This document shows positions 1 to 64,000 of a DNA stretch of 64,000 bases, in pieces; positions within the stretch are counted from its first letter, which is position 1, and every line of letters starts with the position of its first letter. The stretch is from Ensifer adhaerens. Its GTDB lineage: Bacteria > Pseudomonadota > Alphaproteobacteria > Rhizobiales > Rhizobiaceae. The stretch is taken from contig NZ_PNFP01000010.1 in NCBI RefSeq assembly GCF_002940685.1, positions 248,001-312,000 on the forward strand, written 5' to 3'. The notes below the pieces were generated by a model that was not told the origin of the DNA, did no database searches, and worked only from the letters and a program-made list of their open reading frames with translations. The position numbers and the translations under genes are program-made.

Positions 1-39
1 GTCGCGCGCAGGACAACAGGTTGAGAAAGCGATCCAGAA

Positions 40-1080
40 TTGGCGACGCAAGTGAAAATCCCGGTCTTTGACGGTCATAACGACGTGCTGTCGCGGCTCT
101 GGCGCTCGCCGGGCGCAGCACCGGAACGCCGTTTCCTCGATGGCGTCGATACCGGGCATATCGATCTCGACAAGGCGGAGGCGGGCGGCCTTGCCGGCGG
201 TCTCTGCGCCGTCTACGTGGCGTCGCCCGGTCTTGCCAAGGATGGCAGCGGCGAGTTCGCAACGCCCGACGAGGGTAGCGCACTCGAAGCGACCCTCGGC
301 ATGGCGAGCCTGCTGATGCGGATCGAGCGCCAGTCGCAAGGGCGGCTGAAGATCTGCCGAAGTGCGGCCGATATCCGTGACGCCATGGCGAGCGGCGCCT
401 TTGCCTCGGTGCTGCATATCGAGGGCATAGAGGCCGTCGGCGCCGATCTCGACGCGCTCCATGTGCTTCACGCCGCGGGCCTGCGCACGCTCGGCCCCGT
501 CTGGAGCCGGCCGAACATCTTCGCCTATGGCGTTCCCTTCCGCTTTCCCTCCTCGCCCGATATCGGCCCGGGCCTCAGTGAGGCGGGCAAGGACCTGGTG
601 CGCGCCTGCAACGAGCTGAAGATCATGCTCGATCTCTCGCACATGAACGAACAGGGCTTCTGGGATATTGCCGGGTTGTCGGAGGCGCCGCTCGTCGCCT
701 CGCATTCCAACGTTCACGCGCTCTGCCCGCACAGCCGCAACCTGACGGACCGCCAGCTCGACGCGATCAGGGACACGGGCGGTCTCGCCGGCATCAATTT
801 CGGCGTGCTGTTCCTGCGCTCGGATGGGGTCAAAAACCCGGATACGCCGTTGACGCTGCTTGCCGACCACATCGACTATATCGTCAATCGTATCGGCATC
901 GAGCATGTCGCGCTCGGCTCGGACTTCGATGGCACGACGATCCCGGAGGCGATGCGCAGCGCGGCCGATTTGCCGCTGCTCGTCGAGCTTCTGCGTGACC
1001 GCGGCTACGACGACGCAGCACTTGCCAAGATCTGCCACGGCAACTGGATCCGCGTGCTGGAGACGACCTGGGGCGAATGA
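40..1080 (+). CDS. Membrane dipeptidase (peptidase family M19)
   Basis: A zinc-dependent dipeptidase of the renal dipeptidase family, expected to cleave dipeptides, including D-amino-acid-containing ones. The 346-residue protein has the metal-binding set in order: H13-N14-D15 near the N-terminus, E128 in HIEGIE, H201 in DLSHMN, H222 in ASHSN, and D295 in ALGSDFDG. No signal peptide is visible, so a cytosolic enzyme is likely. The start is a TTG at 40 after an in-frame stop at 22-24; a GTG at 52 is a possible alternative. It ends 51 bp from a convergent LysR gene. Its true substrate cannot be told from sequence. Confidence 0.9.
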   Translation: MATQVKIPVFDGHNDVLSRLWRSPGAAPERRFLDGVDTGHIDLDKAEAGGLAGGLCAVYVASPGLAKDGSGEFATPDEGSALEATLGMASLLMRIERQSQGRLKICRSAADIRDAMASGAFASVLHIEGIEAVGADLDALHVLHAAGLRTLGPVWSRPNIFAYGVPFRFPSSPDIGPGLSEAGKDLVRACNELKIMLDLSHMNEQGFWDIAGLSEAPLVASHSNVHALCPHSRNLTDRQLDAIRDTGGLAGINFGVLFLRSDGVKNPDTPLTLLADHIDYIVNRIGIEHVALGSDFDGTTIPEAMRSAADLPLLVELLRDRGYDDAALAKICHGNWIRVLETTWGE

Positions 1081-1131
1081 GCCCGAGGTCGTTTCGGTCG
1101 AAGCGGGCGCGTTTTGCCGCGTCAGCCGCGG

Positions 1132-2001
1132 CTATGTCCTTGAAGCGATCGGCAGGGCTTCGAGCAGTACGGCGATCGCCGCATCGACGGTGGCCGAGCG
1201 TCGATCCCGCGCGAAAAGCCCGTATTGCACGGCAAGCGGCTTCGGAACGCCCGATGAAGCCGGCAGCGCCCGCATCGTGCCGGCGCGCATCGCTTCCGGC
1301 GGCAGCAGGCCGATGCCGAGCCCGTTCTCGATCGCGGCCTGAAGCGCCGTGATGCTCTGGCTGGTAAAGGTAATCCGGTGTTCCCGGCCCTCGTCCGCCA
1401 GCGTCTCGATCATGCGCCGGCGCCAGAGGCAGGGGGCTGCGAAGGCAACGAGGTCGACCGGCTGCGTTTCGTCGAAAGCGTAGTCCGTCGCGCAGGCCCA
1501 TTGCAGTTCGACATTCCAGGTGGTCAGCGCGTCGGCAGTAACCACCGACGTCGGCACGACCATGATGTCGAGATCGCCTTCGGGCCAGGTCTTGCCGAGC
1601 GTCACGCATTGCTCGACGACCACGTCGAGCCGGATCTGCGAATAACCGCGACGCAGCCGCCCGAGCGCCTCGGGCAACGTGGTCGTTGCCACTTCCTCGG
1701 CAAGCCCGACCCGCACGCCACCGCTCAACTCCGCCTGTCGCAAACGTGCCGCCGCTTCGTCGCCAAGCGCCAGCATGCGGGTCGCGTATCCCAGGAACAA
1801 TTCGCCCTCCGGCGTCGGCACGACACCGCGACCGGTGCGGTTGAAGAGTTGGCGCCCAAGCAGGTCCTCAAGCCGTCGCATCTGCATGCTCAGCGCCGAT
1901 TGGGTGCGGCCGGTTTGAGTGGCGACGCGGTTCAGACTGCCTTGCCGGCAGACCGCGACGAAGCTGCGCAAGAGGTCGATGCCGATCTGATCTGATATCA
2001 T
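1132..2001 (-). CDS. LysR-family transcriptional regulator
   Basis: The 289-residue protein has the N-terminal winged helix-turn-helix of LysR regulators (about residues 8-65, with SLNRVATQTGRTQSALSMQM as the recognition region) followed by a periplasmic-binding-like effector domain. It is divergent from the quinone oxidoreductase gene at 2177, its most likely target. Two TGATATCA octamers lie in the shared control region, one of them overlapping this gene's start codon, which suggests autoregulation. The effector is unknown. Confidence 0.9.
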   Translation of the reverse strand: MISDQIGIDLLRSFVAVCRQGSLNRVATQTGRTQSALSMQMRRLEDLLGRQLFNRTGRGVVPTPEGELFLGYATRMLALGDEAAARLRQAELSGGVRVGLAEEVATTTLPEALGRLRRGYSQIRLDVVVEQCVTLGKTWPEGDLDIMVVPTSVVTADALTTWNVELQWACATDYAFDETQPVDLVAFAAPCLWRRRMIETLADEGREHRITFTSQSITALQAAIENGLGIGLLPPEAMRAGTMRALPASSGVPKPLAVQYGLFARDRRSATVDAAIAVLLEALPIASRT

Positions 2002-2040
2002 GAATCCTGAACTCTGTTGTCAGTGATATCAGTCTACAAC
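1993..2040. promoter_or_regulatory. Candidate LysR operator region with two TGATATCA palindromes
   Basis: The octamer TGATATCA occurs at 1993-2000 and again at 2024-2031, 31 bp apart (about three helical turns). The second copy sits inside a wider inverted repeat, GTTGT at 2016-2020 and ACAAC at 2036-2040, with the geometry of a LysR site. The region lies between the divergent LysR and oxidoreductase genes. The assignment is inference. Confidence 0.5.
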
Positions 2041-2176
2041 GGGAACTGCCGTGTGGCTATCTTTCAGATGTGACCAGCGAGGAAGGCTCGAAGCGACATG
2101 GCCGCATCAGGCAGATCGGCATCGACCGTCGGCTGGAGCCTGCCGGGGCAAGCCAACCCAACCAGAGGAAAAATCC

Positions 2177-3148
2177 ATGAAAGCAATCCGCGTGCATCAG
2201 CATGGCGGGCCTGATGTGCTCGCCTATGAAAATGTCGAATTGGGTAATCCCGGCCCCGGCGAGGTCCGGGTGCGCAACCGGGCAATCGGCGTCAATTTCG
2301 TCGACATCTATCTCCGCCGCGGTTCCTATCCGCCGCCACAACTGCCGTTCATTCCCGGCAAGGAGGGAGCGGGCGAGGTCATCGCCGTCGGGTCGGGTGT
2401 CGAGGGCTTCAAGCCGGGCGACCGCGTCGCCTATGCCGAGGCGCTCGGCGCCTATGCGGACGAGCATAATGTGCCGGCGCATTTCCTGGTGCATCTGCCT
2501 GATGGTATCGATTTCGAGACGGGGGCCGCGATGATGCTGAAGGGCCTGACGGCGCAATATCTCCTGCGCCGCACGTTCCGTGTTAAGGCCGGGCACACGA
2601 TCCTGGTCCACGCGGCGGCGGGCGGCGTCGGCCTCATCCTGACGCAATGGGCGAAGCACCTGGGGGCAACGGTCATCGGCACCGTCGGCTCGCCCGAAAA
2701 GGCCGAGCTGGCGCGGGCCCATGGCGCCGACCACGTGATCGATTACAGCGCGGAGGATTTCGCCGCCCGTGTTCGCGAGATCACCAAGGGCGAGGGGGCC
2801 GATGTCGTCTACGACGGCATCGGCAAGGCGACGTTCGAAGGGTCGCTCGACAGTCTGCGTCCCTTCGGTCACTTCGTCAGCTTCGGCGCCGCCTCCGGCC
2901 CGATCCCGCCCTTCGACATCACGACGCTGGCGCGCAAGGGATCGCTCTATGCCACCTGGCCGCTGTTGCCGGCGCATCTTTCGCGGCGCGAGGACGTGAC
3001 CGCGATGAGCAAGGATCTGCTCGACGTCGTGGGAAGCGGCGTGGTGACGATCCCCGTGCACGCACGCCTGCCGCTGGCAGAGGCAGCCGAAGCCCATCGT
3101 CGGCTCGAAGACCGCCAGACGACGGGCGCCATGGTGCTGCTGCCTTAG
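2177..3148 (+). CDS. NADPH:quinone oxidoreductase (zinc-independent MDR family)
   Basis: The 323-residue protein is a medium-chain dehydrogenase/reductase of the QOR type, reducing quinones or enones with NADPH in the cytoplasm. It has the N-terminal GroES-like fold with GVNFVDIYLRRG, the PGKEGAGEV motif, and a Rossmann segment HAAAGGVGLILTQWAK for cofactor binding; the catalytic-zinc cysteine and histidine of alcohol dehydrogenases are absent. The ATG at 2177 follows an AGAGGAA ribosome site; the reading frame stays open upstream without homology. It is divergent from a LysR gene and convergent with the nan-transporter operon. Confidence 0.92.
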   Translation: MKAIRVHQHGGPDVLAYENVELGNPGPGEVRVRNRAIGVNFVDIYLRRGSYPPPQLPFIPGKEGAGEVIAVGSGVEGFKPGDRVAYAEALGAYADEHNVPAHFLVHLPDGIDFETGAAMMLKGLTAQYLLRRTFRVKAGHTILVHAAAGGVGLILTQWAKHLGATVIGTVGSPEKAELARAHGADHVIDYSAEDFAARVREITKGEGADVVYDGIGKATFEGSLDSLRPFGHFVSFGAASGPIPPFDITTLARKGSLYATWPLLPAHLSRREDVTAMSKDLLDVVGSGVVTIPVHARLPLAEAAEAHRRLEDRQTTGAMVLLP

Positions 3149-3188
3149 TGCGTGCCACGCCAGCTATCTTCGTATTCGCGACGGGACC

Positions 3189-4256
3189 TTAGGGATGGGC
3201 GCCGATTGCGGCGCCCGCACCGTCGAACAGCGAGGACCGGCTCTCGTCGATCCGGATGCCGACGGCCTCGCCGACGCGGAACGGCGTGTCGGCCGGCGCG
3301 CTGACATTGATGAGACCCAGCCGGCCGGCACGAACGAAGACGCTCATATTGCCGCCGAGATACTCGCTTGCCTCGACGACGCCGCGGCAATGACCGCTTT
3401 CCGGCGCAACCAGCGCCAGGTGTTCGGGTCTTGCCCCGAGCTGCTCGGGCGCGGCCATGCCCGGCATGGCAAGCGTCAGATTGCCTTCGCCGCTGAGGTC
3501 GAGACGGTCGCCCTGATCGCGTCGGCAGGGCAAGAGGTTCATCTTCGGGCTGCCGATGAACTGCGCAACGAACAGGTTCGCCGGCCTTTCGTAGAGGTCT
3601 CTCGGGCGACCCTGCTGCATGATCCGCCCGTCCTTCATCACCACGATCCTGTCGGCCAGCGTCATCGCCTCCACCTGGTCGTGGGTCACGTAGATCATGG
3701 TGGCGCCGAGCGTGCGATGCAGCTTGGCGATCTCAAGCCGCATATCGACGCGCAACGCCGCATCGAGGTTTGACAACGGCTCGTCGAAGAGAAAGCCGAC
3801 CGGCTCGCGCACGATCGCCCGCCCGATGGCGACGCGCTGGCGCTGGCCGCCGGAGAGCTCCTTCGGATAGCGGTCGAGCAGGGGCGTGAGCTTCAGCGTT
3901 TCCGCCGCCGCCTCGATCTTGGCCCTGGCGGTTGCCGACGGCACCTTGGCGAGCCGCAGGCCGAAGCCCATGTTCTGCCGCACGGTCATGTGCGGATAGA
4001 GCGCATAGGACTGGAAAACCATGGCCAGCTGGCGATCGACCGGCGAAGCCGACGTCACGTCCCGTCCATCGATCAGGATCTGGCCGTCGGTCGTCGCCTC
4101 GAGGCCGGCGATCATGCGCAACAGCGTTGACTTGCCGCAGCCGGAGGGCCCGACGATGACGACGAATTCACCGTCGGCGATCTCGAGGTCGAGCTCCCGG
4201 ATGATCTCCACTGCGCCATAGCGCTTGCCGGCTTTCTTGAGCGAAATCGTTCCCAT
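3189..4256 (-). CDS. Sugar ABC transporter ATP-binding protein (UgpC/MsmK type)
   Basis: The 355-residue ATPase is the energising subunit of a carbohydrate importer. It carries Walker [11 protein letters not shown]-loop FQSYALYP, signature LSGGQRQR, Walker [11 protein letters not shown] and switch His in THDQVEAM, then a C-terminal TOBE-like regulatory domain (about residues 240-355). It is the last gene of the minus-strand operon gntR-nanE-nanK-binding protein-permease-permease-ATPase, starting 17 bp after the second permease. The ATG at 4254-4256 gives the canonical family start [14 protein letters not shown]. Confidence 0.93.
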
Positions 4257-4273
4257 GCATGTCTCCTCAAATA

Positions 4274-5095
4274 TCAACCCTTGACCGCGCCGGCGGTCAT
4301 CGATCCGCTGATCTGGCGGTACATGACGAGGCCGAGCAGCATTGGCGGCAGGGCGCCGACGATCATCACGGCGGAGGCAACGCCCCACTGCACGCCGCCG
4401 CCGCTTGCGGCAAAGAAGAACGACGCCCCGACGGTGACTGGAACCGCCTTTGAGGTCGTCAGCATCAGGCCGAAGAGGAATTCGTTCCACGCGGTGATGA
4501 AGCCGAAGATCAGGCTGGTGACGATTGCCGGACGGCAGAGCGGCGTCACGACCTTGATGAGGATCTGCGTGCGGTTCGCACCATCCATGAGGGCTGCCTC
4601 GTCCAGTTCCGCGGGCAGGTCGCGGATGGCATTGACGAGAATGACGAGCGCCAACGGCAGGTTGACGATCGTCAGGATCAGCCCCAGGCCTAGGCGCGTG
4701 TCGAGCAGCGCCAGCCACTGGAACATCATGTAGAGCGGGATGGCGAAGATGATCAGCGGCACGGCGCGCAGATTGACGATGAAGGGCAGAAGCGTGCGTT
4801 CGCCGATCCGGCCGCGGGCGATCGCGTAGGCGGCGGGAAGCGCCAGCGCCACGGCAAGCACGGTTCCCATCAGCGCCACAGTGAGGCTGTTGAACAGATA
4901 GAGGAAGATGTTCAGCCGGTCGGAGACCTCGAACACGGTGCGGTAGTTCTCAAATGTCGGAGCCTGGACCCAGAGACCGGGATTGCCGGAAAGCTCGCGT
5001 GCACTCTTGAACGAGGTGGAAAGCGTCACCAGCACCGGGAAGTTCAAGGCGATGGCGGCAACAGCGAATACGAACCAACGGAGTATCGTGATCAT
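4274..5095 (-). CDS. Sugar ABC transporter permease (MalG-like)
   Basis: The 273-residue inner-membrane protein has about six hydrophobic helices and the cytoplasmic EAA loop ([19 protein letters not shown]) that docks on the ATPase. Its ATG overlaps the stop of the preceding permease as ATGA (5092-5095), which indicates translational coupling. It forms the heterodimeric channel with the permease encoded at 5092-5979. Confidence 0.92.
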
Positions 5096-5979
5096 CGCTT
5101 GGCTCCTTTCCGCCGGCTGGCGAGCGCATTGAGACCGTAGAGCACGGCGAAGGAGGCGACGAACAGGACGACCGAGGCGGCGACGGCCTTGCCGATGGCA
5201 CCCTGCTTGAAGAAGGCCTCGTAGATGTAGATCGACAGCGACGCCGTCGAACCGCCCGGGCCGCTGCCGGTCAGCACATAGACGTTGTCGAAGACGCGGA
5301 AGCCGTCGATGAAGCGGATGAGCAGGGCGGCAGCAATCGTCGGTCCCATCATCGGCAGCTCGATGAACCACAGGCGCTGCAGGCTTCGTGCCCCGTCCAT
5401 GGCGGATGCTTCGGCAATCTCGGAGGGGATCGCCTGATAGGCCATGTAGAAAAGCAGCAGCGTGAACGGTGTCCATTGCAGCGTTTCGACGACGACCAGC
5501 GTCCAGAAGGCGGAGCCGGGTCCGAGGAACGAGATGCTGGCGCCGAAATAGGTCCAGAGATAGTAGGGCACGGGGCCGACGAATTCGTGCAGGACGAGCC
5601 GGTACATGAGCCCGACCAGCGCTGGCGCAACCATCAGCGGCAGCATCAGGATCGCCATCAGCCAGCTCCGCCTTTCGATCAGCGGTGACAGGAAGATCGC
5701 GAGAAACAGACCGAGCAGGCATTCGAGAACAGCGGTCAAGAGGCCGAAGCGCAGAGAGAACCAGCTCGCCTGCCAGAAGGCTGCGTCGCTCCAGACCGAG
5801 AGGAAGTTCGCAAGCCCCGTGAACCTCGGCTGGCGGAGCGTCTCGAAGGTAACCTCGGAGACCGAATAGATCAGATTGACGAGGGCCGGGAACCCCAGGA
5901 ACACGAGCAGGAAGAGGACGAGCGGCGTGGCGAGCAGCCGGAACTCGGGGGCATTGGTTTGCGGTCTGGCTATCGTCAT
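5092..5979 (-). CDS. Sugar ABC transporter permease (MalF-like)
   Basis: The 295-residue inner-membrane permease has about six transmembrane helices and an EAA loop (AEASAMDGARSLQRLWFIEL). The ATG at 5977-5979 gives MTIARPQTNAPEF; the frame stays open upstream but runs through the intergenic hairpin, so the longer form is unlikely. It follows the binding-protein gene after a 237-bp spacer and is translationally coupled to the second permease. Confidence 0.9.
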   Translation of the reverse strand: MTIARPQTNAPEFRLLATPLVLFLLVFLGFPALVNLIYSVSEVTFETLRQPRFTGLANFLSVWSDAAFWQASWFSLRFGLLTAVLECLLGLFLAIFLSPLIERRSWLMAILMLPLMVAPALVGLMYRLVLHEFVGPVPYYLWTYFGASISFLGPGSAFWTLVVVETLQWTPFTLLLFYMAYQAIPSEIAEASAMDGARSLQRLWFIELPMMGPTIAAALLIRFIDGFRVFDNVYVLTGSGPGGSTASLSIYIYEAFFKQGAIGKAVAASVVLFVASFAVLYGLNALASRRKGAKR

Positions 5980-6176
5980 GGCACCGATCTGTGTCTGTTG
6001 TCCGGAGGGCAAAGGAACGGCAGGTACTTTTTTCGGTCCCCCCGTGCCTTGGCAGGAAACCACCCAGCCCAGATCCCGGACTGAAGGCATTCCGCGCTGC
6101 GGAGGCGGCGCACGCGGATCCCGTGCAAAGCACCGGGATGAGGGCGGAGAAGCATTCCCATTACGCGTGCTTGGTG

Positions 6177-6212
6177 CGGGGTTGCGGCCTCCGCGAGGAC
6201 GCCGCAACCCCG
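6177..6212 (-). promoter_or_regulatory. Intercistronic hairpin after the binding-protein gene
   Basis: A perfect 12-bp GC-rich stem, CGGGGTTGCGGC at 6177-6188 pairing with GCCGCAACCCCG at 6201-6212, with a 12-nt loop, begins 5 nt after the binding-protein stop on the minus strand. No U-tract follows, so it more likely stabilises the upstream message or attenuates the permease genes than acts as a full terminator. Confidence 0.7.
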
Positions 6213-6216
6213 TCCC

Positions 6217-7551
6217 TTACTTCAGCAGGTCCGCCATGCCCTTTTCGGTGTTGGCGAGCGCATCGTCGATCGACTGCTGGCCGGACCAGTAGCCGGTGAA
6301 CTCCTTGGCCTGCAGTTCATAGACTGACAGTGCCTTGGCCGAGGTGGCGCCGCTCATGACGTAACCATACTTGCCGGCGAATTCGCCGAGCTTGACGAGG
6401 TCAGGCCGGGATTCCGCAACCTCGGCGACCACCTCCGGCGTCAGGGCCGGTGCGCCGTTGTTCTTGGCGTAGGTCAGGGCGGCTTCCTTGGACGACAGCC
6501 ACTTCAGGAACTTGGCCGCACCGTCCTTGTTTTCGGCATTCTTGTTGAGGCCGAAGCCGAGGCCGTGGATATGGGTGAAGCGCCCTTCCGGACCTGCAGG
6601 CGGCGCCACCGTTTCGGTGACGTCGGCAACAGCCGGTGACTTCTCCTTGCTGGTCAGATCGCTGGCGGCCGCATTCCACTGCAGCATGGCGGCCACCTGT
6701 CCGGAGGCAAAGGCGGCATTCGCCTCGGCAAACTCGTAGGACAGCGAGTCCTTCGGCGTCGCGCCGTTGTCATAGAGCAGCTTGTAGATCTCGAGGCCCT
6801 TGCGGTAGGCATCGGAGTTCACGGTGATCTTGCCGCTGTCGTCCATCCAGTTCGCACCATAGGCGCGCGGCACCGACTGCCAGACCATGATGTTGAACAG
6901 CAGGTTCTTGAGCTGCAGCACGGTGCCGTAGCGCGTCGGGCTGTCCGGGTTGACGGCTTGTGTGAAATAGAGCGCGGTGGCGGCGTAATCGTCCCAGGTC
7001 CATTCGTCCGGGGTCTTTGGCTCCAGCTTCTTGCCGAGGTGCTTTTCCGAGATCTCGGCATATTTCGCCTTGCCGGCGTCATCCTTCAGCAGCGCCTCGA
7101 TCAGGTCCTTGCGGAAGTACATGAAATGCAGCGAGAGATCGGTCGGCACGCCATATTGCTTGCCCTCGTACTGCATGGTCGACAGCACGGAGTCGCCGTA
7201 GACCGATTTTGCTTCGCCTGAAAGCTCGACCGGCTCCATGAACGGCGCGTAGCGGCCGATCGAATAGGTGGCGAGCAGGTTGAGGTCGAAGGCCTTCGAG
7301 CCGGCGGCGAGATCGGCCTGCAGCTTGTCCCAGAAACCGTCGCGGTTGAAGAACAGAAGTTCGACCTTGTCGTTCTCGGCAACGTCGGACTTGGCGTTGT
7401 AGGCATCGGCCGCGGCGCGCAGCGCCGTCTCTTCCGGGCCGCCCGGCCAGCCGAGCACCGTTACTTCCGCAAGGGCTGGCGTGGCCGCCAGCAGGCCCGC
7501 AATGCTCGCCGCCGCAAGCAGCGCGCGTCGTTTCGTGGTCGCAAATGTCAT
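6217..7551 (-). CDS. Sugar ABC transporter periplasmic binding protein
   Basis: The 444-residue protein belongs to extracellular solute-binding family 1. It opens with a clear Sec signal (KRRALLAAASIAGLLAATPALA) and probable cleavage after ALA. It would capture the substrate of the nan-linked importer in the periplasm. Its ATG overlaps the stop of nanK as ATGA (7548-7551), an unusually tight coupling of an enzyme gene to a binding protein, which supports one shared pathway. The ligand is inferred to be N-acetylmannosamine or a related amino sugar only from the neighbouring genes. Confidence 0.9.
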   Translation of the reverse strand: MTFATTKRRALLAAASIAGLLAATPALAEVTVLGWPGGPEETALRAAADAYNAKSDVAENDKVELLFFNRDGFWDKLQADLAAGSKAFDLNLLATYSIGRYAPFMEPVELSGEAKSVYGDSVLSTMQYEGKQYGVPTDLSLHFMYFRKDLIEALLKDDAGKAKYAEISEKHLGKKLEPKTPDEWTWDDYAATALYFTQAVNPDSPTRYGTVLQLKNLLFNIMVWQSVPRAYGANWMDDSGKITVNSDAYRKGLEIYKLLYDNGATPKDSLSYEFAEANAAFASGQVAAMLQWNAAASDLTSKEKSPAVADVTETVAPPAGPEGRFTHIHGLGFGLNKNAENKDGAAKFLKWLSSKEAALTYAKNNGAPALTPEVVAEVAESRPDLVKLGEFAGKYGYVMSGATSAKALSVYELQAKEFTGYWSGQQSIDDALANTEKGMADLLK

Positions 7552-8420
7552 TTTTGGTTCTCCCTCAAGTTTTGTTGACGCTCTGCAAGATCAGCGATGC
7601 CAACCACCCCCGCATTCTCCCCAAGGGCGGCGGCATGCAACGATGGCCGAAGGCGTAGCGGCACTGGCTCCAGTGCGCGTTCGACGGCGGCGAGATAGCC
7701 TTCGGCCAGGCCGATACTGCCGCCGATGACGATGCGTTTCGGGTCCAACGTCAGCTGGATGTTGCGGCAGAGCAGAGCGGTTCGCTCCGCGGATGTTGTA
7801 ACGATGCGCTTGGCCCAGGCCTCGGCATTTCGGGCCGCGGCAAAGACGTCGCGCGCCGTGGCGCCCGATTGGTGGGGCGCAGCCTCCCTGGCGATCCAGT
7901 GGCCGGATACGCGATCTTCGAGCACGTCATCGGGCCATTCGACACTGCGCGACTGGCCGAAGTGTCCGGCGAGTCCTTCGAGCAGGCGCCCGTTCAGGAT
8001 GATGCCGCCGCCGATGCCGGTGGAGATCGTCAGGAAGACCATGTCTTCGCGACTGCCGGCGCCAAAGGCGTATTCGCCCCAGGCTGCCGCATGGGCATCG
8101 TTTGCAGCCAGCACCGGCACGCCTGCCAGCTGCCCGATCGTCTCCGTCAGCGGAAAACGATCGGGGATGTCGAGGGTCTTGCGGTTGAGCGCCGACCAAT
8201 GGCCGTCGTCGACGATACCGGTGACCGCGGCGCCGACCGCGCCGTAGGCGCCGCGCCAGGGCTCGATCGCGCCGAAAAGGGCGGTGAGCCACTGCCCCGG
8301 ATCGCCTGCGCGGGGGGTCGGCATCCGCAGCGTGTCGACGATCTCTGTCCCCCGGACGAGGGCGGCCAGCATCTTCGTGCCGCCGACGTCGATCGCGAGA
8401 ACGGTCCGGGGCTCAGCCAT
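7548..8420 (-). CDS. nanK: N-acetylmannosamine kinase, ROK family
   Basis: The 290-residue ROK kinase is predicted to phosphorylate N-acetylmannosamine at C6 with ATP in the cytoplasm. Visible features are the phosphate loop AIDVGGTKM, the catalytic Asp region NDAHAAAWGEYAFG, STGIGGG, and GGSIGLAEGYLAAVE, which closely resembles E. coli NanK. The usual ROK zinc cluster CxCGxxGC is missing; that segment instead reads GHFGQSRSVEWPDDV. The start is 2 nt after the nanE stop and its product feeds NanE. Another N-acyl hexosamine is possible as substrate. Confidence 0.85.
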   Translation of the reverse strand: MAEPRTVLAIDVGGTKMLAALVRGTEIVDTLRMPTPRAGDPGQWLTALFGAIEPWRGAYGAVGAAVTGIVDDGHWSALNRKTLDIPDRFPLTETIGQLAGVPVLAANDAHAAAWGEYAFGAGSREDMVFLTISTGIGGGIILNGRLLEGLAGHFGQSRSVEWPDDVLEDRVSGHWIAREAAPHQSGATARDVFAAARNAEAWAKRIVTTSAERTALLCRNIQLTLDPKRIVIGGSIGLAEGYLAAVERALEPVPLRLRPSLHAAALGENAGVVGIADLAERQQNLRENQK

Positions 8421-8422
8421 TT

Positions 8423-9109
8423 TCAGACCTCGCTTCCGGCAAGCGTCTGGTCGAGCGCCTGCCTGAACCAAGACGTCACGTGCTCTGGCCGCGTGATCGC
8501 GGAGCCGACGACGACGGTGAAGGCCCCGGCCTGTAGCGCCTGGGCGGCCTGTTCGGGCGTGCGCACGCAGCCCTCGGCGACCACGTGAGGGGTCAGCCTG
8601 GACATGGCGGCGATGAGGGCGAAGTCCGGTTCGGTCGGCTCGACCGGTCCGGTGTAACCGGCAAGGGTGGAGCCGACGATGTCGGCGCCTTCGGTAAGGG
8701 CCCGCTCGGCGTCGGCGAAAACCGAGCAATCGGCCATGGCGACCTTGCCGGCTGCGTGGATGCGCTCGATCAGCGTTCTGGTCGCGACCGGCCGTTCGCG
8801 GGCGGTGGCATCATAGGCGATGATATCGGCGCCGGCTTCCGCCAGGGCATCGACGTCCTCGATGAAGGGGGTGATGCGGATCGGCGAGGTCTCAAGGTCA
8901 CGCTTGACGAGACCGATGATCGGGCGATCGGTCGCCTGGCGCACGGCGCGAACATAGTCCGCGGATTCGATGCGAAGGGCCGTTGCGCCGCCGTCGAGTG
9001 CTGCCAGCGCGAAACCGACAACCATGGCGGCATTGTCCATCACGCCGCCCTTCACCGGTTGGCAGGAAACGATCAGGCCGTGCTTGAGGCTATGGATGTC
9101 GAAGGTCAC
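8423..9109 (-). CDS. nanE: N-acetylmannosamine-6-phosphate 2-epimerase
   Basis: The 228-residue TIM-barrel enzyme converts ManNAc-6-P to GlcNAc-6-P. Recognisable NanE features are the N-terminal LIVSCQPVKGG, the catalytic-lysine strand IIGLVKRD, the DCSVFADAERALTEGADIVGSTLAGYT region and the C-terminal AEGCVRTPEQA and VVVGSAITRPE phosphate-binding segments. It is directly followed by nanK. NagA and NagB, needed to finish the route, are not in the window and would have to be encoded elsewhere. Confidence 0.93.
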   Translation of the reverse strand: MTFDIHSLKHGLIVSCQPVKGGVMDNAAMVVGFALAALDGGATALRIESADYVRAVRQATDRPIIGLVKRDLETSPIRITPFIEDVDALAEAGADIIAYDATARERPVATRTLIERIHAAGKVAMADCSVFADAERALTEGADIVGSTLAGYTGPVEPTEPDFALIAAMSRLTPHVVAEGCVRTPEQAAQALQAGAFTVVVGSAITRPEHVTSWFRQALDQTLAGSEV

Positions 9110-9165
9110 GCAGGCTCTCCCAATGGAGGCCTCACGGTATCAGTGTAAGACCAGATTGCAACAGG

Positions 9166-9183
9166 AATTATACTGGTATTATC
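9166..9183. promoter_or_regulatory. Candidate GntR operator upstream of nanE
   Basis: The 12-mer ACTGGTATTATC (9172-9183) is repeated exactly at 9979-9990 upstream of the GntR gene. Here it is half of an imperfect dyad, AATTATAC-TG-GTATTATC, with 6 of 8 pairs matching. It lies 57-74 bp upstream of the nanE start and overlaps the 3' end of the regulator gene. The role is inferred from position and repetition. Confidence 0.55.
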
Positions 9184-9925
9184 GCATCAGTTCGATGACG
9201 AAATCGTAGACGTCGCCCCGGTACTTGGTCTGGGTGAACTCGACGATCTGCCCGTCGGCCAAGAAACAGCGCCGCTCCATGACGAGCAGGCTCGTATCCT
9301 CGGGCGTTGCGAGCAGGCGCCGCTCCTCCTCGCTCGCAGGCTTTGCCTGCATGCGCTGCAGCGCCCGAACGGGAAGCGCCCCGTGGGCGGCCAGATATTC
9401 GTACAGCGATGCGCCGATTGCGTCGGGATCCGGCACGAAGCGGGCGGGAAGCGACGCCGTTTCGATCGCGATCGGGGTGTCGTTGGCCGTTCTCAAGCGC
9501 CGGAGGCGTACGATTTTTTCTCCCGCGGGAATGCCGAGTGCCATCATTTCGGCGGGTGATGGACGGCTGATTTCGCGCGAAATCCAGGTGCAGCCGGGCT
9601 CAAGGCCACGCGAGCGCATATCTTCGGAGAAGCTCGTCATCGTCGCCAGCGACTTCTCGACGCGTGAGGAAACCACGGTCTTTGCGCCCTGGCGACGGTC
9701 GAGCAGGCCGTCGGCGACGAGCCCTTCGATCGCCTTGCGCACGGTGACGCGCGAGATCGAAAGGCCCTCGCTCAAGTCCCGTTCGCTGGGAATGACCGCG
9801 CCGCGGCGAAGGGTCGACGCATTGATCGCCTGCTTGATCGCCTCTTCCAGGCGACGGTAGAGCGGCTCGCCGCTGTCGCCCGACATGGCGCGTGCAAGAA
9901 AATCGAGAGTTGCTTGATCGCTCAT
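9179..9925 (-). CDS. GntR-family regulator with UTRA domain (HutC subfamily)
   Basis: The 248-residue protein has a GntR winged helix at about residues 20-88 (PSERDLSEGLSISRVTVRKA) and a C-terminal UTRA ligand-binding domain (about residues 100-245), the domain that in NagR/DasR binds amino-sugar phosphates. I chose ATG at 9925 because AAGGTGG lies at proper spacing; a GTG three codons upstream is less likely. It stands at the head of the nan operon and shares a candidate operator sequence with nanE, so autoregulation and local control are likely. The inducer is probably ManNAc-6-P or GlcNAc-6-P (inference). Confidence 0.9.
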   Translation of the reverse strand: MSDQATLDFLARAMSGDSGEPLYRRLEEAIKQAINASTLRRGAVIPSERDLSEGLSISRVTVRKAIEGLVADGLLDRRQGAKTVVSSRVEKSLATMTSFSEDMRSRGLEPGCTWISREISRPSPAEMMALGIPAGEKIVRLRRLRTANDTPIAIETASLPARFVPDPDAIGASLYEYLAAHGALPVRALQRMQAKPASEEERRLLATPEDTSLLVMERRCFLADGQIVEFTQTKYRGDVYDFVIELMR

Positions 9926-9978
9926 GAGGACCACCTTTTCGAGATGAGTCCTTATGCAAAATTTTTTGTCGGTTTTAA

Positions 9979-9990
9979 ACTGGTATTATC
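9979..9990. promoter_or_regulatory. Second copy of the ACTGGTATTATC motif, upstream of the GntR gene
   Basis: An exact 12-bp repeat of the sequence ahead of nanE lies 54-65 bp upstream of the GntR gene start. Its dyad symmetry is weaker than that of the nanE copy. It is flanked by T-rich DNA typical of a promoter. Confidence 0.5.
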
Positions 9991-10083
9991 AGCTGGGTTC
10001 ATGCGAGTGCCGATTTGTCGCCTCAGCGCCGCATCCGGCGGCGAGCGCCGGCGCGTTCCGCGCGGGCCACCGCCAATCTCCAC

Positions 10084-10779
10084 TCAGTTTCCTTGCCCGC
10101 TTTCGATCTTGCCGGATGCGCTCAGCCGGTTCTCGGCGCGCGTCACCGCAAGGCTGTCGGCAGGGCTTCCCGACGGGGCGCCATCGCCGAAGACATCCAT
10201 GGTGCAGGTGTGCAGGATCGTGGTCGGCTCGCTGGTGTGGTTCCACATCGTATGGACGCGCAGCGACGGGAAATGGGCCGAGTCGCCCGCCTCGAGAACC
10301 ATCGGCTCGCCGTCCACTTCCAGCGTCAGCGCGCCCTCCAGGATGAAGAAAATCTCTTCCCCCTCATGCGACATCGGCTCGCTGCGATGGCCGGGCGGCT
10401 CGTGGATGATGGTGCTTCTGAGCACGTTGCCCGGAAACGACGCGGAGAGCCGCTCGTAGGAGACCGCCTTACCGCTGTCTCCGCCGAGGCCGTAGACGGG
10501 CCGGTCTTCGCGGCGGGTGAATGGCGTCGCCACCTTCGGCGGGTTGAGGAAGCTGCCGGCCTCGACCTTCAGCGTCCGACAGACGGCGATCAGCGAGGTC
10601 AGCGACGGAACGGTGATGCCGCGTTCGATCTGCGAGATGAAGCCGACGGAAAAGCCTGCCTCGTCGGCGACCTCCTGAAGCGTCATTTTCAGCGCCTTGC
10701 GCCTCTGGCGCAGGCGATCGCCGAGCGACGGCGCCTCTGCCTCGCCGGTCGATGCGCCGCTGGCATGGTCCGTCGTCAC
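10084..10779 (-). CDS. XRE-family regulator with C-terminal cupin domain
   Basis: The 231-residue protein has a helix-turn-helix of the Cro/C1 type at about residues 20-75 (LQEVADEAGFSVGFISQIER) and a cupin sensor barrel at about residues 115-205 (HEGEEIFFILEGALTLEVDGE). This architecture is common in regulators of polyamine, amino-acid or sulfur metabolism. It is not obviously operonic with its neighbours. A perfect inverted repeat 60 bp upstream of the start is its probable own operator. Its regulon is unknown. Confidence 0.9.
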   Translation of the reverse strand: MTTDHASGASTGEAEAPSLGDRLRQRRKALKMTLQEVADEAGFSVGFISQIERGITVPSLTSLIAVCRTLKVEAGSFLNPPKVATPFTRREDRPVYGLGGDSGKAVSYERLSASFPGNVLRSTIIHEPPGHRSEPMSHEGEEIFFILEGALTLEVDGEPMVLEAGDSAHFPSLRVHTMWNHTSEPTTILHTCTMDVFGDGAPSGSPADSLAVTRAENRLSASGKIESGQGN

Positions 10780-10838
10780 TGTCTGTCCCCTTCTCGTCTC
10801 TCCTCAAGCTAGGGTGCACGCCGAATTCCTGTCAATCG

Positions 10839-10857
10839 TTTTTAGGTATCCTAAAAA
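10839..10857. promoter_or_regulatory. Perfect inverted repeat upstream of the XRE-cupin gene
   Basis: TTTTTAGG (10839-10846) and CCTAAAAA (10850-10857) form an 8-bp perfect inverted repeat around TAT. It is 60-78 bp upstream of the regulator start on the minus strand and is the only AT-rich palindrome in this GC-rich spacer, consistent with an autoregulatory operator. Confidence 0.6.
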
Positions 10858-10942
10858 ACTCGACGACGGCGGCGGTCGGGGCGGCAATGGCAGCTTCCGG
10901 CGGACGGACGCCGAGGACGAGGGTAAGCACGACGCTGCCGTC

Positions 10943-11191
10943 TCAAGAACTGCTGCGCGGCTGCTCCACCGTCGCCGCCACGATCCGGCGCACGACCGGC
11001 AGAACAAGGAGCAGGCTCGGGAACGCGACCAGCCAGGAGAAGGCCCAAGCCTGGAGCCATAGGGAGAGCAAGCCCGGCTGAAAACCGCTGCCGCTCGCGG
11101 TAGAGACGAAGGAGACGATAGCGGACATCAGCACCGAAAGGACAAGTGGCATGACGATCGCCTGATAGCGGTGAGGAAGCTTCTTTGGCAT
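10943..11191 (-). CDS. DUF2798 family small membrane protein
   Basis: The 82-residue protein has two strongly hydrophobic segments (about residues 10-34 and 44-70) separated by a short polar loop, and opens with MPKKLPHRYQAIVMPLVLS as in DUF2798 proteins. It probably sits in the inner membrane. The ATG at 11191 fits the family length; the frame is open upstream without family similarity. It lies downstream of the NmrA-like gene in the same orientation, 70 bp apart. Its function is unknown. Confidence 0.75.
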   Translation of the reverse strand: MPKKLPHRYQAIVMPLVLSVLMSAIVSFVSTASGSGFQPGLLSLWLQAWAFSWLVAFPSLLLVLPVVRRIVAATVEQPRSSS

Positions 11192-11261
11192 GCGGGTGAA
11201 CTCCGGGATCTTGAGGAGAAGGGAATGGCTGTCGAGCGCCCGCGTCGGGCGGTTTTCGTCG

Positions 11262-12131
11262 CTAGGCCTGCGCCAGCTCGCGGATGAAGCTCTCGAGGCT
11301 GCGGGGTTCGCGCTGAAGGGCTGCACGAAGGGTTAGGCTGTTGCCGCCGAGGCCGACTTCGGCATAGTGGGCGTGCACCCTGGCGAGCAATTCCAGCTGG
11401 TGGTCGGTGTATTTTGCCGCAATCGGCTTTGCCCATTCGTGGAAGCCGATGTCGGCCGCAACGATCGGCCGGCCGAGCGCGGCGCTCATCATGCGGGCGA
11501 TTTCTTCGCGGTTGTGCCGGCCCTCGGCGCTGAGTTCCAGCGTCGCATGGGCGAGCCGGTCCTCGGTGAGCGCGATGGCCGCGACCTCGGCAACATCACG
11601 GTAGTCGACACGGGCGATGCGCGTTGTCGTCGGAAACGGCTCGGCGAAGGTGCCGGTTGTAAGCACGTTCGCCCAGGCGGGGCGAAGGTTCTGCATGAAG
11701 TTTGCCGGATGCAGGATGGTGTATTCGAGGGTCGAGGAATAGAGCGCGTCCTCAACCGGGATCTTGGCAGCATGGTTCTTCAGCCGGATATGGGTCGGCT
11801 GGATCACCGAGGAGAAGACGAACTTCCGGACGCCGGCGCGCACGGCCGCTTCGACCATCGACACACCCATCGCCGTTTCGTCCGGCGCAAAGGCGGGACC
11901 TATATGGAAGACGCCGGCGGCACCCTCGAGCGCCCGGTCGAGGCTGCCGCGTTCGCGCAGATCGCCGATCGCGATCTCGGATGCACCACGAGACCTTGCA
12001 AGCGCGCCCTGCGTTTCGTCGCGAACGAGGGCGCGAATTGTTGCGCCGCGTCGCGAAAGCTCGGGAACGACGAGACCGGCGAAGCGGCCGGTGGCGCCGA
12101 CAACGAGGATGGTGTTGGAACGCTGGTTCAT
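11262..12131 (-). CDS. NmrA/atypical SDR-family NAD(P)-binding protein
   Basis: The 289-residue protein has an N-terminal Rossmann motif VVGATGRFAGLVV (G-x-x-G-x-x-G) and resembles NmrA-type or NAD(P)H:quinone reductase 2-like short-chain proteins. The strand-four segment FVFSSVIQPTHIRLKNHAAK replaces the usual catalytic Tyr-x-x-x-Lys with His-x-x-x-Lys, so it may be a sensor or a reductase of the QOR2 kind. It is divergent from a LysR gene at 12243 with a perfect 18-bp palindrome between them, so it is probably that regulator's target. Confidence 0.85.
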   Translation of the reverse strand: MNQRSNTILVVGATGRFAGLVVPELSRRGATIRALVRDETQGALARSRGASEIAIGDLRERGSLDRALEGAAGVFHIGPAFAPDETAMGVSMVEAAVRAGVRKFVFSSVIQPTHIRLKNHAAKIPVEDALYSSTLEYTILHPANFMQNLRPAWANVLTTGTFAEPFPTTTRIARVDYRDVAEVAAIALTEDRLAHATLELSAEGRHNREEIARMMSAALGRPIVAADIGFHEWAKPIAAKYTDHQLELLARVHAHYAEVGLGGNSLTLRAALQREPRSLESFIRELAQA

Positions 12132-12193
12132 CTGATCTGCCCTTGATGCCGCGAGGAGTGATGGCTTCAAGTTAATGACACATAAGAATGCGG

Positions 12194-12211
12194 ACAATCG
12201 GCGCCGATTGT
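12194..12211. promoter_or_regulatory. 18-bp perfect palindrome between NmrA-like and LysR genes
   Basis: ACAATCGGCGCCGATTGT is self-complementary over all 18 bases. It lies 32 bp before the LysR start and 63 bp before the divergent NmrA-like start, the expected position for a LysR site controlling both genes. Confidence 0.65.
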
Positions 12212-12242
12212 GATTTATTATGCCGAAAAACGGGATTATGTC

Positions 12243-13136
12243 ATGAGCCGCATCGAAGATCTGGAAGCCTTCCTGGCCATCGTCGAACATGGCAGCCTGA
12301 CGGCCGCCGCCAAGCGGCTGGGTCGACCGCTGCAGACCGTCAGTCGGTCGCTCGCCATGCTCGAAGCGGAAGTCGGCGTGGAGCTGGTGCATCGCACGAC
12401 CCGCCGCTCGATGCCGAGCGAGGCGGGCGAGAGCTTCTACCGGCGCGTCAAGCCGGCGGTGGAGGAGATCCACGAGGCGCGCGCGGAGGCGGCGCAGCGT
12501 CGATCCGAACCGTCAGGTGTCCTGCGCCTCGGAGCGCCCGTCCTGTTTGCCCCGCGTTTCCTGATGCCTTTGATCGCCGAATACATGGCGAAGTACCCGG
12601 AGGTCGAGGTGGACCTCGACCTTTCCGATGCCTTCGTCGACCTCGCTGTGAGCGGCCTCGATCTGGTCGTGCGGATCGGGGATCTCCAGGATTCCGGATT
12701 GACCGGCAAGCGCTTGGGCGCGCTTCGCCGGGTGGTCTTCGGCTCACCCGCCTATTTCCACCGCTTCGGACGACCGTCGCACCCGTTGGAACTGACCGAG
12801 CACCGTTGCGTCACGCGCACCGGGGACGAGAGACCCGGCGTCTGGATGTTCACCGTCGACGGTCGCGCGCGTGCGGTCAAGGTGAGCGGCGCGTTTCGCA
12901 CCAACTCGATGAACGCGATCTATTCGGCGGTGGAAGAGGGGCTTGGCCTCGGCTTTTCGCCGCTCTGGCAGATCAAGCACCTGATCGACGCGGGCAAGGT
13001 CGAAACCGTGCTTGAAGACTTCGAGCCTGCGGCGGTGCCGATCCACGCGCTCTGGCTGGAAGGGCGGAACCCTTCGGCAAAGATCCGCCGCTTTCTCGAT
13101 CTGCTCGGCGAGCGGCTGAAGCTCGATCGCCTCTAG
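12243..13136 (+). CDS. LysR-family transcriptional regulator
   Basis: The 297-residue protein has a LysR helix-turn-helix (residues about 4-60, LEAFLAIVEHGSLTAAAKRL) and a type 2 periplasmic-binding-like effector domain, with the RIGDLQDSGL and GVWMFTVDG features seen in the CrgA/AaeR-like branch. The ATG at 12243 is the family-typical start MSRIEDLEAF. It is divergent from the NmrA-like gene across the 18-bp palindrome and convergent with the EamA exporter. Confidence 0.92.
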   Translation: MSRIEDLEAFLAIVEHGSLTAAAKRLGRPLQTVSRSLAMLEAEVGVELVHRTTRRSMPSEAGESFYRRVKPAVEEIHEARAEAAQRRSEPSGVLRLGAPVLFAPRFLMPLIAEYMAKYPEVEVDLDLSDAFVDLAVSGLDLVVRIGDLQDSGLTGKRLGALRRVVFGSPAYFHRFGRPSHPLELTEHRCVTRTGDERPGVWMFTVDGRARAVKVSGAFRTNSMNAIYSAVEEGLGLGFSPLWQIKHLIDAGKVETVLEDFEPAAVPIHALWLEGRNPSAKIRRFLDLLGERLKLDRL

Positions 13137-13187
13137 GCGGAAAGAGGAGTCGCTCGTTACGGCATCCCTCGCGATGTGTGACGCCGC

Positions 13188-14051
13188 CTACTTCGCGAAC
13201 TTCTTGGCGCCGGCGACGCAGAGAACGATCGCGCCGGTCGCCGCCAGCATGCTCCAGCTGACCGGTTCTCCGAGAAGCGTCGCGGCGAGCGCAAGACCGA
13301 AGAAGGGCTGCAGCAACTGCAACTGTCCGACGCCGGCGACGCCGCCGAGCGCAAGGCCGCGATACCAGAAGACGAAGCCGACGAGCATGCTGAAGAGCGA
13401 GACATAGGCAAGACCCGCCCAGGCGCCGTTCGTGACGCTTGCGAAGGAGGCCGGCAGCGTGAAGAGCGTGAGCGCCAGCATGATCGGCAGCGAAAGCACG
13501 AGCGCCCAGCAGATCACCTGCCAGCCGCCAAGTTTCCGCGACAGGCTGGCACCTTCGGCATAGCCGAGACCGCAGACGATGATGGCGCCGAGCATCAAGA
13601 GGTCGCCGACGGGCGATGCGGCAAAGCCCTGCACCAGCGCAAAACCGACGACGGCAGCGCTGCCGAGCGAGGAGAAGAGCCAGAAGGCCGGGCGCGGCCG
13701 CTCGCCGGCGCGCATGACGCCGAAGATCGCCGTTGCCAGCGGCAGAAGGCCGACGAAGACGATCAGATGCGCCGAGGTGACATGCTGCAAGGCGAGGGCG
13801 GTCAGCAGAGGAAAGCCGAGCACGACGCCGAAGGCGACGATTGCGAGTGACACCAGGTCGGCCTTCGCCGGGCGCGGCTGGCGGAAAACGAGGAGCAGCA
13901 GGAGGCCGAGCAGGCCGGCGATCGCCGCACGCGCCACCGTCAGGAACACCGGATCGAAATCCATCACCGCGACGCGGGTCGCGGGCAGTGATCCGCTGAA
14001 GATCAACACCCCGAGAAAACCGCTTACCCAACCGTCTGCCGTCTTGTCCAT
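13188..14051 (-). CDS. EamA/DMT-family membrane exporter
   Basis: The 287-residue protein contains about ten hydrophobic helices in two EamA repeats (roughly residues 8-135 and 148-282), the drug/metabolite transporter fold used for efflux of amino acids or related metabolites. It is divergent from a MocR-type regulator with a 20-bp palindrome between them, so it is the likely regulated target. The substrate is unknown; an amino acid or amine would fit a PLP-dependent regulator. Confidence 0.9.
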   Translation of the reverse strand: MDKTADGWVSGFLGVLIFSGSLPATRVAVMDFDPVFLTVARAAIAGLLGLLLLLVFRQPRPAKADLVSLAIVAFGVVLGFPLLTALALQHVTSAHLIVFVGLLPLATAIFGVMRAGERPRPAFWLFSSLGSAAVVGFALVQGFAASPVGDLLMLGAIIVCGLGYAEGASLSRKLGGWQVICWALVLSLPIMLALTLFTLPASFASVTNGAWAGLAYVSLFSMLVGFVFWYRGLALGGVAGVGQLQLLQPFFGLALAATLLGEPVSWSMLAATGAIVLCVAGAKKFAK

Positions 14052-14111
14052 GATAGGCTCCTTTTTCGCCTGTATCGGTCGAAAGGTCTCGCTCTGCCAG
14101 AGACAATGCGG

Positions 14112-14131
14112 TACAGTTTTGCAAAACTGTA
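14112..14131. promoter_or_regulatory. 20-bp perfect palindrome in the EamA-MocR divergent region
   Basis: TACAGTTTTGCAAAACTGTA is perfectly self-complementary. It lies 21 bp before the MocR-type start and 60 bp before the divergent exporter start, so it can occlude both promoters. It is the most symmetric site in the window. Confidence 0.7.
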
Positions 14132-14152
14132 TTGGATAGATGAGCAGTACGG

Positions 14153-15574
14153 ATGACGATTCAGGACTTGGAGATCGGCGGCGAAACGCTGCTCGAAGGC
14201 GTGATGGCGACGATCCGGCAACGGATCGCGGGACGCGTCCTGACGCCCGGCGCCAAGCTTCCTTCGATCCGCGCCTTCGCCAGCACGATGCGCGTATCGA
14301 AGTCCACGGTGGTCGAAGCCTATGAGCGGCTGGTGGCCGAAGGGGTCATCCGTTCGAAGCCGGGCGCCGGCTTCTTCGTGTCGGCGCCACTGGCACCCCT
14401 GTCACTGGCCGAAATTGGACCGCGGCTCGATCGCGCGGTCGACCCGCTCTGGGTGTCGCGCCAGGCACTGGAAACGGGCGGTGCCGTACTGAAGCCCGGC
14501 TGCGGCTGGCTGCCGCCGAACTGGATGCCGGAGGCCGCCATTCGACGCGCGCTCAAATCCGCGGCGCGGCTGGAGGCGAGCGGGCTGACGGATTACGGAA
14601 CGCCGCTCGGCCACCGGCCGCTGCGCCAGCTTCTGGCGCGCCGCCTCGGCGAGCATGGCGTCGAAGCGTCGCCCGACCAGATCATCCTGACGGAATCCGG
14701 CACCCAGGCGATCGACCTTCTCTGCCGCTTCCTGCTCGAGCCCGGCGATACGGTCGTGGTCGACGACCCCTGCTATTTCAATTTCCACGCTTTGCTGCGC
14801 GCCCATAGGGCCGAGGTGGTGAGCGTGCCCTATACGCCGTCCGGGCCCGACCTCGAGAAATTCGCCGAAGTCCTGACGACGCATCGGCCGCGCCTCTACA
14901 TCACCAACTCCGGCCTTCACAATCCGACGAGCGCCACGCTCTCGCCTGTCGTCGCTCACCGCCTGCTGAAGCTTGCCGAACAGGCCGGGCTGACGATCGT
15001 CGAGGATGACATCTTCGCCGATTTCGAACATGCGCCGGCGCCGCGGCTTGCCGCCTTCGACGGGCTCGATCGTGTCGTGCAGATCGGCAGCTTTTCAAAG
15101 ACCCTTTCGGCCTCGATCCGCTGCGGCTTCATCGCCGCACCGCGAGACTGGATCGAGGGGCTCATCGACCTGAAAATCGCCACCACCTTCGGCGGGCCGA
15201 GCCTTTCGGCCGAACTCGTCTACGTGATGCTCAAGGACGGCAGCTATCGCAAGCATATGGAGGCGCTGCGCCAGCGCCTGGCGCGGGCGATGAGCGAGAC
15301 TACGGCGCGGCTCGGCGACCTCGGCATCACGCCATGGATCGAGCCACAGGCCGGCATGTTTCTCTGGTGTCGCCTGCCTGGTGGTATCGATGCCGCCGAC
15401 GTGGCGCAAAAAGCGCTGCAGCAGGAGATCGTGTTGGCGCCCGGAAACGTCTTTTCCCATGCCGGCACGGCCAACGGCTTCATGCGCTTCAACGTTTCCC
15501 AATGCGATGACGAAAGGCTCTTCAAGCTTCTGCCTTCGATCATGCGCCAATGCGGTGTCGCGCGGCTGGGCTGA
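14153..15574 (+). CDS. MocR/PdxR-family regulator (GntR helix-turn-helix fused to aminotransferase fold)
   Basis: The 473-residue chimera has a GntR-type winged helix at about residues 12-80 (LPSIRAFASTMRVSKSTVVEA) and a class I aminotransferase-like domain from about residue 105. The PLP-binding lysine is K316 in GSFSKTLSASIRCGF, so cofactor binding should be intact. Such proteins sense PLP or an amine/amino acid and rarely act as enzymes. It is divergent from an EamA exporter. Whether it belongs to the PdxR or another MocR branch cannot be decided here; no pdx genes are nearby. Confidence 0.92.
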   Translation: MTIQDLEIGGETLLEGVMATIRQRIAGRVLTPGAKLPSIRAFASTMRVSKSTVVEAYERLVAEGVIRSKPGAGFFVSAPLAPLSLAEIGPRLDRAVDPLWVSRQALETGGAVLKPGCGWLPPNWMPEAAIRRALKSAARLEASGLTDYGTPLGHRPLRQLLARRLGEHGVEASPDQIILTESGTQAIDLLCRFLLEPGDTVVVDDPCYFNFHALLRAHRAEVVSVPYTPSGPDLEKFAEVLTTHRPRLYITNSGLHNPTSATLSPVVAHRLLKLAEQAGLTIVEDDIFADFEHAPAPRLAAFDGLDRVVQIGSFSKTLSASIRCGFIAAPRDWIEGLIDLKIATTFGGPSLSAELVYVMLKDGSYRKHMEALRQRLARAMSETTARLGDLGITPWIEPQAGMFLWCRLPGGIDAADVAQKALQQEIVLAPGNVFSHAGTANGFMRFNVSQCDDERLFKLLPSIMRQCGVARLG

Positions 15575-15800
15575 GCGGATCGGCCGCTGATGGCGATTGC
15601 ACGTTTTGGAGGCAATCTCCGGCCATTGTGGAGAAGGGGAGGTTGATCCGAGCCTCGCCGATCTGTTGTGCCGCGGAGTCGGGCAGGTTTTGCCTATTTT
15701 TTGCGCAACACGCTTCTTCCTTGCGCTATCGCAGCTGTCCGCCGGCGCGCTTGCCTACGGGCAAAGGCAGTTTTCGTGGATTCTCGGCCGTGAATCCGAC
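15575..15800. other. Regulatory spacer upstream of the glnII promoter
   Basis: No gene is visible in this stretch. It holds weak candidate NtrC half-sites: ATTGC at 15596-15600 facing GCAAT at 15612-15616, and TTGCGCAA at 15701-15708 followed by TTGCGC at 15721-15726. These are at enhancer distance from the sigma-54 promoter, but none matches the NtrC consensus well. Confidence 0.35.
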
Positions 15801-15818
15801 TTGGCACGATTAATGCTT
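15801..15818 (+). promoter_or_regulatory. Sigma-54 (RpoN) promoter of glnII
   Basis: TTGGCACG at 15801-15808 and ATGCTT at 15813-15818 match the -24/-12 consensus, with GG and GC separated by exactly 10 nt as RpoN requires. It is about 90 bp before the glnII start. Control of glnII by NtrC and RpoN is established in rhizobia; the match here is seen directly. Confidence 0.85.
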
Positions 15819-15907
15819 CTTAACTGACAACGGTCGTCGGGCAGCCACTCTGGATTGCCCAGCCGCTTCGGAACCAAGCCATTCCTGGCGTCATGTGAGA
15901 GAACGAA

Positions 15908-16948
15908 ATGACAAAGTTTAAGCTCGAATACATCTGGCTCGACGGTTACAAGCCCACCCCGAACCTGCGCGGCAAGACCCTGATCAAGGAATTCGACGCT
16001 TTTCCGCAGCTTGAGCAGCTGCCGCTTTGGGGCTTTGACGGTTCCTCCACGATGCAGGCCGAAGGCAGCAGCTCGGACTGCGTGCTGAAGCCGGTCGCCG
16101 TCTACCCGGATCCGGAGCGCAAGAACGGCGTTCTGGTTCTCTGCGAAGTCATGATGCCGGATGCCAAGACGCCGCATCCGTCCAACACCCGCGCTACGGT
16201 CCTTGAAGACGATGGCGCCTGGTTCGGCTTCGAACAGGAATACTTCTTCTACCAGAACGGCCGCCCGCTCGGCTTCCCGGACGCCGGCTACCCCGCGCCG
16301 CAGGGCCCCTATTACTGCGGCGTCGGCTTCAGCAACGTTGGCGACGTGGCTCGCAAGATCGTCGAAGAGCACCTCGACATCTGCCTGGCTGCGGGCATCA
16401 ACCATGAAGGCATCAATGCCGAAGTCGCCAAGGGCCAGTGGGAATTCCAGGTGTTCGGTAAGGGCTCGCGCAAGGCTGCCGACGAGATCTGGCTTGCCCG
16501 CTACCTCTTGCAGCGCCTGACGGAAAAGTACGGCATCGACGTCGAATACCACTGCAAGCCGCTCGGCGACACCGACTGGAACGGCTCGGGCATGCATGCC
16601 AACTTCTCGACCGCCTACATGCGCGAAGTCGGTGGCAAGGAATACTTCGAAGAGCTGATGGCTGCCTTTGCCGAGGCTCGCGCCGATCACATCGCCGTCT
16701 ACGGTCCTGATAACCACATGCGCCTGACCGGCAAGCACGAAACCGCCTCGATCCACCAGTTCAGCTACGGTGTGGCCGACCGCGGCGCGTCGATCCGCGT
16801 TCCGCACAGCTTCGTCAACAACGACTACAAGGGTTACCTCGAAGATCGCCGCCCGAACTCCAAGGGCGACCCCTACCAGATCGCCTCGCAGATCCTGAAG
16901 ACGATCTCGACGGTTCCGACCGACGTCGAAAAGCGCGAAGCCGCCTGA
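15908..16948 (+). CDS. glnII: Glutamine synthetase type II (eukaryotic-like)
   Basis: The 346-residue enzyme makes glutamine from glutamate, ammonia and ATP in the cytoplasm. It has the GSII signature regions: GFDGSSTMQAEGSSSDC near residues 38-54, the catalytic glutamate region WFGFEQEYFFY, KGQWEFQVFG, and the ATP/metal region NGSGMHANFSTAYMRE. The short length separates it from GSI (about 470 residues), and there is no adenylylation tyrosine loop. This second synthetase is typical of Rhizobiaceae and is made under nitrogen limitation, in keeping with the sigma-54 promoter upstream. It is monocistronic, closed by two hairpins. Confidence 0.98.
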   Translation: MTKFKLEYIWLDGYKPTPNLRGKTLIKEFDAFPQLEQLPLWGFDGSSTMQAEGSSSDCVLKPVAVYPDPERKNGVLVLCEVMMPDAKTPHPSNTRATVLEDDGAWFGFEQEYFFYQNGRPLGFPDAGYPAPQGPYYCGVGFSNVGDVARKIVEEHLDICLAAGINHEGINAEVAKGQWEFQVFGKGSRKAADEIWLARYLLQRLTEKYGIDVEYHCKPLGDTDWNGSGMHANFSTAYMREVGGKEYFEELMAAFAEARADHIAVYGPDNHMRLTGKHETASIHQFSYGVADRGASIRVPHSFVNNDYKGYLEDRRPNSKGDPYQIASQILKTISTVPTDVEKREAA

Positions 16949-16953
16949 TTTTA

Positions 16954-16983
16954 TGGCCCGGCGCGCCTGCGTGCGCCGGGCCA
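16954..16983. terminator. GC-rich hairpin just after glnII
   Basis: An 11-bp perfect stem, TGGCCCGGCGC at 16954-16964 pairing with GCGCCGGGCCA at 16973-16983, starts 6 nt after the glnII stop. No T-run follows, so it is more likely a 3'-end stabiliser working with the terminator downstream. Confidence 0.6.
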
Positions 16984-17007
16984 AATCGACGGGGTTGCGC
17001 TTTTCGC

Positions 17008-17054
17008 GACCAACAAAAAACGCCCCGCGGCTTGCGGGGCGTTTTTTGTTGGTC
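17008..17054. terminator. Bidirectional intrinsic terminator between glnII and the peptide-transporter operon
   Basis: A 21-bp perfect inverted repeat (17008-17028 and 17034-17054) with a 5-nt loop contains a GC core CGCCCCGC flanked by A6 on one side and T6 on the other. It therefore reads as a GC stem plus U-tract in both directions and serves the convergent glnII and the minus-strand ABC operon ending at 17069. Confidence 0.92.
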
Positions 17055-17068
17055 CTATCGGCGAGCGT

Positions 17069-17995
17069 TCAGGCCGCGCGCACGAAGTGGTCGGGTTCCA
17101 CCTCGCGGATCGTCGCCTGATCTGCGGCCGACCGGCGGCGCGTTTCATCCGCGTGCGCTGAACTCACGTGGGCGTTCGGGTCGTCGAAGCGGATGTCCGG
17201 GTCCGGTACGGCCGAGAGCAGCAGCTTGGTGTAGGGATGGGCCGGATTGTCGATGACCTTGCCGGTGTTGCCCCATTCGACGATCTGCCCGGCGTACATC
17301 ACCGCGATGTCCTCGGCGACGTAGCGGGCGGTCGCGATGTCGTGGGTGATGTAGAGCAGGCCGAGGTTCATCTCGCGCTTCATTTCACTCAAGAGATTGA
17401 GCACGCCGAGCCGCACGGACACATCGAGCATCGAGGTGGGCTCGTCGGCGACGATGACCTCGGGCTTGGCGGCGAGCGCCCGGGCGATGTTGACACGTTG
17501 GCGCTGGCCGCCGGAGAGTTCGTGCGGATACTTCGGCGCGACGATGTCAGGATCGAGCTTCACCTGCCTCAGCAGCGCCTTGATCTCCTCGGCGACGGCC
17601 GCACCCTTGATGTCAGGACGATGCAGCATCAGCGGCCGCTTCAGGTGGTAGGCGATCGTGTGGGCCGGATTGAGCGAGGCGAAGGGATCCTGGAAGATCA
17701 TCTGCACCGAGCGGCGATAGTCGGCGATTTCCCTGGCGCCGGCGGCATCGACAGGCCTGCCTTTGTAGAGCAGCCGTCCTTCGCTCGGCTCGTATTCGCG
17801 CATCGCGATGCGGGCGCAGGTGGTCTTGCCGCTGCCGGATTCGCCGACGACGGCGAGTGCTCGTCCCGCATGCAGAGAGAACGAGATGGACCGTGCGGCG
17901 CGCACGGCGCCCGGTCCGTTGCCGAAGGTCTTGCTGACCTTGTCCAGGGTGAGGATGGGGTCCAGGGTCAGGGTGGGTGCGGATGGACCGGTCAT
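17069..17995 (-). CDS. Peptide/oligosaccharide ABC transporter ATP-binding protein (DppF/OppF type)
   Basis: The 308-residue ATPase has Walker A GESGSGKTT, Q-loop FQDPFASLNP, signature LSGGQRQR, Walker B VIVADEPTSMLD and switch His in THDIATARY, followed by the oligopeptide-transporter C-terminal segment with NPAHPYTKLLLSAVPDPD. It is the last gene of the GNAT-nagZ-transporter operon and overlaps the preceding ATPase gene as ATGA. It pairs with that ATPase as a heterodimer. Confidence 0.94.
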   Translation of the reverse strand: MTGPSAPTLTLDPILTLDKVSKTFGNGPGAVRAARSISFSLHAGRALAVVGESGSGKTTCARIAMREYEPSEGRLLYKGRPVDAAGAREIADYRRSVQMIFQDPFASLNPAHTIAYHLKRPLMLHRPDIKGAAVAEEIKALLRQVKLDPDIVAPKYPHELSGGQRQRVNIARALAAKPEVIVADEPTSMLDVSVRLGVLNLLSEMKREMNLGLLYITHDIATARYVAEDIAVMYAGQIVEWGNTGKVIDNPAHPYTKLLLSAVPDPDIRFDDPNAHVSSAHADETRRRSAADQATIREVEPDHFVRAA

Positions 17996-18795
17996 CGAAG
18001 AACGCCTCCGTGCAGCGAGGGGAAGGAGGCCCAGAGCTTCTTGGTATAGTCGTGCTCGGGTGTCCGGTAGATGGCGTCGGCGGTGCCCTGTTCGACCAGC
18101 TTGCCGCCGAGCATGATGCCGATGCGGTCGCAGAACTGCACCATCAGCCCGAGGTCGTGGGTGATGAAGAGCACGGCAAAGCCGAGCTTGCGCCGGAGTT
18201 CGTTGATCCGCTGCAGGATCTCGCGCTGCACGACCACGTCGAGCGCCGTCGTCGGCTCGTCCATGACGATCAGCCGCGGATCGAGCGCCAGGCAGATGGC
18301 AATGACGATGCGCTGGCGCATGCCGCCGGAAAACTGGTGCGGATAGTCGCGCATCCGGTCCGGCGAAATATCGACGAGCCTGAGCATCTCGGCGGTGCGG
18401 TCGCGCGCCTGCGCGCGGGTGATGCGCTTGTGCGTTCTCAATACGTCGTAGAACTGCTGCTCGATGCGCAGGACCGGGTTCAGCGAATTCATCGCGCTCT
18501 GGAACACCATTGCCACTTCGCGCCAGCGGAAGTCGGCGAGATCCTTCTGATCGAGATCGAGCACGTTGCGGCCATCGAGCAGGATGGCGCTGTGCTTGCG
18601 GATCAGCGCCGGCGGCTTGTGCAGGCGGCTGATGGCAAAGGCGATCGTGCTCTTGCCACAGCCGCTCTCACCGGCGAGGCCGAAGACTTCGCCGGGTGCA
18701 ACGTCGAAGCTGACATTGTCGACGGCGCGGAAATCGTTGGTCTCGCCAATGTAATCAATGGTCAGGTTCTTGACGGAAAGCAGAGGTGCGGTCAC
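17992..18795 (-). CDS. Peptide/oligosaccharide ABC transporter ATP-binding protein (DppD/OppD type)
   Basis: The 267-residue ATPase has Walker A GESGCGKST, Q-loop FQSAMNSLNP, signature FSGGMRQR, Walker B IVMDEPTTALD and THDLGLMVQF. The start is a GTG at 18793-18795 that overlaps the upstream permease stop as GTGA, the same coupling used elsewhere in the operon. It is shorter at the C-terminus than typical OppD (about 320 residues) and lacks the long C-terminal region where many OppD proteins carry an iron-sulfur-binding cysteine cluster. Confidence 0.9.
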   Translation of the reverse strand: MTAPLLSVKNLTIDYIGETNDFRAVDNVSFDVAPGEVFGLAGESGCGKSTIAFAISRLHKPPALIRKHSAILLDGRNVLDLDQKDLADFRWREVAMVFQSAMNSLNPVLRIEQQFYDVLRTHKRITRAQARDRTAEMLRLVDISPDRMRDYPHQFSGGMRQRIVIAICLALDPRLIVMDEPTTALDVVVQREILQRINELRRKLGFAVLFITHDLGLMVQFCDRIGIMLGGKLVEQGTADAIYRTPEHDYTKKLWASFPSLHGGVLR

Positions 18796-19682
18796 AGGCG
18801 GCCCTCCCCGGAGCGGATGAGCGCGGACCAGCGGCCGAGCCGGTTGCCGGTGCGAAGTCGCGGATTGGCGATTTCGTCGACGGCAAAGTTGAGCAGCGAC
18901 AGGCCGATGCCGAGGAAGGCAAGCGCGAAGCAGGGTGTCAGAATGTCCCACCAGGCGCCGACGGAAAGGGCGGACGCCTTCTGCGCCGCGTAGAGCATGG
19001 TGCCCCAGGAGACGACCTTGGGGTCGCCGAGGCCGAGGAACTCGAGCGTCGCCTGGGTGATGATCGCAAAGATCACGCTGCCGATGAAGTTGATGCCGAC
19101 GATCGAGATCAGGTTGGGGAAGATCTCGAAGGTCATGATGCGCCAGCGCGGCTCGCCCATCATTTCGGCCGATTTCACATAGTCCTTCTGCTTGACCGAA
19201 AGCGTCTCGGCGCGGGTGACGCGAGCGCCCCAGGCCCAGGACGTGCAGCCGAGAATGAGGGCGATCACCCAGGGGCTTGCCTGGCCGATGAAGGCGGCAA
19301 GCACCAGCAGCAGCGGCAGGTTCGGCACAACGAGCACCATGTTGGTGAAGAAGCTGATGATCTCGTCGATCTTGCCGCCGCGATAGCCGGCGATGATGCC
19401 GAGCGCCGTGCCCACGATCGTGATCAGCAGCCCGGCGCCGAAGCCGACGGCAAGCGAGGTGCGGGCGCCGTAGACGAGACGGGCAAAGACATCCTGGCCG
19501 ATGCGGGTGGTGCCGAGCCAGTGTTCGAGCGACGGCGCCTGGTGCGGCCGTCCGACACGGGCGCTCGGATCGTAGGAGGTCAAGAGAGGTGCTGCGATCG
19601 CCACAGCCAAGATGAAGGCGACGATCAGCGCCCCGACCATGGCCTTGCGGTTATGGATGAGCGGGAAGGAGGAAGTCTTCAT
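18792..19682 (-). CDS. Peptide/oligosaccharide ABC transporter permease (DppC type)
   Basis: The 296-residue inner-membrane protein has an N-terminal OppC-like segment (residues about 8-55), the HWLGTTRIGQDVFARLVYGARTSL-type signature region of DppC permeases, about six helices and the EAA loop DYVKSAEMMGEPRWRI. It is 1 nt from the DppB-type gene upstream and coupled to the ATPase downstream. Confidence 0.94.
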   Translation of the reverse strand: MKTSSFPLIHNRKAMVGALIVAFILAVAIAAPLLTSYDPSARVGRPHQAPSLEHWLGTTRIGQDVFARLVYGARTSLAVGFGAGLLITIVGTALGIIAGYRGGKIDEIISFFTNMVLVVPNLPLLLVLAAFIGQASPWVIALILGCTSWAWGARVTRAETLSVKQKDYVKSAEMMGEPRWRIMTFEIFPNLISIVGINFIGSVIFAIITQATLEFLGLGDPKVVSWGTMLYAAQKASALSVGAWWDILTPCFALAFLGIGLSLLNFAVDEIANPRLRTGNRLGRWSALIRSGEGRL

Positions 19683-19683
19683 A

Positions 19684-20661
19684 TCACGCCCTCTTCAGTC
19701 GCGGGTCGAGCAGCACGTAGCTGACATCGACGACGAAGTTGGCGATGAGCATGGTGGCGGTCATGATCAAGAGCTGTCCCTGGATGACGGGGTAATCGCG
19801 GGCGAGGATCGCCTGGTAGAGGATGTTGCCGAGACCCGGATAGTTGAACACCACCTCGGTCACCAGCGAGCCGCCGAGCACGGTGCCAATGGCGATCGCA
19901 AGGCTCGACACGGTCGGCAGCAGCGCGTTTCGCGCGGCGTACCAGAGCATGACGCGGGTGTCGGAGAGCCCCTTGGCGCGGGCCATGACGATGTAGTCCT
20001 CGCCAAGCAGATTGATCATGTTGTTGCGCATGGTCACGGCGAAGCCGCCGGTCAGAACGGCGCAGAGCGTCAGCATCGGCAGGATGCCGTGATAAAGCAC
20101 GCTGCCCAGATATTCGAAGGTGAAGGCCGGGTCGAGCGCCGGGTCGGCGGAATAGCCGGTCGGGAACCAGCCAAGCGTGAAGCCGAAGGTGAAGACGACG
20201 ATCAGCGAGGTGACGACGGCCGGAACCGAGGTCGCGAATATCGCGCCGACGGAAACGATGACGTCGAACAGGCTGCCGCGCCGCCAGGCGGCGAGAATGC
20301 CGAGGAAGGTGCCGAGCGCGAAGCTGACGATGGTGGCGGTGCCCATCAGGCCGACGGTCCAGACGAGCGCATTGCCGAGCACCGTGGTCACCGGCAGCGG
20401 GAAATATTTGATCGAGCGGCCAAGATCGCCGCTGAAGATGCTGCCGAGATAGGTGAGGTACTGCTGCCAGAGCGGGCCGTCGACGAAGCCGAAGGTGAGT
20501 TTCAGGGCCTGCAGGCTTTCGGGCGGCAGCTCGGCGCCGGCGCTCGAAAACATGATCTGCACCGGATCGCCGGGCATCAGCCGCGGCAGGAAGAAATTGA
20601 TCGTCGCAGCCGCGACGAAGGCCGCCAGGTAGAAGCACAGGCGGCGTAGCAGAAAGGCCAT
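19684..20661 (-). CDS. Peptide/oligosaccharide ABC transporter permease (DppB type)
   Basis: The 325-residue permease opens MAFLLRRLCFYLAAFVAA, as in DppB proteins, and has PGDPVQIMF after the first helix, about six helices and the EAA loop EDYIVMARAKGLSDTRVM. I chose the ATG at 20661 because GGAG lies six bases before it; an ATG four codons upstream (20673) lacks this. It follows the binding-protein gene after a hairpin-containing spacer. Confidence 0.92.
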   Translation of the reverse strand: MAFLLRRLCFYLAAFVAAATINFFLPRLMPGDPVQIMFSSAGAELPPESLQALKLTFGFVDGPLWQQYLTYLGSIFSGDLGRSIKYFPLPVTTVLGNALVWTVGLMGTATIVSFALGTFLGILAAWRRGSLFDVIVSVGAIFATSVPAVVTSLIVVFTFGFTLGWFPTGYSADPALDPAFTFEYLGSVLYHGILPMLTLCAVLTGGFAVTMRNNMINLLGEDYIVMARAKGLSDTRVMLWYAARNALLPTVSSLAIAIGTVLGGSLVTEVVFNYPGLGNILYQAILARDYPVIQGQLLIMTATMLIANFVVDVSYVLLDPRLKRA

Positions 20662-20793
20662 CGGGAACTCCATCGACTGCGGCCGCCACGTGTGGCGTCA
20701 GGCGGCAGGGCTGTCTTCTTGTCGGATCGGCCGGCCGTGCAAGGGCCAGGACGATCGCGTGGCGGACGAAGGCCGCCCGCCACTGTTGCGAGA

Positions 20794-20833
20794 CGCGGCG
20801 CCCTCGCGGATCGTCGTCCGCGAGGGCGCCGCG
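20794..20833 (-). promoter_or_regulatory. Long intercistronic hairpin after the peptide-type binding-protein gene
   Basis: A 17-bp perfect GC-rich stem (20794-20810 with 20817-20833) and 6-nt TCGTCG loop lie 14 nt after the binding-protein stop on the minus strand. No U-run follows. Position and shape match the hairpin at 6177-6212 and would favour higher expression of the binding protein over the membrane subunits. Confidence 0.75.
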
Positions 20834-20847
20834 CCTTCGATCAGGGA

Positions 20848-22497
20848 TTACTTCACCGGTTCAAGCGCCAGCAGGTGCAGGAGACGCGCCGGGTTGTTGC
20901 GGGTGATCGACGGGTTGACGAAGGGGTTTTCCGCCGTCGCCCAGCCTTTGAAGCGCTTGGTGTTGTACTGGTACCAGTTCGGGTTGTTGAACACCGGCAT
21001 CATGGGCATGTTTTCGGCGACGATGCGCTGCGCCTTGTTCATCGCTTCCTTCTGCTTGGCAGGGTCGGCGGTCTGGGTGAACTCGGTCAGAAGCGCTTCG
21101 ACTTCCGGATTGAACCAGCGCTGCGAGGTGAAGCGGGTCTTGCCCTTGTCCGACGCGCTGAAGGCGCGCTTGTAGGGGTAGTAGGGCGAGGCCGACGCCG
21201 GCAGGCTGTTGATCGCCGCGTCGAAAGTGCCGTTGATGAGGTTGCCGGTCCAGACCGCTTCCTCGGGCGTTTCGATCTTGGCATCGAGGCCAACGGCCTG
21301 CAGGCCCTCGACGGCGATCGTCACGGTGTCGATCCAGTCGGTCCAGGAACTCGGAACGATGATCGAGAAGGAGATCTTGCTGCCGTCCGGATTGTCACGG
21401 AAACCGTCGCCGTCCTTGTCGACGTAGCCGGCCTCGTCGAGCAGCGCCTTGGCGGCATCCGCGTCGTACTTGCCGTATTTGCCGAAATCGGCGGCAACCG
21501 ACGGATCGGCCCAGCTCTTGTAGAGCTCGCCCATGCCGGCGGGGTCCTCGTTGAGCGTCGGGTAGCCGTAGCCGGCAACGTCGACCATGGTGCCGCGATC
21601 GAGCGCCATGGAGGCGGCACGGCGGAACTTCACGTCATTGAAGGCCTTGCGGTTGTTTTCGTTCGCGGTTTCCTGGTTGAACAGGAAGGCGACCATGCTG
21701 CTCGGCGAATACCAGAAGTGGAAGTGCTCCGGGTCCTTGGCGACGTAGACGTTCTCGATATCGGGGATGAAGGAGACGCCCCAGTCGAGCGTGCCCGACG
21801 CGGTCGCCGTCAGGATCTGGTTGTTGTCGGCAAGCTGCGGGAAGCGTACGCAGTCGACCTTCAGCGTGGCTGCGTCCCAGTAGTGCGGGTTGCGGCACTG
21901 GTCGTAGGTCTGGCCGGTGAAGCGCGGAATTTCCGTCAGCGGACCGCTGCCGACGGGCGTTTCGTTGGCGAAGGTCACCGGCTCGGCGATGTCCTTCCAG
22001 ACGTGCTCCGGCACGATCGGCAGCTGTGCCAGCTGTTCGGCCGCAAGCGAGCTCGGATTGGCGAGCGTGAAGCGGACGGTCTGGCCATCCACGGCCTCGA
22101 CGCCGGTGATGAAGGTCCAGATGCTGACGAAGTCGAGCGCCGGGAATTTCTTCAGGTAGTCATAGGTGAACTTGACGTCGGTTGCCGTCAGCGGCTTGCC
22201 GTCCGACCATTTCAGGTTCGGACGGAGCTTGATTTCGATCGACTTCAGGTCGTCGGCGAGCTTGAAGCTTTCGGCAAGACGGAAGACCGGCTTGTTGCCG
22301 TCGAAGCGGTTGAAGACGACGAGCGGCTCGTAGATGAAATCGAGCGTGCTCTGGCGCGCCGAGGTCTGGTTGAACGGGTTGAAGTTGCGAACCCAGGTGG
22401 TCGCCGGTTCGATGTTCGCCGTCAGCACCGTCTGTGCCGCGGCCGGGCCGGCGAGAAGGGCGAGCGCGGTGGCTGCGCCGAGAAGCGATTTTTTCAC
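20848..22497 (-). CDS. Peptide/oligosaccharide ABC transporter binding protein (SBP_bac_5)
   Basis: The 549-residue protein has a signal peptide (MKKSLLGAATALALLAGPAAA, probable cleavage after AAA) and the family 5 binding-protein fold: LRPNLKWSDGKPLTATDVKFTYDY region near residue 95, VKFRRAASMALDR in the middle, and the C-terminal KAQRIVAENMPMMPVF. It lies between nagZ and the permeases, so its ligand may be a GlcNAc-containing oligomer, a muropeptide or chitooligosaccharide rather than a plain peptide (inference). Confidence 0.92.
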   Translation of the reverse strand: MKKSLLGAATALALLAGPAAAQTVLTANIEPATTWVRNFNPFNQTSARQSTLDFIYEPLVVFNRFDGNKPVFRLAESFKLADDLKSIEIKLRPNLKWSDGKPLTATDVKFTYDYLKKFPALDFVSIWTFITGVEAVDGQTVRFTLANPSSLAAEQLAQLPIVPEHVWKDIAEPVTFANETPVGSGPLTEIPRFTGQTYDQCRNPHYWDAATLKVDCVRFPQLADNNQILTATASGTLDWGVSFIPDIENVYVAKDPEHFHFWYSPSSMVAFLFNQETANENNRKAFNDVKFRRAASMALDRGTMVDVAGYGYPTLNEDPAGMGELYKSWADPSVAADFGKYGKYDADAAKALLDEAGYVDKDGDGFRDNPDGSKISFSIIVPSSWTDWIDTVTIAVEGLQAVGLDAKIETPEEAVWTGNLINGTFDAAINSLPASASPYYPYKRAFSASDKGKTRFTSQRWFNPEVEALLTEFTQTADPAKQKEAMNKAQRIVAENMPMMPVFNNPNWYQYNTKRFKGWATAENPFVNPSITRNNPARLLHLLALEPVK

Positions 22498-22537
22498 GGT
22501 AGTTCCCCTTTTAGATCGCTAGGATTTCTTGTTTCGG

Positions 22538-23560
22538 TCAGGCAACGAGGGCGCTGTTGAATATGTCCTCGACTTCCGCATGCACGGCGCGCACGTCGAC
22601 CTTGAGCGTGCCGAGCCGGGCGTTGGCGGCGTCGATGCGTTTCTGGGCGGCGGCGGTCAGCGGGCTTGCGGCCTTGGCCGCCGCTTCGCTTCCGGCGAGA
22701 TCGCCATGGCTGTGGAGCGCGATGTCGAAACCGGCATCGAGCACCTGGCGAACACGCTCCGGCAGGGTGCCGCGCAGCGATTCCATGAAGATGCAGTCGG
22801 AGACGAGCACGCCGTCATAGCCCATGTTGTTGCGGATGACGTCGTGCATGACCGGCGAGATCGACGCGGGTAGTTCCTTGTCGAAGGCCGAGTATACGAC
22901 GTGGGCGACCATGGCCCACGGCGTGTCGCGCAGGGCGACGAAGGGCTTGAAGTCGGTGGAGGTCAGCAATTCGCGCGAGGCGTCGACGACCGGGCGCTCC
23001 TTGTGCGAATCGAGCGTCGCGCGGCCATGGCCGGGAATGTGCTTCATCACAGGCATGTTGCCGGTCTCGAGCAGGCCGTCGATCACTTCGCGGCCGAGCG
23101 CCGCGATGAAGTCCGGGTCGGCGCCGAAGGCGCGGGCGCCGATGACGGAGCTCGTCGTCGCGAAAACGAGGTCGAGCACCGGCGAGCAGCCGCTCGTCAG
23201 ACCAAGATCGGTCATCATCGTGCCCATGGCCTGGCTCGACAGGCGCAGCGCCTTCTTGCCGAGGGCGAAGTCGTGGCGTGCCAGTTCGGCGAATTCGCCG
23301 AAGGAGCGGAACAGCGGCCAGGGGCCGGCGTCCAGATGCTGGACGCGTCCGCCTTCCTGGTCGGTGAAGACGGGGGCGTCTTCGCGGCCGACCGCTTCGC
23401 GGAAGCGTTCGATCAGGACCTTCGCCTGGTGCGGATCACGCAGGTTGCGGCGGCCGACGAAGAGGCCGAGCGGGTTGGTTTCGCGAAATAGGGCGAACTC
23501 GTCGTCCGAAAGCGTAGGGTTCGGAAGGCCGACAAAAAGGGCGAGGGGTGTCGATGACAT
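22538..23560 (-). CDS. nagZ: Beta-N-acetylhexosaminidase, glycoside hydrolase family 3 (NagZ type)
   Basis: The 340-residue cytoplasmic enzyme (no signal peptide) removes terminal beta-linked GlcNAc, as from GlcNAc-anhydro-MurNAc or chitooligosaccharides. It has FTDQEGGRVQHL, and KHIPGHGRATLDSH with the His/Asp pair of the NagZ catalytic loop, and the nucleophile region YDGVLVSDCIFMESL. It sits between a GNAT gene and a transporter binding protein, so import and intracellular hydrolysis of the same substrate are likely. In many rhizobia the housekeeping nagZ is elsewhere, so this may be a pathway-specific copy. Confidence 0.92.
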   Translation of the reverse strand: MSSTPLALFVGLPNPTLSDDEFALFRETNPLGLFVGRRNLRDPHQAKVLIERFREAVGREDAPVFTDQEGGRVQHLDAGPWPLFRSFGEFAELARHDFALGKKALRLSSQAMGTMMTDLGLTSGCSPVLDLVFATTSSVIGARAFGADPDFIAALGREVIDGLLETGNMPVMKHIPGHGRATLDSHKERPVVDASRELLTSTDFKPFVALRDTPWAMVAHVVYSAFDKELPASISPVMHDVIRNNMGYDGVLVSDCIFMESLRGTLPERVRQVLDAGFDIALHSHGDLAGSEAAAKAASPLTAAAQKRIDAANARLGTLKVDVRAVHAEVEDIFNSALVA

Positions 23561-23583
23561 TTGGGAGGCTCCGATAATGGGAA

Positions 23584-24063
23584 TTATTTGGAAGGGCGGC
23601 GCAGCATGCCCTGGTAGATCCCCTTGTCCGGGGCGGGGATCGGCACGGCGCCGACGGTCTTTGCGTAGAAATCGACGGGGCCGGCATCGCCGATGAAGGC
23701 GTAGGCGTGGCCAAGCGTCTTCATGGTGTCGAGGCAGCCGGAAAGCAGGGCGACGCCGATGCCCTTGCCACGGGCTGCGGGGTCGACGCCGGTCGGGCCG
23801 AAGAAGCCGGGCGCGGTCGTATCGTAGCAGGCAAAGCCGAGGAGCTTGCCGTCGTCGACGGCAATCAGGCAGGCGACCGGCCGGCGCGTGAAGGCGACAG
23901 CCACCTCGCTCGCCCAGTTCTCGCTGAAATTCTCCCGAACCCAGCCGACGACCAGGCCCATTTCCGGCGGCAAGGCAGGACGGATCGTCACCTTGTCGGT
24001 TTCGGTTCTGCGCTTGAGTTCGCCGAGGATCGGCGCATACAAGCTCACCAGCATGTCAGGCAT
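23584..24063 (-). CDS. GNAT-family N-acetyltransferase
   Basis: The 159-residue protein has the GNAT fold with the acetyl-CoA pyrophosphate loop in VDPAARGKGIGVALL (R/Q-x-x-G-x-G/A pattern). I chose ATG at 24063 because TGGAGGAG precedes it at good spacing; the frame is open further upstream but crosses a palindrome. It is the first gene of the minus-strand operon, 23 bp before nagZ. An amino-sugar or peptide amine is a plausible acceptor in this context, but that is inference. Confidence 0.85.
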   Translation of the reverse strand: MPDMLVSLYAPILGELKRRTETDKVTIRPALPPEMGLVVGWVRENFSENWASEVAVAFTRRPVACLIAVDDGKLLGFACYDTTAPGFFGPTGVDPAARGKGIGVALLSGCLDTMKTLGHAYAFIGDAGPVDFYAKTVGAVPIPAPDKGIYQGMLRRPSK

Positions 24064-24077
24064 ATGCTCCTCCACAT

Positions 24078-24095
24078 ATTCCTTTATTAAGGAAT
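24078..24095. promoter_or_regulatory. Inverted repeat upstream of the GNAT-nagZ operon
   Basis: ATTCCTT (24078-24084) and AAGGAAT (24089-24095) form a 7-bp perfect inverted repeat around TATT, 15 bp upstream of the first gene. It overlaps the expected 5' leader, so it may be an operator or an RNA hairpin. No regulator gene is adjacent to the operon. Confidence 0.5.
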
Positions 24096-24539
24096 TGCTG
24101 CCTTTGTAATGCAATAGATGGAGGCAACGGGACCGGCTTGTCAATCGCCAATCGTCAGATTTGGGGGGCTATCTGCGTTTCGCAGCCGGGTGTATCGGGC
24201 CCGCGAAACGTTTCCGGCGCCGTTGCCGCTGTGCGAAACCATAGGATTGCGCATCGCGGGATCGCGGGATCGCGGGATCGCGGGTCGGGCCGGGAAGACG
24301 GCCGGGCAAACGAGCGAGCAGGTGCCCCGGACGCAGAAATTGCACATTTGTACAGCTTTGTTCTTGAGTTGTTCGAAGTATATTTTGATTTACAAAAACA
24401 CTAACTATCGATGGATGCGCTCATAGCGTGTGAACGCCGAGAATATTTCGACTATTTGGAGCGCGATCAAGTATTTCTTGAGAATAAAAGTATCGTTTCC
24501 CGCTCGGGCGAGCCTGGTTTGTTCGTCCGTGCCGACCGG
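24096..24539. other. AT-rich spacer without a convincing gene
   Basis: This 444-bp stretch lies upstream of the GNAT operon and downstream of the YbaN-like gene. Its second half (about 24330-24500) is clearly poorer in GC than the rest of the window. A possible plus-strand promoter, TTGTTC at 24358-24363 and TATTTT at 24381-24386 with a 17-bp spacer, precedes an ATG at 24411; the frame from there runs antisense into the YbaN-like gene and has no recognisable family. A small RNA or a decayed insertion are possible. Confidence 0.4.
24253..24284. repeat. Short tandem repeat, four copies of ATCGCGGG
   Basis: The 8-bp unit ATCGCGGG is repeated four times without error, followed by a partial unit. 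The tract is in the non-coding spacer upstream of the GNAT operon and could vary in copy number. Confidence 0.85.
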
Positions 24540-24908
24540 CTACTCAGCCGGGCGCGTCAGAACGAAGACGGCGGGAAGCGCCATCGCGGCGGCGACGATC
24601 GCGGCGAGCGAGAAGCCCGGATTGCCGAAGAAGAGGAAGAGGCCGAAGCTAGCGGCCATCAGGCTCACGGCGGTGGTCTTGGCCCGCCGGGAGATCGCTC
24701 CCTTTTCACGCCAGAGCCGCAAGGAAGCGCCGAAGACGCGGTGGTTGAGCAGCCATTGCTCGAGCCGCGGCGAGGCGCGGGCAAAAAGCCCGGCTGCCAG
24801 CAGCAGGAACGGTGTCGTCGGCAGGATCGGAAGGAAGGCGCCGATGACGCCGAGGCCGACCATCAGCCATGCGAGGCAAAGGTAGAGTAGGCGAAGCGCT
24901 GGGTTCAC
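24540..24908 (-). CDS. YbaN-like (DUF454) inner-membrane protein
   Basis: The 122-residue protein has the DUF454 core LPILPTTPFLLLAAGLFARASPRLEQWLL and about three hydrophobic segments. The start is taken as GTG at 24908 (MNPALRLLYLCLAWL), with TGGAG at suitable spacing; no ATG fits. It begins 19 bp after the DUF2161 gene and is probably cotranscribed with it. The biochemical role of the family is unknown. Confidence 0.8.
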   Translation of the reverse strand: MNPALRLLYLCLAWLMVGLGVIGAFLPILPTTPFLLLAAGLFARASPRLEQWLLNHRVFGASLRLWREKGAISRRAKTTAVSLMAASFGLFLFFGNPGFSLAAIVAAAMALPAVFVLTRPAE

Positions 24909-24927
24909 CGGACGGCTCCAGGTTGCG

Positions 24928-25617
24928 TCATGCTTCGGATGCCTCGACGGCTGTGCCCGTTGCCACCTCCATTGGCGGCCAGCGGCGAAGCGCTTCGGCG
25001 CCCTGTTCCGACAGCGCGTAGACGCCGCGGTCGATCTTGTCGAACCAGCCGTAGACGTTGCTGAGCAGGATCCTGGCGGCATCCGGCGCGATCGGGCGCA
25101 GGTCGCGTGGGCGCTGCTGGCCCGCTTGCAGGGCGGCAGCGCAGGCAAGTGCCTGCTGCCGATAGGCGGTCATGATCGGCGTGCGGGTGGCACCGCCCGC
25201 GGTCGGATCGCCCTTGCGGCGGCGATGCTCGCTGATCAGGCGCGCCCGCTTCCGGTTGTTCTTGCGCGGCATTATGGCGGAGGCCGCGAGGATGACGTCG
25301 ACCATGCCGTTGTCGGCGACCGAAAGCATGCCGAATCCGAGCCGCCGGCAGAGATCGCGGAAACGGCGGTCGCTCTCGCGCCCCTTTCCCTTGGCCGAGA
25401 CGCGGGCGGCGACCCATACTTCGTCACCGGCGCTGGCCCGGTCGACCGCCTGGAGGATCAGTTCGAGATTGAAGGTCAGCTTCAGCTCGCACACGACCAC
25501 CAGCGGCGGTTCGTCATCGCTGAGCGCGACGATATCGCAGCCGCCGATCTCGCCCTTGACGCTATAGCCGCGGGTTTCGAGGAAGTTCTTGATCGGCTGA
25601 TAGAGGGTCGTCTCCAA
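24928..25617 (-). CDS. DUF2161 domain protein (nuclease-like fold)
   Basis: The 229-residue protein matches the DUF2161 family, annotated as phosphodiesterase-like, with an N-terminal PD-(D/E)XK-like core: VKGEIGGCDIVAL and VVCELKL give the D-x(n)-E-x-K pattern. A basic segment RKNNRKRARLISEHRRRKGD lies in the middle. The family-typical start (M)ETTLYQPIKNFLETRGY points to a TTG at 25617, though a longer TTG start at 25668 cannot be excluded. Function is unproven. Confidence 0.75.
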   Translation of the reverse strand: METTLYQPIKNFLETRGYSVKGEIGGCDIVALSDDEPPLVVVCELKLTFNLELILQAVDRASAGDEVWVAARVSAKGKGRESDRRFRDLCRRLGFGMLSVADNGMVDVILAASAIMPRKNNRKRARLISEHRRRKGDPTAGGATRTPIMTAYRQQALACAAALQAGQQRPRDLRPIAPDAARILLSNVYGWFDKIDRGVYALSEQGAEALRRWPPMEVATGTAVEASEA

Positions 25618-25988
25618 ACCTGTGGATCCTGTCCTTGTCGAAAGCGAGTGGCGGCAACGGCTGCTCAAATCGGTGGCGACGCACCTTGGCGGATAGGACT
25701 AGCAGATAATGCCGATCGCCGGCGTTGTCATCACGTCGCAGCGCCGCTAGGCCGTGCCTGCGGACATCAGCGAGAAATCGTAGGCGGCGACATGGCTGCG
25801 GAAGGCCTCCTGGGCCCTCGACTGGTTTTGCCGGTGGGTTGAAATCATCGACATCTGGTGGTTCCCGGACTAGCCGGTCCGCGGACACAGTAGCAGCCTT
25901 TGCTTCGTCCTAACCTTGTGTTGTGCTATACTATCCGTCGAGAGGCCTTCTTTCGAGAGGCGTCGGGCATGCGAGGTTCTGACGACGG
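25618..25988. other. Spacer between DUF2161 and nfeD genes
   Basis: No gene is supported in this 371-bp stretch. A possible plus-strand promoter for nfeD is TTCGTC at 25904-25909 with TATACT at 25927-25932 (17-bp spacer); the -10 is good and the -35 is poor. Confidence 0.4.
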
Positions 25989-27332
25989 ATGTTGCGAACC
26001 CTCACGCTGTTGCTTGTGTTGATCTCGTTCTTCGCGTTTCCAGCTTCGCCGCGGGCCGAAAACGATCGCGTCGCCTTGGTGCTGCATGTCAACGGCGCCA
26101 TCGGTCCGGCGACCGCCGAATATGTGCGGCGCGGCCTGACAAGGGCGGAGCAGCGCCGCCTTCCACTGGTCATCCTGCAGATGGATACGCCCGGCGGTCT
26201 CGACACCTCGATGCGCGAGATCATCCGCGCGATCCTTGGCTCCCCCGTGCCCGTTGCCAGCTATGTCGCGCCGAGCGGGGCGCGGGCGGCGAGCGCCGGC
26301 ACCTATATCCTCTATGCCAGCCACGTGGCCGCCATGGCGCCGGGAACCAATCTCGGGGCGGCGACGCCGATTGCGATCGGCGGCGACATGTTCGGCCCGG
26401 GTAAGGACGGCGATACCGGCAAGGACGGCGGCAAACAACCGCCGGCGCAAAGCGCCGCCGAGGCGAAGCTTGTCAATGATGCCGTGGCCTATATCCGCGG
26501 GCTGGCGGAGTTGCGCGGGCGCAACGTCGATTGGGCCGAAAAAGCGGTGCGCGAGGCCGCAAGCCTTTCGGCCGAAGCAGCGATCCGTGAGAAGGTCGTC
26601 GATTTCACTGCAGCGGATGTCGCCGATCTCCTGAAACAGGCGAACGGCAGGACGGTGCGCGTCGGGCAGCACGACGTCGCGCTCGATACGACAGGGCTTG
26701 TCGCCGAAGACTTCGTGCCCGACTGGCGCACCCGGCTTCTGTCGGTGATCACCGATCCCAACATCGCGGTGATCCTGATGATGATCGGCATTTACGGCCT
26801 GATCTTCGAGTTCCTGTCACCGGGGTCGGTTGCGCCGGGCACCGTCGGCGGCATCTGCCTGCTGCTCGGGCTTTATGCGCTCTCGGTGCTGCCCGTCAGC
26901 TACGCCGGCATCGGCCTGATCCTGCTCGGGATCGGATTGATGGTCGCCGAGGCGCATTCGCCAACCTTCGGCGTGCTCGGCGCCGGCGGCAGCATTGCGC
27001 TCGTGCTTGGCGCCGCAATCCTCTTCGACACGGATACGCCGGGCCTTGAGGTCTCCTGGTCCGTGCTGGCGACGCTTGCCGCCGCAAGCCTCGGCTTCAG
27101 CCTGCTCGTCGCGCGCCTCGCCTTCAGTTCACGCCATCATGCGGTGGTGACCGGCGGAGAACAGATGATCGGCCTTGCCGGCAAGGTCGAGAGCTGGACG
27201 GGGGCGGCCGGCTACGTAATTGCCCATGGCGAGCGCTGGCAGGCCGTCAGTGCGGAGACGCTGTCGAAGGGCGAGGCTGTAAAGGTCATCGGGCGGAACG
27301 GACTGACGCTCGAAGTGATCCGCGACGGGTAG
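25989..27332 (+). CDS. nfeD: NfeD-family membrane serine protease
   Basis: The 447-residue protein is a long-form NfeD: signal peptide or anchor (residues 1-23), a ClpP-class protease domain (about 25-220), about four to five membrane helices (about 240-370) and a C-terminal OB-fold NfeD domain (about 385-447). The catalytic serine is S102 in GARAASAGT, and K160 in [13 protein letters not shown] is the likely general base. Known relatives cleave stomatin-like partners, and a slipin gene follows 40 bp downstream. The pair is thought to act in membrane-protein quality control. The name comes from nodule formation efficiency in rhizobia. Confidence 0.92.
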
Positions 27333-27372
27333 AAGCCGGAGCGGCGTGGACGAGCGGAATGGAGGAATGATC

Positions 27373-28158
27373 ATGGACATGTTCGGGAGCCTTGCTCCTT
27401 TTGCCGCGTTGCTGGTGCTTATCATTCTCGTCATCGCCTATTCGATCCGCATTTTGCGCGAATACGAACGCGGCGTGGTCTTCACGCTCGGCCGTTTCAC
27501 CGGGGTCAAGGGGCCCGGCCTGATTCTCCTCGTTCCCTATGTCCAGCAGATGGTGCGGGTCGATCTCCGTACCCGTGTGCTGGATGTGCCGAGCCAGGAC
27601 GTCATCTCCCATGACAACGTGTCCGTGCGTGTCAGCGCCGTCATCTATTTCCGGGTGATCGACGCTGAGAAGTCGACGATCCAGGTCGAGGATTTCATGA
27701 TGGCGACCAGCCAGCTGGCGCAGACGACGCTGCGCTCTGTGCTCGGCAAACACGACCTCGACGAGATGCTGGCCGAGCGCGACCGGCTGAACGAGGACAT
27801 CCAGAAGATCCTCGACAGCCAGACGGACGCCTGGGGCATCAAGGTCGCAACCGTTGAAATCAAGCATGTCGACATCAATGAGAGCATGATCCGCGCGATC
27901 GCCCGGCAGGCTGAAGCCGAGCGCGAGCGGCGCGCCAAGGTGATCAATGCCGAAGGCGAACAGCAGGCGGCCGCAAAGCTGCTCGAGGCCGCCGAAATCC
28001 TGTCGCAGCAGCCCCAGGCCATGCAATTGCGTTATCTCAGCACGCTCAACGTCATTGCCGGCGAGAAGAACTCGACCATCGTCTTCCCGTTCCCGATGGA
28101 AATCGGCGGGCTCTTCGGCCTCAAGGCCGACAAGCCCGCCGGTGAGCCGCAGGGCTGA
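27373..28158 (+). CDS. Slipin / stomatin-like SPFH-domain protein
   Basis: The 261-residue protein has an N-terminal membrane anchor (residues about 5-25), the SPFH/band 7 domain ([14 protein letters not shown] through about residue 190) and an Ala/Glu-rich coiled segment [30 protein letters not shown] chose the ATG at 27373 because GGAGG ends seven bases before it; an ATG two codons earlier is too close. The C-terminal hydrophobic [13 protein letters not shown] resembles the segment cleaved by NfeD proteases in archaeal stomatin. It abuts the convergent phosphatase gene with no gap. Confidence 0.92.
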
Positions 28159-28968
28159 TCAGGCCGCCTTGTCGAGCCTGGCGACTTTCAGCAGGTCGTC
28201 GACAGCACCGGGTGCGGCCGCCACGACCGGCGCCCAGTCGGTGAGAGCCTCGCCGCGCACCGGAAAGGGCAAGGTCCAGCCACCGGCCTCGTTCACCAGG
28301 CAATAGCCGCCAAGGCAATCCCAGGCATGCATGTAGGGCTCGTAATATCCGACGAGCCGGCCGGCGGCGACATAGGCGATCATCAGCGCGCCGGAGCCGT
28401 TGCGCATGAAGTTGCCGCCATTCGAAAGCAGACGCTCGACGATCGCGCCCATCTCGCCGGGTTTCACCTTGTCGTTGGCGCCGAGCCCGGTGACGGCGTT
28501 GCGGATCGTGCGCGTGCCGTCGAGGCGAAGCGGTTTTCCGTTCAGCGTCGCGCCCCGGCCGGTTGCCGCTGCATAGGTTTCCTCGTGGCAGGGTGCGTGG
28601 ATGACGCCGATCACCGGCTTTTCCGCATGCACGACGGCGATCGAGACGCACCAGTTCGGCATGCCGTTGACGAAGGGCGTGGTGCCGTCGATCGGGTCGA
28701 GCACCCAGGTGAAGCCGGACGTGCCGGCAAGGAGACCATGCTCTTCGCCAAGCACGCCATCGTCAGGAAAGGCGGCCGCAATCTTGTCGCGGATCAGGGT
28801 CTCGACGTTGCGGTCGGCGATCGACACGACGTCGTGGGCATCGCGCTTGGTTTCGATGACGAGCGTGTCCCGCTTCAGGAAATAATCATAGGCGACCCGG
28901 CCGGCCTCCTCGGCCATGGATTTGGCAAGCGCGAACCGGGCGTCGAGGCCGGCAATTTCAGCAGTCAT
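28159..28968 (-). CDS. Inositol monophosphatase-family sugar phosphatase
   Basis: The 269-residue magnesium-dependent phosphatase has the family metal sites: E75-E76 in LGEEHG, D91-P-I-D94-G-T in WVLDPIDGTTPF, and W216-D217 in HAWDCLGG. The last site reads WDCLGG in place of the common WDxAAG. It is the final gene of the minus-strand operon with two binding proteins, a fused permease and an ATPase, 32 bp after the ATPase stop. This suggests that it dephosphorylates the imported solute (inference). The ATG at 28968 has AAGGAC upstream. Confidence 0.9.
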   Translation of the reverse strand: MTAEIAGLDARFALAKSMAEEAGRVAYDYFLKRDTLVIETKRDAHDVVSIADRNVETLIRDKIAAAFPDDGVLGEEHGLLAGTSGFTWVLDPIDGTTPFVNGMPNWCVSIAVVHAEKPVIGVIHAPCHEETYAAATGRGATLNGKPLRLDGTRTIRNAVTGLGANDKVKPGEMGAIVERLLSNGGNFMRNGSGALMIAYVAAGRLVGYYEPYMHAWDCLGGYCLVNEAGGWTLPFPVRGEALTDWAPVVAAAPGAVDDLLKVARLDKAA

Positions 28969-29000
28969 GCAAGTGTCCTTCTCGTATCCAGCTATAAAAA

Positions 29001-30074
29001 TCATCCGTCAATCAAAGCGAGGCCGCGGTTGCGAAAGCCGATGGCGACCTCTGTGGCTGGAGATAACATTTCCTCGACCGCCTGATCGACAACAAACAGG
29101 AGGCCCGCCGGCGTTTCGACTTCGTATTCGACGTGGCCGCCGAGATAGGCGGCGCTGCTGATCGTGCCGGCAAGGGCAGCCCCCTTGGCCGGCGTCAGCG
29201 TCACCGCGTTCGGTCTTACGGCCAGTTTCGACGGGCCGGGTCGGGCGCCCTTGGAGGGCAGGCGATGCTCGAGGCCGCCGATGCGGATCGTCGCCTGGCC
29301 GGCGTCGCTTGCCGTCACCTCGCAGGGCAGCACGTTGGCCTCGCCCATGAAATCGGCGATGAAGGTTGAGGCCGGCTGCTCGTAGAGGTCGCGCGGTGCG
29401 CCTTGCTGGGCGATCGCACCATCCTTCATGACGATGATGCGATCGGAAACGGCAAGCGCCTCGTCCTGGTCGTGGGTGACGTAGACGGCGGTGAAGCCGA
29501 GCCGCTGCTGCAGTTCGCGGATCTCGGTGCGCACCCGGCGGCGCAGGCGCGCATCGAGGTTGGAGAGCGGTTCGTCGAGCAGCAGCACCTGTGGTTCGAG
29601 CACCAGCGCCCGGGCAACCGCCACACGCTGCTGCTGGCCACCCGAGAGCTCGGCTGGAAGTCGCTGGCCGAGGCCGCCGAGACCGACGAGCTGCAGGCCC
29701 TCTTCGGCGCGCTCACGCGCCTCCTTCTTCTTGATGCCGGAGGATTCGAGCCCATAGGCGACGTTGTCGAGTGCCGACATGTGCGGGAAAAGCGCGTAGG
29801 ACTGGAACACCATGGAGACGTCGCGCTCGTTGGCCGGCAGCATGGTGACGTCCTTGCCGCCGATGAGGATCCGGCCGGCGGAAGGATGCTCGAGCCCGGC
29901 CAGCATGCGCAGTGTCGTCGTCTTGCCGCACCCGGAAGGGCCGAGCAGGGTCACCAGCGTACCGGGTTCAATGGTCAGCGACAGGTCGTGGATGGCGGTG
30001 AAGGCGCCGAACTGCTTGCGCACGTTCTGGAAAACGACCGAGCCGGTGCGCGGAGTTTGGGTTTGGGTGCTCAT
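29001..30074 (-). CDS. ABC transporter ATP-binding protein (FbpC/AfuC/PotA-like)
   Basis: The 357-residue ATPase has Walker A GPSGCGKTT, Q-loop FQSYALFP, signature LSGGQQQR, Walker [12 protein letters not shown] and THDQDEALAVSD, with a TOBE domain at the C-terminus. It belongs to the ferric/spermidine/sugar-phosphate branch. Its ATG overlaps the permease stop as ATGA (30071-30074). It energises the fused permease encoded at 30071-32308. Confidence 0.93.
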   Translation of the reverse strand: MSTQTQTPRTGSVVFQNVRKQFGAFTAIHDLSLTIEPGTLVTLLGPSGCGKTTTLRMLAGLEHPSAGRILIGGKDVTMLPANERDVSMVFQSYALFPHMSALDNVAYGLESSGIKKKEARERAEEGLQLVGLGGLGQRLPAELSGGQQQRVAVARALVLEPQVLLLDEPLSNLDARLRRRVRTEIRELQQRLGFTAVYVTHDQDEALAVSDRIIVMKDGAIAQQGAPRDLYEQPASTFIADFMGEANVLPCEVTASDAGQATIRIGGLEHRLPSKGARPGPSKLAVRPNAVTLTPAKGAALAGTISSAAYLGGHVEYEVETPAGLLFVVDQAVEEMLSPATEVAIGFRNRGLALIDG

Positions 30075-32308
30075 GCGGTTTTCTCCTGGGAGATGGTGGT
30101 GGCGGCCGGGCGAGCGGGTGCGGCACCGAGAACGCGGTTTTCCCGCCGCAGGCGGCGCTCGCCGACGAGGAGTTGCAGGCCGGTGATGACGGTGATCATC
30201 ACCAGGATGAGGGCGGAGGAGTAGGCAATCGCCACGCCGAACTCGCCGTTCTCGACAAGGCCGACGATATAGGCGGTGGCCATGTTGTATTCGGCGCTGA
30301 CGAGGAAGACGACGGCGCTGATCGAAGTGATCGCCCGGACGAAGGAATAGACGAGTGCTGCGACGATCGCCGGCCTGAGCAGCGGCAGGATGACCTTGCG
30401 CAAGGTGCGGAAGCTCGTTGCCCGAAGCGTCAGCGACGCTTCGTCGAGGCTCTTGTCGAGCTGGCTCATCGCCGCGATGCCGCCGCGCACGCCGACCGGC
30501 ATGTTGCGGAAGACGAAGCAGGCGACGAGGATCAGCGCCGTGCCGGTCATTTCGAGCGGCGGCAGGTTGAAGGCGATGATGTAGCTGATGCCGATGACCG
30601 TGCCGGGAATGGCAAAGCTCAGCATCAGCGCGAACTCGAAGACGTCACGGCCGGCAAAACGCTGGCGCACGATGAGATAGGCGGTGAGCAGGCCGACCAT
30701 AGCGGTCAGTGGCGCTGCGATCAGCGAGATCTCCATGGTCGTCCAGAACGAGTTCCAGGCAACGCCGGTCCAGGCGATCGCTCCGTCGGCAAAGGAGACG
30801 GAGAAGGCCTTGGCGTAGTGGTCGAAGGTCAGCGAGTTGTCGAGACCCCAGGTCTTCACGAAGCCGCCGAAGAGGATCATGCCGTAGACGACGACGGTGA
30901 AGACCATCCAGGGGATGACGACCGCATGTACCGCGATCGAAATGGAGCGAGGCAGCGCGCTGTGGGCGCCGGAATCGCCCTTGCCGGTCACGGTCGAATA
31001 GTTCTTGCCGGCGAGCCAGTAGCGTTGCGCCAGGAAGGCGGTGAGCGTGAAGCAGAGCAGGATGATGGCGAGAACTGCCGCGCGGGACGGATCGTTCTGC
31101 GCGCCGACGACGGCGAAGAAGATCTCGGTCGAAAGCACCCCATGGCTGCCGCCGAGCACCAGCGGGTTGCCGAAATCGGCCATGCTTTCGATGAAGCCGA
31201 TCAAAAAGGCGTTGGCGAGGCCAGGCTTCATCAGCGGCAGCGAGACGGTCCAGAAGGTGCGCCAGCGGTCCGCCCTGAGCGTCTGCGATGCCTCTTCCAT
31301 CGAGGGGCTGACGCCTTCGACGACGCCGATCAGCACCAGGAAGGAGATCGGCGTGAAGGAAAGGACCTGGGCGATCCAGATGCCGGTGAGGCCATAGAGC
31401 CAGCGTCCGGGTTCGACGCCGAAGGCATCGGAGAGAAACTCGGTGACGACGCCGGCGCGACCGAAGAGCAGGGTGAGCGCTAGGCCGATGACGAAGGGCG
31501 GCGTGATGATCGGCAGCACCGTCAAGAGCCGCATGCCCTTCTTGAAGGGAAAGCGCGTGCGGGTGGCGACGAGCGCGAAGGCGAGGCCGAGCAGCGTCGA
31601 GCCCAATGCGGTCATCAGCGCCAGCCACAGGGTGCGCCAGGCGACGCCGCAGCGGCCCTCGCCGACGACGCAGCTCAGGCTCCAGATCGAGGCGTCCTGG
31701 ATGTTGCGGATAAAACCGTCCGGCTTGAACGAGCCGTCGAAATCCTGGACGGAGGCTGCGAACATGCTGCCGACCGGATAGAAGACGAAGACGATGACAA
31801 GGGTCACGAGCAGGGAAATCGCCGCGACGATGAAGGCGTCGCCCTTGAGCACGCCGCGCTCGGCGAGCCCGAAGGCGAACAGAAGAACGAAGGTGAGTGC
31901 CGCAAGGACGGCACCGGCGCCCATCGACGGTTGACCGTCCGAGAGCGGACCGAACAGGGTCTCGCTGATCGTCCAGGTCCAGCCGGAAAAACCGATCGCC
32001 AGCCCTTGCAGGGCGAGGAAAAGGATGCCCGTTGCGCCGGCGACGGCAAGCAGAAGCCCGCGACGGGCCGGGTCGCGGACAAAGCGCGCAGCCGCGCAGA
32101 TGCCGAGCAACGCCAGCGCGACGACCAGCCATGGCCGGCCATGGGCGAAAATCTGCATCAGGCCGGGGGCGACGGCCGGGTCGGATGGGAAATCGGCCAG
32201 CCAGCCGAGCCCGAAGAAACCACCTTCGATGCGATACCAGGGGACAGCCAAGAATGCGGCCAGCCCGAGCCCGAGCGTGAGGTCGAGCCTGCGGTTGCGA
32301 TGTTCCAT
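30071..32308 (-). CDS. Fused two-domain ABC permease (FbpB/AfuB-like)
   Basis: The 745-residue inner-membrane protein contains two permease domains in tandem, each with an EAA loop: EEASQTLRADRWRTFWTV near residue 340 and DEASLTLRATSFRTLRKV near residue 640. An extra N-terminal block of about four hydrophobic segments (residues 10-200) precedes the first domain. Such fusions occur in the ferric-type and AfuB hexose-phosphate permeases. It lies between the binding-protein genes and the ATPase gene. Confidence 0.92.
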   Translation of the reverse strand: MEHRNRRLDLTLGLGLAAFLAVPWYRIEGGFFGLGWLADFPSDPAVAPGLMQIFAHGRPWLVVALALLGICAAARFVRDPARRGLLLAVAGATGILFLALQGLAIGFSGWTWTISETLFGPLSDGQPSMGAGAVLAALTFVLLFAFGLAERGVLKGDAFIVAAISLLVTLVIVFVFYPVGSMFAASVQDFDGSFKPDGFIRNIQDASIWSLSCVVGEGRCGVAWRTLWLALMTALGSTLLGLAFALVATRTRFPFKKGMRLLTVLPIITPPFVIGLALTLLFGRAGVVTEFLSDAFGVEPGRWLYGLTGIWIAQVLSFTPISFLVLIGVVEGVSPSMEEASQTLRADRWRTFWTVSLPLMKPGLANAFLIGFIESMADFGNPLVLGGSHGVLSTEIFFAVVGAQNDPSRAAVLAIILLCFTLTAFLAQRYWLAGKNYSTVTGKGDSGAHSALPRSISIAVHAVVIPWMVFTVVVYGMILFGGFVKTWGLDNSLTFDHYAKAFSVSFADGAIAWTGVAWNSFWTTMEISLIAAPLTAMVGLLTAYLIVRQRFAGRDVFEFALMLSFAIPGTVIGISYIIAFNLPPLEMTGTALILVACFVFRNMPVGVRGGIAAMSQLDKSLDEASLTLRATSFRTLRKVILPLLRPAIVAALVYSFVRAITSISAVVFLVSAEYNMATAYIVGLVENGEFGVAIAYSSALILVMITVITGLQLLVGERRLRRENRVLGAAPARPAATTISQEKTA

Positions 32309-32399
32309 GACGGCCCTCGCGTGATTTGGAATGAAACGATGTGATGTCGCGCCGCTCCGGTCATTGATCGGAGACGGCGAACGGGTGTCGATGCCGGGG

Positions 32400-32436
32400 C
32401 TCAGGCCGGCCGGATCCGTTGTCCGACCGGCTTGAG
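32400..32436 (-). promoter_or_regulatory. Intercistronic hairpin after the transport binding-protein gene
   Basis: A 15-position stem pairs 32400-32414 (CTCAGGCCGGCCGGA) with 32422-32436 (TCCGACCGGCTTGAG), with one G-U pair and one mismatch and a 7-nt loop. It starts 10 nt after the binding-protein stop on the minus strand, matching the position of the hairpins in the other transporter operons. Confidence 0.6.
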
Positions 32437-32446
32437 GCGGTGGCTA

Positions 32447-33472
32447 TCAGTTGGCGCTGGCGCCGACTTCGCGATCCCAGCGCTCGAGCAGCGACTTGCG
32501 CTTCTCGGCGTCACCAAAGGTGGCAAAATCGTAGTCGATCAGCTTGATGTCCTCGAAGCGCGGCGCTTCCTTCGGCACCTCGGCCGACTTGTTGGACGGC
32601 AGCTGGAAGGACTTGGCGTCCTTCATGCGCGACTGCACTTCCGGCTTCAGCGCCCAGTCGTACCAGGCCTTGGCACTGTCGAGGTTCTTGGCGCCGCGCA
32701 CGATCGACATCGAGCCGATCTCGTAGCCGGTGCCTTCGCAAGGCGCGATCGCCTTGACCGGGAAGCCTTCGGCGGTCTGCGATACCGCGTCATGCATGAA
32801 GACGATACCGAGGCCGGCCTCGCCGCGTGCCGCGGCCTTCACCGGCGCGGAACCGGACTTGGTGTATTGCGCGATGTTGCCATTGAGCTTCTTCAGGTAG
32901 TCAAAGGCCTGGTCCTCGCCCATGATCTGTACCAGGGAGGCAAGCGCCGTATAGGCGGTACCCGACGAGTTCGGGTTGGCCATCTGGATCTCGCCCTTGA
33001 GCGAGGCGTCGAGCAGGTCTGCCCAGCACTTCGGCTCCTTCAGGCCCTTCTTGGAGAAGATCTCGGTGTTGTAGCCCCAGCCGAGCGCGCCGGCATAGAT
33101 GCCGACGGTGCGGTAACCGGAACCTTCCGCCTGCTTCTTTGCCCAATCCTGAAGCTGGTCGAGCATCGGCGACTTGTATTCGAGCGTCAGCCCGTCGGAG
33201 GCCGCCTGCAGGTGCGGATCGCCGGTGCCGCCCCACCAGAGGTCGGTCTTCGGGTTGCGCGCCTCGGCGCGGATCTTGGCGTAGGTTTCGCCCGAAGACA
33301 GGCGAACCATGTTGACCTTGATGCCGGTTTCCTTCTGGAAGTCGCCGGTCATCTGTTCGCAGATCACCACGTCGGCCGAGCAGATGAGATTGAGGCTGCC
33401 GGCAGCCTGGGCGGGCAGGGCGGCAAGCGCCGTGCCGGCAAAGAGCATGAGGGAAAGCGTCGTTGTTTTCAT
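32447..33472 (-). CDS. ABC transporter periplasmic binding protein, AfuA/FbpA-like (first paralogue)
   Basis: The 341-residue protein has a signal peptide (MKTTTLSLMLFAGTALAALPAQA). Motifs shared with the neighbouring paralogue are DLWWGGTGDPHLQAA, GIYAGALGWGYN, NPNSSGTAYTALASLVQ, APVKAAARGE, MHDAV and APCEGTGYEIG. The conserved iron-binding tyrosine pair of FbpA is not visible in the expected YY form, which argues against ferric iron as ligand. AGGAGG lies eight bases before the ATG. It precedes the permease gene and is probably the transport subunit. Confidence 0.88.
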   Translation of the reverse strand: MKTTTLSLMLFAGTALAALPAQAAGSLNLICSADVVICEQMTGDFQKETGIKVNMVRLSSGETYAKIRAEARNPKTDLWWGGTGDPHLQAASDGLTLEYKSPMLDQLQDWAKKQAEGSGYRTVGIYAGALGWGYNTEIFSKKGLKEPKCWADLLDASLKGEIQMANPNSSGTAYTALASLVQIMGEDQAFDYLKKLNGNIAQYTKSGSAPVKAAARGEAGLGIVFMHDAVSQTAEGFPVKAIAPCEGTGYEIGSMSIVRGAKNLDSAKAWYDWALKPEVQSRMKDAKSFQLPSNKSAEVPKEAPRFEDIKLIDYDFATFGDAEKRKSLLERWDREVGASAN

Positions 33473-33507
33473 TGGGGCATCCTCCTGTTGCCTGTGTGAA
33501 ACTTGGG

Positions 33508-33560
33508 CGTGAACGGGCATGGCGCGGCCATCGGCCTGCCCGCCGGGCGGCACGTTCACG
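33508..33560 (-). promoter_or_regulatory. Branched hairpin between the two binding-protein genes
   Basis: An outer stem CGTGAACG (33508-33515) with CGTTCACG (33553-33560) encloses a short inner stem ATGGC (33519-33523) with GCCAT (33527-33531). It lies in the 128-bp spacer between the two paralogous genes and may tune their relative expression. Confidence 0.45.
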
Positions 33561-33600
33561 ATTTCGGAATTTCGGGTTCTTCCAGCTTGCTGCGGAGCTT

Positions 33601-34623
33601 TCAGTTCGTGGCGGCGATCTCCGCGTCGAACCGTTTGAGCAATCGACTTCGTTCGTCCGGCGAACCGAAGGTGGCGAAGTCGAAATCGACCATCTTGATC
33701 AGCGAGATGTCGGGCGCGCCGGGCGGCAGGTCGGCGCGGGCGTTGGATGGGACCTGGTTCTGGCCGGCGGCCGCACCCGTGGCCTGGCCTTCCGGAGTGA
33801 GCGCGAAATCGACGAAGTTTTTGGCGTTTTCCAGATGGCGCGCGCCCTTGACGATGCTGACGGCGCCGATTTCGTAGCCGGTTCCTTCGCACGGCGCGAC
33901 GATGACGAGCGGAGAGCCGGCCTGCTTCTGCGTGACCGCGTCATGCATGAAGGAAATGCCGATCAGGGTTTCCCCGCGCGCTGCCGCCTTGACCGGCGCC
34001 GAGCCGGCCGTGGTGTACTGGTCGATGTTGCGGTTGAGCGCCGCCACGAACCGGAAGGCCTCGTCTTCGCCGAAGAGCTGCACCAGCGTCGCAAGCGTGG
34101 TGAAGGCGGTCCCGGACGAGTTCGGATTGCCGCTGCGGATGCGGCCGCGATAGGCGCCGTCGGCGAGATCCTTCCAGCAGGTCGGAGCTGGCAGCTTCAG
34201 CGCACGCAGAAGGTCCGAATTGTAGGCAAAGCCCAGCGCTCCGGCATAGATGCCCGCCGAGCGGCCACCGGATATGGCGAAGAAATTCTGCGCCCAGGGC
34301 AGCATGTCGCGCTCATGCGCCGGGCGGTAGGGCTGAAGCAGGTTTTCCGATCCGGCCTGTAGATGGGTGTCGCCGGTCCCGCCCCACCACACATCGACGG
34401 TCGGGGCGTCCTTTTCGGTGCGGATCTGGGTGAGGATATCGCCGTTGCTCTTTCGGGTCATGGCGACCTCGATGCCGGACTTCGCCTCGAAGGCGGCCTT
34501 CATCGTCGCGCACCATGCTTCGTCGACACCGCACAATACGGTGAGCGCCGGTGCCGCCATGCCTGACGTGGCGGCGCACAGCCACAGGGCTACGCCCGCG
34601 CCGATAGCGGTGATGCCTCTCAC
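33601..34623 (-). CDS. ABC transporter periplasmic binding protein, AfuA/FbpA-like (second paralogue)
   Basis: The 340-residue protein is a paralogue of the one at 32447-33472, sharing VWWGGTGDTHLQAG, GIYAGALGFAYN, NPNSSGTAFTTLATLVQ, SAPVKAAARGET and APCEGTGYEIG. The start is best taken as GTG at 34623 because GGGAGG precedes it; the product then begins with a clear signal peptide (MRGITAIGAGVALWLCAATSGMAA). It is adjacent and divergent to a two-component system. In PgtABC a binding protein of this general class assists signalling, so this copy may present ligand to the sensor kinase (inference). Confidence 0.87.
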   Translation of the reverse strand: MRGITAIGAGVALWLCAATSGMAAPALTVLCGVDEAWCATMKAAFEAKSGIEVAMTRKSNGDILTQIRTEKDAPTVDVWWGGTGDTHLQAGSENLLQPYRPAHERDMLPWAQNFFAISGGRSAGIYAGALGFAYNSDLLRALKLPAPTCWKDLADGAYRGRIRSGNPNSSGTAFTTLATLVQLFGEDEAFRFVAALNRNIDQYTTAGSAPVKAAARGETLIGISFMHDAVTQKQAGSPLVIVAPCEGTGYEIGAVSIVKGARHLENAKNFVDFALTPEGQATGAAAGQNQVPSNARADLPPGAPDISLIKMVDFDFATFGSPDERSRLLKRFDAEIAATN

Positions 34624-34707
34624 GATGTCCTCCCATTTGGAGCGCTGCCGCCCCAATCTCCACAGTCAGGATGTCGGTATTCCCTGCCACTCGCAATCGA
34701 AGAATGG

Positions 34708-34772
34708 TTACCGTTCTTACAGTCCCGGTGCGGCTTTGCCGTTTCAAGATTACAAAGATTACAAATGTGACA
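34708..34772. promoter_or_regulatory. TTAC direct repeats, candidate response-regulator sites
   Basis: TTAC occurs at 34708 and 34717, and AAGATTACA is repeated exactly at 34746-34754 and 34755-34763, followed by the degenerate AATGTGACA. Within each cluster the period is 9 bp, and the clusters are 42 bp apart (four helical turns). The block lies between the divergent binding-protein and response-regulator genes, where an OmpR-type regulator would bind. Confidence 0.65.
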
Positions 34773-34840
34773 ACGCGGATAACGCGAGCCGCTTTGATCA
34801 TTAAGCCAGCGCCGCCTATGATGGCGGCGGGAGGACCTGC

Positions 34841-35581
34841 ATGCTGAGTGAGAGAATACGGATTCTGATCGTCGAGGACGATCCGGACATGGCGGAACTC
34901 GTTTCCGATCTGGTGGAGGCCGAAGGCTGGATGCCGCTGACGGCGCCTTCGGCGGAGGCGGCCGCCGTCGTCCTTGAGCGGGAAACGGTGCACCTGGTGC
35001 TCGTCGACCACAACCTGCCCGGAACTTCGGGCCGGACCTTTGCGCAGCGACTGCGGGCGCGCACCAATATCGGCATCGTCATGGTCACGGCGGCCGGCAG
35101 TGCGGCCGACCGGGTGCTGGGCCTGGAGACGGCGGCCGACGACTATGTCGTCAAGCCGTTCGAGCCGATCGAGCTGACGGCCCGGATCAAGGCGGTGCTT
35201 CGACGCACCTACCCGTCGCTGAAGCCGGAGCGGGAGGCAGAGCGCGCGCATGAGCCCGCCGCGCTGAAGCTCGGCGACTGGTCGATCGACCTCAAGAGCC
35301 GGCGCGCGGTCTGCCTTTCCGACGCGACCAGGTCACTCACCAGCGCCGAGTTCGCGCTGCTCGAAATCCTCGCGGAAACGCCGAATGCGCCGGTCAGCCG
35401 CGCGCATATCCTGGACCGGCTGGGGGCCGAAAGCGATCGCTACATCGACCGCAACGTCGATGTGCTCGTGCTGCGCCTGCGGCGCAAGATCGAGCGCAAT
35501 CCGGACCTGCCGCGCCACATCAAGACGCGGCGCGGCAAGGGCTATGTGCTGGATACCGACGACGGCGAGGCCCGGCCGTGA
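34841..35581 (+). CDS. OmpR-family response regulator
   Basis: The 246-residue protein has a receiver domain (residues about 6-118) with acidic pocket E12-D13-D14, phospho-acceptor D56 in VLVDHNLPG and K105 in DDYVVKPFEP, then a winged-helix output domain (about 140-240) ending KTRRGKGYVLD. It is coupled to the histidine kinase gene by a GTGA overlap and is divergent from the transporter operon, its likely target. Confidence 0.94.
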   Translation: MLSERIRILIVEDDPDMAELVSDLVEAEGWMPLTAPSAEAAAVVLERETVHLVLVDHNLPGTSGRTFAQRLRARTNIGIVMVTAAGSAADRVLGLETAADDYVVKPFEPIELTARIKAVLRRTYPSLKPEREAERAHEPAALKLGDWSIDLKSRRAVCLSDATRSLTSAEFALLEILAETPNAPVSRAHILDRLGAESDRYIDRNVDVLVLRLRRKIERNPDLPRHIKTRRGKGYVLDTDDGEARP

Positions 35582-37671
35582 TCAGCCGCCCGTTCCTTTC
35601 GTCGATTGCCTTCCGCCTGCCGTTTGCGATCGTTTTCATCTGCGTGCTCGTCTTCAGCCTGGCAACGGTTGCCGTATTCGGGCTGCAAAGGGCGCGTGAC
35701 GAAATGGCGGCCTACGGGCTGCAGGCCTTTTCCAGCCTCGCCAAGGCCTCCCTGGTTTCGCGCCAGGTTTCCGATCTCGTTTCGAGCGCGCCGTTCCTGA
35801 TGAATGCGACCTCGCCCTATCGGGTATCGAGCGAAAGCCGCTCGGTCGTCGCGCAGGTCGACGCCCTGCTTCAGACCATGGCGCCGGAGACCGGCAAGAC
35901 GGCGGTCGAGGGCTTTGCCAGCGCCCACATCGTCGAGTTGCTGGACGCGATCCGCACACAGACGGTGACGCTCGCGGCCGACGCCGATTCGGCTCAGCAG
36001 TACAAGGCCGATGCGGCAGCAGCCCTCGGAGAGATCGCCACCGGCAACGGCATCGCGGACGCCGGGATTCGCCAGAGCCTCAACGCGATCGTGCAATCGG
36101 CATCCAATTCCGACAGCCTGTTCCAGCTCGGCGAACTGCGCCGCCGCTACGTTGCCGTAACGACGCCCCGGCTGGCGCCCGCCGAGCCGGATAGCCGGAT
36201 TTCGGCAGCCGAGCTGACGCCCTATGAACGGGTGTTCGAAGCGCAGACCCACTATCTTCTGGAAATGTTCGCCATCCGCGCCGCGGTGGCGCGGCTGCAC
36301 ACGGTCTCGCGCGATCTTTCCCACGCCACGGAAACACAAAGCGAGGCCGTCGCCCGCGGGCTTAACGAGGATCTCGCCTCGACCTCCGACGCATTGAGCC
36401 GCCTGCTCGTCATCGTCGCGGTCTCCGCGTTGCTTGTGCTCGTCATGGCGATCTTCTCCATCCGCTCCGTCATGCGGGTGTCGCGCGGCATCGTCTCGCT
36501 CTCCAAGGGCATGAACGCGCTCGCGCAGGGGCGCCGTGACGTCGATACGCCGAGCTACAAGGGCACGGAAACGGAATTCCTCCGGCTGCTCGAAGCCTTC
36601 AGCGCGTTCCGCGAAAGTGTCGAGCGCGTATCGCGGCTGCGCCGCACCGCCGAGGCGGCGGCGCGCACGATTCGCTCGACCTTCCGCAACATGAACGAGG
36701 GCATCGCGCTCTTCGACCCGGGCGGCAGGCCGATCACGATGAACCGGCGCGTCATGGAGCTCGTCGGCTGGCCGGGCTCGGCGCGGAAGCTGCCGCTGCG
36801 CCGTTTCGTCAGCCCGATGCCGGAGATCGACCCGTCCCTCCTGCCCGCCGATCATGACGCGGGATCGCTCGACGACAGGCTCGTGCTGCGCCATCGATCC
36901 GACGCGGGTCGGGTGACAGAGGTCTCCCTGTCGCGGCAGCCGGATCGCGGCATCGTGCTTCTGGCGCGGGACGTGACGGAGATCGACCGGCAGGAGGCCG
37001 AGGCGGCCAAGGCGCAGCGGCTGGACGGGATCATGCGCATGACGCACCAGGTCAGCCACGAGGTGGGCAACATGATCGGCATCATCACCGGCAGCCTCGG
37101 GCTGCTGGAGCGCGAAACAGGCTTCAGCGACCGGCAGAAAAGGCACATTGCCCGCATCCGCAAGGCGGCCGATCGCGGGCGCTCGCTGGCCTCGAGCATG
37201 CTGTCCGTCGGCAGCCAGCATCCGCTGCAGCCGGGTGCGCTCGAAATCGGCGCGGTGCTGCGCGGCATGGCCGACGTGCTGGAAATCGCCGTGGGCGAAA
37301 AATGCCGGCTCGTCTTCGAGATCGCCGATGGCTTGCCCAACGTGCATCTCGATGCCGCCCTTTTCGAGCAGGCAATCCTCAATCTCTGCCTCAACGCCGC
37401 CGCGGCCATGCCTCTTGGCGGAACCATCCTGATCCGCGCCGGCAGCCTCGAGGCCGATGTCGTCGTCTCCGTGACGGATGCGGGGATCGGCATGTCGCCG
37501 GAGGCGGTGGACAAGGCGTTCGAGCCCTATTTCACCACGCGCGACGAGGAGGGCGGCGCCGGCCTCGGTCTGGCCGTCGTCTATGGCTTCGTCCGCCAAA
37601 GCGGCGGCGATGCCCGAATAGTCTCGCAACCGGGGCGCGGAACGACGGTCGAACTCGTCTTTCCGCGCTGA
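35578..37671 (+). CDS. Sensor histidine kinase with large periplasmic domain
   Basis: The 697-residue kinase starts with GTG overlapping the regulator stop (GTGA). It has a first membrane helix (residues about 12-37), a long mostly helical periplasmic sensor (about 38-272), a second helix (about 274-297), a HAMP-like segment, a PAS-like region (about 355-465), and a kinase core. The phospho-acceptor is H494 in SHEVGNMIGIITGSLGLLE, which resembles the HDFNN-type box; N-box NLCLNAAAAM, G1 DAGIGM and G2 GAGLGLAVVYG complete the ATPase domain. The large sensor domain would allow contact with a periplasmic binding protein, as in PgtB-type systems. Confidence 0.92.
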   Translation: MISRPFLSSIAFRLPFAIVFICVLVFSLATVAVFGLQRARDEMAAYGLQAFSSLAKASLVSRQVSDLVSSAPFLMNATSPYRVSSESRSVVAQVDALLQTMAPETGKTAVEGFASAHIVELLDAIRTQTVTLAADADSAQQYKADAAAALGEIATGNGIADAGIRQSLNAIVQSASNSDSLFQLGELRRRYVAVTTPRLAPAEPDSRISAAELTPYERVFEAQTHYLLEMFAIRAAVARLHTVSRDLSHATETQSEAVARGLNEDLASTSDALSRLLVIVAVSALLVLVMAIFSIRSVMRVSRGIVSLSKGMNALAQGRRDVDTPSYKGTETEFLRLLEAFSAFRESVERVSRLRRTAEAAARTIRSTFRNMNEGIALFDPGGRPITMNRRVMELVGWPGSARKLPLRRFVSPMPEIDPSLLPADHDAGSLDDRLVLRHRSDAGRVTEVSLSRQPDRGIVLLARDVTEIDRQEAEAAKAQRLDGIMRMTHQVSHEVGNMIGIITGSLGLLERETGFSDRQKRHIARIRKAADRGRSLASSMLSVGSQHPLQPGALEIGAVLRGMADVLEIAVGEKCRLVFEIADGLPNVHLDAALFEQAILNLCLNAAAAMPLGGTILIRAGSLEADVVVSVTDAGIGMSPEAVDKAFEPYFTTRDEEGGAGLGLAVVYGFVRQSGGDARIVSQPGRGTTVELVFPR

Positions 37672-37695
37672 ACCGGCGCCCGCTTCTTGAGCGGC

Positions 37696-38493
37696 TTATG
37701 GCGTGCTTCGGCGCGAAAGGCGCAGCAGGGCGGCATCGATCCGCTCGCCGTTGTCGGTAAACACGGCCCAGAGCCACGCCATCAGCCACAGCATCAGGCA
37801 CCACGCAAGCACGACATCGGACAGAAAATGCGCGCCGAAGACGATGCGGTTCAGCGAAAAGGCAAGGACCAGGGGCACGAGTGTGATGATCGCGGTTCGC
37901 CGCCATTGAACGGGCAATAGCAGTGTGAGTGCCACCAGCGCGATCGCGGTTGCGGATTCGCCTGACGCAAAGGAACAGCTGCGCGAGCAGGCGTCTGAGA
38001 CCTGAAAGGCCGGCGTGAAGGGCATGCTGCCGCCGAAATCCGTGATCTCATTGGGGCGCGCCCGTCCGATCAGCCGCTTCAGCGCCTGAATGAGCAGCCC
38101 CGGACCGAGGGCAAAGAAGGTCAGGAAAAACAGCGCCTTGTGCGGGCGGGGCAACCATGCGCGGGGGGCTACGGCCTGCGCGACCAGGAGCGCCAGCACG
38201 CAAGGCAGAATGAACACCGGCAGGGCCCGGTTGAGATCGCGAAGGGCCCGCAGCGCCGGCTCCCGCGAGAGCGGAAAGTCGCCGCTGGCGAATGCGGCCC
38301 AGCGCGAGACGGCAAGATCGATGCCGGGAAAGGCCATGAAGACGAAAGCCGCAAAAATGGTCAGCGTGCCGGCGGCGGCGATCGGCTGGTGTTCAACGCG
38401 GGCGCGCGCCTGCCCCGGCCAGAGGCGAGGGTTGGGGCGCAGCCACCGGTTGCTGCTTGAAGAGGTTGCCGTGGATGGATAAAGGCTGGACAT
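37696..38493 (-). CDS. PAP2-family membrane phosphatase
   Basis: The 265-residue protein has about five to six membrane helices and a modified lipid phosphate phosphatase signature: KRLIGRARP (K-x6-RP), SFASGESATA and LNRIVFGAHFLSDV (R-x5-H-x3-D). The middle motif has Glu in place of the usual His of PSGH, a substitution found in one PAP2 branch. It may dephosphorylate a lipid such as undecaprenyl pyrophosphate, phosphatidylglycerol phosphate or lipid A. ATG at 38493 was preferred to a TTG five codons upstream. It is convergent with the kinase gene. Confidence 0.85.
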   Translation of the reverse strand: MSSLYPSTATSSSSNRWLRPNPRLWPGQARARVEHQPIAAAGTLTIFAAFVFMAFPGIDLAVSRWAAFASGDFPLSREPALRALRDLNRALPVFILPCVLALLVAQAVAPRAWLPRPHKALFFLTFFALGPGLLIQALKRLIGRARPNEITDFGGSMPFTPAFQVSDACSRSCSFASGESATAIALVALTLLLPVQWRRTAIITLVPLVLAFSLNRIVFGAHFLSDVVLAWCLMLWLMAWLWAVFTDNGERIDAALLRLSRRSTP

Positions 38494-38769
38494 GCCGGTC
38501 GCTCGCAAGTTGTCGGTGTGTGTGGGCCGGACACTTGCTCCGCTCTGTCAAGGCTGCGTGGAGGAATTGGGAGCGCTTGATGCGCAAGAGGGAGCGCGAG
38601 TTGCTGCCGGCCAAATGGCAGCGGCGGCGTCGCGGTCGATCGGATAATTGTTGCGGCGCTGCGACTTCTCCGTGCAGGTGAGCGGGTAGGGGAGGCCTGC
38701 CTGGTTGGCGCGCGAGCACTTCGCAATCGCCAACTCGAAACGGCCGACCGCTGTGTCGCTGCGCTCGGA
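38494..38769. other. Spacer between PAP2 and fabZ genes
   Basis: No gene with family similarity or a good ribosome site was seen in this stretch. Short frames exist on both strands but look like chance openings. Confidence 0.5.
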
Positions 38770-39234
38770 TTACGTCGTTTCGAGATAGGCGGCGATCTCC
38801 GCCTCGGCGACCAGTTCGCCTGCGACCAACGCCTCGCCGCGATAGCGCCAGATGTTGCGGCGATAGGCGATTTTCGTCATGTGGTATTCGAGGGTATCGC
38901 CAGGTTGGACCGGTTTGCGGAACCGCGCCTTGTCCACCGCCAGCATGTAGATGATCTTCGGGGTCAGACCTTGAGCGATTTTCGAAGCCGCGCAGGCGAC
39001 GCCCGCGGTCTGTGCCATGCCCTCTATGATCAGCGCGCCGGGGAACACCGGATTGTCGGGAAAGTGACCCTGAAACTGTGGTTCGTTGATGGAGACGTTC
39101 TTCACGCCGATACAGTGCTCCTCTCCACGGATCGAGGTGATGCGATCCACCAGCAGAAACGGATACCGATGCGGGATCGAGCGCAGGATTTTCACAATGT
39201 CAGCAGATTGCAGACCGTCGGATTTGGCGTTCAT
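38770..39234 (-). CDS. fabZ: (3R)-hydroxyacyl-ACP dehydratase FabZ (accessory copy)
   Basis: The 154-residue hot-dog-fold enzyme dehydrates beta-hydroxyacyl-ACP in fatty acid synthesis. The catalytic H57 in QGHFPDNPVFPG and E71 in LIIEGMAQTAG are present, as is the N-terminal IPHRYPFLLVDRI. Housekeeping fabZ normally lies between lpxD and lpxA; none of those genes is here, so this is probably a second copy for a special acyl chain. It is divergent from a two-component system across a 358-bp region. Confidence 0.92.
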   Translation of the reverse strand: MNAKSDGLQSADIVKILRSIPHRYPFLLVDRITSIRGEEHCIGVKNVSINEPQFQGHFPDNPVFPGALIIEGMAQTAGVACAASKIAQGLTPKIIYMLAVDKARFRKPVQPGDTLEYHMTKIAYRRNIWRYRGEALVAGELVAEAEIAAYLETT

Positions 39235-39592
39235 GGGGCTTTCGACTGGATATGGATTGTTGGTCTTTTGAACCTTGGTGGATGTCGCCTCAGGTGAGTT
39301 GAGGCAGCGCGCTCGGCGCAGATGTGCCGAAACATGCCTTCACCCTGGTCTGCTCGAAGCTTGAGCTGGCCGAAATCCGCCTCCGTTCATTTTTCGATCG
39401 CCGCCGGTGCGCGCACCTGCAACGTTCGTCGCCGGACCCTCAAGGTCATTTGCCAAGGTTTGGCGAAGATTTGTCCGGCGCTCTATCCGGAGGGTCGGTC
39501 AAGCGGCCATCGCGGCGCGCGGAAGAATTGCAACGCGGCTCTATTCGTCTCATAAGCTGCTGATCACAACATCAGGCCCAAGGAGTTAGTTC
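39235..39592. other. Divergent promoter region between fabZ and the second two-component system
   Basis: No gene is supported here. It must hold the promoters of fabZ (minus) and of the response regulator (plus; AAGGAG precedes its ATG). A small inverted repeat, GCCAA-GGT-TTGGC at 39452-39464, is the only symmetric element noticed and is weak. Confidence 0.4.
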
Positions 39593-40288
39593 ATGGTCGA
39601 TAAGGGTCTCATCCTTCTGGCGGAGGACGAGCCGGAGATTGCGCAGATCCTGGACGCCTATCTCGTTCGCGACGGTTTCCGGACGGTGCGTGCCGCCGAT
39701 GGCGAAACGGCTCTGACCCATCATGCGGTGTTGTCGCCGGACCTGGTGCTGCTGGACGTTCGCATGCCGAAGCTCGATGGTTTCGAGGTGCTCGCCCGCC
39801 TCAGGCGCGAGGGCAACACGCCGGTCATCATGACCACGGCGTTGGCAGAGGACCTCGATCGGCTGACCGGGCTGAGGCTTGGCGCCGATGATTACGTGGT
39901 CAAGCCGTTCAATCCGCAGGAGGTGGTGGCGCGCGTGAACGCCGTGCTGCGTCGCACCCGCGCCGGTGCCGGCGCCACCGTGCTTCGTTTCGAGAATGTC
40001 GAAGTCGATCTCGACGCCCATGTCGCTTTCGTCGAAAAGAGCGGCAAGCGGCAATCGGTGCCGCTGACGCTGAGCGAGTTCCGAATTCTCGCCCACATGA
40101 TCCGCCGGCCGACGCATGCCTTCGATCGTGCCGATATCCTCGACGCCTGCCTGCCCGACAGCGATGCGCTGGCGCGCACGGTCGACACCCACATCGCCAA
40201 CCTCAGGCGCAAGCTGGAGGATCTCGGTGCCTGCGGGTTCTTCAGCGCGGTGCGTGGGGTTGGTTATCGCTTCGTGGAGCCGAGATGA
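39593..40288 (+). CDS. OmpR-family response regulator (BaeR/AdeR-like)
   Basis: The 231-residue protein has a receiver domain with E11-D12-E13, phospho-acceptor D55 in LVLLDVRMPKLDGF and the DDYVVKPFNPQEV lysine, then a winged helix ending AVRGVGYRFVEPR. AAGGAG lies just before the ATG. It overlaps its kinase gene as ATGA. The sequence style is that of BaeR/AdeR regulators of envelope stress and efflux, but no efflux genes follow. Confidence 0.93.
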   Translation: MVDKGLILLAEDEPEIAQILDAYLVRDGFRTVRAADGETALTHHAVLSPDLVLLDVRMPKLDGFEVLARLRREGNTPVIMTTALAEDLDRLTGLRLGADDYVVKPFNPQEVVARVNAVLRRTRAGAGATVLRFENVEVDLDAHVAFVEKSGKRQSVPLTLSEFRILAHMIRRPTHAFDRADILDACLPDSDALARTVDTHIANLRRKLEDLGACGFFSAVRGVGYRFVEPR

Positions 40289-41457
40289 AAGCCAGTCTGT
40301 CGCGCCTTCCGCTGGGTATCCTGACCGCCTTCGTGATTGTCACCCTGCTCGTCTTCAGCGTCGTCATCGTTTACGGCGGCGTGAACTCCATGGAGGGGCA
40401 GCTTGAGGCCCGGATGCTGGAGAGGATGCCGGAAAAGGCGGCGCAGGCGTACAAGGATCTCAACAGCGGCAAGGTGCCGACGCCGGACGCGCTGCAGGCC
40501 CTGCTGGCCAGCACGAAGGAGCTTGAGGAGTGGGGAAACTGGGAAGTCGACAAGCTCATTCTCGGCTTCGGGGGTATCGCCGTCGCCTTCTGCGGGCTCG
40601 TCGGCTACTGGCTGGCACGCAAGATCAGCCGCCCGCTTGAGGTGCTGGCAAGGGCGACGCAGGACCTCAGGGCCGGCGACTTCGCGGTGCGTGTCGGCTC
40701 GATCCGCAAGGGGGCCAAGGAGGTGGCTACTCTCGTGAAAACATTTGATGAACTGGCGGCCGAGCTTGAAAGCATGGAAAGCAGGCTGCGCTTCAACACG
40801 ATGGCCGTGGCGCACGAACTGCGCACGCCGCTGACGATCCTTCAGGGCAATCTCCAGGGCATGGCCGACGGCGTCTTCCCGCTGGAGCAGGAGAGGGTGC
40901 GGCAACTGCTGCTGCAGGTGGAGGGGCTTTCCGCCCTGGTGGAGGATCTGCGCACCTTGTCGCTCGCCGCCGGCCAGAAGCTGGTCACCCAACGCCAGCC
41001 CGTGGATCTCGCCGTCGAGGCGACGCAGGTCCTCGGCGCGTCGCGGGCCCTGCTCGGCTCCGTCGGCATGTCGGTGGAACTGGCGCTTCAGCCGGTACGA
41101 ATTTCCGGGGATTCGCAGCGCCTGCGCCAGGCGCTTCTGGCGCTGATCGAAAATGCGACCCGCTATGCGGCAAGCGGCGGCGTCTTGCGCTGCGAAACCG
41201 GGCGGCGAGGCGCCGACGAGGCTTTTGTCCGGATACTGGACCGCGGCCCCGGGCTACCGGACGATGTCTCGACCTATTCGATCGACCTGTTCTGGCGCGG
41301 CGATGCCTCGCGGTCGCGCGCGACAGGCGGTACCGGCCTTGGCCTTTCCGTAGTCCAGGCGATCGCGAAGGCGCATAGCGGACGGCTGGAGTTTGCCTCG
41401 CGCGCCGGCGGCGGCGCCGTGATCACGCTCGTCCTGCCGCGGGAAACCACCGCCTGA
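40285..41457 (+). CDS. Sensor histidine kinase (BaeS/AdeS-like)
   Basis: The 390-residue kinase has two membrane helices (about 13-33 and 92-112) around a short periplasmic loop, a HAMP domain (about 113-165), phospho-acceptor H177 in MAVAHELRTPLTILQGNL, N-box ALIENATRYA, DRGPGL and GGTGLGLSVVQAI. The sensor loop of about 58 residues is small, so it probably senses the membrane or envelope rather than a soluble ligand. It is cotranscribed with the regulator. Confidence 0.93.
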   Translation: MKASLSRLPLGILTAFVIVTLLVFSVVIVYGGVNSMEGQLEARMLERMPEKAAQAYKDLNSGKVPTPDALQALLASTKELEEWGNWEVDKLILGFGGIAVAFCGLVGYWLARKISRPLEVLARATQDLRAGDFAVRVGSIRKGAKEVATLVKTFDELAAELESMESRLRFNTMAVAHELRTPLTILQGNLQGMADGVFPLEQERVRQLLLQVEGLSALVEDLRTLSLAAGQKLVTQRQPVDLAVEATQVLGASRALLGSVGMSVELALQPVRISGDSQRLRQALLALIENATRYAASGGVLRCETGRRGADEAFVRILDRGPGLPDDVSTYSIDLFWRGDASRSRATGGTGLGLSVVQAIAKAHSGRLEFASRAGGGAVITLVLPRETTA

Positions 41458-41646
41458 GTGCCTCGCGCGGCCGCCCCGGCGCCGCGGCCTCGTCCCCGCA
41501 GACGGGAAAAATGATCGCTCCGTCTCTGCTCTCGCCTTCAGCAGGCCCTCTGCCGACCGCTTCTCCGCAAATCCTTGACAGTGCCCCGGCACACCTGCGC
41601 TGGCCGGATCTCCCGGCCAGCAGCGTTTGCTCTCAAGGATTGCACC

Positions 41647-42645
41647 ATGTCCCTGGAATTCAGGCAGGAATACAGCGCGGATCTGCGGTTGCCGGTTCAA
41701 GACGGCAAGGCATTCATCAGTGAACCGTTGGCGCCTTCGGACCGGCCGGCTTCTGCGCCGGCCGCCGGTGAACGTTCAGGGGCGAAAACGTCGATCGCGG
41801 GCCATGTTCTCAAGCTCGGCCTGAGGGTCAGCCTGAAACGCGCCGTCGTCTTTTCCATGCGGTTTGCACGCCATCCTTTCCTGACCGCCCGCTGGATCAG
41901 CTTTCTCGGCGAGTTCGGCGAGCGCTATCGGCTCGGCCTGCCGCATGACGATCTCGTGCGCAAATCGATCCCGACGTTCTTCCTGCACGGCGCCTCGCCG
42001 GCGACACGGCTTGACCTCTTGCTCAATCATTTCGATGTCGCGAGCGAGGTTCTGTCGCGCCGTTCGCTGATGGCGCTCTGGCGCGGCAGCACGCTGGAAA
42101 TGGGCACGGTTTCCGGCCGCAGCGAGAATTATCGCATCCAGCTGCAACTGGCCGACCATAGCGGCGCGCGCCATGAGGGTGCGTTCGCGATCCGGCTGCG
42201 CCGACAGAGCGACGGCTATGCGCTCTGCACCGTCGGCTTCATCTTCGTGCGTTGCGAGGGCGATACCTACAGTCTGGCCGTCGGCGGGATGCAGGGACCA
42301 AAAGGCGAGGATGCGAAGCGATCGCTGATCACGGCGACCCGAGATCTCGGTGGGCTTCGACCGAAGGATGCGGTCCTGCTCGTCCTCAATGGCCTGGTGA
42401 CGGAAGGTCACGCCGGCCACGTCTTTGCGGTTTCGAACGAAAAGCACGTCATCAACCGCCGCCGTTTGAAGCGACGCCGGATGATGAGAACCGATCTCGA
42501 TGCCTATTGGTGCGACCGCGGTGGCGTCCCGGCCGAGCCCTTCGGCTTCAGCCTGCCGATCGGTGACGACGAGGCGGCGAAGGACGGCAACAGGCGCGAT
42601 CAGAGCAAACGTGCGTTTCGCGACATCGGCGCGTGGTTTTACTGA
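41647..42645 (+). CDS. VirK/YbjX (DUF535) family protein
   Basis: The 332-residue protein belongs to the VirK/YbjX family, linked in enterobacteria to lipid A remodelling and resistance to antimicrobial peptides. A polar N-terminal extension (residues 1-55) precedes the DUF535 domain (about 60-310), which includes YRLGLPHDDLVRKS, ELF-type substitutions and the basic NRRRLKRRRMMRTDLDAYW near the C-terminus. The ATG at 41647 has AAGGA eight bases upstream. It follows the two-component genes in the same direction after about 190 bp, so it may be controlled by them. Confidence 0.85.
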   Translation: MSLEFRQEYSADLRLPVQDGKAFISEPLAPSDRPASAPAAGERSGAKTSIAGHVLKLGLRVSLKRAVVFSMRFARHPFLTARWISFLGEFGERYRLGLPHDDLVRKSIPTFFLHGASPATRLDLLLNHFDVASEVLSRRSLMALWRGSTLEMGTVSGRSENYRIQLQLADHSGARHEGAFAIRLRRQSDGYALCTVGFIFVRCEGDTYSLAVGGMQGPKGEDAKRSLITATRDLGGLRPKDAVLLVLNGLVTEGHAGHVFAVSNEKHVINRRRLKRRRMMRTDLDAYWCDRGGVPAEPFGFSLPIGDDEAAKDGNRRDQSKRAFRDIGAWFY

Positions 42646-42698
42646 CTGCCGGCGTCACACCGGTGCCGACAAGGCCAAGAGTGGCGCCGTTGTCGCAC

Positions 42699-44156
42699 TC
42701 AGCGGATCTTCGTGAAGGTCATCTCGAAGGCGCCGGAGACGATCCGTCCGGTCGGTGTCGGGGTAGCGTCATCGATATGGAACACCATGTCCCGTGAAAG
42801 CACGAAATAGGTGTTCGCCGACATGGCGTAGAGCGGCTCGCTGACGCCCTCCTTCAACGAAACCGACAGCTGGCCTGCCTCTGTGGCAATCGAGAACGTG
42901 CCTCGGTTCGGAACCTGATATTCGCCGGCCAGCTTTGCAGCCCTGTCGGCGGAAACCGGAACGCTCGGCCGTTCGATGCTGCGGTAATCGGGCCAGCCAT
43001 AGGCGACCGAAACGCTGTGGACCAGTTCATTGGCCAGTTCGCCGCCCTGTTGCCCGTTGGTCATGATCACGACGCCGTCGCCGCTTCCGGAAAACGCGAC
43101 GAGCAAGGCCTCGTATCCGGCATTGCTGCCGCTATGGGAGAAGCTGTGAACGCCGGACGTGGTGCGGAGGCTGAAGCCAAGGCCGTAGTCGGACTTCACC
43201 GGCGTCAGCATCGCATCGGCAAGTGCGGGCGGCAACAGCGCGTCGGGTGCGTGGCTTGCCGCGGCGCGGACCGCGAGGGCGAAGCGGGCAAGGTCGCTCG
43301 GCGTCGTCCAGAGCCCGGCTGCCGCGCGTTCCGGGTAGGTGTGTGGACCGCCGGCAATTGGATCGCCCTTGGCGTCATGCGGCCAGGCAGCCGTCCGCAG
43401 CGCCGTTTCGCCAAGCGGTTGCGCAAAGCTGCTGTGCGTCATGCCGGCAGGATCGAGCACGGTTTCTCGCAGGACGTCGACAAAGGTCTCGCCGGTTGCA
43501 TCACCGATCAGTTTCTGGATGACCGTGTAACCGCCGCCGGAATAGCGCCAGGCCGTTCCCGGTGGGGTATCGACGAGGACGGCCGGCGTGTTTGCAGGTG
43601 GCCGGCCGACAAGCACGTCTTCCGTGCTTGGCACTGGCGTTCCGGCGGCATAGCCCGGAAAGCCCGGCACCGTCGTCCCTGCCGTGTGCGAAAGCAACTG
43701 GCGCAGCGTAACGGGATGCCCGCCTGCGCCTGGGAGCTTCCAGCCTTGAAGCTGCTCGTTGACGTCGCGGTCAAGGTCGAGCTTGCCCCGATCGACCAGC
43801 CGCAGCGCGGCAAGGGCCGCCACGGGCTTGCTGATCGATGCCGCCTGAAAGACCGTCCCGGGCGTGATCGGCGGTCCGCCGGGACTGACGACGCCATAGC
43901 CCTTCGCCCAGGCGATCTTGCCGCCCTGCAGTACGGCGATGCTGACGCCTGGCACGTGCAGCCGCGCCATCTCGTCGGTGAGCGACCGGCGCGCTGCGGG
44001 TGCGCCGGCAATCAGGACCGCCGGCGCAAGACCGTGTTCCACCGCATCGACCATCGCCGCCAGATCTGCTGGCGGGCGCGCACCATCCTCAGCCATCGTC
44101 TCGCCTGCGATGCCGCCGACAACCACAAGGGCAGATATCACCCGAATTGCACGCAT
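42699..44156 (-). CDS. Serine hydrolase of the beta-lactamase/class C (esterase-like) family
   Basis: The 485-residue protein has a signal peptide (MRAIRVISALVVVGGIAGETMA) and a beta-lactamase fold. S107-I-S-K110 is the SxxK nucleophile motif, WRYSGGGYTV carries the second-site tyrosine, and HSGSNAGYEAL the third motif region. A C-terminal lipocalin-like domain follows from about residue 385. The ATG at 44156 is preferred because TTGGAGG directly precedes it. It may be a periplasmic D-amino peptidase or esterase; true beta-lactamase activity is not implied. Confidence 0.88.
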   Translation of the reverse strand: MRAIRVISALVVVGGIAGETMAEDGARPPADLAAMVDAVEHGLAPAVLIAGAPAARRSLTDEMARLHVPGVSIAVLQGGKIAWAKGYGVVSPGGPPITPGTVFQAASISKPVAALAALRLVDRGKLDLDRDVNEQLQGWKLPGAGGHPVTLRQLLSHTAGTTVPGFPGYAAGTPVPSTEDVLVGRPPANTPAVLVDTPPGTAWRYSGGGYTVIQKLIGDATGETFVDVLRETVLDPAGMTHSSFAQPLGETALRTAAWPHDAKGDPIAGGPHTYPERAAAGLWTTPSDLARFALAVRAAASHAPDALLPPALADAMLTPVKSDYGLGFSLRTTSGVHSFSHSGSNAGYEALLVAFSGSGDGVVIMTNGQQGGELANELVHSVSVAYGWPDYRSIERPSVPVSADRAAKLAGEYQVPNRGTFSIATEAGQLSVSLKEGVSEPLYAMSANTYFVLSRDMVFHIDDATPTPTGRIVSGAFEMTFTKIR

Positions 44157-44223
44157 GGATGCCTCCAATTTTGTCGCGGTTGTTTATACTGGCGCCGATT
44201 CGAAGCTACAACTGGAGGTAAGC

Positions 44224-44637
44224 ATGACGCGGGCCGTTGCCAAGAGGCTCAAGCCGCACACGGGCGGATGCCTCTGCGGAGCAATCCGATTTGAGGCGCG
44301 GGGGACGGCGGGCAAGCCGCATACGTGTTCGTGCAAGATGTGCCAGCGCCATTCGGGCGCCTTGACCGTGGCGTGGGTCGAGTTTCCGAGCGAAGCCGTA
44401 ACATGGACCGGACCGGGTGGGGCGCCTTCGGTCTACCGCTCCTCGGACTATTCCAGCCGCGCCTTCTGCCCGGCCTGCGGCAGCAGTCTTGGCGCGATCG
44501 ACGATGCGCCGGTGGTTGCGCTCCTGCTCGGTGCCTTCGACAAGACGAGCGCTGCCGATCTGATCCCGAAGAGCCACAGCTATCGGACCGGGCGCCCCAA
44601 ATGGTGGCATGTGGAGGTGGCGAAGCCGGCGACCTGA
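44224..44637 (+). CDS. GFA/CENP-V family zinc-binding protein
   Basis: The 137-residue protein has the seven conserved cysteines of the GFA family: C16-x-C18, C35-x-C37-x-x-C40 and C82-x-x-C85. The family includes glutathione-dependent formaldehyde-activating enzyme and S-thiolation adduct lyases. GGAGG lies before the ATG. It is divergent from the serine hydrolase by 67 bp and has no functional neighbour, so its substrate is unknown. Confidence 0.9.
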   Translation: MTRAVAKRLKPHTGGCLCGAIRFEARGTAGKPHTCSCKMCQRHSGALTVAWVEFPSEAVTWTGPGGAPSVYRSSDYSSRAFCPACGSSLGAIDDAPVVALLLGAFDKTSAADLIPKSHSYRTGRPKWWHVEVAKPAT

Positions 44638-44688
44638 CGAGCAAGGGCCGAAAGTGATTGACCGGTAGGGGGGCTGCGTCAACAGGCG

Positions 44689-45312
44689 CTAGAGCAGCCC
44701 CTTGGTGGCAGCGCCGATGGCAATGATCCCGAAGGCGATCAGGACCAGGCCCGAAATGCGCGATACCCAGACGACGAAGCTGTCGGGAAGTCGCGTCCGG
44801 GCGATCGCGACACCGCCGCTTAAGAAGAACCACCAGCCGAGCGACCCCAGGAAGACGCCCAGGACCACGACAGCAGCGCTGAGCGCGTCGCCCGCTTCGG
44901 CAAGGCCGAGGCCGGCGAAGATCGCGGCAAAGGAGAGGATCGTCGCTGGGCTCGTCATCGTCAGGAAAAACGTGGCTATGGTCGTGCGAATGAGATCGCG
45001 TCCGCCGACATCGGCCGCGGCCGTCACCGGCCTTGGCCGCAATCCGCTCCAGCCGAGCCAGATCATGAACAGTCCGCCGGCGAGGCTCAGCGGCGTTGCG
45101 ATGATCGCAAGCACCGCCGCGAAGGCGGCAAAACCGATCGCCGCAAGGGCTGCATAGGTCGCATCGGCGGCCGCGGTTCCAAGACCGCCGGCAACACCCG
45201 CCCAGAAACCGCGCTCCAGCGTGCGGTTGATGCAGAGCGCCCCGATCGGGCCCAGAGGGGCCGCGACCGCGAGGCCGACGAGGAGGCTTTTTCCAAACAG
45301 TAATGTAGACAT
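44689..45312 (-). CDS. LysE/RhtB-family amino-acid exporter
   Basis: The 207-residue inner-membrane protein has about six helices and the family features LLVGLAVAAPLGPIGALCINRTLERGF near the N-terminus and TMTSPATILSF in the middle. It lies 97 bp downstream of an Lrp/AsnC regulator gene in the same orientation, a common arrangement for regulated amino-acid export. The exported amino acid is unknown. Confidence 0.92.
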   Translation of the reverse strand: MSTLLFGKSLLVGLAVAAPLGPIGALCINRTLERGFWAGVAGGLGTAAADATYAALAAIGFAAFAAVLAIIATPLSLAGGLFMIWLGWSGLRPRPVTAAADVGGRDLIRTTIATFFLTMTSPATILSFAAIFAGLGLAEAGDALSAAVVVLGVFLGSLGWWFFLSGGVAIARTRLPDSFVVWVSRISGLVLIAFGIIAIGAATKGLL

Positions 45313-45409
45313 AGGCGTAGAGCTCCCGGCCGCGACATGCTCATTCCACCCTGTTCAAGGACGGGGCATGCGCAGCAATTCAACAATGTTGCAGCAGTTT
45401 GCGCGTCGC

Positions 45410-45862
45410 TCAGCCGCGCGGCGCAGTCGTCGCCAGGCTCTCGCGGACACTCGAAAGCGCGATCACCGTTTCGCTACGCGCCAGGAACCGCCGTTGCTTC
45501 AACTCGGCAAGGAACGGCTCAAGCTCGCCGAGCGAGGGCATCCGCACCTTGACGCAATAGGACCAGGCGCCCGTGACATGGTGGCATTCAGCAACTGCCG
45601 GGTGGCCTGCCATGAAGGTCCGGAAGGTTGCCTCGTCTGCGTCCGGCGCAAGGCCGACCCAGACAAAGGCGAGCACGTCGAGGCCGAGCGCGCGGTGATC
45701 GACCTCGACTGTGAAATTTCGGATCACGCCGTTGGCGACGAGCCGACGGATGCGCTCGTTGACAGCTGAAGGCGACAACTCGACCGCCGCTCCGATATCG
45801 GTCAGCGATCGTCTCGCGTCTTCAGCGAGAATTTCGACGATTTTTCTGTCAACAGCGTCCAT
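45410..45862 (-). CDS. Lrp/AsnC-family transcriptional regulator
   Basis: The 150-residue protein has the AsnC helix-turn-helix (residues about 3-62, DRKIVEILAEDARRSLTDIGAAVELS) and an AsnC/Lrp ligand domain with HHVTGAWSYCVKVRM. The ATG at 45862 gives the typical MDAVDRKI start. AT-rich DNA upstream (45865-45910) probably holds its promoter and binding sites. It most likely controls the LysE exporter. Confidence 0.92.
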   Translation of the reverse strand: MDAVDRKIVEILAEDARRSLTDIGAAVELSPSAVNERIRRLVANGVIRNFTVEVDHRALGLDVLAFVWVGLAPDADEATFRTFMAGHPAVAECHHVTGAWSYCVKVRMPSLGELEPFLAELKQRRFLARSETVIALSSVRESLATTAPRG

Positions 45863-45951
45863 TCCCAATGAATACGCTGAATATAATAAAATGTACAGAG
45901 GATTCTTCTGTTTCGAATTCGCTTGGCCACTGAAACGTTGGTCTAGCTCGT

Positions 45952-47010
45952 TTATTCGATATCCCGCAATGCATCGAGCGGGCCTGTGAGCGCCGTTCGT
46001 GGCTGGACCAGTTCGGGCTGGATGAGATGGATGCGCGCTTGCGGGCGTGCTTCCTCGATCACCTCGAAGGCCTTGGTGATCATGCCCTCGACGTCCTGGC
46101 GGATCATGATGACCGGGAAGGGCAGGAAGGACGCAAAGGGGTCGTAATCGTAGCAGCCGACCACGAGGTCGGCGAAGTTTTCGTGGGGGTGGCCGGCCAT
46201 GAAGCGCAGCAGGCCCTCGAAGTTGATCGACGAGTTGACGAAAAGACCGCGCGGCAATCGGCCGTTCCGCTCGTAGAAGGCTTCGAAGGCGAGGCGCGCA
46301 TTGTTCGGCGCATAGCCCGTCGGCTGGATGCATTCGTCCGGATCCGCGCCGAGGAGTTCGTTCTTGACGGCGCGGAAGCCGCGGATGCGTTCGCGGCTGG
46401 CATGATCGTTACGACCGCCGAAGAGATAGAGTTCGTCCGGCAAGAGCGGCCGATCTCCCTCGAAGCGGCGGATGATCGCCTCCGTCAGCATCCGTCCGCC
46501 TTCGTAGTTGTCGCTGATGACGGAGGGCACCCTGGTGCCGGGCAGGTCGATGTTGATGTGCTTGAGGCCGGCCGCCTCGCAAACCTCATGCACGCCATCG
46601 GGATCGGTGGCGCCGCAGATGAAGAGTTCATCGATCGAATAGGAGATCAGCGTCTCGGCAGTCTTGCGCTCCTCTTCGGGATCGCGGCTGGCGCTGACGA
46701 CGATCGGGCATTGTCCCTTGCTCCGGACATGCGCTTCGAATGTCTGGGCCATCGACGAGAAGTAGCGGTTGTCGTGGATCGGCAGCAGCAGGCCGATCAG
46801 GCCCGAGCGGGAACTGCGCAAGCCCCGTGCCTGTCGGTTGGCTGTATACTGGTGCGTCTCGGCGAGGTTGCGGATCAGTTCGGCCGTGCTTTCCTTGATC
46901 CGCCGCTTCTGCCAAGTGCCGTTCAGAACCGCACTTACGGTTGAGGGCGAACTGCCGGATAGCACCGACAGGTCGTAGATCGTCGCTTTCTTCTTGCCGC
47001 TGCTCGCCAT
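45952..47010 (-). CDS. LacI-family transcriptional regulator
   Basis: The 352-residue repressor has a LacI helix-turn-helix (ATIYDLSVLSGSSPSTVSAVLNG, residues 9-31) and hinge, followed by a periplasmic-binding-like domain that senses a sugar. The motif SSPSTVSAVLNG matches the half-site-reading helix of the family. It is divergent from the ketose-uptake operon, and three ATTGTGCA half-sites lie between them, so it almost certainly regulates that operon and itself. Confidence 0.93.
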   Translation of the reverse strand: MASSGKKKATIYDLSVLSGSSPSTVSAVLNGTWQKRRIKESTAELIRNLAETHQYTANRQARGLRSSRSGLIGLLLPIHDNRYFSSMAQTFEAHVRSKGQCPIVVSASRDPEEERKTAETLISYSIDELFICGATDPDGVHEVCEAAGLKHINIDLPGTRVPSVISDNYEGGRMLTEAIIRRFEGDRPLLPDELYLFGGRNDHASRERIRGFRAVKNELLGADPDECIQPTGYAPNNARLAFEAFYERNGRLPRGLFVNSSINFEGLLRFMAGHPHENFADLVVGCYDYDPFASFLPFPVIMIRQDVEGMITKAFEVIEEARPQARIHLIQPELVQPRTALTGPLDALRDIE

Positions 47011-47065
47011 CGTTTTCTCCCCTGATCGTTCTAGTGCCGATTTCCCCTTGACGAAAGATTAAGTC

Positions 47066-47121
47066 TGCACAATAGTTCTTGCACCATCGATTGTGCAAAC
47101 AAGAAATATCGATTGTGCAAA
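47066..47121. promoter_or_regulatory. LacI operator cluster
   Basis: TTGCACCATCGATTGTGCAA at 47079-47098 is a 20-bp palindrome with a single mismatched pair, centred on ATCGAT as LacI operators with a central CG are. ATCGATTGTGCAAA is repeated exactly at 47086-47099 and 47108-47121, 22 bp apart, and a reverse half-site TGCACAAT lies at 47066-47073. The cluster sits 56 bp or more from the regulator start. Confidence 0.8.
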
Positions 47122-47254
47122 TTGACGGGGCCGTCTGAGGAGGCGGCGTTTCAGGGAGGCGAGGACTAGCTTCGCCAGTGATGGTTTGAAACTGGAGGCC
47201 GGCGCCGAGGCGACCGGGTGCGTTCCCTTGATGGGAACGAGTGGAGGAGAGAAC

Positions 47255-48247
47255 ATGATCAGGAAAATTCTCGTCGCCGCCCTGGCGACATCGCTGGCGC
47301 TTGCGAGTTCCGCAGCCGCCTTTGCGCAGGATGCCGGCAAGGTCGGCGTCGTCGTCAAGATCGGTGGCATTCCGTGGTTCAACGCCATGGAGGCGGGCAT
47401 CAAGGAGCGCGGCCAGAAGCTCGGCATCGACGCGTTCATGGTTGGTCCGACCAGCGCCGACCCGGCCCTTCAGGTGCGCGCCATCGAGGATCTCATCGCC
47501 CAAGGCGTGAAGGTGATCGGCGTGGTTCCGAACGACGCCAAGGTGCTCGAGCCGGTGCTCACCAAGGCCAAGGAAAAGGGCATCATCGTCATCACCCACG
47601 AATCCCCGAGCCAGAAGGGCGCCGACTGGGATTTCGAGCTCGCATCCTCCACCGGTTTCGGTGAGGCGCATGGCAAGCTGCTCGCCGAGAAGATGGGTGG
47701 CAAGGGTGAATATGCAGTGTTCGTCGGCTCGCTGACGGTGCCTCTGCACAATGCCTGGGCCGATGCGGCGATCGCCTATATCAAGAAGAACTATCCCGAC
47801 ATGACGCTGGTCGGTGACCGCTACGGCGTTGCCGAAGACGTCGACAAGAGCCGGTCGACCGCGCTCGACCTGATCTCTGCCCATCCGAACCTGAAAGGCT
47901 TCCTCGCCTTCGGCAGCCAGGGCCCGATCGGCGCCGGCCGTGCCGTCGAGGAGCGCCGCAAGGTCGGCGAGATCTTCGTGCTCGGTCCCTTCTCGCCCGG
48001 CCAGGGCCAGAAACTGGTGAAATCCGATGCGATCTCCGGCGGCTTCATGTGGAATCCGAAGCAGGCCGGCGAAGTCTTCGTCACGCTTGCGGACAAGCTG
48101 ATGAAGGGCGAGGAGGTCAAGGACGGTGACGAGATCGAAGGTCTCGGCAAGGTCAAGCCGGACTTCGAAAACCGCAACATCATCGTCGACCAGCTCGTGC
48201 CGATCAACAAGGATACGGTCGCGGATCTCGCGGCCATGGGTCTCTAA
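47255..48247 (+). CDS. Sugar ABC transporter periplasmic binding protein (RbsB/RhaS-like)
   Basis: The 330-residue protein has a signal peptide (MIRKILVAALATSLALASSAAAFA) and the pentose-binding fold (SBP_bac_4): VVKIGGIPWFNAMEAGIKERGQK at the N-terminal lobe and ISAHPNLKGFLAFGS in the second. It resembles autoinducer-2/rhamnose-type binding proteins. AGGAGAG lies before the ATG. It is first in the operon controlled by the LacI repressor and is followed by a hairpin before the ATPase gene. The ligand is probably a ketose (from the downstream enzymes). Confidence 0.92.
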   Translation: MIRKILVAALATSLALASSAAAFAQDAGKVGVVVKIGGIPWFNAMEAGIKERGQKLGIDAFMVGPTSADPALQVRAIEDLIAQGVKVIGVVPNDAKVLEPVLTKAKEKGIIVITHESPSQKGADWDFELASSTGFGEAHGKLLAEKMGGKGEYAVFVGSLTVPLHNAWADAAIAYIKKNYPDMTLVGDRYGVAEDVDKSRSTALDLISAHPNLKGFLAFGSQGPIGAGRAVEERRKVGEIFVLGPFSPGQGQKLVKSDAISGGFMWNPKQAGEVFVTLADKLMKGEEVKDGDEIEGLGKVKPDFENRNIIVDQLVPINKDTVADLAAMGL

Positions 48248-48275
48248 AGGATCCCAGGGGTTCTCCCGGCTGCTG

Positions 48276-48293
48276 GGCCGGCTTCGGCCGGCC
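48276..48293 (+). promoter_or_regulatory. Intercistronic TTCG hairpin after the sugar-binding-protein gene
   Basis: GGCCGGC-TTCG-GCCGGCC forms a 7-bp GC stem with a stable UUCG tetraloop, extendable by wobble pairs, about 28 nt after the binding-protein stop. No U-run follows. It matches the placement seen in the other three transporter operons. Confidence 0.7.
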
Positions 48294-48391
48294 TGGCAAG
48301 TCCCCTCAACCGTACTGGAGCCGGATGAGGAAAGGTGTTTGCGGTTTCTGCCCGCATCTTGCTCCGACATAACGTGATTTAGGGGCAGTTC

Positions 48392-49906
48392 ATGCACCAG
48401 CTTGCGACCGCGGGAGGAGGCGAAAAGCCGCTTCTGTCCCTGCGCGACATCAACATGACCTTCGGTGGCGTCAAGGCGCTCAAGAATGTGAGCTTCGACG
48501 TTCGCCCGGGCGAGGTTCATTGTCTTGCGGGCGAAAACGGCTGCGGCAAGAGCACGCTGATCAAGATCATCACCGGCGTCTACCGCCCGGCCGACGGGGC
48601 CTCGATCGAGTTCGATGGCGAAACCTATTCCCACATGTCGCCGGTGACCGCGCAGGATCGCGGCATCCAGGTGATCTGGCAGGACCTGGCGCTGTTTCCC
48701 GAGATGAGCGTCGCTGAAAACATCGCCTTCCAGACCGTGATCGGCCGCTGGCCGAAACTCGTTGACTATGGCCGCATGCGCCAGATCGCGACTGACGCGC
48801 TCGCCCGCCTCGGCGTGACGCTCGATGTCGATCTGCCGCTGAAGGAATATGCCATCGCCCAGCGCCAGATCGTCGCGATTGCCCGGGCGCTGGTGGGGGA
48901 AGCGAGGCTCGTCTTCATGGACGAGCCGACCGCATCGCTGACGCAATCGGAAACCGATCATCTGCTTGATATCGTTCGCGGCCTTTCTGCTTCAGGTGTC
49001 GCCGTCGTCTTCGTCAGCCATCGTCTCGCCGAGGTGCTGGAGATCTCGAGCCGCATCACGGTGCTGCGCGATGGCGCTCTGGTCGGCGTCTATCCCGCCA
49101 CCGGCATGACCCAGTCGCGCATCACCGAGCTGATGACCGGCAAGACCTTCGATCAGCAGGTGCGGGCAAAGCCGCGCGACGGCCAACCCGTCGTGCTCGA
49201 CGTGGAGGGTTTGTCGCGCCCCGGCCAGTTCGAGGATGTGTCGCTCACCGTGCGTCGCGGCGAGACGCTGGGGATCACCGGCCTGCTCGGCGCGGGTCGC
49301 ACGGAACTGGCGCTCACCCTCTTCGGCATGCTGAAGCCGGCATCCGGCACCATCGCGCTTGAAGGTAGACCCGTTCGCTTCTCCTCCAACCGCGACGCGA
49401 TCGCGGCGGGTGTCGCCTATCTCTCTGAGGACCGATTGTCGCTCGGCCTCATCCAGCCGCAGGCGATCGCCGACAACCTGGTCATCAGTTCGCTCGACAA
49501 GATCCTTGCAGGCGGTCTGCTCTCGGAAGAGCGCAAGCGCAGCCTCGTTTCCCGCTGGATCGCCGACCTCGGCGTCAAGATTGGCCTGCAGCAGGATGCG
49601 ATCTCGACGCTTTCGGGCGGCAACCAGCAGCGCGTGGCGATCGCCAAGTGGCTGGCCACCGACCCGAAGCTGCTGATCCTCGATGCCCCGACCGTCGGCG
49701 TCGATGTCGGGGCGCGCGCCGGCATCTTCGACATCGTCGCGCGGCTCGCCGAAAGCGGGCTTGCGATCATCCTGATCTCCGACGAGGTGCCGGAGGTCTA
49801 TTTCAACGCCGACCGGGTGCTGCACATGGCGCAGGGTCGCATCGTCGGCAGCTATGATCCGCGCACATCCTCGCTCGCCGACATCGAGGGAGCGGTCTAT
49901 GCGTAG
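48392..49906 (+). CDS. Sugar ABC transporter ATP-binding protein, double-domain (RbsA/MglA type)
   Basis: The 504-residue protein holds two ATPase domains. The first has Walker A GENGCGKST, the degenerate signature YAIAQRQ and Walker B LVFMDEPTASL. The second has a modified Walker A GLLGAGRTEL, a good signature LSGGNQQRVAIAKWL and Walker B LLILDAPTVGVDVGA, in which the catalytic Glu is replaced by Ala. Asymmetric site use is usual for this class, so only one composite site should hydrolyse ATP. It overlaps the first permease gene by 8 nt. Confidence 0.94.
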   Translation: MHQLATAGGGEKPLLSLRDINMTFGGVKALKNVSFDVRPGEVHCLAGENGCGKSTLIKIITGVYRPADGASIEFDGETYSHMSPVTAQDRGIQVIWQDLALFPEMSVAENIAFQTVIGRWPKLVDYGRMRQIATDALARLGVTLDVDLPLKEYAIAQRQIVAIARALVGEARLVFMDEPTASLTQSETDHLLDIVRGLSASGVAVVFVSHRLAEVLEISSRITVLRDGALVGVYPATGMTQSRITELMTGKTFDQQVRAKPRDGQPVVLDVEGLSRPGQFEDVSLTVRRGETLGITGLLGAGRTELALTLFGMLKPASGTIALEGRPVRFSSNRDAIAAGVAYLSEDRLSLGLIQPQAIADNLVISSLDKILAGGLLSEERKRSLVSRWIADLGVKIGLQQDAISTLSGGNQQRVAIAKWLATDPKLLILDAPTVGVDVGARAGIFDIVARLAESGLAIILISDEVPEVYFNADRVLHMAQGRIVGSYDPRTSSLADIEGAVYA

Positions 49907-50900
49907 CTTCGTTCGCACCCACGCGACCGAAGTGTCGCTCTTTGCCGTCATCGTCGCGATCAGCGCCGTGCTGTCGGTCTCGACCGCCAATTTCTTTTCG
50001 CTCGGCAATGCCTTCGACCTGCTCAACATCAGCTCGGTCAACATCATCTTCGCCGTCGGGTTGCTGGTGGTGCTGATCGCCGGCGGCATCGACATCTCCT
50101 TCGCCGTTGCCGCGTCGGTCGTGCAATACGGCACGGCGATCGCGCTCGGCTGGATCGGCAGCGGCGGATGGGTATCGGGACTGCTGATCGCCGCCTCACT
50201 CGGCATCCTGCTCGGCGCGATCAACGCCTTCCTGATCCACCGGTTCAAGGTGATCTCGATCGTCGCGACGATCTCCACCTTCAACATATATTTCGGGCTG
50301 TTGATGTTCTTCACCAAGGGCGTGTCGATCTACGACCTGCCGGACTGGCTGACGGACCGCGTCATCCTGTTCGAACACGAGATGCCCGATGGCACCTGGA
50401 TCGAGATCACGCTGCCGGTGCTGGTCATGGTCATCTGCGTCATCGCCACCTGGGTGCTGATTACCCGCACCACCACCGGCCGTCAGCTCTACGCCTTCGG
50501 CGACAATCCGGAAGGTGCGCGCCGTTTCGGGATCAACATCGGCGCCATGCAGTTCATCGCCTTCGGCTGGCTCGGCCTGATGGCCGGCATCGGCGGCCTG
50601 ATCCAGGCGCATTATGCGCAGGAAGTCGTGCCGAACGCGCTCTATGGCCGCGAGCTCGACGTGCTTGCAGCGGTCGTTCTCGGTGGTGCGCGGCTTGGCG
50701 GCGGCAAGGGCTCGGTGCTCGGCTGCGTGCTCGGCGTGCTGCTGATCTCGATCACCCAGAACGGGCTCAACCTGATGGGTGTGTCGCCCTTTGCCTTCAA
50801 GATGATCATCGGCGCCATCATTCTCGTCGCGATCACGCTCTCCAACTCCCGCATCGAAAGGCTTCTGCCCTTCGTCAACCAGAAAGGAGCCGGACGATGA
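49899..50900 (+). CDS. Sugar ABC transporter permease (RbsC type)
   Basis: The 333-residue inner-membrane protein has about eight to ten helices and RbsC features: LIAGGIDISFAVAASV near residue 65, ITRTTTGRQLYAFGDNPEGARRFGI and VLGGARLGGGKGSVLGC. It overlaps the ATPase gene by 8 nt and the second permease gene by ATGA, so the set is coupled. Confidence 0.93.
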   Translation: MRSFVRTHATEVSLFAVIVAISAVLSVSTANFFSLGNAFDLLNISSVNIIFAVGLLVVLIAGGIDISFAVAASVVQYGTAIALGWIGSGGWVSGLLIAASLGILLGAINAFLIHRFKVISIVATISTFNIYFGLLMFFTKGVSIYDLPDWLTDRVILFEHEMPDGTWIEITLPVLVMVICVIATWVLITRTTTGRQLYAFGDNPEGARRFGINIGAMQFIAFGWLGLMAGIGGLIQAHYAQEVVPNALYGRELDVLAAVVLGGARLGGGKGSVLGCVLGVLLISITQNGLNLMGVSPFAFKMIIGAIILVAITLSNSRIERLLPFVNQKGAGR

Positions 50901-51895
50901 GCGCGATCGTGGAGCGTTTGAAGGCTCTCATCGGGCCGGAGATGGCGGGGCCGGGGCTGGCTTTCCTTGCCGTCGTACTGGTCTTCGGCATCGCCTCGCC
51001 GCAGTTCCTGAGTGCCGCCACCTTCGGCTCGGTCGCTTTCCAGCTGCCCGAACTCGGGCTGCTGACGCTTGCCATGTTGCTGCCGATCCTGACGGGCGGG
51101 CTCAATCTGGCGATCACCTTTACCGCCAACATCGCCGGGCTGACGCTCGCCTGGGTGCTGCAGGCAAACGGCGGCGTCGAGGCCGGCCCCGGCGCCTTCG
51201 CGCTGGGTTCGGTTCTTGCCATTCTCGTTGGCGCGACGAGCGGCGTGATCATGGGCCTGGTGATCGCCTTTACCCGCGCCCATCCGATCCTGGTTTCCTT
51301 GTCGATGATGATCTTCCTGCGCGGCCTCGGCGAGTTCCTGACGCGCGGCGGCGACGTCTCCGGCTTTCCGGCCTACCTCGGTCCGCTCGGTCACGGATCG
51401 TTTCTCGGCGTGCCGATCCCGCTCATCGTCTTCATCGCCTGCGTGCTCGCCTGGCACGTGCTGCTCACCCGCAGCAAGCTCGGTTTCAACACCTACATGA
51501 TCGGCTCCAACCTCGAGGCGACGCGCTATTCCGGCATCAACACCCGCAAGGTGATCGTGCTCGTCTATGCGCTGTCGGGGGCCATGTGCGCGATTGCCGG
51601 CATCATCATGCTGGCGCGCTTCAACTCCGTGCGCATCGGCCACGGTGAAAGCTACCTGCTGATCACGGTGCTTGCCTGCTTCTTAGGCGGCGTCAATCCG
51701 TTTGGCGGCTTCGGTCGGGTCATCCCCGTCTTCGTCGCGCTGGTGGTGCTGCAGCTTCTCTCGTCCGGCCTCAACCTCGTGGGCGCCAACCAGCACCTGG
51801 CGACCGCCGTCTGGGGGCTGCTGCTCGCCGGCGTCATGGTGCTGCGGTTCGTCGCGACCAAGTTCAAGATTTCGTTTGTCAGAAAGGAAACATGA
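50897..51895 (+). CDS. Sugar ABC transporter permease (RbsC type, second)
   Basis: The 332-residue inner-membrane protein has about eight to ten helices, with LTGGLNLAITFTANIAG, RSKLGFNTYMIGSNLEATRY-type cytoplasmic loop and FLGGVNPFGGFG. AAAGGAG precedes its ATG. It makes a heterodimeric channel with the preceding permease and overlaps the epimerase gene as ATGA. Confidence 0.93.
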   Translation: MSAIVERLKALIGPEMAGPGLAFLAVVLVFGIASPQFLSAATFGSVAFQLPELGLLTLAMLLPILTGGLNLAITFTANIAGLTLAWVLQANGGVEAGPGAFALGSVLAILVGATSGVIMGLVIAFTRAHPILVSLSMMIFLRGLGEFLTRGGDVSGFPAYLGPLGHGSFLGVPIPLIVFIACVLAWHVLLTRSKLGFNTYMIGSNLEATRYSGINTRKVIVLVYALSGAMCAIAGIIMLARFNSVRIGHGESYLLITVLACFLGGVNPFGGFGRVIPVFVALVVLQLLSSGLNLVGANQHLATAVWGLLLAGVMVLRFVATKFKISFVRKET

Positions 51896-52746
51896 CCATG
51901 CAGGGTTTTGGCGTCCATACGAGCATGTGGACCATGAATTGGGATCGCCTCGGCGCCGAGCGCGCCGTCGCGGCCGCGGTGAAATACGCCGTCGACTTTA
52001 TCGAGATCCCGATGCTCAATCCGCCGGCGGTCGACACCGCCCACACAAAGGCGCTGCTTGAGAAAAACAAGCTGCGCGCGGTCTGCTCGCTCGGGCTGCC
52101 GGAACGTGCCTGGGCGTCCGTCCGCCCGGATGCCGCGATCGAGCACCTGAAGGTGGCGATCGACAAGACGGCCGATCTCGGCGGCGAGGCTCTGTCTGGC
52201 GTCATCTACGGTGGCATCGGCGAGCGCACCGGCGTGCCGCCGACGGAGGCCGAATACGACAACATCGCCCGCGTGCTGCAGGCAGCCGCCAAGCATGCGA
52301 AGACCCGCGGCATCGAGCTCGGCGTCGAAGCGGTCAACCGCTACGAAAACCACCTGATCAACACCGGCTGGCAGGCGGTCGACATGATCAAGCGGGTCGG
52401 CGCCGACAATGTCTTCGTGCATCTCGACACCTACCACATGAACATCGAGGAAAAGGGCATCGGCACCGGCATTCTCGATGCCCGCGATTTCATCAAGTAC
52501 ATCCACCTGTCCGAAAGCGACCGCGGCACGCCCGGCTACGGCAATTGCGCCTGGGACGAGATTTTCGCGACACTGGCTGCGATCGGTTTCAAGGGCGGTC
52601 TTGCGATGGAGAGCTTCATCAACATGCCGCCCGAGGTCGCCTACGGTCTCGCCGTCTGGAGACCGGTTGCCAAGGACGAGGAGGAAGTCATGGGCAATGG
52701 CCTGCCGTTCCTCAGGAACAAAGCCAAGCAATACGGATTGATCTAG
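51892..52746 (+). CDS. Ketose 3-epimerase (D-tagatose/D-psicose 3-epimerase family)
   Basis: The 284-residue TIM-barrel enzyme belongs to the sugar phosphate isomerase/epimerase superfamily. All four metal ligands of D-psicose 3-epimerase are conserved in context: E146 in GVEAVNRYENH, D179 in HLDTYHMNIEE, H205 in IHLSESDRGTPG and E240 in LAMESFIN. It would interconvert C3 epimers of a free ketose in the cytoplasm before phosphorylation. It is coupled to the permease by ATGA and followed by the kinase gene. Confidence 0.88.
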   Translation: MTMQGFGVHTSMWTMNWDRLGAERAVAAAVKYAVDFIEIPMLNPPAVDTAHTKALLEKNKLRAVCSLGLPERAWASVRPDAAIEHLKVAIDKTADLGGEALSGVIYGGIGERTGVPPTEAEYDNIARVLQAAAKHAKTRGIELGVEAVNRYENHLINTGWQAVDMIKRVGADNVFVHLDTYHMNIEEKGIGTGILDARDFIKYIHLSESDRGTPGYGNCAWDEIFATLAAIGFKGGLAMESFINMPPEVAYGLAVWRPVAKDEEEVMGNGLPFLRNKAKQYGLI

Positions 52747-52792
52747 GCGGGCGCGTTCAGCGACGCCTCGGTCAGGACGGGAGGGTTGCGAC

Positions 52793-54262
52793 ATGTCGGT
52801 TGCAGCGGAAGAGGACGCCGGAACGGTCGCCGTGCTCGATGTCGGCAAGACCAACGTCAAGCTGAACGCGGTCACGGCCGATGGCGTCGTGCTCGAAACG
52901 CTGGGCGTCGCCAATCCGGTGCTGCCAGGCCCGCCCTGGCGGCATCACGATCTCGAAAGCCTCGGCGAATGGGTCTTCTCGAGTCTCGCCGAGCTTGGCC
53001 GCCGCCATCCGCTGCAAAGCTTCGTCGCCGCCGGTCATGGCTCCGGCGGCGTGCTTGTCGGTGATGATCCGGATGTGGCCGCCGATGCCGCCCTGCCGAT
53101 GATCGACTACGAACAACCGGTGCCGGAGAAAGTCCAGCTCGGATATGCGCCGCTTTCAGGCTCATTTTTCGACCGTGGCAGTGCAACGATGCACAGTGCC
53201 ACGCACCAGGCACGCCAGCTCTACTGGATGCAGGAGCATGCGCCCGATGCGGTGGCGGCCGCGCGCTGGTATCTCGGCCTGCCGCAATATTGGGCGTGGC
53301 GGCTGTCGGGCGTCGCCGCATCGGAGGCGAGCCTGCTCGGCGCGCAGTCGCATCTCTGGAACGTCGCTGAGCGCCGCTTCTCGCCGATCGTCGGTGCGCG
53401 CGGGTGGAGACGGCTGATGCCAGATCTTGCCGACGCCTGGCAGGTTCTGGGCGAGCTCAGGCCACAGCTTGCCCGCCGCCACGGCTTGCCGGAAGGCTTG
53501 GCGGTGCTGGCCGGCGGTCATGACAGCAGCCTCAACCATTATCGCTACCACGCCGCCGGCCTCACCGATTTCATCGTCGTTTCCACCGGGACCTGGATCG
53601 TCGCCTTTTCCGGCCGCACGCCGCTCGAGAGGCTGGATGAACGCCGCGGCATGACGCTGAACAGCGACGTCTTCGGACGCCCGCTCGGCGGCGTGCTCAC
53701 CATGGGCGGGCGCGAGTTCTCCCATGTGGCCGGCCGCGAACCGCCGGAGGCGGCCGCGCCTGACGACGTCGTTCTCGGCTTGATCGCAAAGCGGACCATG
53801 GCCATGCCGTCCTTCGGCGACGACGACGGTCTGTTTCCTGAAAGCGCCGGTCGCGGTCGCATCAGCGGGCCGCCGCCGGAAACGCCGGTCGAGCGCAAGG
53901 CGCTGGCGCTGCTCTATTGCGCGCTTCTAACGGCGGAGTGCGTGGAGGCGTTGGGGCCGGGGCCGCTGGTCGTTCTCGATGGCAGTTTTCTGCGCGATCC
54001 GCTCTACGCCCGCCTCGTTGCCGCCCTCATGCCGAACCGGCGGGTGCGGTTCAATCTTGATGCCTATGGCGTGGCCTCCGGCGCCGCGCTGCTTGCAAAC
54101 GAGGGCAGGCGTCAGGCGCCGGCGCCGCTTTCGCTCGCCGATCCCGGCAGCGTTTCCCATCTCTCGCCCGCCGTCGCCGTCTATGCGTCGCAATGGCGGG
54201 CCCGCGCCCGGGCTGGGCACAACACTGGTTTCAGTCGCGACTTCGAAAGGACATATCGATGA
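52793..54262 (+). CDS. FGGY-family carbohydrate kinase
   Basis: The 489-residue kinase has the N-terminal ATPase motif VAVLDVGKTNVKLNAV as in rhamnulokinase/fuculokinase relatives, the central GGHDSSLNHYRYH and the second-domain VVSTGTWIVAFSG. It should phosphorylate a ketose, probably at C1, with ATP. Its stop overlaps the aldolase start as ATGA, so kinase and aldolase are coupled, in line with a ketose-1-phosphate intermediate. The specific sugar is not determined by sequence. Confidence 0.9.
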   Translation: MSVAAEEDAGTVAVLDVGKTNVKLNAVTADGVVLETLGVANPVLPGPPWRHHDLESLGEWVFSSLAELGRRHPLQSFVAAGHGSGGVLVGDDPDVAADAALPMIDYEQPVPEKVQLGYAPLSGSFFDRGSATMHSATHQARQLYWMQEHAPDAVAAARWYLGLPQYWAWRLSGVAASEASLLGAQSHLWNVAERRFSPIVGARGWRRLMPDLADAWQVLGELRPQLARRHGLPEGLAVLAGGHDSSLNHYRYHAAGLTDFIVVSTGTWIVAFSGRTPLERLDERRGMTLNSDVFGRPLGGVLTMGGREFSHVAGREPPEAAAPDDVVLGLIAKRTMAMPSFGDDDGLFPESAGRGRISGPPPETPVERKALALLYCALLTAECVEALGPGPLVVLDGSFLRDPLYARLVAALMPNRRVRFNLDAYGVASGAALLANEGRRQAPAPLSLADPGSVSHLSPAVAVYASQWRARARAGHNTGFSRDFERTYR

Positions 54263-54954
54263 CCAAGGCCGACATTCTGTCGCTCCGCCGCGAGATGGTG
54301 GACATCTGCCGCCGCATGAACTTGAACGGCATCAACCAGGGCACGGCCGGCAACATTTCGGTGCGCACCGATACCGGCTTTCTGGTCACGCCGTCGTCGC
54401 TGCCCTACGAGACGATGCAGCCTGAAGACCTGGTGGAGATGGATTTCGACGGTACCTATGTCGGCCTGCGCCCGTCGTCGGAATGGCGCTTCCACCGCGA
54501 TATCCTGAGAGAGCGCCCGGATATCAACGTCGTGCTGCACTGCCATTCGGTCTATGCGACCACGCTTGCCTGCCATCACAGGACCATCCCGAGCTTCCAC
54601 TACATGACCGGCATTGCCGGCGGCACGACGATCCGCTGCGCCGAATATGCGACCTTCGGCACCCAGGCGCTCTCCGACAACGCGCTCGTCGCGCTCAAGG
54701 ACCGCACCGCCTGCCTGCTTGGCCAGCATGGACAGATCTCGCTCGGCAAGACGCTCGAAGGCGCCCTGTGGCTGGCGATCGAGATCGAAACCCTGTCGCG
54801 CATGTATGTCCAGGCGCTGACGCTCGGCGAACCGCCGGTCCTGCCCGACGACGAAATGGAGCGCGTCATCGCGCAGATGCGCCGCATGAGCTACGGCCAG
54901 GCGCCGGACGACGAGGGCGTCAACGACCTTGCCCGCCCTCGAGCGGCGGTTTGA
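54259..54954 (+). CDS. Class II aldolase (L-fuculose-1-phosphate aldolase family)
   Basis: The 231-residue zinc aldolase has the full metal and catalytic set: E75 in SSEWRFH, H94 and H96 in LHCHSVYAT, and H157 in LLGQHGQISLG, plus the phosphate-binding NQGTAGNISVR near residue 26. It should split a ketose-1-phosphate into dihydroxyacetone phosphate and an aldehyde. It ends the operon, coupled to the kinase gene. A relative acting on a pentulose or tetrulose phosphate is also possible. Confidence 0.92.
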   Translation: MTKADILSLRREMVDICRRMNLNGINQGTAGNISVRTDTGFLVTPSSLPYETMQPEDLVEMDFDGTYVGLRPSSEWRFHRDILRERPDINVVLHCHSVYATTLACHHRTIPSFHYMTGIAGGTTIRCAEYATFGTQALSDNALVALKDRTACLLGQHGQISLGKTLEGALWLAIEIETLSRMYVQALTLGEPPVLPDDEMERVIAQMRRMSYGQAPDDEGVNDLARPRAAV

Positions 54955-55105
54955 GGTGGCCTGGCCGGCGCGTCGATGAAATGCTCTGGCGTCCCAGGAA
55001 ACAATCGTTTTCCGGGGGATGCGACCGTACGCCGTCACCCGGTTGCATCTCCGCCCCCTTTCTTCGCGGGTTTGCGAAATGGGGTGAATCAACTAATGCT
55101 CAGCC

Positions 55106-56110
55106 ATGATGCAACGATATCTGAGTCGGAGATTCGGCACGTCGGAGAGACGGCCGCGCCCTGCGGAAGGTTGGCGCGTGGCTGCGGTGTCGCTGGTGGC
55201 GGCGGCCGTGCTTTCCGGCTGCAACACGCGCCAGGACGTCGGAACGCCGACCGGCAGCATCATGGTTCCCTCGGAGAACGCGCTGATCCTGCCGCCGCCC
55301 GGCGGACCCGCCGTGCTGAACGTCGTCGAACGGCGCAGCACCAACGCGATCGAACAGGACATCTATCTCTACACCTCGGCGGCGACGCCGGGTCAGAACC
55401 TGCTGCGCGCCAAGTTCTTCGGCCCGATGAATGCGAAGTTCGACCAGCAGTCGCGCTCGAGCTATGCCGGTGTTCGCGACAACAGGATGATGGCGGAGGC
55501 GCGCCGGGCGCTGCCCGGCGTTTCGCTGTCGCTCAATCCCTATTTCCTGCAGAACAATTACGGCCCGTTCGGTTATGCCTTCGGCCGGGGCCGTGCGAAC
55601 GATGCCTGTATTTTCGCCTGGCAGCAGATCCGCCAGCAGGAGAACCACCGTTCGCCGCTCAAGGGTTACGGCACGATCCAGGTAAGGCTTCGCTATTGCG
55701 CGACGGGCGCGAGCGAGACCGAACTGCTGGCTCCGGTTTACGGCTACACGATCACCGGCACTTTCGGCGACCCCGCCTGGAATCCCTATGGTGCACCGCC
55801 CCCTCTGGAGGCGGGCCTCGGGCGGACCGGCAACCCGATCTATCGCAAGGAAGAGGCGGTGACCGCGAGCGCGCCGGTGGCGGTGCCGCGGCGCCAGGTG
55901 CAGCCCGTCGCGCGGCGTGAAGTCAGCAGCGTTCCTGCGCGCGTTGAACAGCCGGTCGTTGCGCCCGCCGCAGTGACGTCGATCCCGGTTCCGCAGCCTG
56001 ATGGGACCGTGTCGGTGCCGCAGACGGACACGGCGACCAAACCCTTGCCGAACGTGATCGTGCCGGCGCCGGCTTGCATGGGGCAGCAGGCCGGAGGAAC
56101 TTGCCCTTAA
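55106..56110 (+). CDS. bcsN: Cellulose biosynthesis protein BcsN
   Basis: The 334-residue protein is the rhizobial BcsN, first gene of the cellulose operon. It has an N-terminal basic stretch, a hydrophobic segment and a lipobox LSGC (about residues 36-39), so it is probably a lipoprotein. The core (residues about 50-235) contains RSTNAIEQDIYLYT and GYAFGRGRANDACIFAWQQI; the C-terminal third is rich in Pro, Val and Ala. Two ATG codons (55106 and 55109) are possible starts with no clear ribosome site. Its exact role in cellulose export is not known. Confidence 0.88.
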   Translation: MMQRYLSRRFGTSERRPRPAEGWRVAAVSLVAAAVLSGCNTRQDVGTPTGSIMVPSENALILPPPGGPAVLNVVERRSTNAIEQDIYLYTSAATPGQNLLRAKFFGPMNAKFDQQSRSSYAGVRDNRMMAEARRALPGVSLSLNPYFLQNNYGPFGYAFGRGRANDACIFAWQQIRQQENHRSPLKGYGTIQVRLRYCATGASETELLAPVYGYTITGTFGDPAWNPYGAPPPLEAGLGRTGNPIYRKEEAVTASAPVAVPRRQVQPVARREVSSVPARVEQPVVAPAAVTSIPVPQPDGTVSVPQTDTATKPLPNVIVPAPACMGQQAGGTCP

Positions 56111-56219
56111 TCGACCGCTAACCATCCTTTGTTAAGGGCTGGTGTCGGTAGGGGAGACTCGGTCGGATATGGGCCGGGCAATACCAGTGGCATGATGCCG
56201 AACACTGGAAGGCAGATGT

Positions 56220-58397
56220 ATGAGCAAGATCGGATCGGTTGCCGCTTGGGCGTTTTTCTCGCTTTGTGTGATCGCGGTCATCACGCTGCCGGTAAACCTC
56301 CAGACGCAGCTCATCGTCAGCGTCTTGATTGTCACCTTCATGGCCGTGCTCAAGCTTGCCAATGCCGGTGGCCGCTGGCGGCTGATCGCGCTTGCCTTCG
56401 GCACGGCGATCGTGCTGCGTTATGTCTACTGGCGCACGACGAGCACGCTGCCGCCGCTCAACCAGCTGGAAAACTTCATCCCGGGCTTTCTGCTCTACCT
56501 CGCTGAAATGTACAGCGTGATGATGCTGTCGCTCAGCCTGTTCGTCGTGGCGATGCCGTTGCCGCCGCGCAAGTCGAGCTCCATCTCCGAGGGCAAATTT
56601 CCGAAGGTCGATGTCTTCGTTCCGTCCTACAACGAGGACGCGGGCCTGCTGGCAAACACGCTCGCGGCGGCCAAGGCGATGGACTATCCCGCCGACAAGC
56701 TGACGGTCTGGCTGCTCGACGACGGCGGCACGCTGCAGAAGCGCAACTCGGCAAACCTCGTCGAAGCGCAACGCGCGTCGGCCCGCAATGCCGAGCTGCA
56801 GGCGCTCTGCGACGATCTCGGCGTGCGCTATCTGACGCGCGAGCGCAACGAGCACGCCAAGGCCGGCAACCTCAACAATGGCATGCTGCATTCCGATGGT
56901 GAACTGATCGCGGTCTTCGACGCCGACCACGCGCCGGCGCGCGATTTCCTGCTGGAGACCGTCGGCTATTTCGAGCAGGACCCGAAACTGTTCCTGGTGC
57001 AGACGCCGCACTTCTTCCTCAACCCGGACCCGCTCGAGCGCAATTTGCGCACCTTCGAGAAGATGCCGAGCGAGAACGAGATGTTCTACGGCATCATCCA
57101 GCGCGGTCTCGACAAGTGGAATGCTGCCTTCTTCTGCGGCTCGGCCGCCGTTCTGCGGCGCAAGGCGCTCGAGGATACCGAAGGCTTCAGCGGCATGAGC
57201 ATTACCGAGGACTGCGAAACGGCGCTGGCGCTGCACGGGCGCGGCTGGAACAGCATCTATGTCGATCGCCCACTGATCGCCGGCCTGCAGCCGGCCACCT
57301 TCGCGAGCTTCATCGGCCAGCGCAGCCGCTGGGCGCAGGGCATGATGCAGATCCTGCTGTTCCGGTTTCCGCTGTTCAAGGGCGGCCTGTCGATCCCGCA
57401 ACGGCTTTGCTACATGTCCTCGACGCTGTTCTGGCTGTTCCCGATCCCGCGCACGATTTTCCTTTTCGCGCCGCTCTTCTATCTGTTCTTCGACCTTGAG
57501 ATCTTCACAGCGTCCGGCGGCGAGTTTCTCGCCTATACGCTGGCCTACATGGTCGTGAACCTGATGATGCAGAACTATCTCTACGGCTCGTTCCGCTGGC
57601 CCTGGATCTCCGAACTCTACGAGTTCGCCCAGACGGTACATCTGCTGCCGGCCGTCATTTCGGTGCTGCTGCGGCCGAGCCGGCCGACCTTCAAGGTGAC
57701 GGCCAAGGATGAATCGATCTCGGAAAGCCGGCTTTCCGAGATCGGCCGGCCTTTCTTCGTGATCTTCGCGGTGCTTTTCGTCGCCCTGCTCATGACCGTC
57801 TACCGGGTCTACACCGAACCCTACAAGGCAGACGTGACGCTTGTCGTCGGCGGCTGGAATCTTCTGAACCTGATCATGGCCGGCTGTGTGCTCGGCGTCG
57901 TTTCGGAACGGGGCGAACGCGCGGCCTCGCGCCGCGTCAAGGTCAGCCGCCGTTGCGAATTCGGCGTTGCCGATCAATGGTATCCGGCGACGATCGAGGA
58001 CGTTTCCGCGCACGGTGCGCGCGTCCAGGTCTACGGCATCGACGCGTCGACGCTGCCGACCGATACCGAGGGAGGGATCCGCTTCGAGCCCTATAGCGGC
58101 AGCGGCGTCGCCGAAACGCTGCCGGTTGCGATCCGCAACAAGGAGATAGCCGGCGATATCACCATCATGGGCTGCCGCTACCTGCCGCAGGCCGCCCGTC
58201 ATCACAGCCTGGTCGCGGACCTGATCTTTGCCAATTCGCGGCAATGGAGCGAGTTTCAGAGTGCCCGGCGTGGCAATCCGGGCCTGGTGCGCGGAACGTT
58301 CTGGTTCCTTTGGATGGCGCTCTATCAGACCAGCCGCGGCATGATTTATTTCCTTCGCAGCCTGCGTGGCTCCGAGGCGCAGAAGGAGGGCGCTTGA
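56220..58397 (+). CDS. bcsA: Cellulose synthase catalytic subunit BcsA
   Basis: The 725-residue inner-membrane glycosyltransferase polymerises UDP-glucose to beta-1,4-glucan and extrudes it. It has about eight helices and the family 2 motifs: D167-D168-G, D234-A-D236, FFCGS 305-309, T329-E-D331 and Q367-R-S-R-W371. The gating loop FKVTAKDES is at 491-499. The C-terminal PilZ domain retains R571-R572 to R577-R578 and D594-x-S596-x-x-G599, so activation by cyclic di-GMP is expected. It overlaps bcsB by one base (TGATG). Confidence 0.97.
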   Translation: MSKIGSVAAWAFFSLCVIAVITLPVNLQTQLIVSVLIVTFMAVLKLANAGGRWRLIALAFGTAIVLRYVYWRTTSTLPPLNQLENFIPGFLLYLAEMYSVMMLSLSLFVVAMPLPPRKSSSISEGKFPKVDVFVPSYNEDAGLLANTLAAAKAMDYPADKLTVWLLDDGGTLQKRNSANLVEAQRASARNAELQALCDDLGVRYLTRERNEHAKAGNLNNGMLHSDGELIAVFDADHAPARDFLLETVGYFEQDPKLFLVQTPHFFLNPDPLERNLRTFEKMPSENEMFYGIIQRGLDKWNAAFFCGSAAVLRRKALEDTEGFSGMSITEDCETALALHGRGWNSIYVDRPLIAGLQPATFASFIGQRSRWAQGMMQILLFRFPLFKGGLSIPQRLCYMSSTLFWLFPIPRTIFLFAPLFYLFFDLEIFTASGGEFLAYTLAYMVVNLMMQNYLYGSFRWPWISELYEFAQTVHLLPAVISVLLRPSRPTFKVTAKDESISESRLSEIGRPFFVIFAVLFVALLMTVYRVYTEPYKADVTLVVGGWNLLNLIMAGCVLGVVSERGERAASRRVKVSRRCEFGVADQWYPATIEDVSAHGARVQVYGIDASTLPTDTEGGIRFEPYSGSGVAETLPVAIRNKEIAGDITIMGCRYLPQAARHHSLVADLIFANSRQWSEFQSARRGNPGLVRGTFWFLWMALYQTSRGMIYFLRSLRGSEAQKEGA

Positions 58398-60724
58398 TGC
58401 TCAGGCGCCTCGTTCTCCCAGCCCTTCTGCTCGCCGGTCTGGCAACGGCCGCGTCTGCGCAACCGTCGCCATTCGACATGACGGGCGAGCGACCGGCAGA
58501 TGCTCCCATCCTGCAGCCGCCGGCAAGCACCGGAACTGGTGGCGGGCCGGCGGAGCCCGCGGTCACGGCCAGGGTCCCGGATGAATTCAAACGCTTCATC
58601 ATTCCATTCAGCGCGCTGTCGCTGACGGGGGAGGTCGATGAGCGCACCTGGTCCGTCTATCTGACGCCGGCGCAGGCGCAGTCCGCAGCGACGCTCGATT
58701 TCGCCTATCAGAACGCGATCGTCGTCGCGCCCGAAGCGTCGACGCTGTCGATCTTCATCAACGGCGAACTGGCCGGCGAGAAGCCGATCGGCTCGGCAGA
58801 GGCGGCCACGGCCCTGAGCTACGACCTCAAGCCCGGGCTGCTGCGCGCAGGCTCAAACGACATTCGCGTCAAGGTTCGCCAGCGCCACCGCACGGACTGC
58901 ACGGTCGAATCGACCTATGAGCTGTGGACCGAGATCGCGCCGGAATCGGCCTTCATCCGTTTTTCTTCCGGCGACAGTGCCACGCTTACCAGCCTTGACG
59001 ACGTGCGCGCCGTCGGGCTCGACGCGCGCGGCCGGACACAGTTCAACCTGGTCGTCCCCGGCCTCCAGCAACCGAGCCGCACCGCAGCGCTGATGCGGCT
59101 CGCACAGGGTTTGGCGCTGCGCGGCCAGATGCCCGCCCAGGAGTTCGCGCTCAGCGAAGTCATGCCCGATCTTGCAGAACCCGGACAGATGACTGCGCTC
59201 GTCGGCACGGCCGAAGAAGTGGCGCCGTTCCTCGAGCGGCTGCCGGACGGCGCGTCGAGCGGTCCCGTGGCCATGTTCATGCGCGACGGCAAGACGAAAT
59301 CGTCGGTGCTGGTGGTCAGCGGCCCGGACTGGCCCGCGGTGCAGGAGGCGATCGAGGGGATCACGCAGCCGATGGACCGCCCGAGCAACGTGCCGCGCGA
59401 CGTCATTGCCACCGGGCGCTGGCTGCTGCCGGAGACGCCGTTGGTCGTGACGAACACGCGTCTGCGCTTCTCCGAACTCGGGGTGGAGACCAGCGAGTTC
59501 ACCGGCCGGCGCTTTCGCACCCGCTTCTCCGTTGCGGTCCCGTCGGATTTCTATGCCGATGCCTACGGCGACGCGACGCTGCTGCTCGATGCCGCCTACA
59601 CGGAAGCGGTTCTTCCGGGCAGCCATATCGACATCTACGTCAACGGCAACATTGCATCGACGATCCCGCTGAATTCGGTCACGGGCGACATTCTGCGCCA
59701 TCTGCCGATCAAAGTGACAATGCGGCATTTCAAGCCCGGTCCGAACCTGATCGAGATCGAGGCGGTGCTCTCCGCCGAACCGGACAAGGCCTGCGCGCCG
59801 GGAACACCGGCTTCCAACGATCCGCGTTTTGCGCTTTTCGACACCTCGGAACTGCGGATGCCGGATTTCGCCCGCATCGGCCGCCGGCCGAACCTTGCCG
59901 CAATTTCCGGCGCCGCGGCACCCTACCGCAATGACGCTGCCGCCGTTCCTCTTTTCGTTGACCGCGCCGACGAGGACACGCTTTCGGCGGCCGCGACGTT
60001 CCTTGCACGCCTGGCCGTCGCCGGCGGCAGGCCGCTGCTGGTGGAGGTGATCACATCGCCACTTGCAGCCGGAAGCCGCAACGCGATCTTCATCGGTGCC
60101 ATGCCGCAACTGCCGAAGACGGTGCTGACGCAGGTCGGCGTCGATCCCGCCAGGCAGATGTCCTGGGGCAATGCGGAGGATACCGGTCGTCCCGACGACA
60201 CGCAAAAGGCCATCGACGAGTGGCGCACGCGCCTGAGCGGCGGCGCATGGCGCACCCAGGTCACGGCATTCCAGACCTGGGTGAAGCAGGAGTTCGACAT
60301 TTCGCTGAGCTCGCTGCGCATCCTGCCCGAAGCGCAGGCTGCCTATGTTCCGCCGGAGAGTGCGGGCCTGGTGCTTGCCCAAGGCGCCAATCCGAGCGAC
60401 GACGCGACCTGGACCCTTTTGACGGCGCCGACCGCCAAGCGCCTGCGCGAAGGCGCGTCGGCAATCGCCGACGTCACCCGCTGGCAGCAGCTTGCCGGGC
60501 GGGTCTCGGCCTATGAGCCGGCAACGGACAAGATCGAGGCGACGCCGGTCGCAGGCTTCGATTTCGTCCAGACGCAGCCGGCTTCGCTGACCAACTACCG
60601 TCTCATCCTCGCCAACTGGCTTTCCAGCAACATCATGGCCTATGCCCTGCTGTTGATCGTGCTGTCGGTGCTTCTGGGGCTCGCGACATCCTCGATGCTG
60701 ACCCGTCTCGGGCGGCGCCAATGA
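58397..60724 (+). CDS. bcsB: Cellulose synthase regulatory/periplasmic subunit BcsB
   Basis: The 775-residue protein has a signal peptide (MLRRLVLPALLLAGLATAASA), a long periplasmic region made of carbohydrate-binding and flavodoxin-like repeats, and a single C-terminal membrane helix (LILANWLSSNIMAYALLLIVLS onward) that docks on BcsA. It guides the nascent chain through the periplasm. It starts inside the bcsA stop and overlaps bcsZ as ATGA. Confidence 0.95.
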   Translation: MLRRLVLPALLLAGLATAASAQPSPFDMTGERPADAPILQPPASTGTGGGPAEPAVTARVPDEFKRFIIPFSALSLTGEVDERTWSVYLTPAQAQSAATLDFAYQNAIVVAPEASTLSIFINGELAGEKPIGSAEAATALSYDLKPGLLRAGSNDIRVKVRQRHRTDCTVESTYELWTEIAPESAFIRFSSGDSATLTSLDDVRAVGLDARGRTQFNLVVPGLQQPSRTAALMRLAQGLALRGQMPAQEFALSEVMPDLAEPGQMTALVGTAEEVAPFLERLPDGASSGPVAMFMRDGKTKSSVLVVSGPDWPAVQEAIEGITQPMDRPSNVPRDVIATGRWLLPETPLVVTNTRLRFSELGVETSEFTGRRFRTRFSVAVPSDFYADAYGDATLLLDAAYTEAVLPGSHIDIYVNGNIASTIPLNSVTGDILRHLPIKVTMRHFKPGPNLIEIEAVLSAEPDKACAPGTPASNDPRFALFDTSELRMPDFARIGRRPNLAAISGAAAPYRNDAAAVPLFVDRADEDTLSAAATFLARLAVAGGRPLLVEVITSPLAAGSRNAIFIGAMPQLPKTVLTQVGVDPARQMSWGNAEDTGRPDDTQKAIDEWRTRLSGGAWRTQVTAFQTWVKQEFDISLSSLRILPEAQAAYVPPESAGLVLAQGANPSDDATWTLLTAPTAKRLREGASAIADVTRWQQLAGRVSAYEPATDKIEATPVAGFDFVQTQPASLTNYRLILANWLSSNIMAYALLLIVLSVLLGLATSSMLTRLGRRQ

Positions 60725-61770
60725 GGTGGCGAACCGCGCTCCTTGCCGGATTGCTCGCGCTCCTGATGCCGATGGCGGCCGGGGCGGACGAACAGGGGGG
60801 CTCGGTGAACGCAAGGGAATGGGACCAGTACAAGGCGCGCTTCCTCGATTCCGGCGGCCGGATCATCGACGATGCCAATGGCAATGTCAGCCATAGCGAG
60901 GGACAGGGCTACGGCCTGCTGCTCGCCGTGCTGGCCGAAAATCCGGCCGACTTCGCGCTGATCTGGTCGTTCACGCGCCGCGAGCTGCTGCTGCGGGACG
61001 ACGGGCTGGCCGCCTGGAAATGGAGCCCGGCCGAAACGCCGCACATTATCGACATCAACAACGCCACCGACGGCGACATACTGATCGCCTATGCGCTGGT
61101 GCTCGCCGGCGAACGCTGGAAGCGGGAGGACTACAGCCAAGCGGCGTCGCGGATCGCCAAGGCCATTCTCGACAACACCCTACTCGACCATGGCGGGCGA
61201 ACGCTGCTCTTGCCCGGCGTTTCGGGCTTCAGGGCGACCGATCGCCCCGACGGCCCGGTCGTCAATCCCTCCTACTGGATATTCGAGGCGTTTCCGGCGC
61301 TTGACCGGGTGGCGCCGTCGCCGCGTTGGAAAAAGCTCTCCGACGATGGACTGGCCCTGTTGAATACTGCTCAATCGGGCCCGAGGAAACTGCCGGCCGA
61401 TTGGGTCAGCCTGCGCACGATGCCGAAACCGGCCCAAGGCTTTCCGGCCGAATTCGGCTATAACGCGTTGCGGATACCGCTCTACCTGGCGCGCGCGGAT
61501 ATGGGTGGCCGCGAACTGATGGCGAGACTGCGGGAGGGGATGAAGGGCGACGATGATGCGCTGGTCCTCAGCGACGTCTCCACGGGTGCCGCTGAAGCCA
61601 GCCTCACGGACCCTGGTTATCGATTTGTTAACCATATTCTGGCCTGTGTCTTGGACAGGGTTCCGATACCCGACAGCGTCAAGGTGTTCAGCCCGACGCA
61701 ATATTACCCTTCCACGCTGCACCTGTTGGGGTTGTCTTACGTGAGGGAGAAGCGTCCGGAGTGTCTATGA
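60721..61770 (+). CDS. bcsZ: Endo-beta-1,4-glucanase BcsZ (glycoside hydrolase family 8)
   Basis: The 349-residue enzyme has a signal peptide (residues 1-22) and the GH8 catalytic acid E60 in SHSEGQGYGLLLA, with D115/D117 in NNATDGDILIAYAL as the base region. It is the periplasmic endoglucanase needed for normal cellulose export. It is coupled to bcsB upstream and to the TPR gene downstream by ATGA overlaps. Confidence 0.95.
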   Translation: MRWRTALLAGLLALLMPMAAGADEQGGSVNAREWDQYKARFLDSGGRIIDDANGNVSHSEGQGYGLLLAVLAENPADFALIWSFTRRELLLRDDGLAAWKWSPAETPHIIDINNATDGDILIAYALVLAGERWKREDYSQAASRIAKAILDNTLLDHGGRTLLLPGVSGFRATDRPDGPVVNPSYWIFEAFPALDRVAPSPRWKKLSDDGLALLNTAQSGPRKLPADWVSLRTMPKPAQGFPAEFGYNALRIPLYLARADMGGRELMARLREGMKGDDDALVLSDVSTGAAEASLTDPGYRFVNHILACVLDRVPIPDSVKVFSPTQYYPSTLHLLGLSYVREKRPECL

Positions 61771-63947
61771 AGTCCTCAATCGTTGCCATTGCCGCTGTGA
61801 TGACTACGGCGATCGGGGTTGCCGGACTGACCGATGGCGGATTTTTGCGCCAGGACAACAGGAAACTCGGCAGCCTGACGGGCGAGAGCCAGGACACACC
61901 CGCCGCAGCCGGCCTTGCGGGTGAGGGCGCGCGCGGCGCACCGCCGCAGTTTACCGAAGTGGCCCAGGCCGACAGGCCCTCGGACGAAGCCAGAAGCGCA
62001 AGCAAGCCCCAGCCGGTGGTCGACGAATCGGCACTTCGCTACTTTGCCGCCAAGGGGGACACGGCGCGGCTTCAGGCGGAAATCTCGCGCCTGCGCTCGC
62101 TCTATCCCGACTGGGTGCCGCCCGCCGATCCGCTGGCGGTGCCGCGCAACACCGATGTCGCTCTCGAAACCATGTGGCGGCTCTATTCGGAGGGCCGCTA
62201 CGCCGAGGTGCGCAAGGCGATCGCCGAACGCCAGGCGAAGGAAGCCGCCTGGCAGCCGCCGTCGGACCTGCTCGAGCGTCTCAACGTCGCCGAGGCCCGC
62301 GCCCGGCTGGTGAACGCCTCCGAGCTCAAGCAGTACGAGACCGTCATTTCGGCTGCCGCGAGCACGCCCAGCCTTTTGACCTGCTCCGAAGTGGACGTGC
62401 TCTGGCACGTCGCGAATGCCTTTGCGCAAACCAAGCGGCCCGAGCGCGCCCGCGACGCCTATCTCTATGTGCTGAAGAATTGCGAGAACCCACCCGAGCG
62501 TCTCGCGACCGTGCAGAAGGCAGCGGCCGTCTTGCCCTATGCCACGCTGCAGGATCTGCTCTCCTATGAGCGCACGACGCCTGAGGGCGTGCCGGAGTTC
62601 GAGAGCATTCGCGACGATCTCGCCCGCCGCTTCGTTGCAGAAGGTGACGGGGACAAGACGCTGGCGGTCGATCCGAAGTACGTCCAGCGGGTCGAGAAGC
62701 TGGCCGAGACCGGCGGCACTGCGAGCGACGCATTGCTGCTCGGCTGGTACCAGTTGCGCCGTGACAACATGAGCGCTGCCGAGCAATGGTTCCAACGGGC
62801 GCATGACAGGGAAGACAGTGCCTCCGCCGCGCAGGGCCTGGCCCTGACGCTGATTGCGCGCAAGGCGCCAGCCGAGGCCGAAGGCGTTCTCTATCGGTGG
62901 CGGGACAGCTCGCCCGATGCGCTTGCGACCTATTTTGCGGCGACAGCAAACCTCCTGGCGATCGATCCGCCGTTGGCCCTCGATGCGGCCGTTTTGGCAC
63001 GGATCGCTGCGGAAACGACCAAGGCCCGCGAGCCGGCGACGGCGCAGCAGTTCGGCTGGTATGCCCGCGCCCTCAACCAGCCGGCGACCGCCGCGCAATG
63101 GTTCGCCACTGCGCTCCGCTGGAAACCGGACGACGAACCCTCGGCCTACGGCCTCGCCCTCAGCCGTGACCAATTGGGCGACAAGGACGGCGTCGTTGAA
63201 ATTCAGCGCTTGTGGTCCGGTCGTTCCGAGCGCATCGCCCGCCTTGGCGAGGTCAAGGAGCTCGTCGACGACGTCAACCGCGTGCAGCAACCGATCGCCG
63301 AGGCGCAACGGACCCGACCGCAGGCTACCACAGGCACGGCCGTCGTGACGGAGCCGGCCGAGCAGCCGGTTGCCCAACGGCCCCGCGTCACCGGTTCTGC
63401 GCAGAAAGCCGTTCGAACGGGCGCCGGTTGCCGGACCACCATCAATCCGGCCGGAATGGCGCCGCAGGCGGCGCTGGCGCGCGGCTGGTGCCTGATGGAT
63501 CTCAATCGCCCGCTGGAGGCTGCCGAAGCCTTCGAGGTTGCCTTACAGGCGCAGGCTTCGCAGATCCGCGAAGACGCCGCCTATGGCCAGAGCCTTGCTT
63601 ACCTGCGCGCCGGCCTGACCAACAAGGCAGCGGTTGCCGCGACCAAGTCGACGCAGAGCCGGGGACGGGTCGACGAGCTTCAGACGGCGATCCTCGCCGA
63701 CCGCGCCATCGCGGCTTTCAACGCCAAGCGCTACCGCGAGGCGATCCTGTTTCTCGATCAGCTCGGGCAGATTTCAACCCGCCGCCAGGATCTGATGGTG
63801 CTGCGCGGCTACGCCTATATGAACCTCAAGTATCACGCGGAAGCGCGGCGCATCTTCGAAGCGCTCGCAGCCACCGGCAACCGCGACGCGATGCAGGGCC
63901 TTGCCGCCGTCGAGTCCAGCCAGGAAATCTGGCCGAACAAGAACTGA
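61767..63947 (+). CDS. TPR-repeat cellulose operon protein (BcsC-like periplasmic part)
   Basis: The 726-residue protein has an N-terminal signal or anchor (residues 1-24, MKSSIVAIAAVMTTAIGVAG) and then helical repeats of TPR type, clearest at about residues 200-260, 320-460 and 560-725. A low-complexity Thr/Pro/Gln stretch lies near residues 510-555. There is no C-terminal region resembling the BcsC outer-membrane beta-barrel. The ATG at 61767 overlaps the bcsZ stop; a GTG two codons upstream is less likely. It probably scaffolds the synthase in the periplasm. Confidence 0.85.
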   Translation: MKSSIVAIAAVMTTAIGVAGLTDGGFLRQDNRKLGSLTGESQDTPAAAGLAGEGARGAPPQFTEVAQADRPSDEARSASKPQPVVDESALRYFAAKGDTARLQAEISRLRSLYPDWVPPADPLAVPRNTDVALETMWRLYSEGRYAEVRKAIAERQAKEAAWQPPSDLLERLNVAEARARLVNASELKQYETVISAAASTPSLLTCSEVDVLWHVANAFAQTKRPERARDAYLYVLKNCENPPERLATVQKAAAVLPYATLQDLLSYERTTPEGVPEFESIRDDLARRFVAEGDGDKTLAVDPKYVQRVEKLAETGGTASDALLLGWYQLRRDNMSAAEQWFQRAHDREDSASAAQGLALTLIARKAPAEAEGVLYRWRDSSPDALATYFAATANLLAIDPPLALDAAVLARIAAETTKAREPATAQQFGWYARALNQPATAAQWFATALRWKPDDEPSAYGLALSRDQLGDKDGVVEIQRLWSGRSERIARLGEVKELVDDVNRVQQPIAEAQRTRPQATTGTAVVTEPAEQPVAQRPRVTGSAQKAVRTGAGCRTTINPAGMAPQAALARGWCLMDLNRPLEAAEAFEVALQAQASQIREDAAYGQSLAYLRAGLTNKAAVAATKSTQSRGRVDELQTAILADRAIAAFNAKRYREAILFLDQLGQISTRRQDLMVLRGYAYMNLKYHAEARRIFEALAATGNRDAMQGLAAVESSQEIWPNKN

Positions 63948-64000
63948 TCGGTTGCGGCCACGCGCAGCACCCTGTCCTTCATCCGCAATCCGGAGCACCG
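63948..64000. other. Window end after the cellulose operon
   Basis: The last 53 bases follow the TPR gene stop. No hairpin or start is visible, so further operon genes may continue beyond the window. Confidence 0.5.

Follow-up and report, generated by a model that had tools for sequence, protein, structure and literature searches.

A probable composite locus for the uptake and sensing of a phosphorylated sugar-like compound in Ensifer adhaerens

In the Rhizobiaceae database records that were looked at, genes of the kind described here are commonly labelled iron transporters. In the window, the whole 64,000-nucleotide stretch of Ensifer adhaerens DNA that was analysed, they form an operon with two binding proteins for one permease, next to a sensor kinase. 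This raises the question of what is transported, and of what the second binding protein does. The best explanation, and a probable one, is a composite uptake-and-sensing locus for a phosphorylated sugar-like compound. It draws on the genes present, on the conservation of the pocket and of operator-like DNA, on the co-occurrence of genes, on the discordance between trees and on a helical sensor model. No description of this five-plus-two gene set in rhizobia was found in the open-licence PMC papers searched, in line with the initial annotation, whose author knew of none.

All seven genes named in that annotation were found where it had placed them, with their families matched by Pfam (Table 1). 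The genes are ordered A2-A1-B-C-IMPase, divergent from those of the regulator and the kinase. Read from the sequence, the most likely start of A2 is the tabulated GTG, which gives 340 aa and has GGAGGAC upstream, and that of the IMPase gene is not 29004 but an ATG at 28968, preceded by AAGGAC. Chance does not account for the arrangement, since A2, A1, B, the regulator and the kinase are common to 72 loci with distinct permeases (window uncounted; mostly found through A2). At the locus, no known RNA element was detected at the gathering score and terminator-like matches numbered 2 (2.2 in shuffled sequence), while one promoter-like site was present before the regulator (0.5 in shuffled sequence).

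Table 1. Genes and conserved DNA elements of the locus, in window positions
Feature	Position	Strand	Remarks
IMPase, inositol-monophosphatase-family enzyme	28159..28968	-	motifs GEE, DPIDGT, WDxxG; ORF open to 29004
C, ABC ATPase	29001..30074	-	ABC_tran + TOBE_2 (Pfam)
B, fused permease	30071..32308	-	745 aa; two BPD_transp_1 stretches (Pfam)
A1, AfuA-type binding protein, proposed permease feeder	32447..33472	-	
A2, AfuA-type binding protein, kinase-linked branch, proposed kinase co-receptor	33601..34623	-	GTG start at 34623
Second conserved block, GTTACCGTTCTTACA	34707..34721	+	two half-sites, 9-bp spacing
Candidate regulator site	34750..34772	+	three TKACA repeats, 9-bp spacing; kept in A2-regulator gap of two-protein loci
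OmpR-type response regulator	34841..35581	+	Response_reg + Trans_reg_C (Pfam)
Sensor histidine kinase	35578..37671	+	GTG start; PAS, HisKA, HATPase

A1 and A2 are 49% identical and both match SBP_bac_6/8 in Pfam. The best PDB match of both was AfuA in its glucose-6-phosphate structures (E 3.9e-89 and 2e-84, respectively), with an identity over 313 aligned residues of 46% for A1 and 43% for A2. The AfuA sugar triad H205/D206/E229 is kept in 81/81 A1 and 81/81 A2 proteins of two-protein loci, window and near-copies included. These three are the residues mutagenised in AfuA. The phosphate-site residues S37, G38, T60, S148, G149, T150 and G185 are also kept, except for position 37 in A2, which is Thr in 76, Asn in 4 (window included) and Ser in 1 of 81; in A1 this position is Ser in 80/81. 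As the sugar triad and most of the phosphate ligands are kept, the ligand of A1 and A2 is likely to be a phosphate monoester and not iron, which agrees with the phosphorylated solute initially proposed. Their preference may differ from that of AfuA, because Asp replaces Thr at position 11 in both.

FbpA-type ferric binding proteins use an adjacent tyrosine pair for Fe3+. This pair is absent from A1 and A2 of the window and from all but 2/231 relatives, and AfuA positions 205/206 are His-Asp in the window proteins. Iron was rejected on the pocket residues and the missing Tyr-Tyr pair, so that a ferric iron importer, as the database labels have it, is extremely improbable even though the top NCBIfam model of the ATPase is a ferric one, matched below its cut-off; the phosphatase neighbours also argue against it. 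In the accessible part of the published work, afuA3 of R. leguminosarum, a possible orthologue, is up in bean bacteroids taken as iron-limited, which would favour iron, whereas AfuA itself proved to be a transporter of sugar phosphates and not of iron. A phosphonate such as 2-aminoethylphosphonate is a highly improbable substrate as well. The best NCBIfam names, PhnS2 and PhnU2, and an ATPase score close to PhnT2 would suggest it, but A1 and A2 reach 196 and 193 bits against the PhnS2 (2-aminoethylphosphonate) equivalog cut-off of 393, and it was rejected on the NCBIfam cut-offs. The pocket, moreover, is that of AfuA, and the neighbouring enzyme, of the IMPase family, is a phosphatase of phosphate esters and would leave a C-P bond intact.

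This enzyme matched Inositol_P (PF00459) with 183 bits (cut-off 27). Its association with the permease was counted in loci L013-L161 (149, the window not among them), from which 4 without a permease ORF >600 aa (L054, split over two frames, L081, L087 and L090) and 8 exact permease repeats were dropped, leaving 137. In 110/137 loci the permease has an IMPase-family gene no more than 7 kb away, on the same strand in 88 and on the opposite one in 22, and the catalytic motifs GEE, DPxDGT and WDxxG/A are found in the window enzyme and in 109/109 full-length relatives. These counts favour the role first assigned to the phosphatase, by which it would dephosphorylate the imported compound. The enzyme is not obligatory, since 9/72 two-protein loci show neither an IMPase nor a HAD enzyme; one of the nine, L038, ends at a contig end. 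Downstream genes were checked with Pfam for 17 genes from 15 of the 27 IMPase-less loci and for one gene of L117, where an IMPase is present. Suggestive genes in IMPase-less loci were an alkaline phosphatase (L154), an RpiR-SIS regulator (L076) and, by annotation, a HAD enzyme (L095). The first says little about the ligand here, because the binding protein of L154 is the one without H205 and D206. Unsuggestive genes encoded LysR, aspartokinase-like, PEP-utilising, FdhD, DUF3095, GNAT, NADH:flavin oxidoreductase and PhoU-like plus Pit proteins, and four had no family.

The division of labour between A1 and A2 was addressed by co-occurrence. Given the recruitment of loci through A2, the only counts free of this bias come from searches of 199 related genomes. 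The sensor part of the kinase and an A2-type protein (cut-off 66%, chosen once the drop to 53% had been seen) were found in the same 15/199 genomes, and the permease in 65/199; the binding-protein gene is strictly linked to the kinase gene, and the two are divergent neighbours in the loci read. The E 1e-10 threshold of the kinase search was not reached by the L152 and L154 proteins, which have a full-length identity of 28-29%. Among close-permease loci, A2 accompanies the kinase in 72/72, many of them found through A2, and occurs in 0/19 kinase-less loci; in one of the 72, L095, a LacI-type gene is nearby as well. In most of the other close permease operons A1 is the sole binding protein, and a LacI-type gene replaces the kinase and A2. 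The shared 15 genomes and these A1-only operons support the initial annotation in its assignment of one protein to the permease and the other to the kinase.

It is rather unlikely that A1 and A2 both feed the permease, their phosphorylated ligands differing or overlapping, and that the kinase recognises its signal by direct binding in the manner of McpS-type helical domains. Such a scheme would agree with the pocket being kept in both proteins and with the six single-protein kinase loci, in which the A2-side protein alone serves the permease, and published work, as far as its accessible text goes, finds adjoining binding protein and kinase not always linked. The co-occurrence counts speak against it, as do the A2 distances, which follow those of the kinase and the regulator more closely than those of A1 or the permease. 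The sensor model is compatible with it, fitting McpS as well as TorS. The kinase has hydrophobic segments at residues 5-39 (TM1) and 269-302 (TM2), which leaves about 40-268, some 230 residues, in the periplasm; Pfam recognised HATPase_c and, weakly, PAS and HisKA. The sensor domain is predicted to be all-helical, with TorS/McpS as its best match, near the helical-bundle background. The TorS sensor family PF21689 gave no match in the window kinase and 1/42 among relatives at E 0.086, and a profile search of the PDB from the N-terminus of the kinase found nothing at E 10. Profile-profile comparison with TorS (P 2.4e-5) suggests a kinship that would be distant only.

Trees were calculated from 17/73 two-protein loci (the window and 16 hand-chosen for diversity), 10/19 other close-permease loci, 16/40 outgroup loci (random) and all 6 single-protein kinase loci; the binding proteins of these six are also contained in the reference pool of the conserved-column count. 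A local duplication giving A1 and A2 was rejected by the AU test (p 0.00076), and the two are not local duplicates but derive from two older branches. A2 clusters with proteins that are the only binding protein in separate kinase-linked ABC systems. The permease clusters with the LacI-type operons, and the alternative was rejected at p 6e-11. Two ABC systems seem to be combined in the locus, a sensor module (A2-regulator-kinase) without a permease of its own having been joined to an A1BC-phosphatase operon. The module would come from a self-contained kinase-linked ABC system, whose permease and ATPase were lost or left behind, and would occupy the place of the LacI-type gene in sister operons. 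We lean slightly towards a transporter-to-receptor conversion, in which a complete kinase-linked ABC importer merged with a second sugar-phosphate importer, dropped permease and ATPase and kept its binding protein solely as a subunit by which a TorS-like kinase reads the ligand. The result would be an organophosphate receptor with an operator present once in this genome.

At up to 3 mismatches, the TKACA-repeat site has one occurrence in the genome. Control by PhoB was rejected: there was no convincing Pho box, and the one 3-mismatch match, at 28962, is below the 2.68 expected.

In the composite uptake-and-sensing locus preferred here, the presumed ligand, a hexose or heptose phosphate or similar phosphate monoester, would be captured by A1 and handed to permease B and ATPase C, and its phosphate would be removed in the cytoplasm by the IMPase. 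The same or a similar ligand would be bound by A2 and reported to the kinase through a putative contact with its periplasmic domain. Phosphorylation of the regulator by the kinase would follow, and the regulator may act at the TKACA repeats, in the promoter region that both transcription units share, presumably switching A2-A1-B-C-IMPase on.

AfuABC of Actinobacillus pleuropneumoniae and Citrobacter rodentium binds hexose and heptose phosphates at nanomolar concentrations and transports them. The present locus shares with it AfuA homologues, the sugar triad, most phosphate ligands and the ABC gene set, and adds a second binding protein, the kinase-regulator pair and the phosphatase. In S. meliloti and other rhizobia, the LacI-type A1BC-IMPase operon has the same transporter and phosphatase, but a LacI-type regulator instead of A2, regulator and kinase. 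In TorT-TorS of enterobacteria and vibrios the partner protein is TorT, whereas A2 is AfuA-type, and the sensor kinship is suggestive only. According to the accessible parts of the reports, the binding protein HptA of Staphylococcus aureus reports hexose phosphate (G6P) to the kinase HptS in HptASR, which drives the UhpT antiporter. HptA is of the same broad family as A1, which matches its structures 6lki/6lkg at E 1.4e-9 (HptA name via 6LKK). In the present locus the presumed target is instead an ABC importer that has a binding protein of its own, and the regulator is OmpR-type and the sensor may resemble TorS/McpS. In Ruminiclostridium cellulolyticum, a Clostridium relative, one binding protein likewise serves the transporter (CuaABC) and a second the kinase (CuaD-CuaSR), as far as described in the accessible text; the sugar is cellobiose, and the likeness drawn here is one of architecture. 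HptA-HptS and CuaD-CuaS are precedents for a binding protein serving a kinase.

If this reading is correct, many rhizobia can take up phosphorylated sugars, or similar phosphate esters derived from plants or soil, by this route, which in some of them has its own sensor. The loci would also illustrate how a binding protein can turn into a dedicated receptor subunit, with the parents and the merged system at hand. One genome holds both parent systems unfused.

The seven-gene set proposed in the initial annotation, an operon with a divergent regulator and kinase, was confirmed with two small start-site corrections. On the minus strand, the genes are transcribed in the order A2, A1, B, C and IMPase, encoding two AfuA-type binding proteins (49% identical to each other), a fused permease, an ABC ATPase and an inositol-monophosphatase-family enzyme. 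The regulator and kinase genes, which overlap by four bases, are divergent from the operon, and a 217-bp region is common to both sides. The nearest full-length matches in plasmid records, at DNA identities of 90.8-90.9%, came from replicons of Ensifer sp. PDNC004 and E. adhaerens; in the species genomes, A2 of E. adhaerens L18 stood at 97%. GC-rich inverted repeats, noted here by eye 3' of both binding-protein genes, are common where a binding protein is made in excess over the permease.

In the set of 199 family genomes, the permease was detected in 65 (E 1e-120), the kinase N-terminus in 15 (E 1e-10) and an A2-type protein (at least 66% identity) in the identical 15. This coincidence better supports the division of labour suggested earlier, with one binding protein for the permease and the other for the kinase. 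All 66 permease loci of this set besides the window were fetched and inspected. Among the 32 close permeases (at least 67% identity, window counted), 14 were accompanied by the kinase pair and both binding proteins, A2 and A1. At another 14, A1 was combined with a LacI-type gene running divergently, and at four A1 stood with neither. The 35 more distant permeases comprised three with a single binding protein and a kinase pair (L152, L154 and L156), three with a LacI-type gene and 29 with neither. One two-protein locus (carrying A2 and A1) in a wider set of 137 loci, L095, has a LacI-type gene nearby too.

In a tree of 68 binding proteins, one side (support 99) comprised A1 and the remaining kinase-free proteins; A2 fell on another (94), joined by four of the six single-protein kinase-linked proteins. 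The two most distant of these six, from L152 and L154, were placed next to both sides. A local duplication giving A1 and A2 was rejected (p-AU 0.00076). Constraining A2 together with all six single-protein kinase-linked proteins was not rejected (p 0.83), and the likelihood was better than that of the free tree. In the permease tree, the two-protein loci grouped with other close loci, mostly LacI-type (100); their grouping with single-protein kinase-linked permeases was rejected (p 5.9e-11), in a set that contains long branches according to a warning of the tree tool. In the simplest history, an A1BC-IMPase operon would have captured an A2-regulator-kinase module. Genome G142 holds a LacI-type A1BC-IMPase operon (L114) and a separate kinase-linked A2BC locus (L156).

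The LacI-type A1BC-IMPase operon was also seen on Pantoea plasmids (L164, L165), and the permease in an Acinetobacter venetianus plasmid record (H89), these permeases being about 70-71% identical to that of the window. These plasmid copies suggest transfer between alpha- and gammaproteobacteria.

Over 72 loci, A2 distances correlated at 0.89-0.94 with regulator and kinase, and at 0.63-0.76 with A1, B or C. Partial correlations were 0.51 for the kinase core, 0.45 for the regulator, 0.31 for the periplasmic part of the kinase, 0.23 for B and 0.05 for A1. Much of this pattern could arise from physical linkage alone. Whether A2 has ceased to serve a permease was approached through conserved positions. 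Of 117 alignment columns with 95% or higher conservation among the remaining binding proteins, 18 are altered in A2 of the two-protein loci; for A1 the figure is one of 112. Most of those 18 residues are kept by the single-protein kinase-linked proteins, themselves part of the reference pool. At 130 columns conserved in kinase-free proteins and A1, the single-protein kinase-linked proteins retain 85.5% and A2 retains 78.8%, so that part of the A2 signal is plain divergence.

A kinase-dedicated binding protein is of a known kind, with reported precedents in HptA-HptS and CuaD-CuaSR; the composite architecture in rhizobia is a variant with no description in the open-licence PMC papers searched. 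Published accounts of AgtS and AruS counsel caution, as a gene neighbourhood of binding protein and kinase is no proof of a link.

The A2-regulator gap was aligned for 79 sequences (72 two-protein loci, six single-protein kinase loci and the window). Two conserved blocks were found, TTAC/TGAC half-sites 9 bp apart, which are present only in part at the single-protein kinase loci. The longer block occurs once in the genome at up to three mismatches, and its degenerate form had 0 occurrences in 100 shuffles of the window, which suggests a regulator dedicated to its own locus; we infer the direction of its control.

The top solved relatives of A1 and A2 were AfuA structures (4r72-4r75), followed by 8x1a and P5PA. 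AfuA is reported to bind glucose-6-phosphate, fructose-6-phosphate and sedoheptulose-7-phosphate with nanomolar affinity, H205, D206 and E229 being essential. All three, and most of the phosphate ligands, are conserved in A1 and A2 throughout the relatives, with L154 as the sole exception at 205/206. Such conservation gives good support to a phosphate monoester with hydroxyls as the ligand class and, together with the phosphatase neighbours, supports as a class the phosphorylated solute predicted earlier. The exact ligand may differ from those of AfuA, since position 11 is Asp in 100 of 100 A1 of close-permease loci and 80 of 81 A2 (Thr in AfuA), and position 37 of A2 is mostly Thr, with Asn in the window. 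A P5PA-type protein (pyridoxal phosphate binder) was ruled out, P5PA being without D206 and E229. The distant kinase-linked relative at L154, a second locus in a genome of the window's genus (G147), has Ala-Asn at the positions of His205-Asp206 in AfuA, and its ATPase gene is followed by one for an alkaline phosphatase; its ligand therefore probably differs.

An IMPase-family gene was present within 7 kb of the permease at 110 of 137 loci (88 on the same strand, 22 on the opposite), and all 109 full-length copies retain the catalytic motifs. The 72 two-protein loci include 62 with IMPase, nine with a HAD enzyme (eight with both) and nine with neither, the last mostly from Agrobacterium or near, one of them truncated by a contig end. 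The ATPase gene of R. leguminosarum WSM1325 is followed not by IMPase but by a HAD phosphatase gene, and at L076 an RpiR-SIS regulator gene lies 3' of the operon. The phosphatase neighbours favour a substrate that carries phosphate. As the exceptions make clear, the phosphatase step is dispensable or carried out elsewhere.

S. meliloti, which carries the LacI-type operon, is reported to grow on glucose-6-phosphate. SMb20362, SMb20363 and SMb20365, taken to be this operon by gene names and positions, have negative values in a table of a PhaR study.

Table. Further features of the window and of one relative locus
Position	Strand	Feature	Remark
25989-28158	+	NfeD-type membrane protein, then Band_7/SPFH (stomatin-like) protein	adjoins operon end
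32309-32446		GC-rich inverted repeat	gap 3' of a binding-protein gene; by eye only
33473-33600		GC-rich inverted repeat	gap 3' of a binding-protein gene; by eye only
34794-34822	+	promoter-like site, 9/12 consensus bases	5' of regulator, within conserved stretch of aligned gaps; one found, 0.5 in shuffles
39593-41457	+	another OmpR-type regulator and HAMP kinase pair	about 2 kb past kinase
56220-63947	+	cellulose-synthase-like genes: glycosyltransferase 2 with PilZ domain, BcsB, one further ORF, TPR protein	
L083:12753-14401		PhoU-like protein and Pit-type phosphate transporter	after the relative operon in Mesorhizobium
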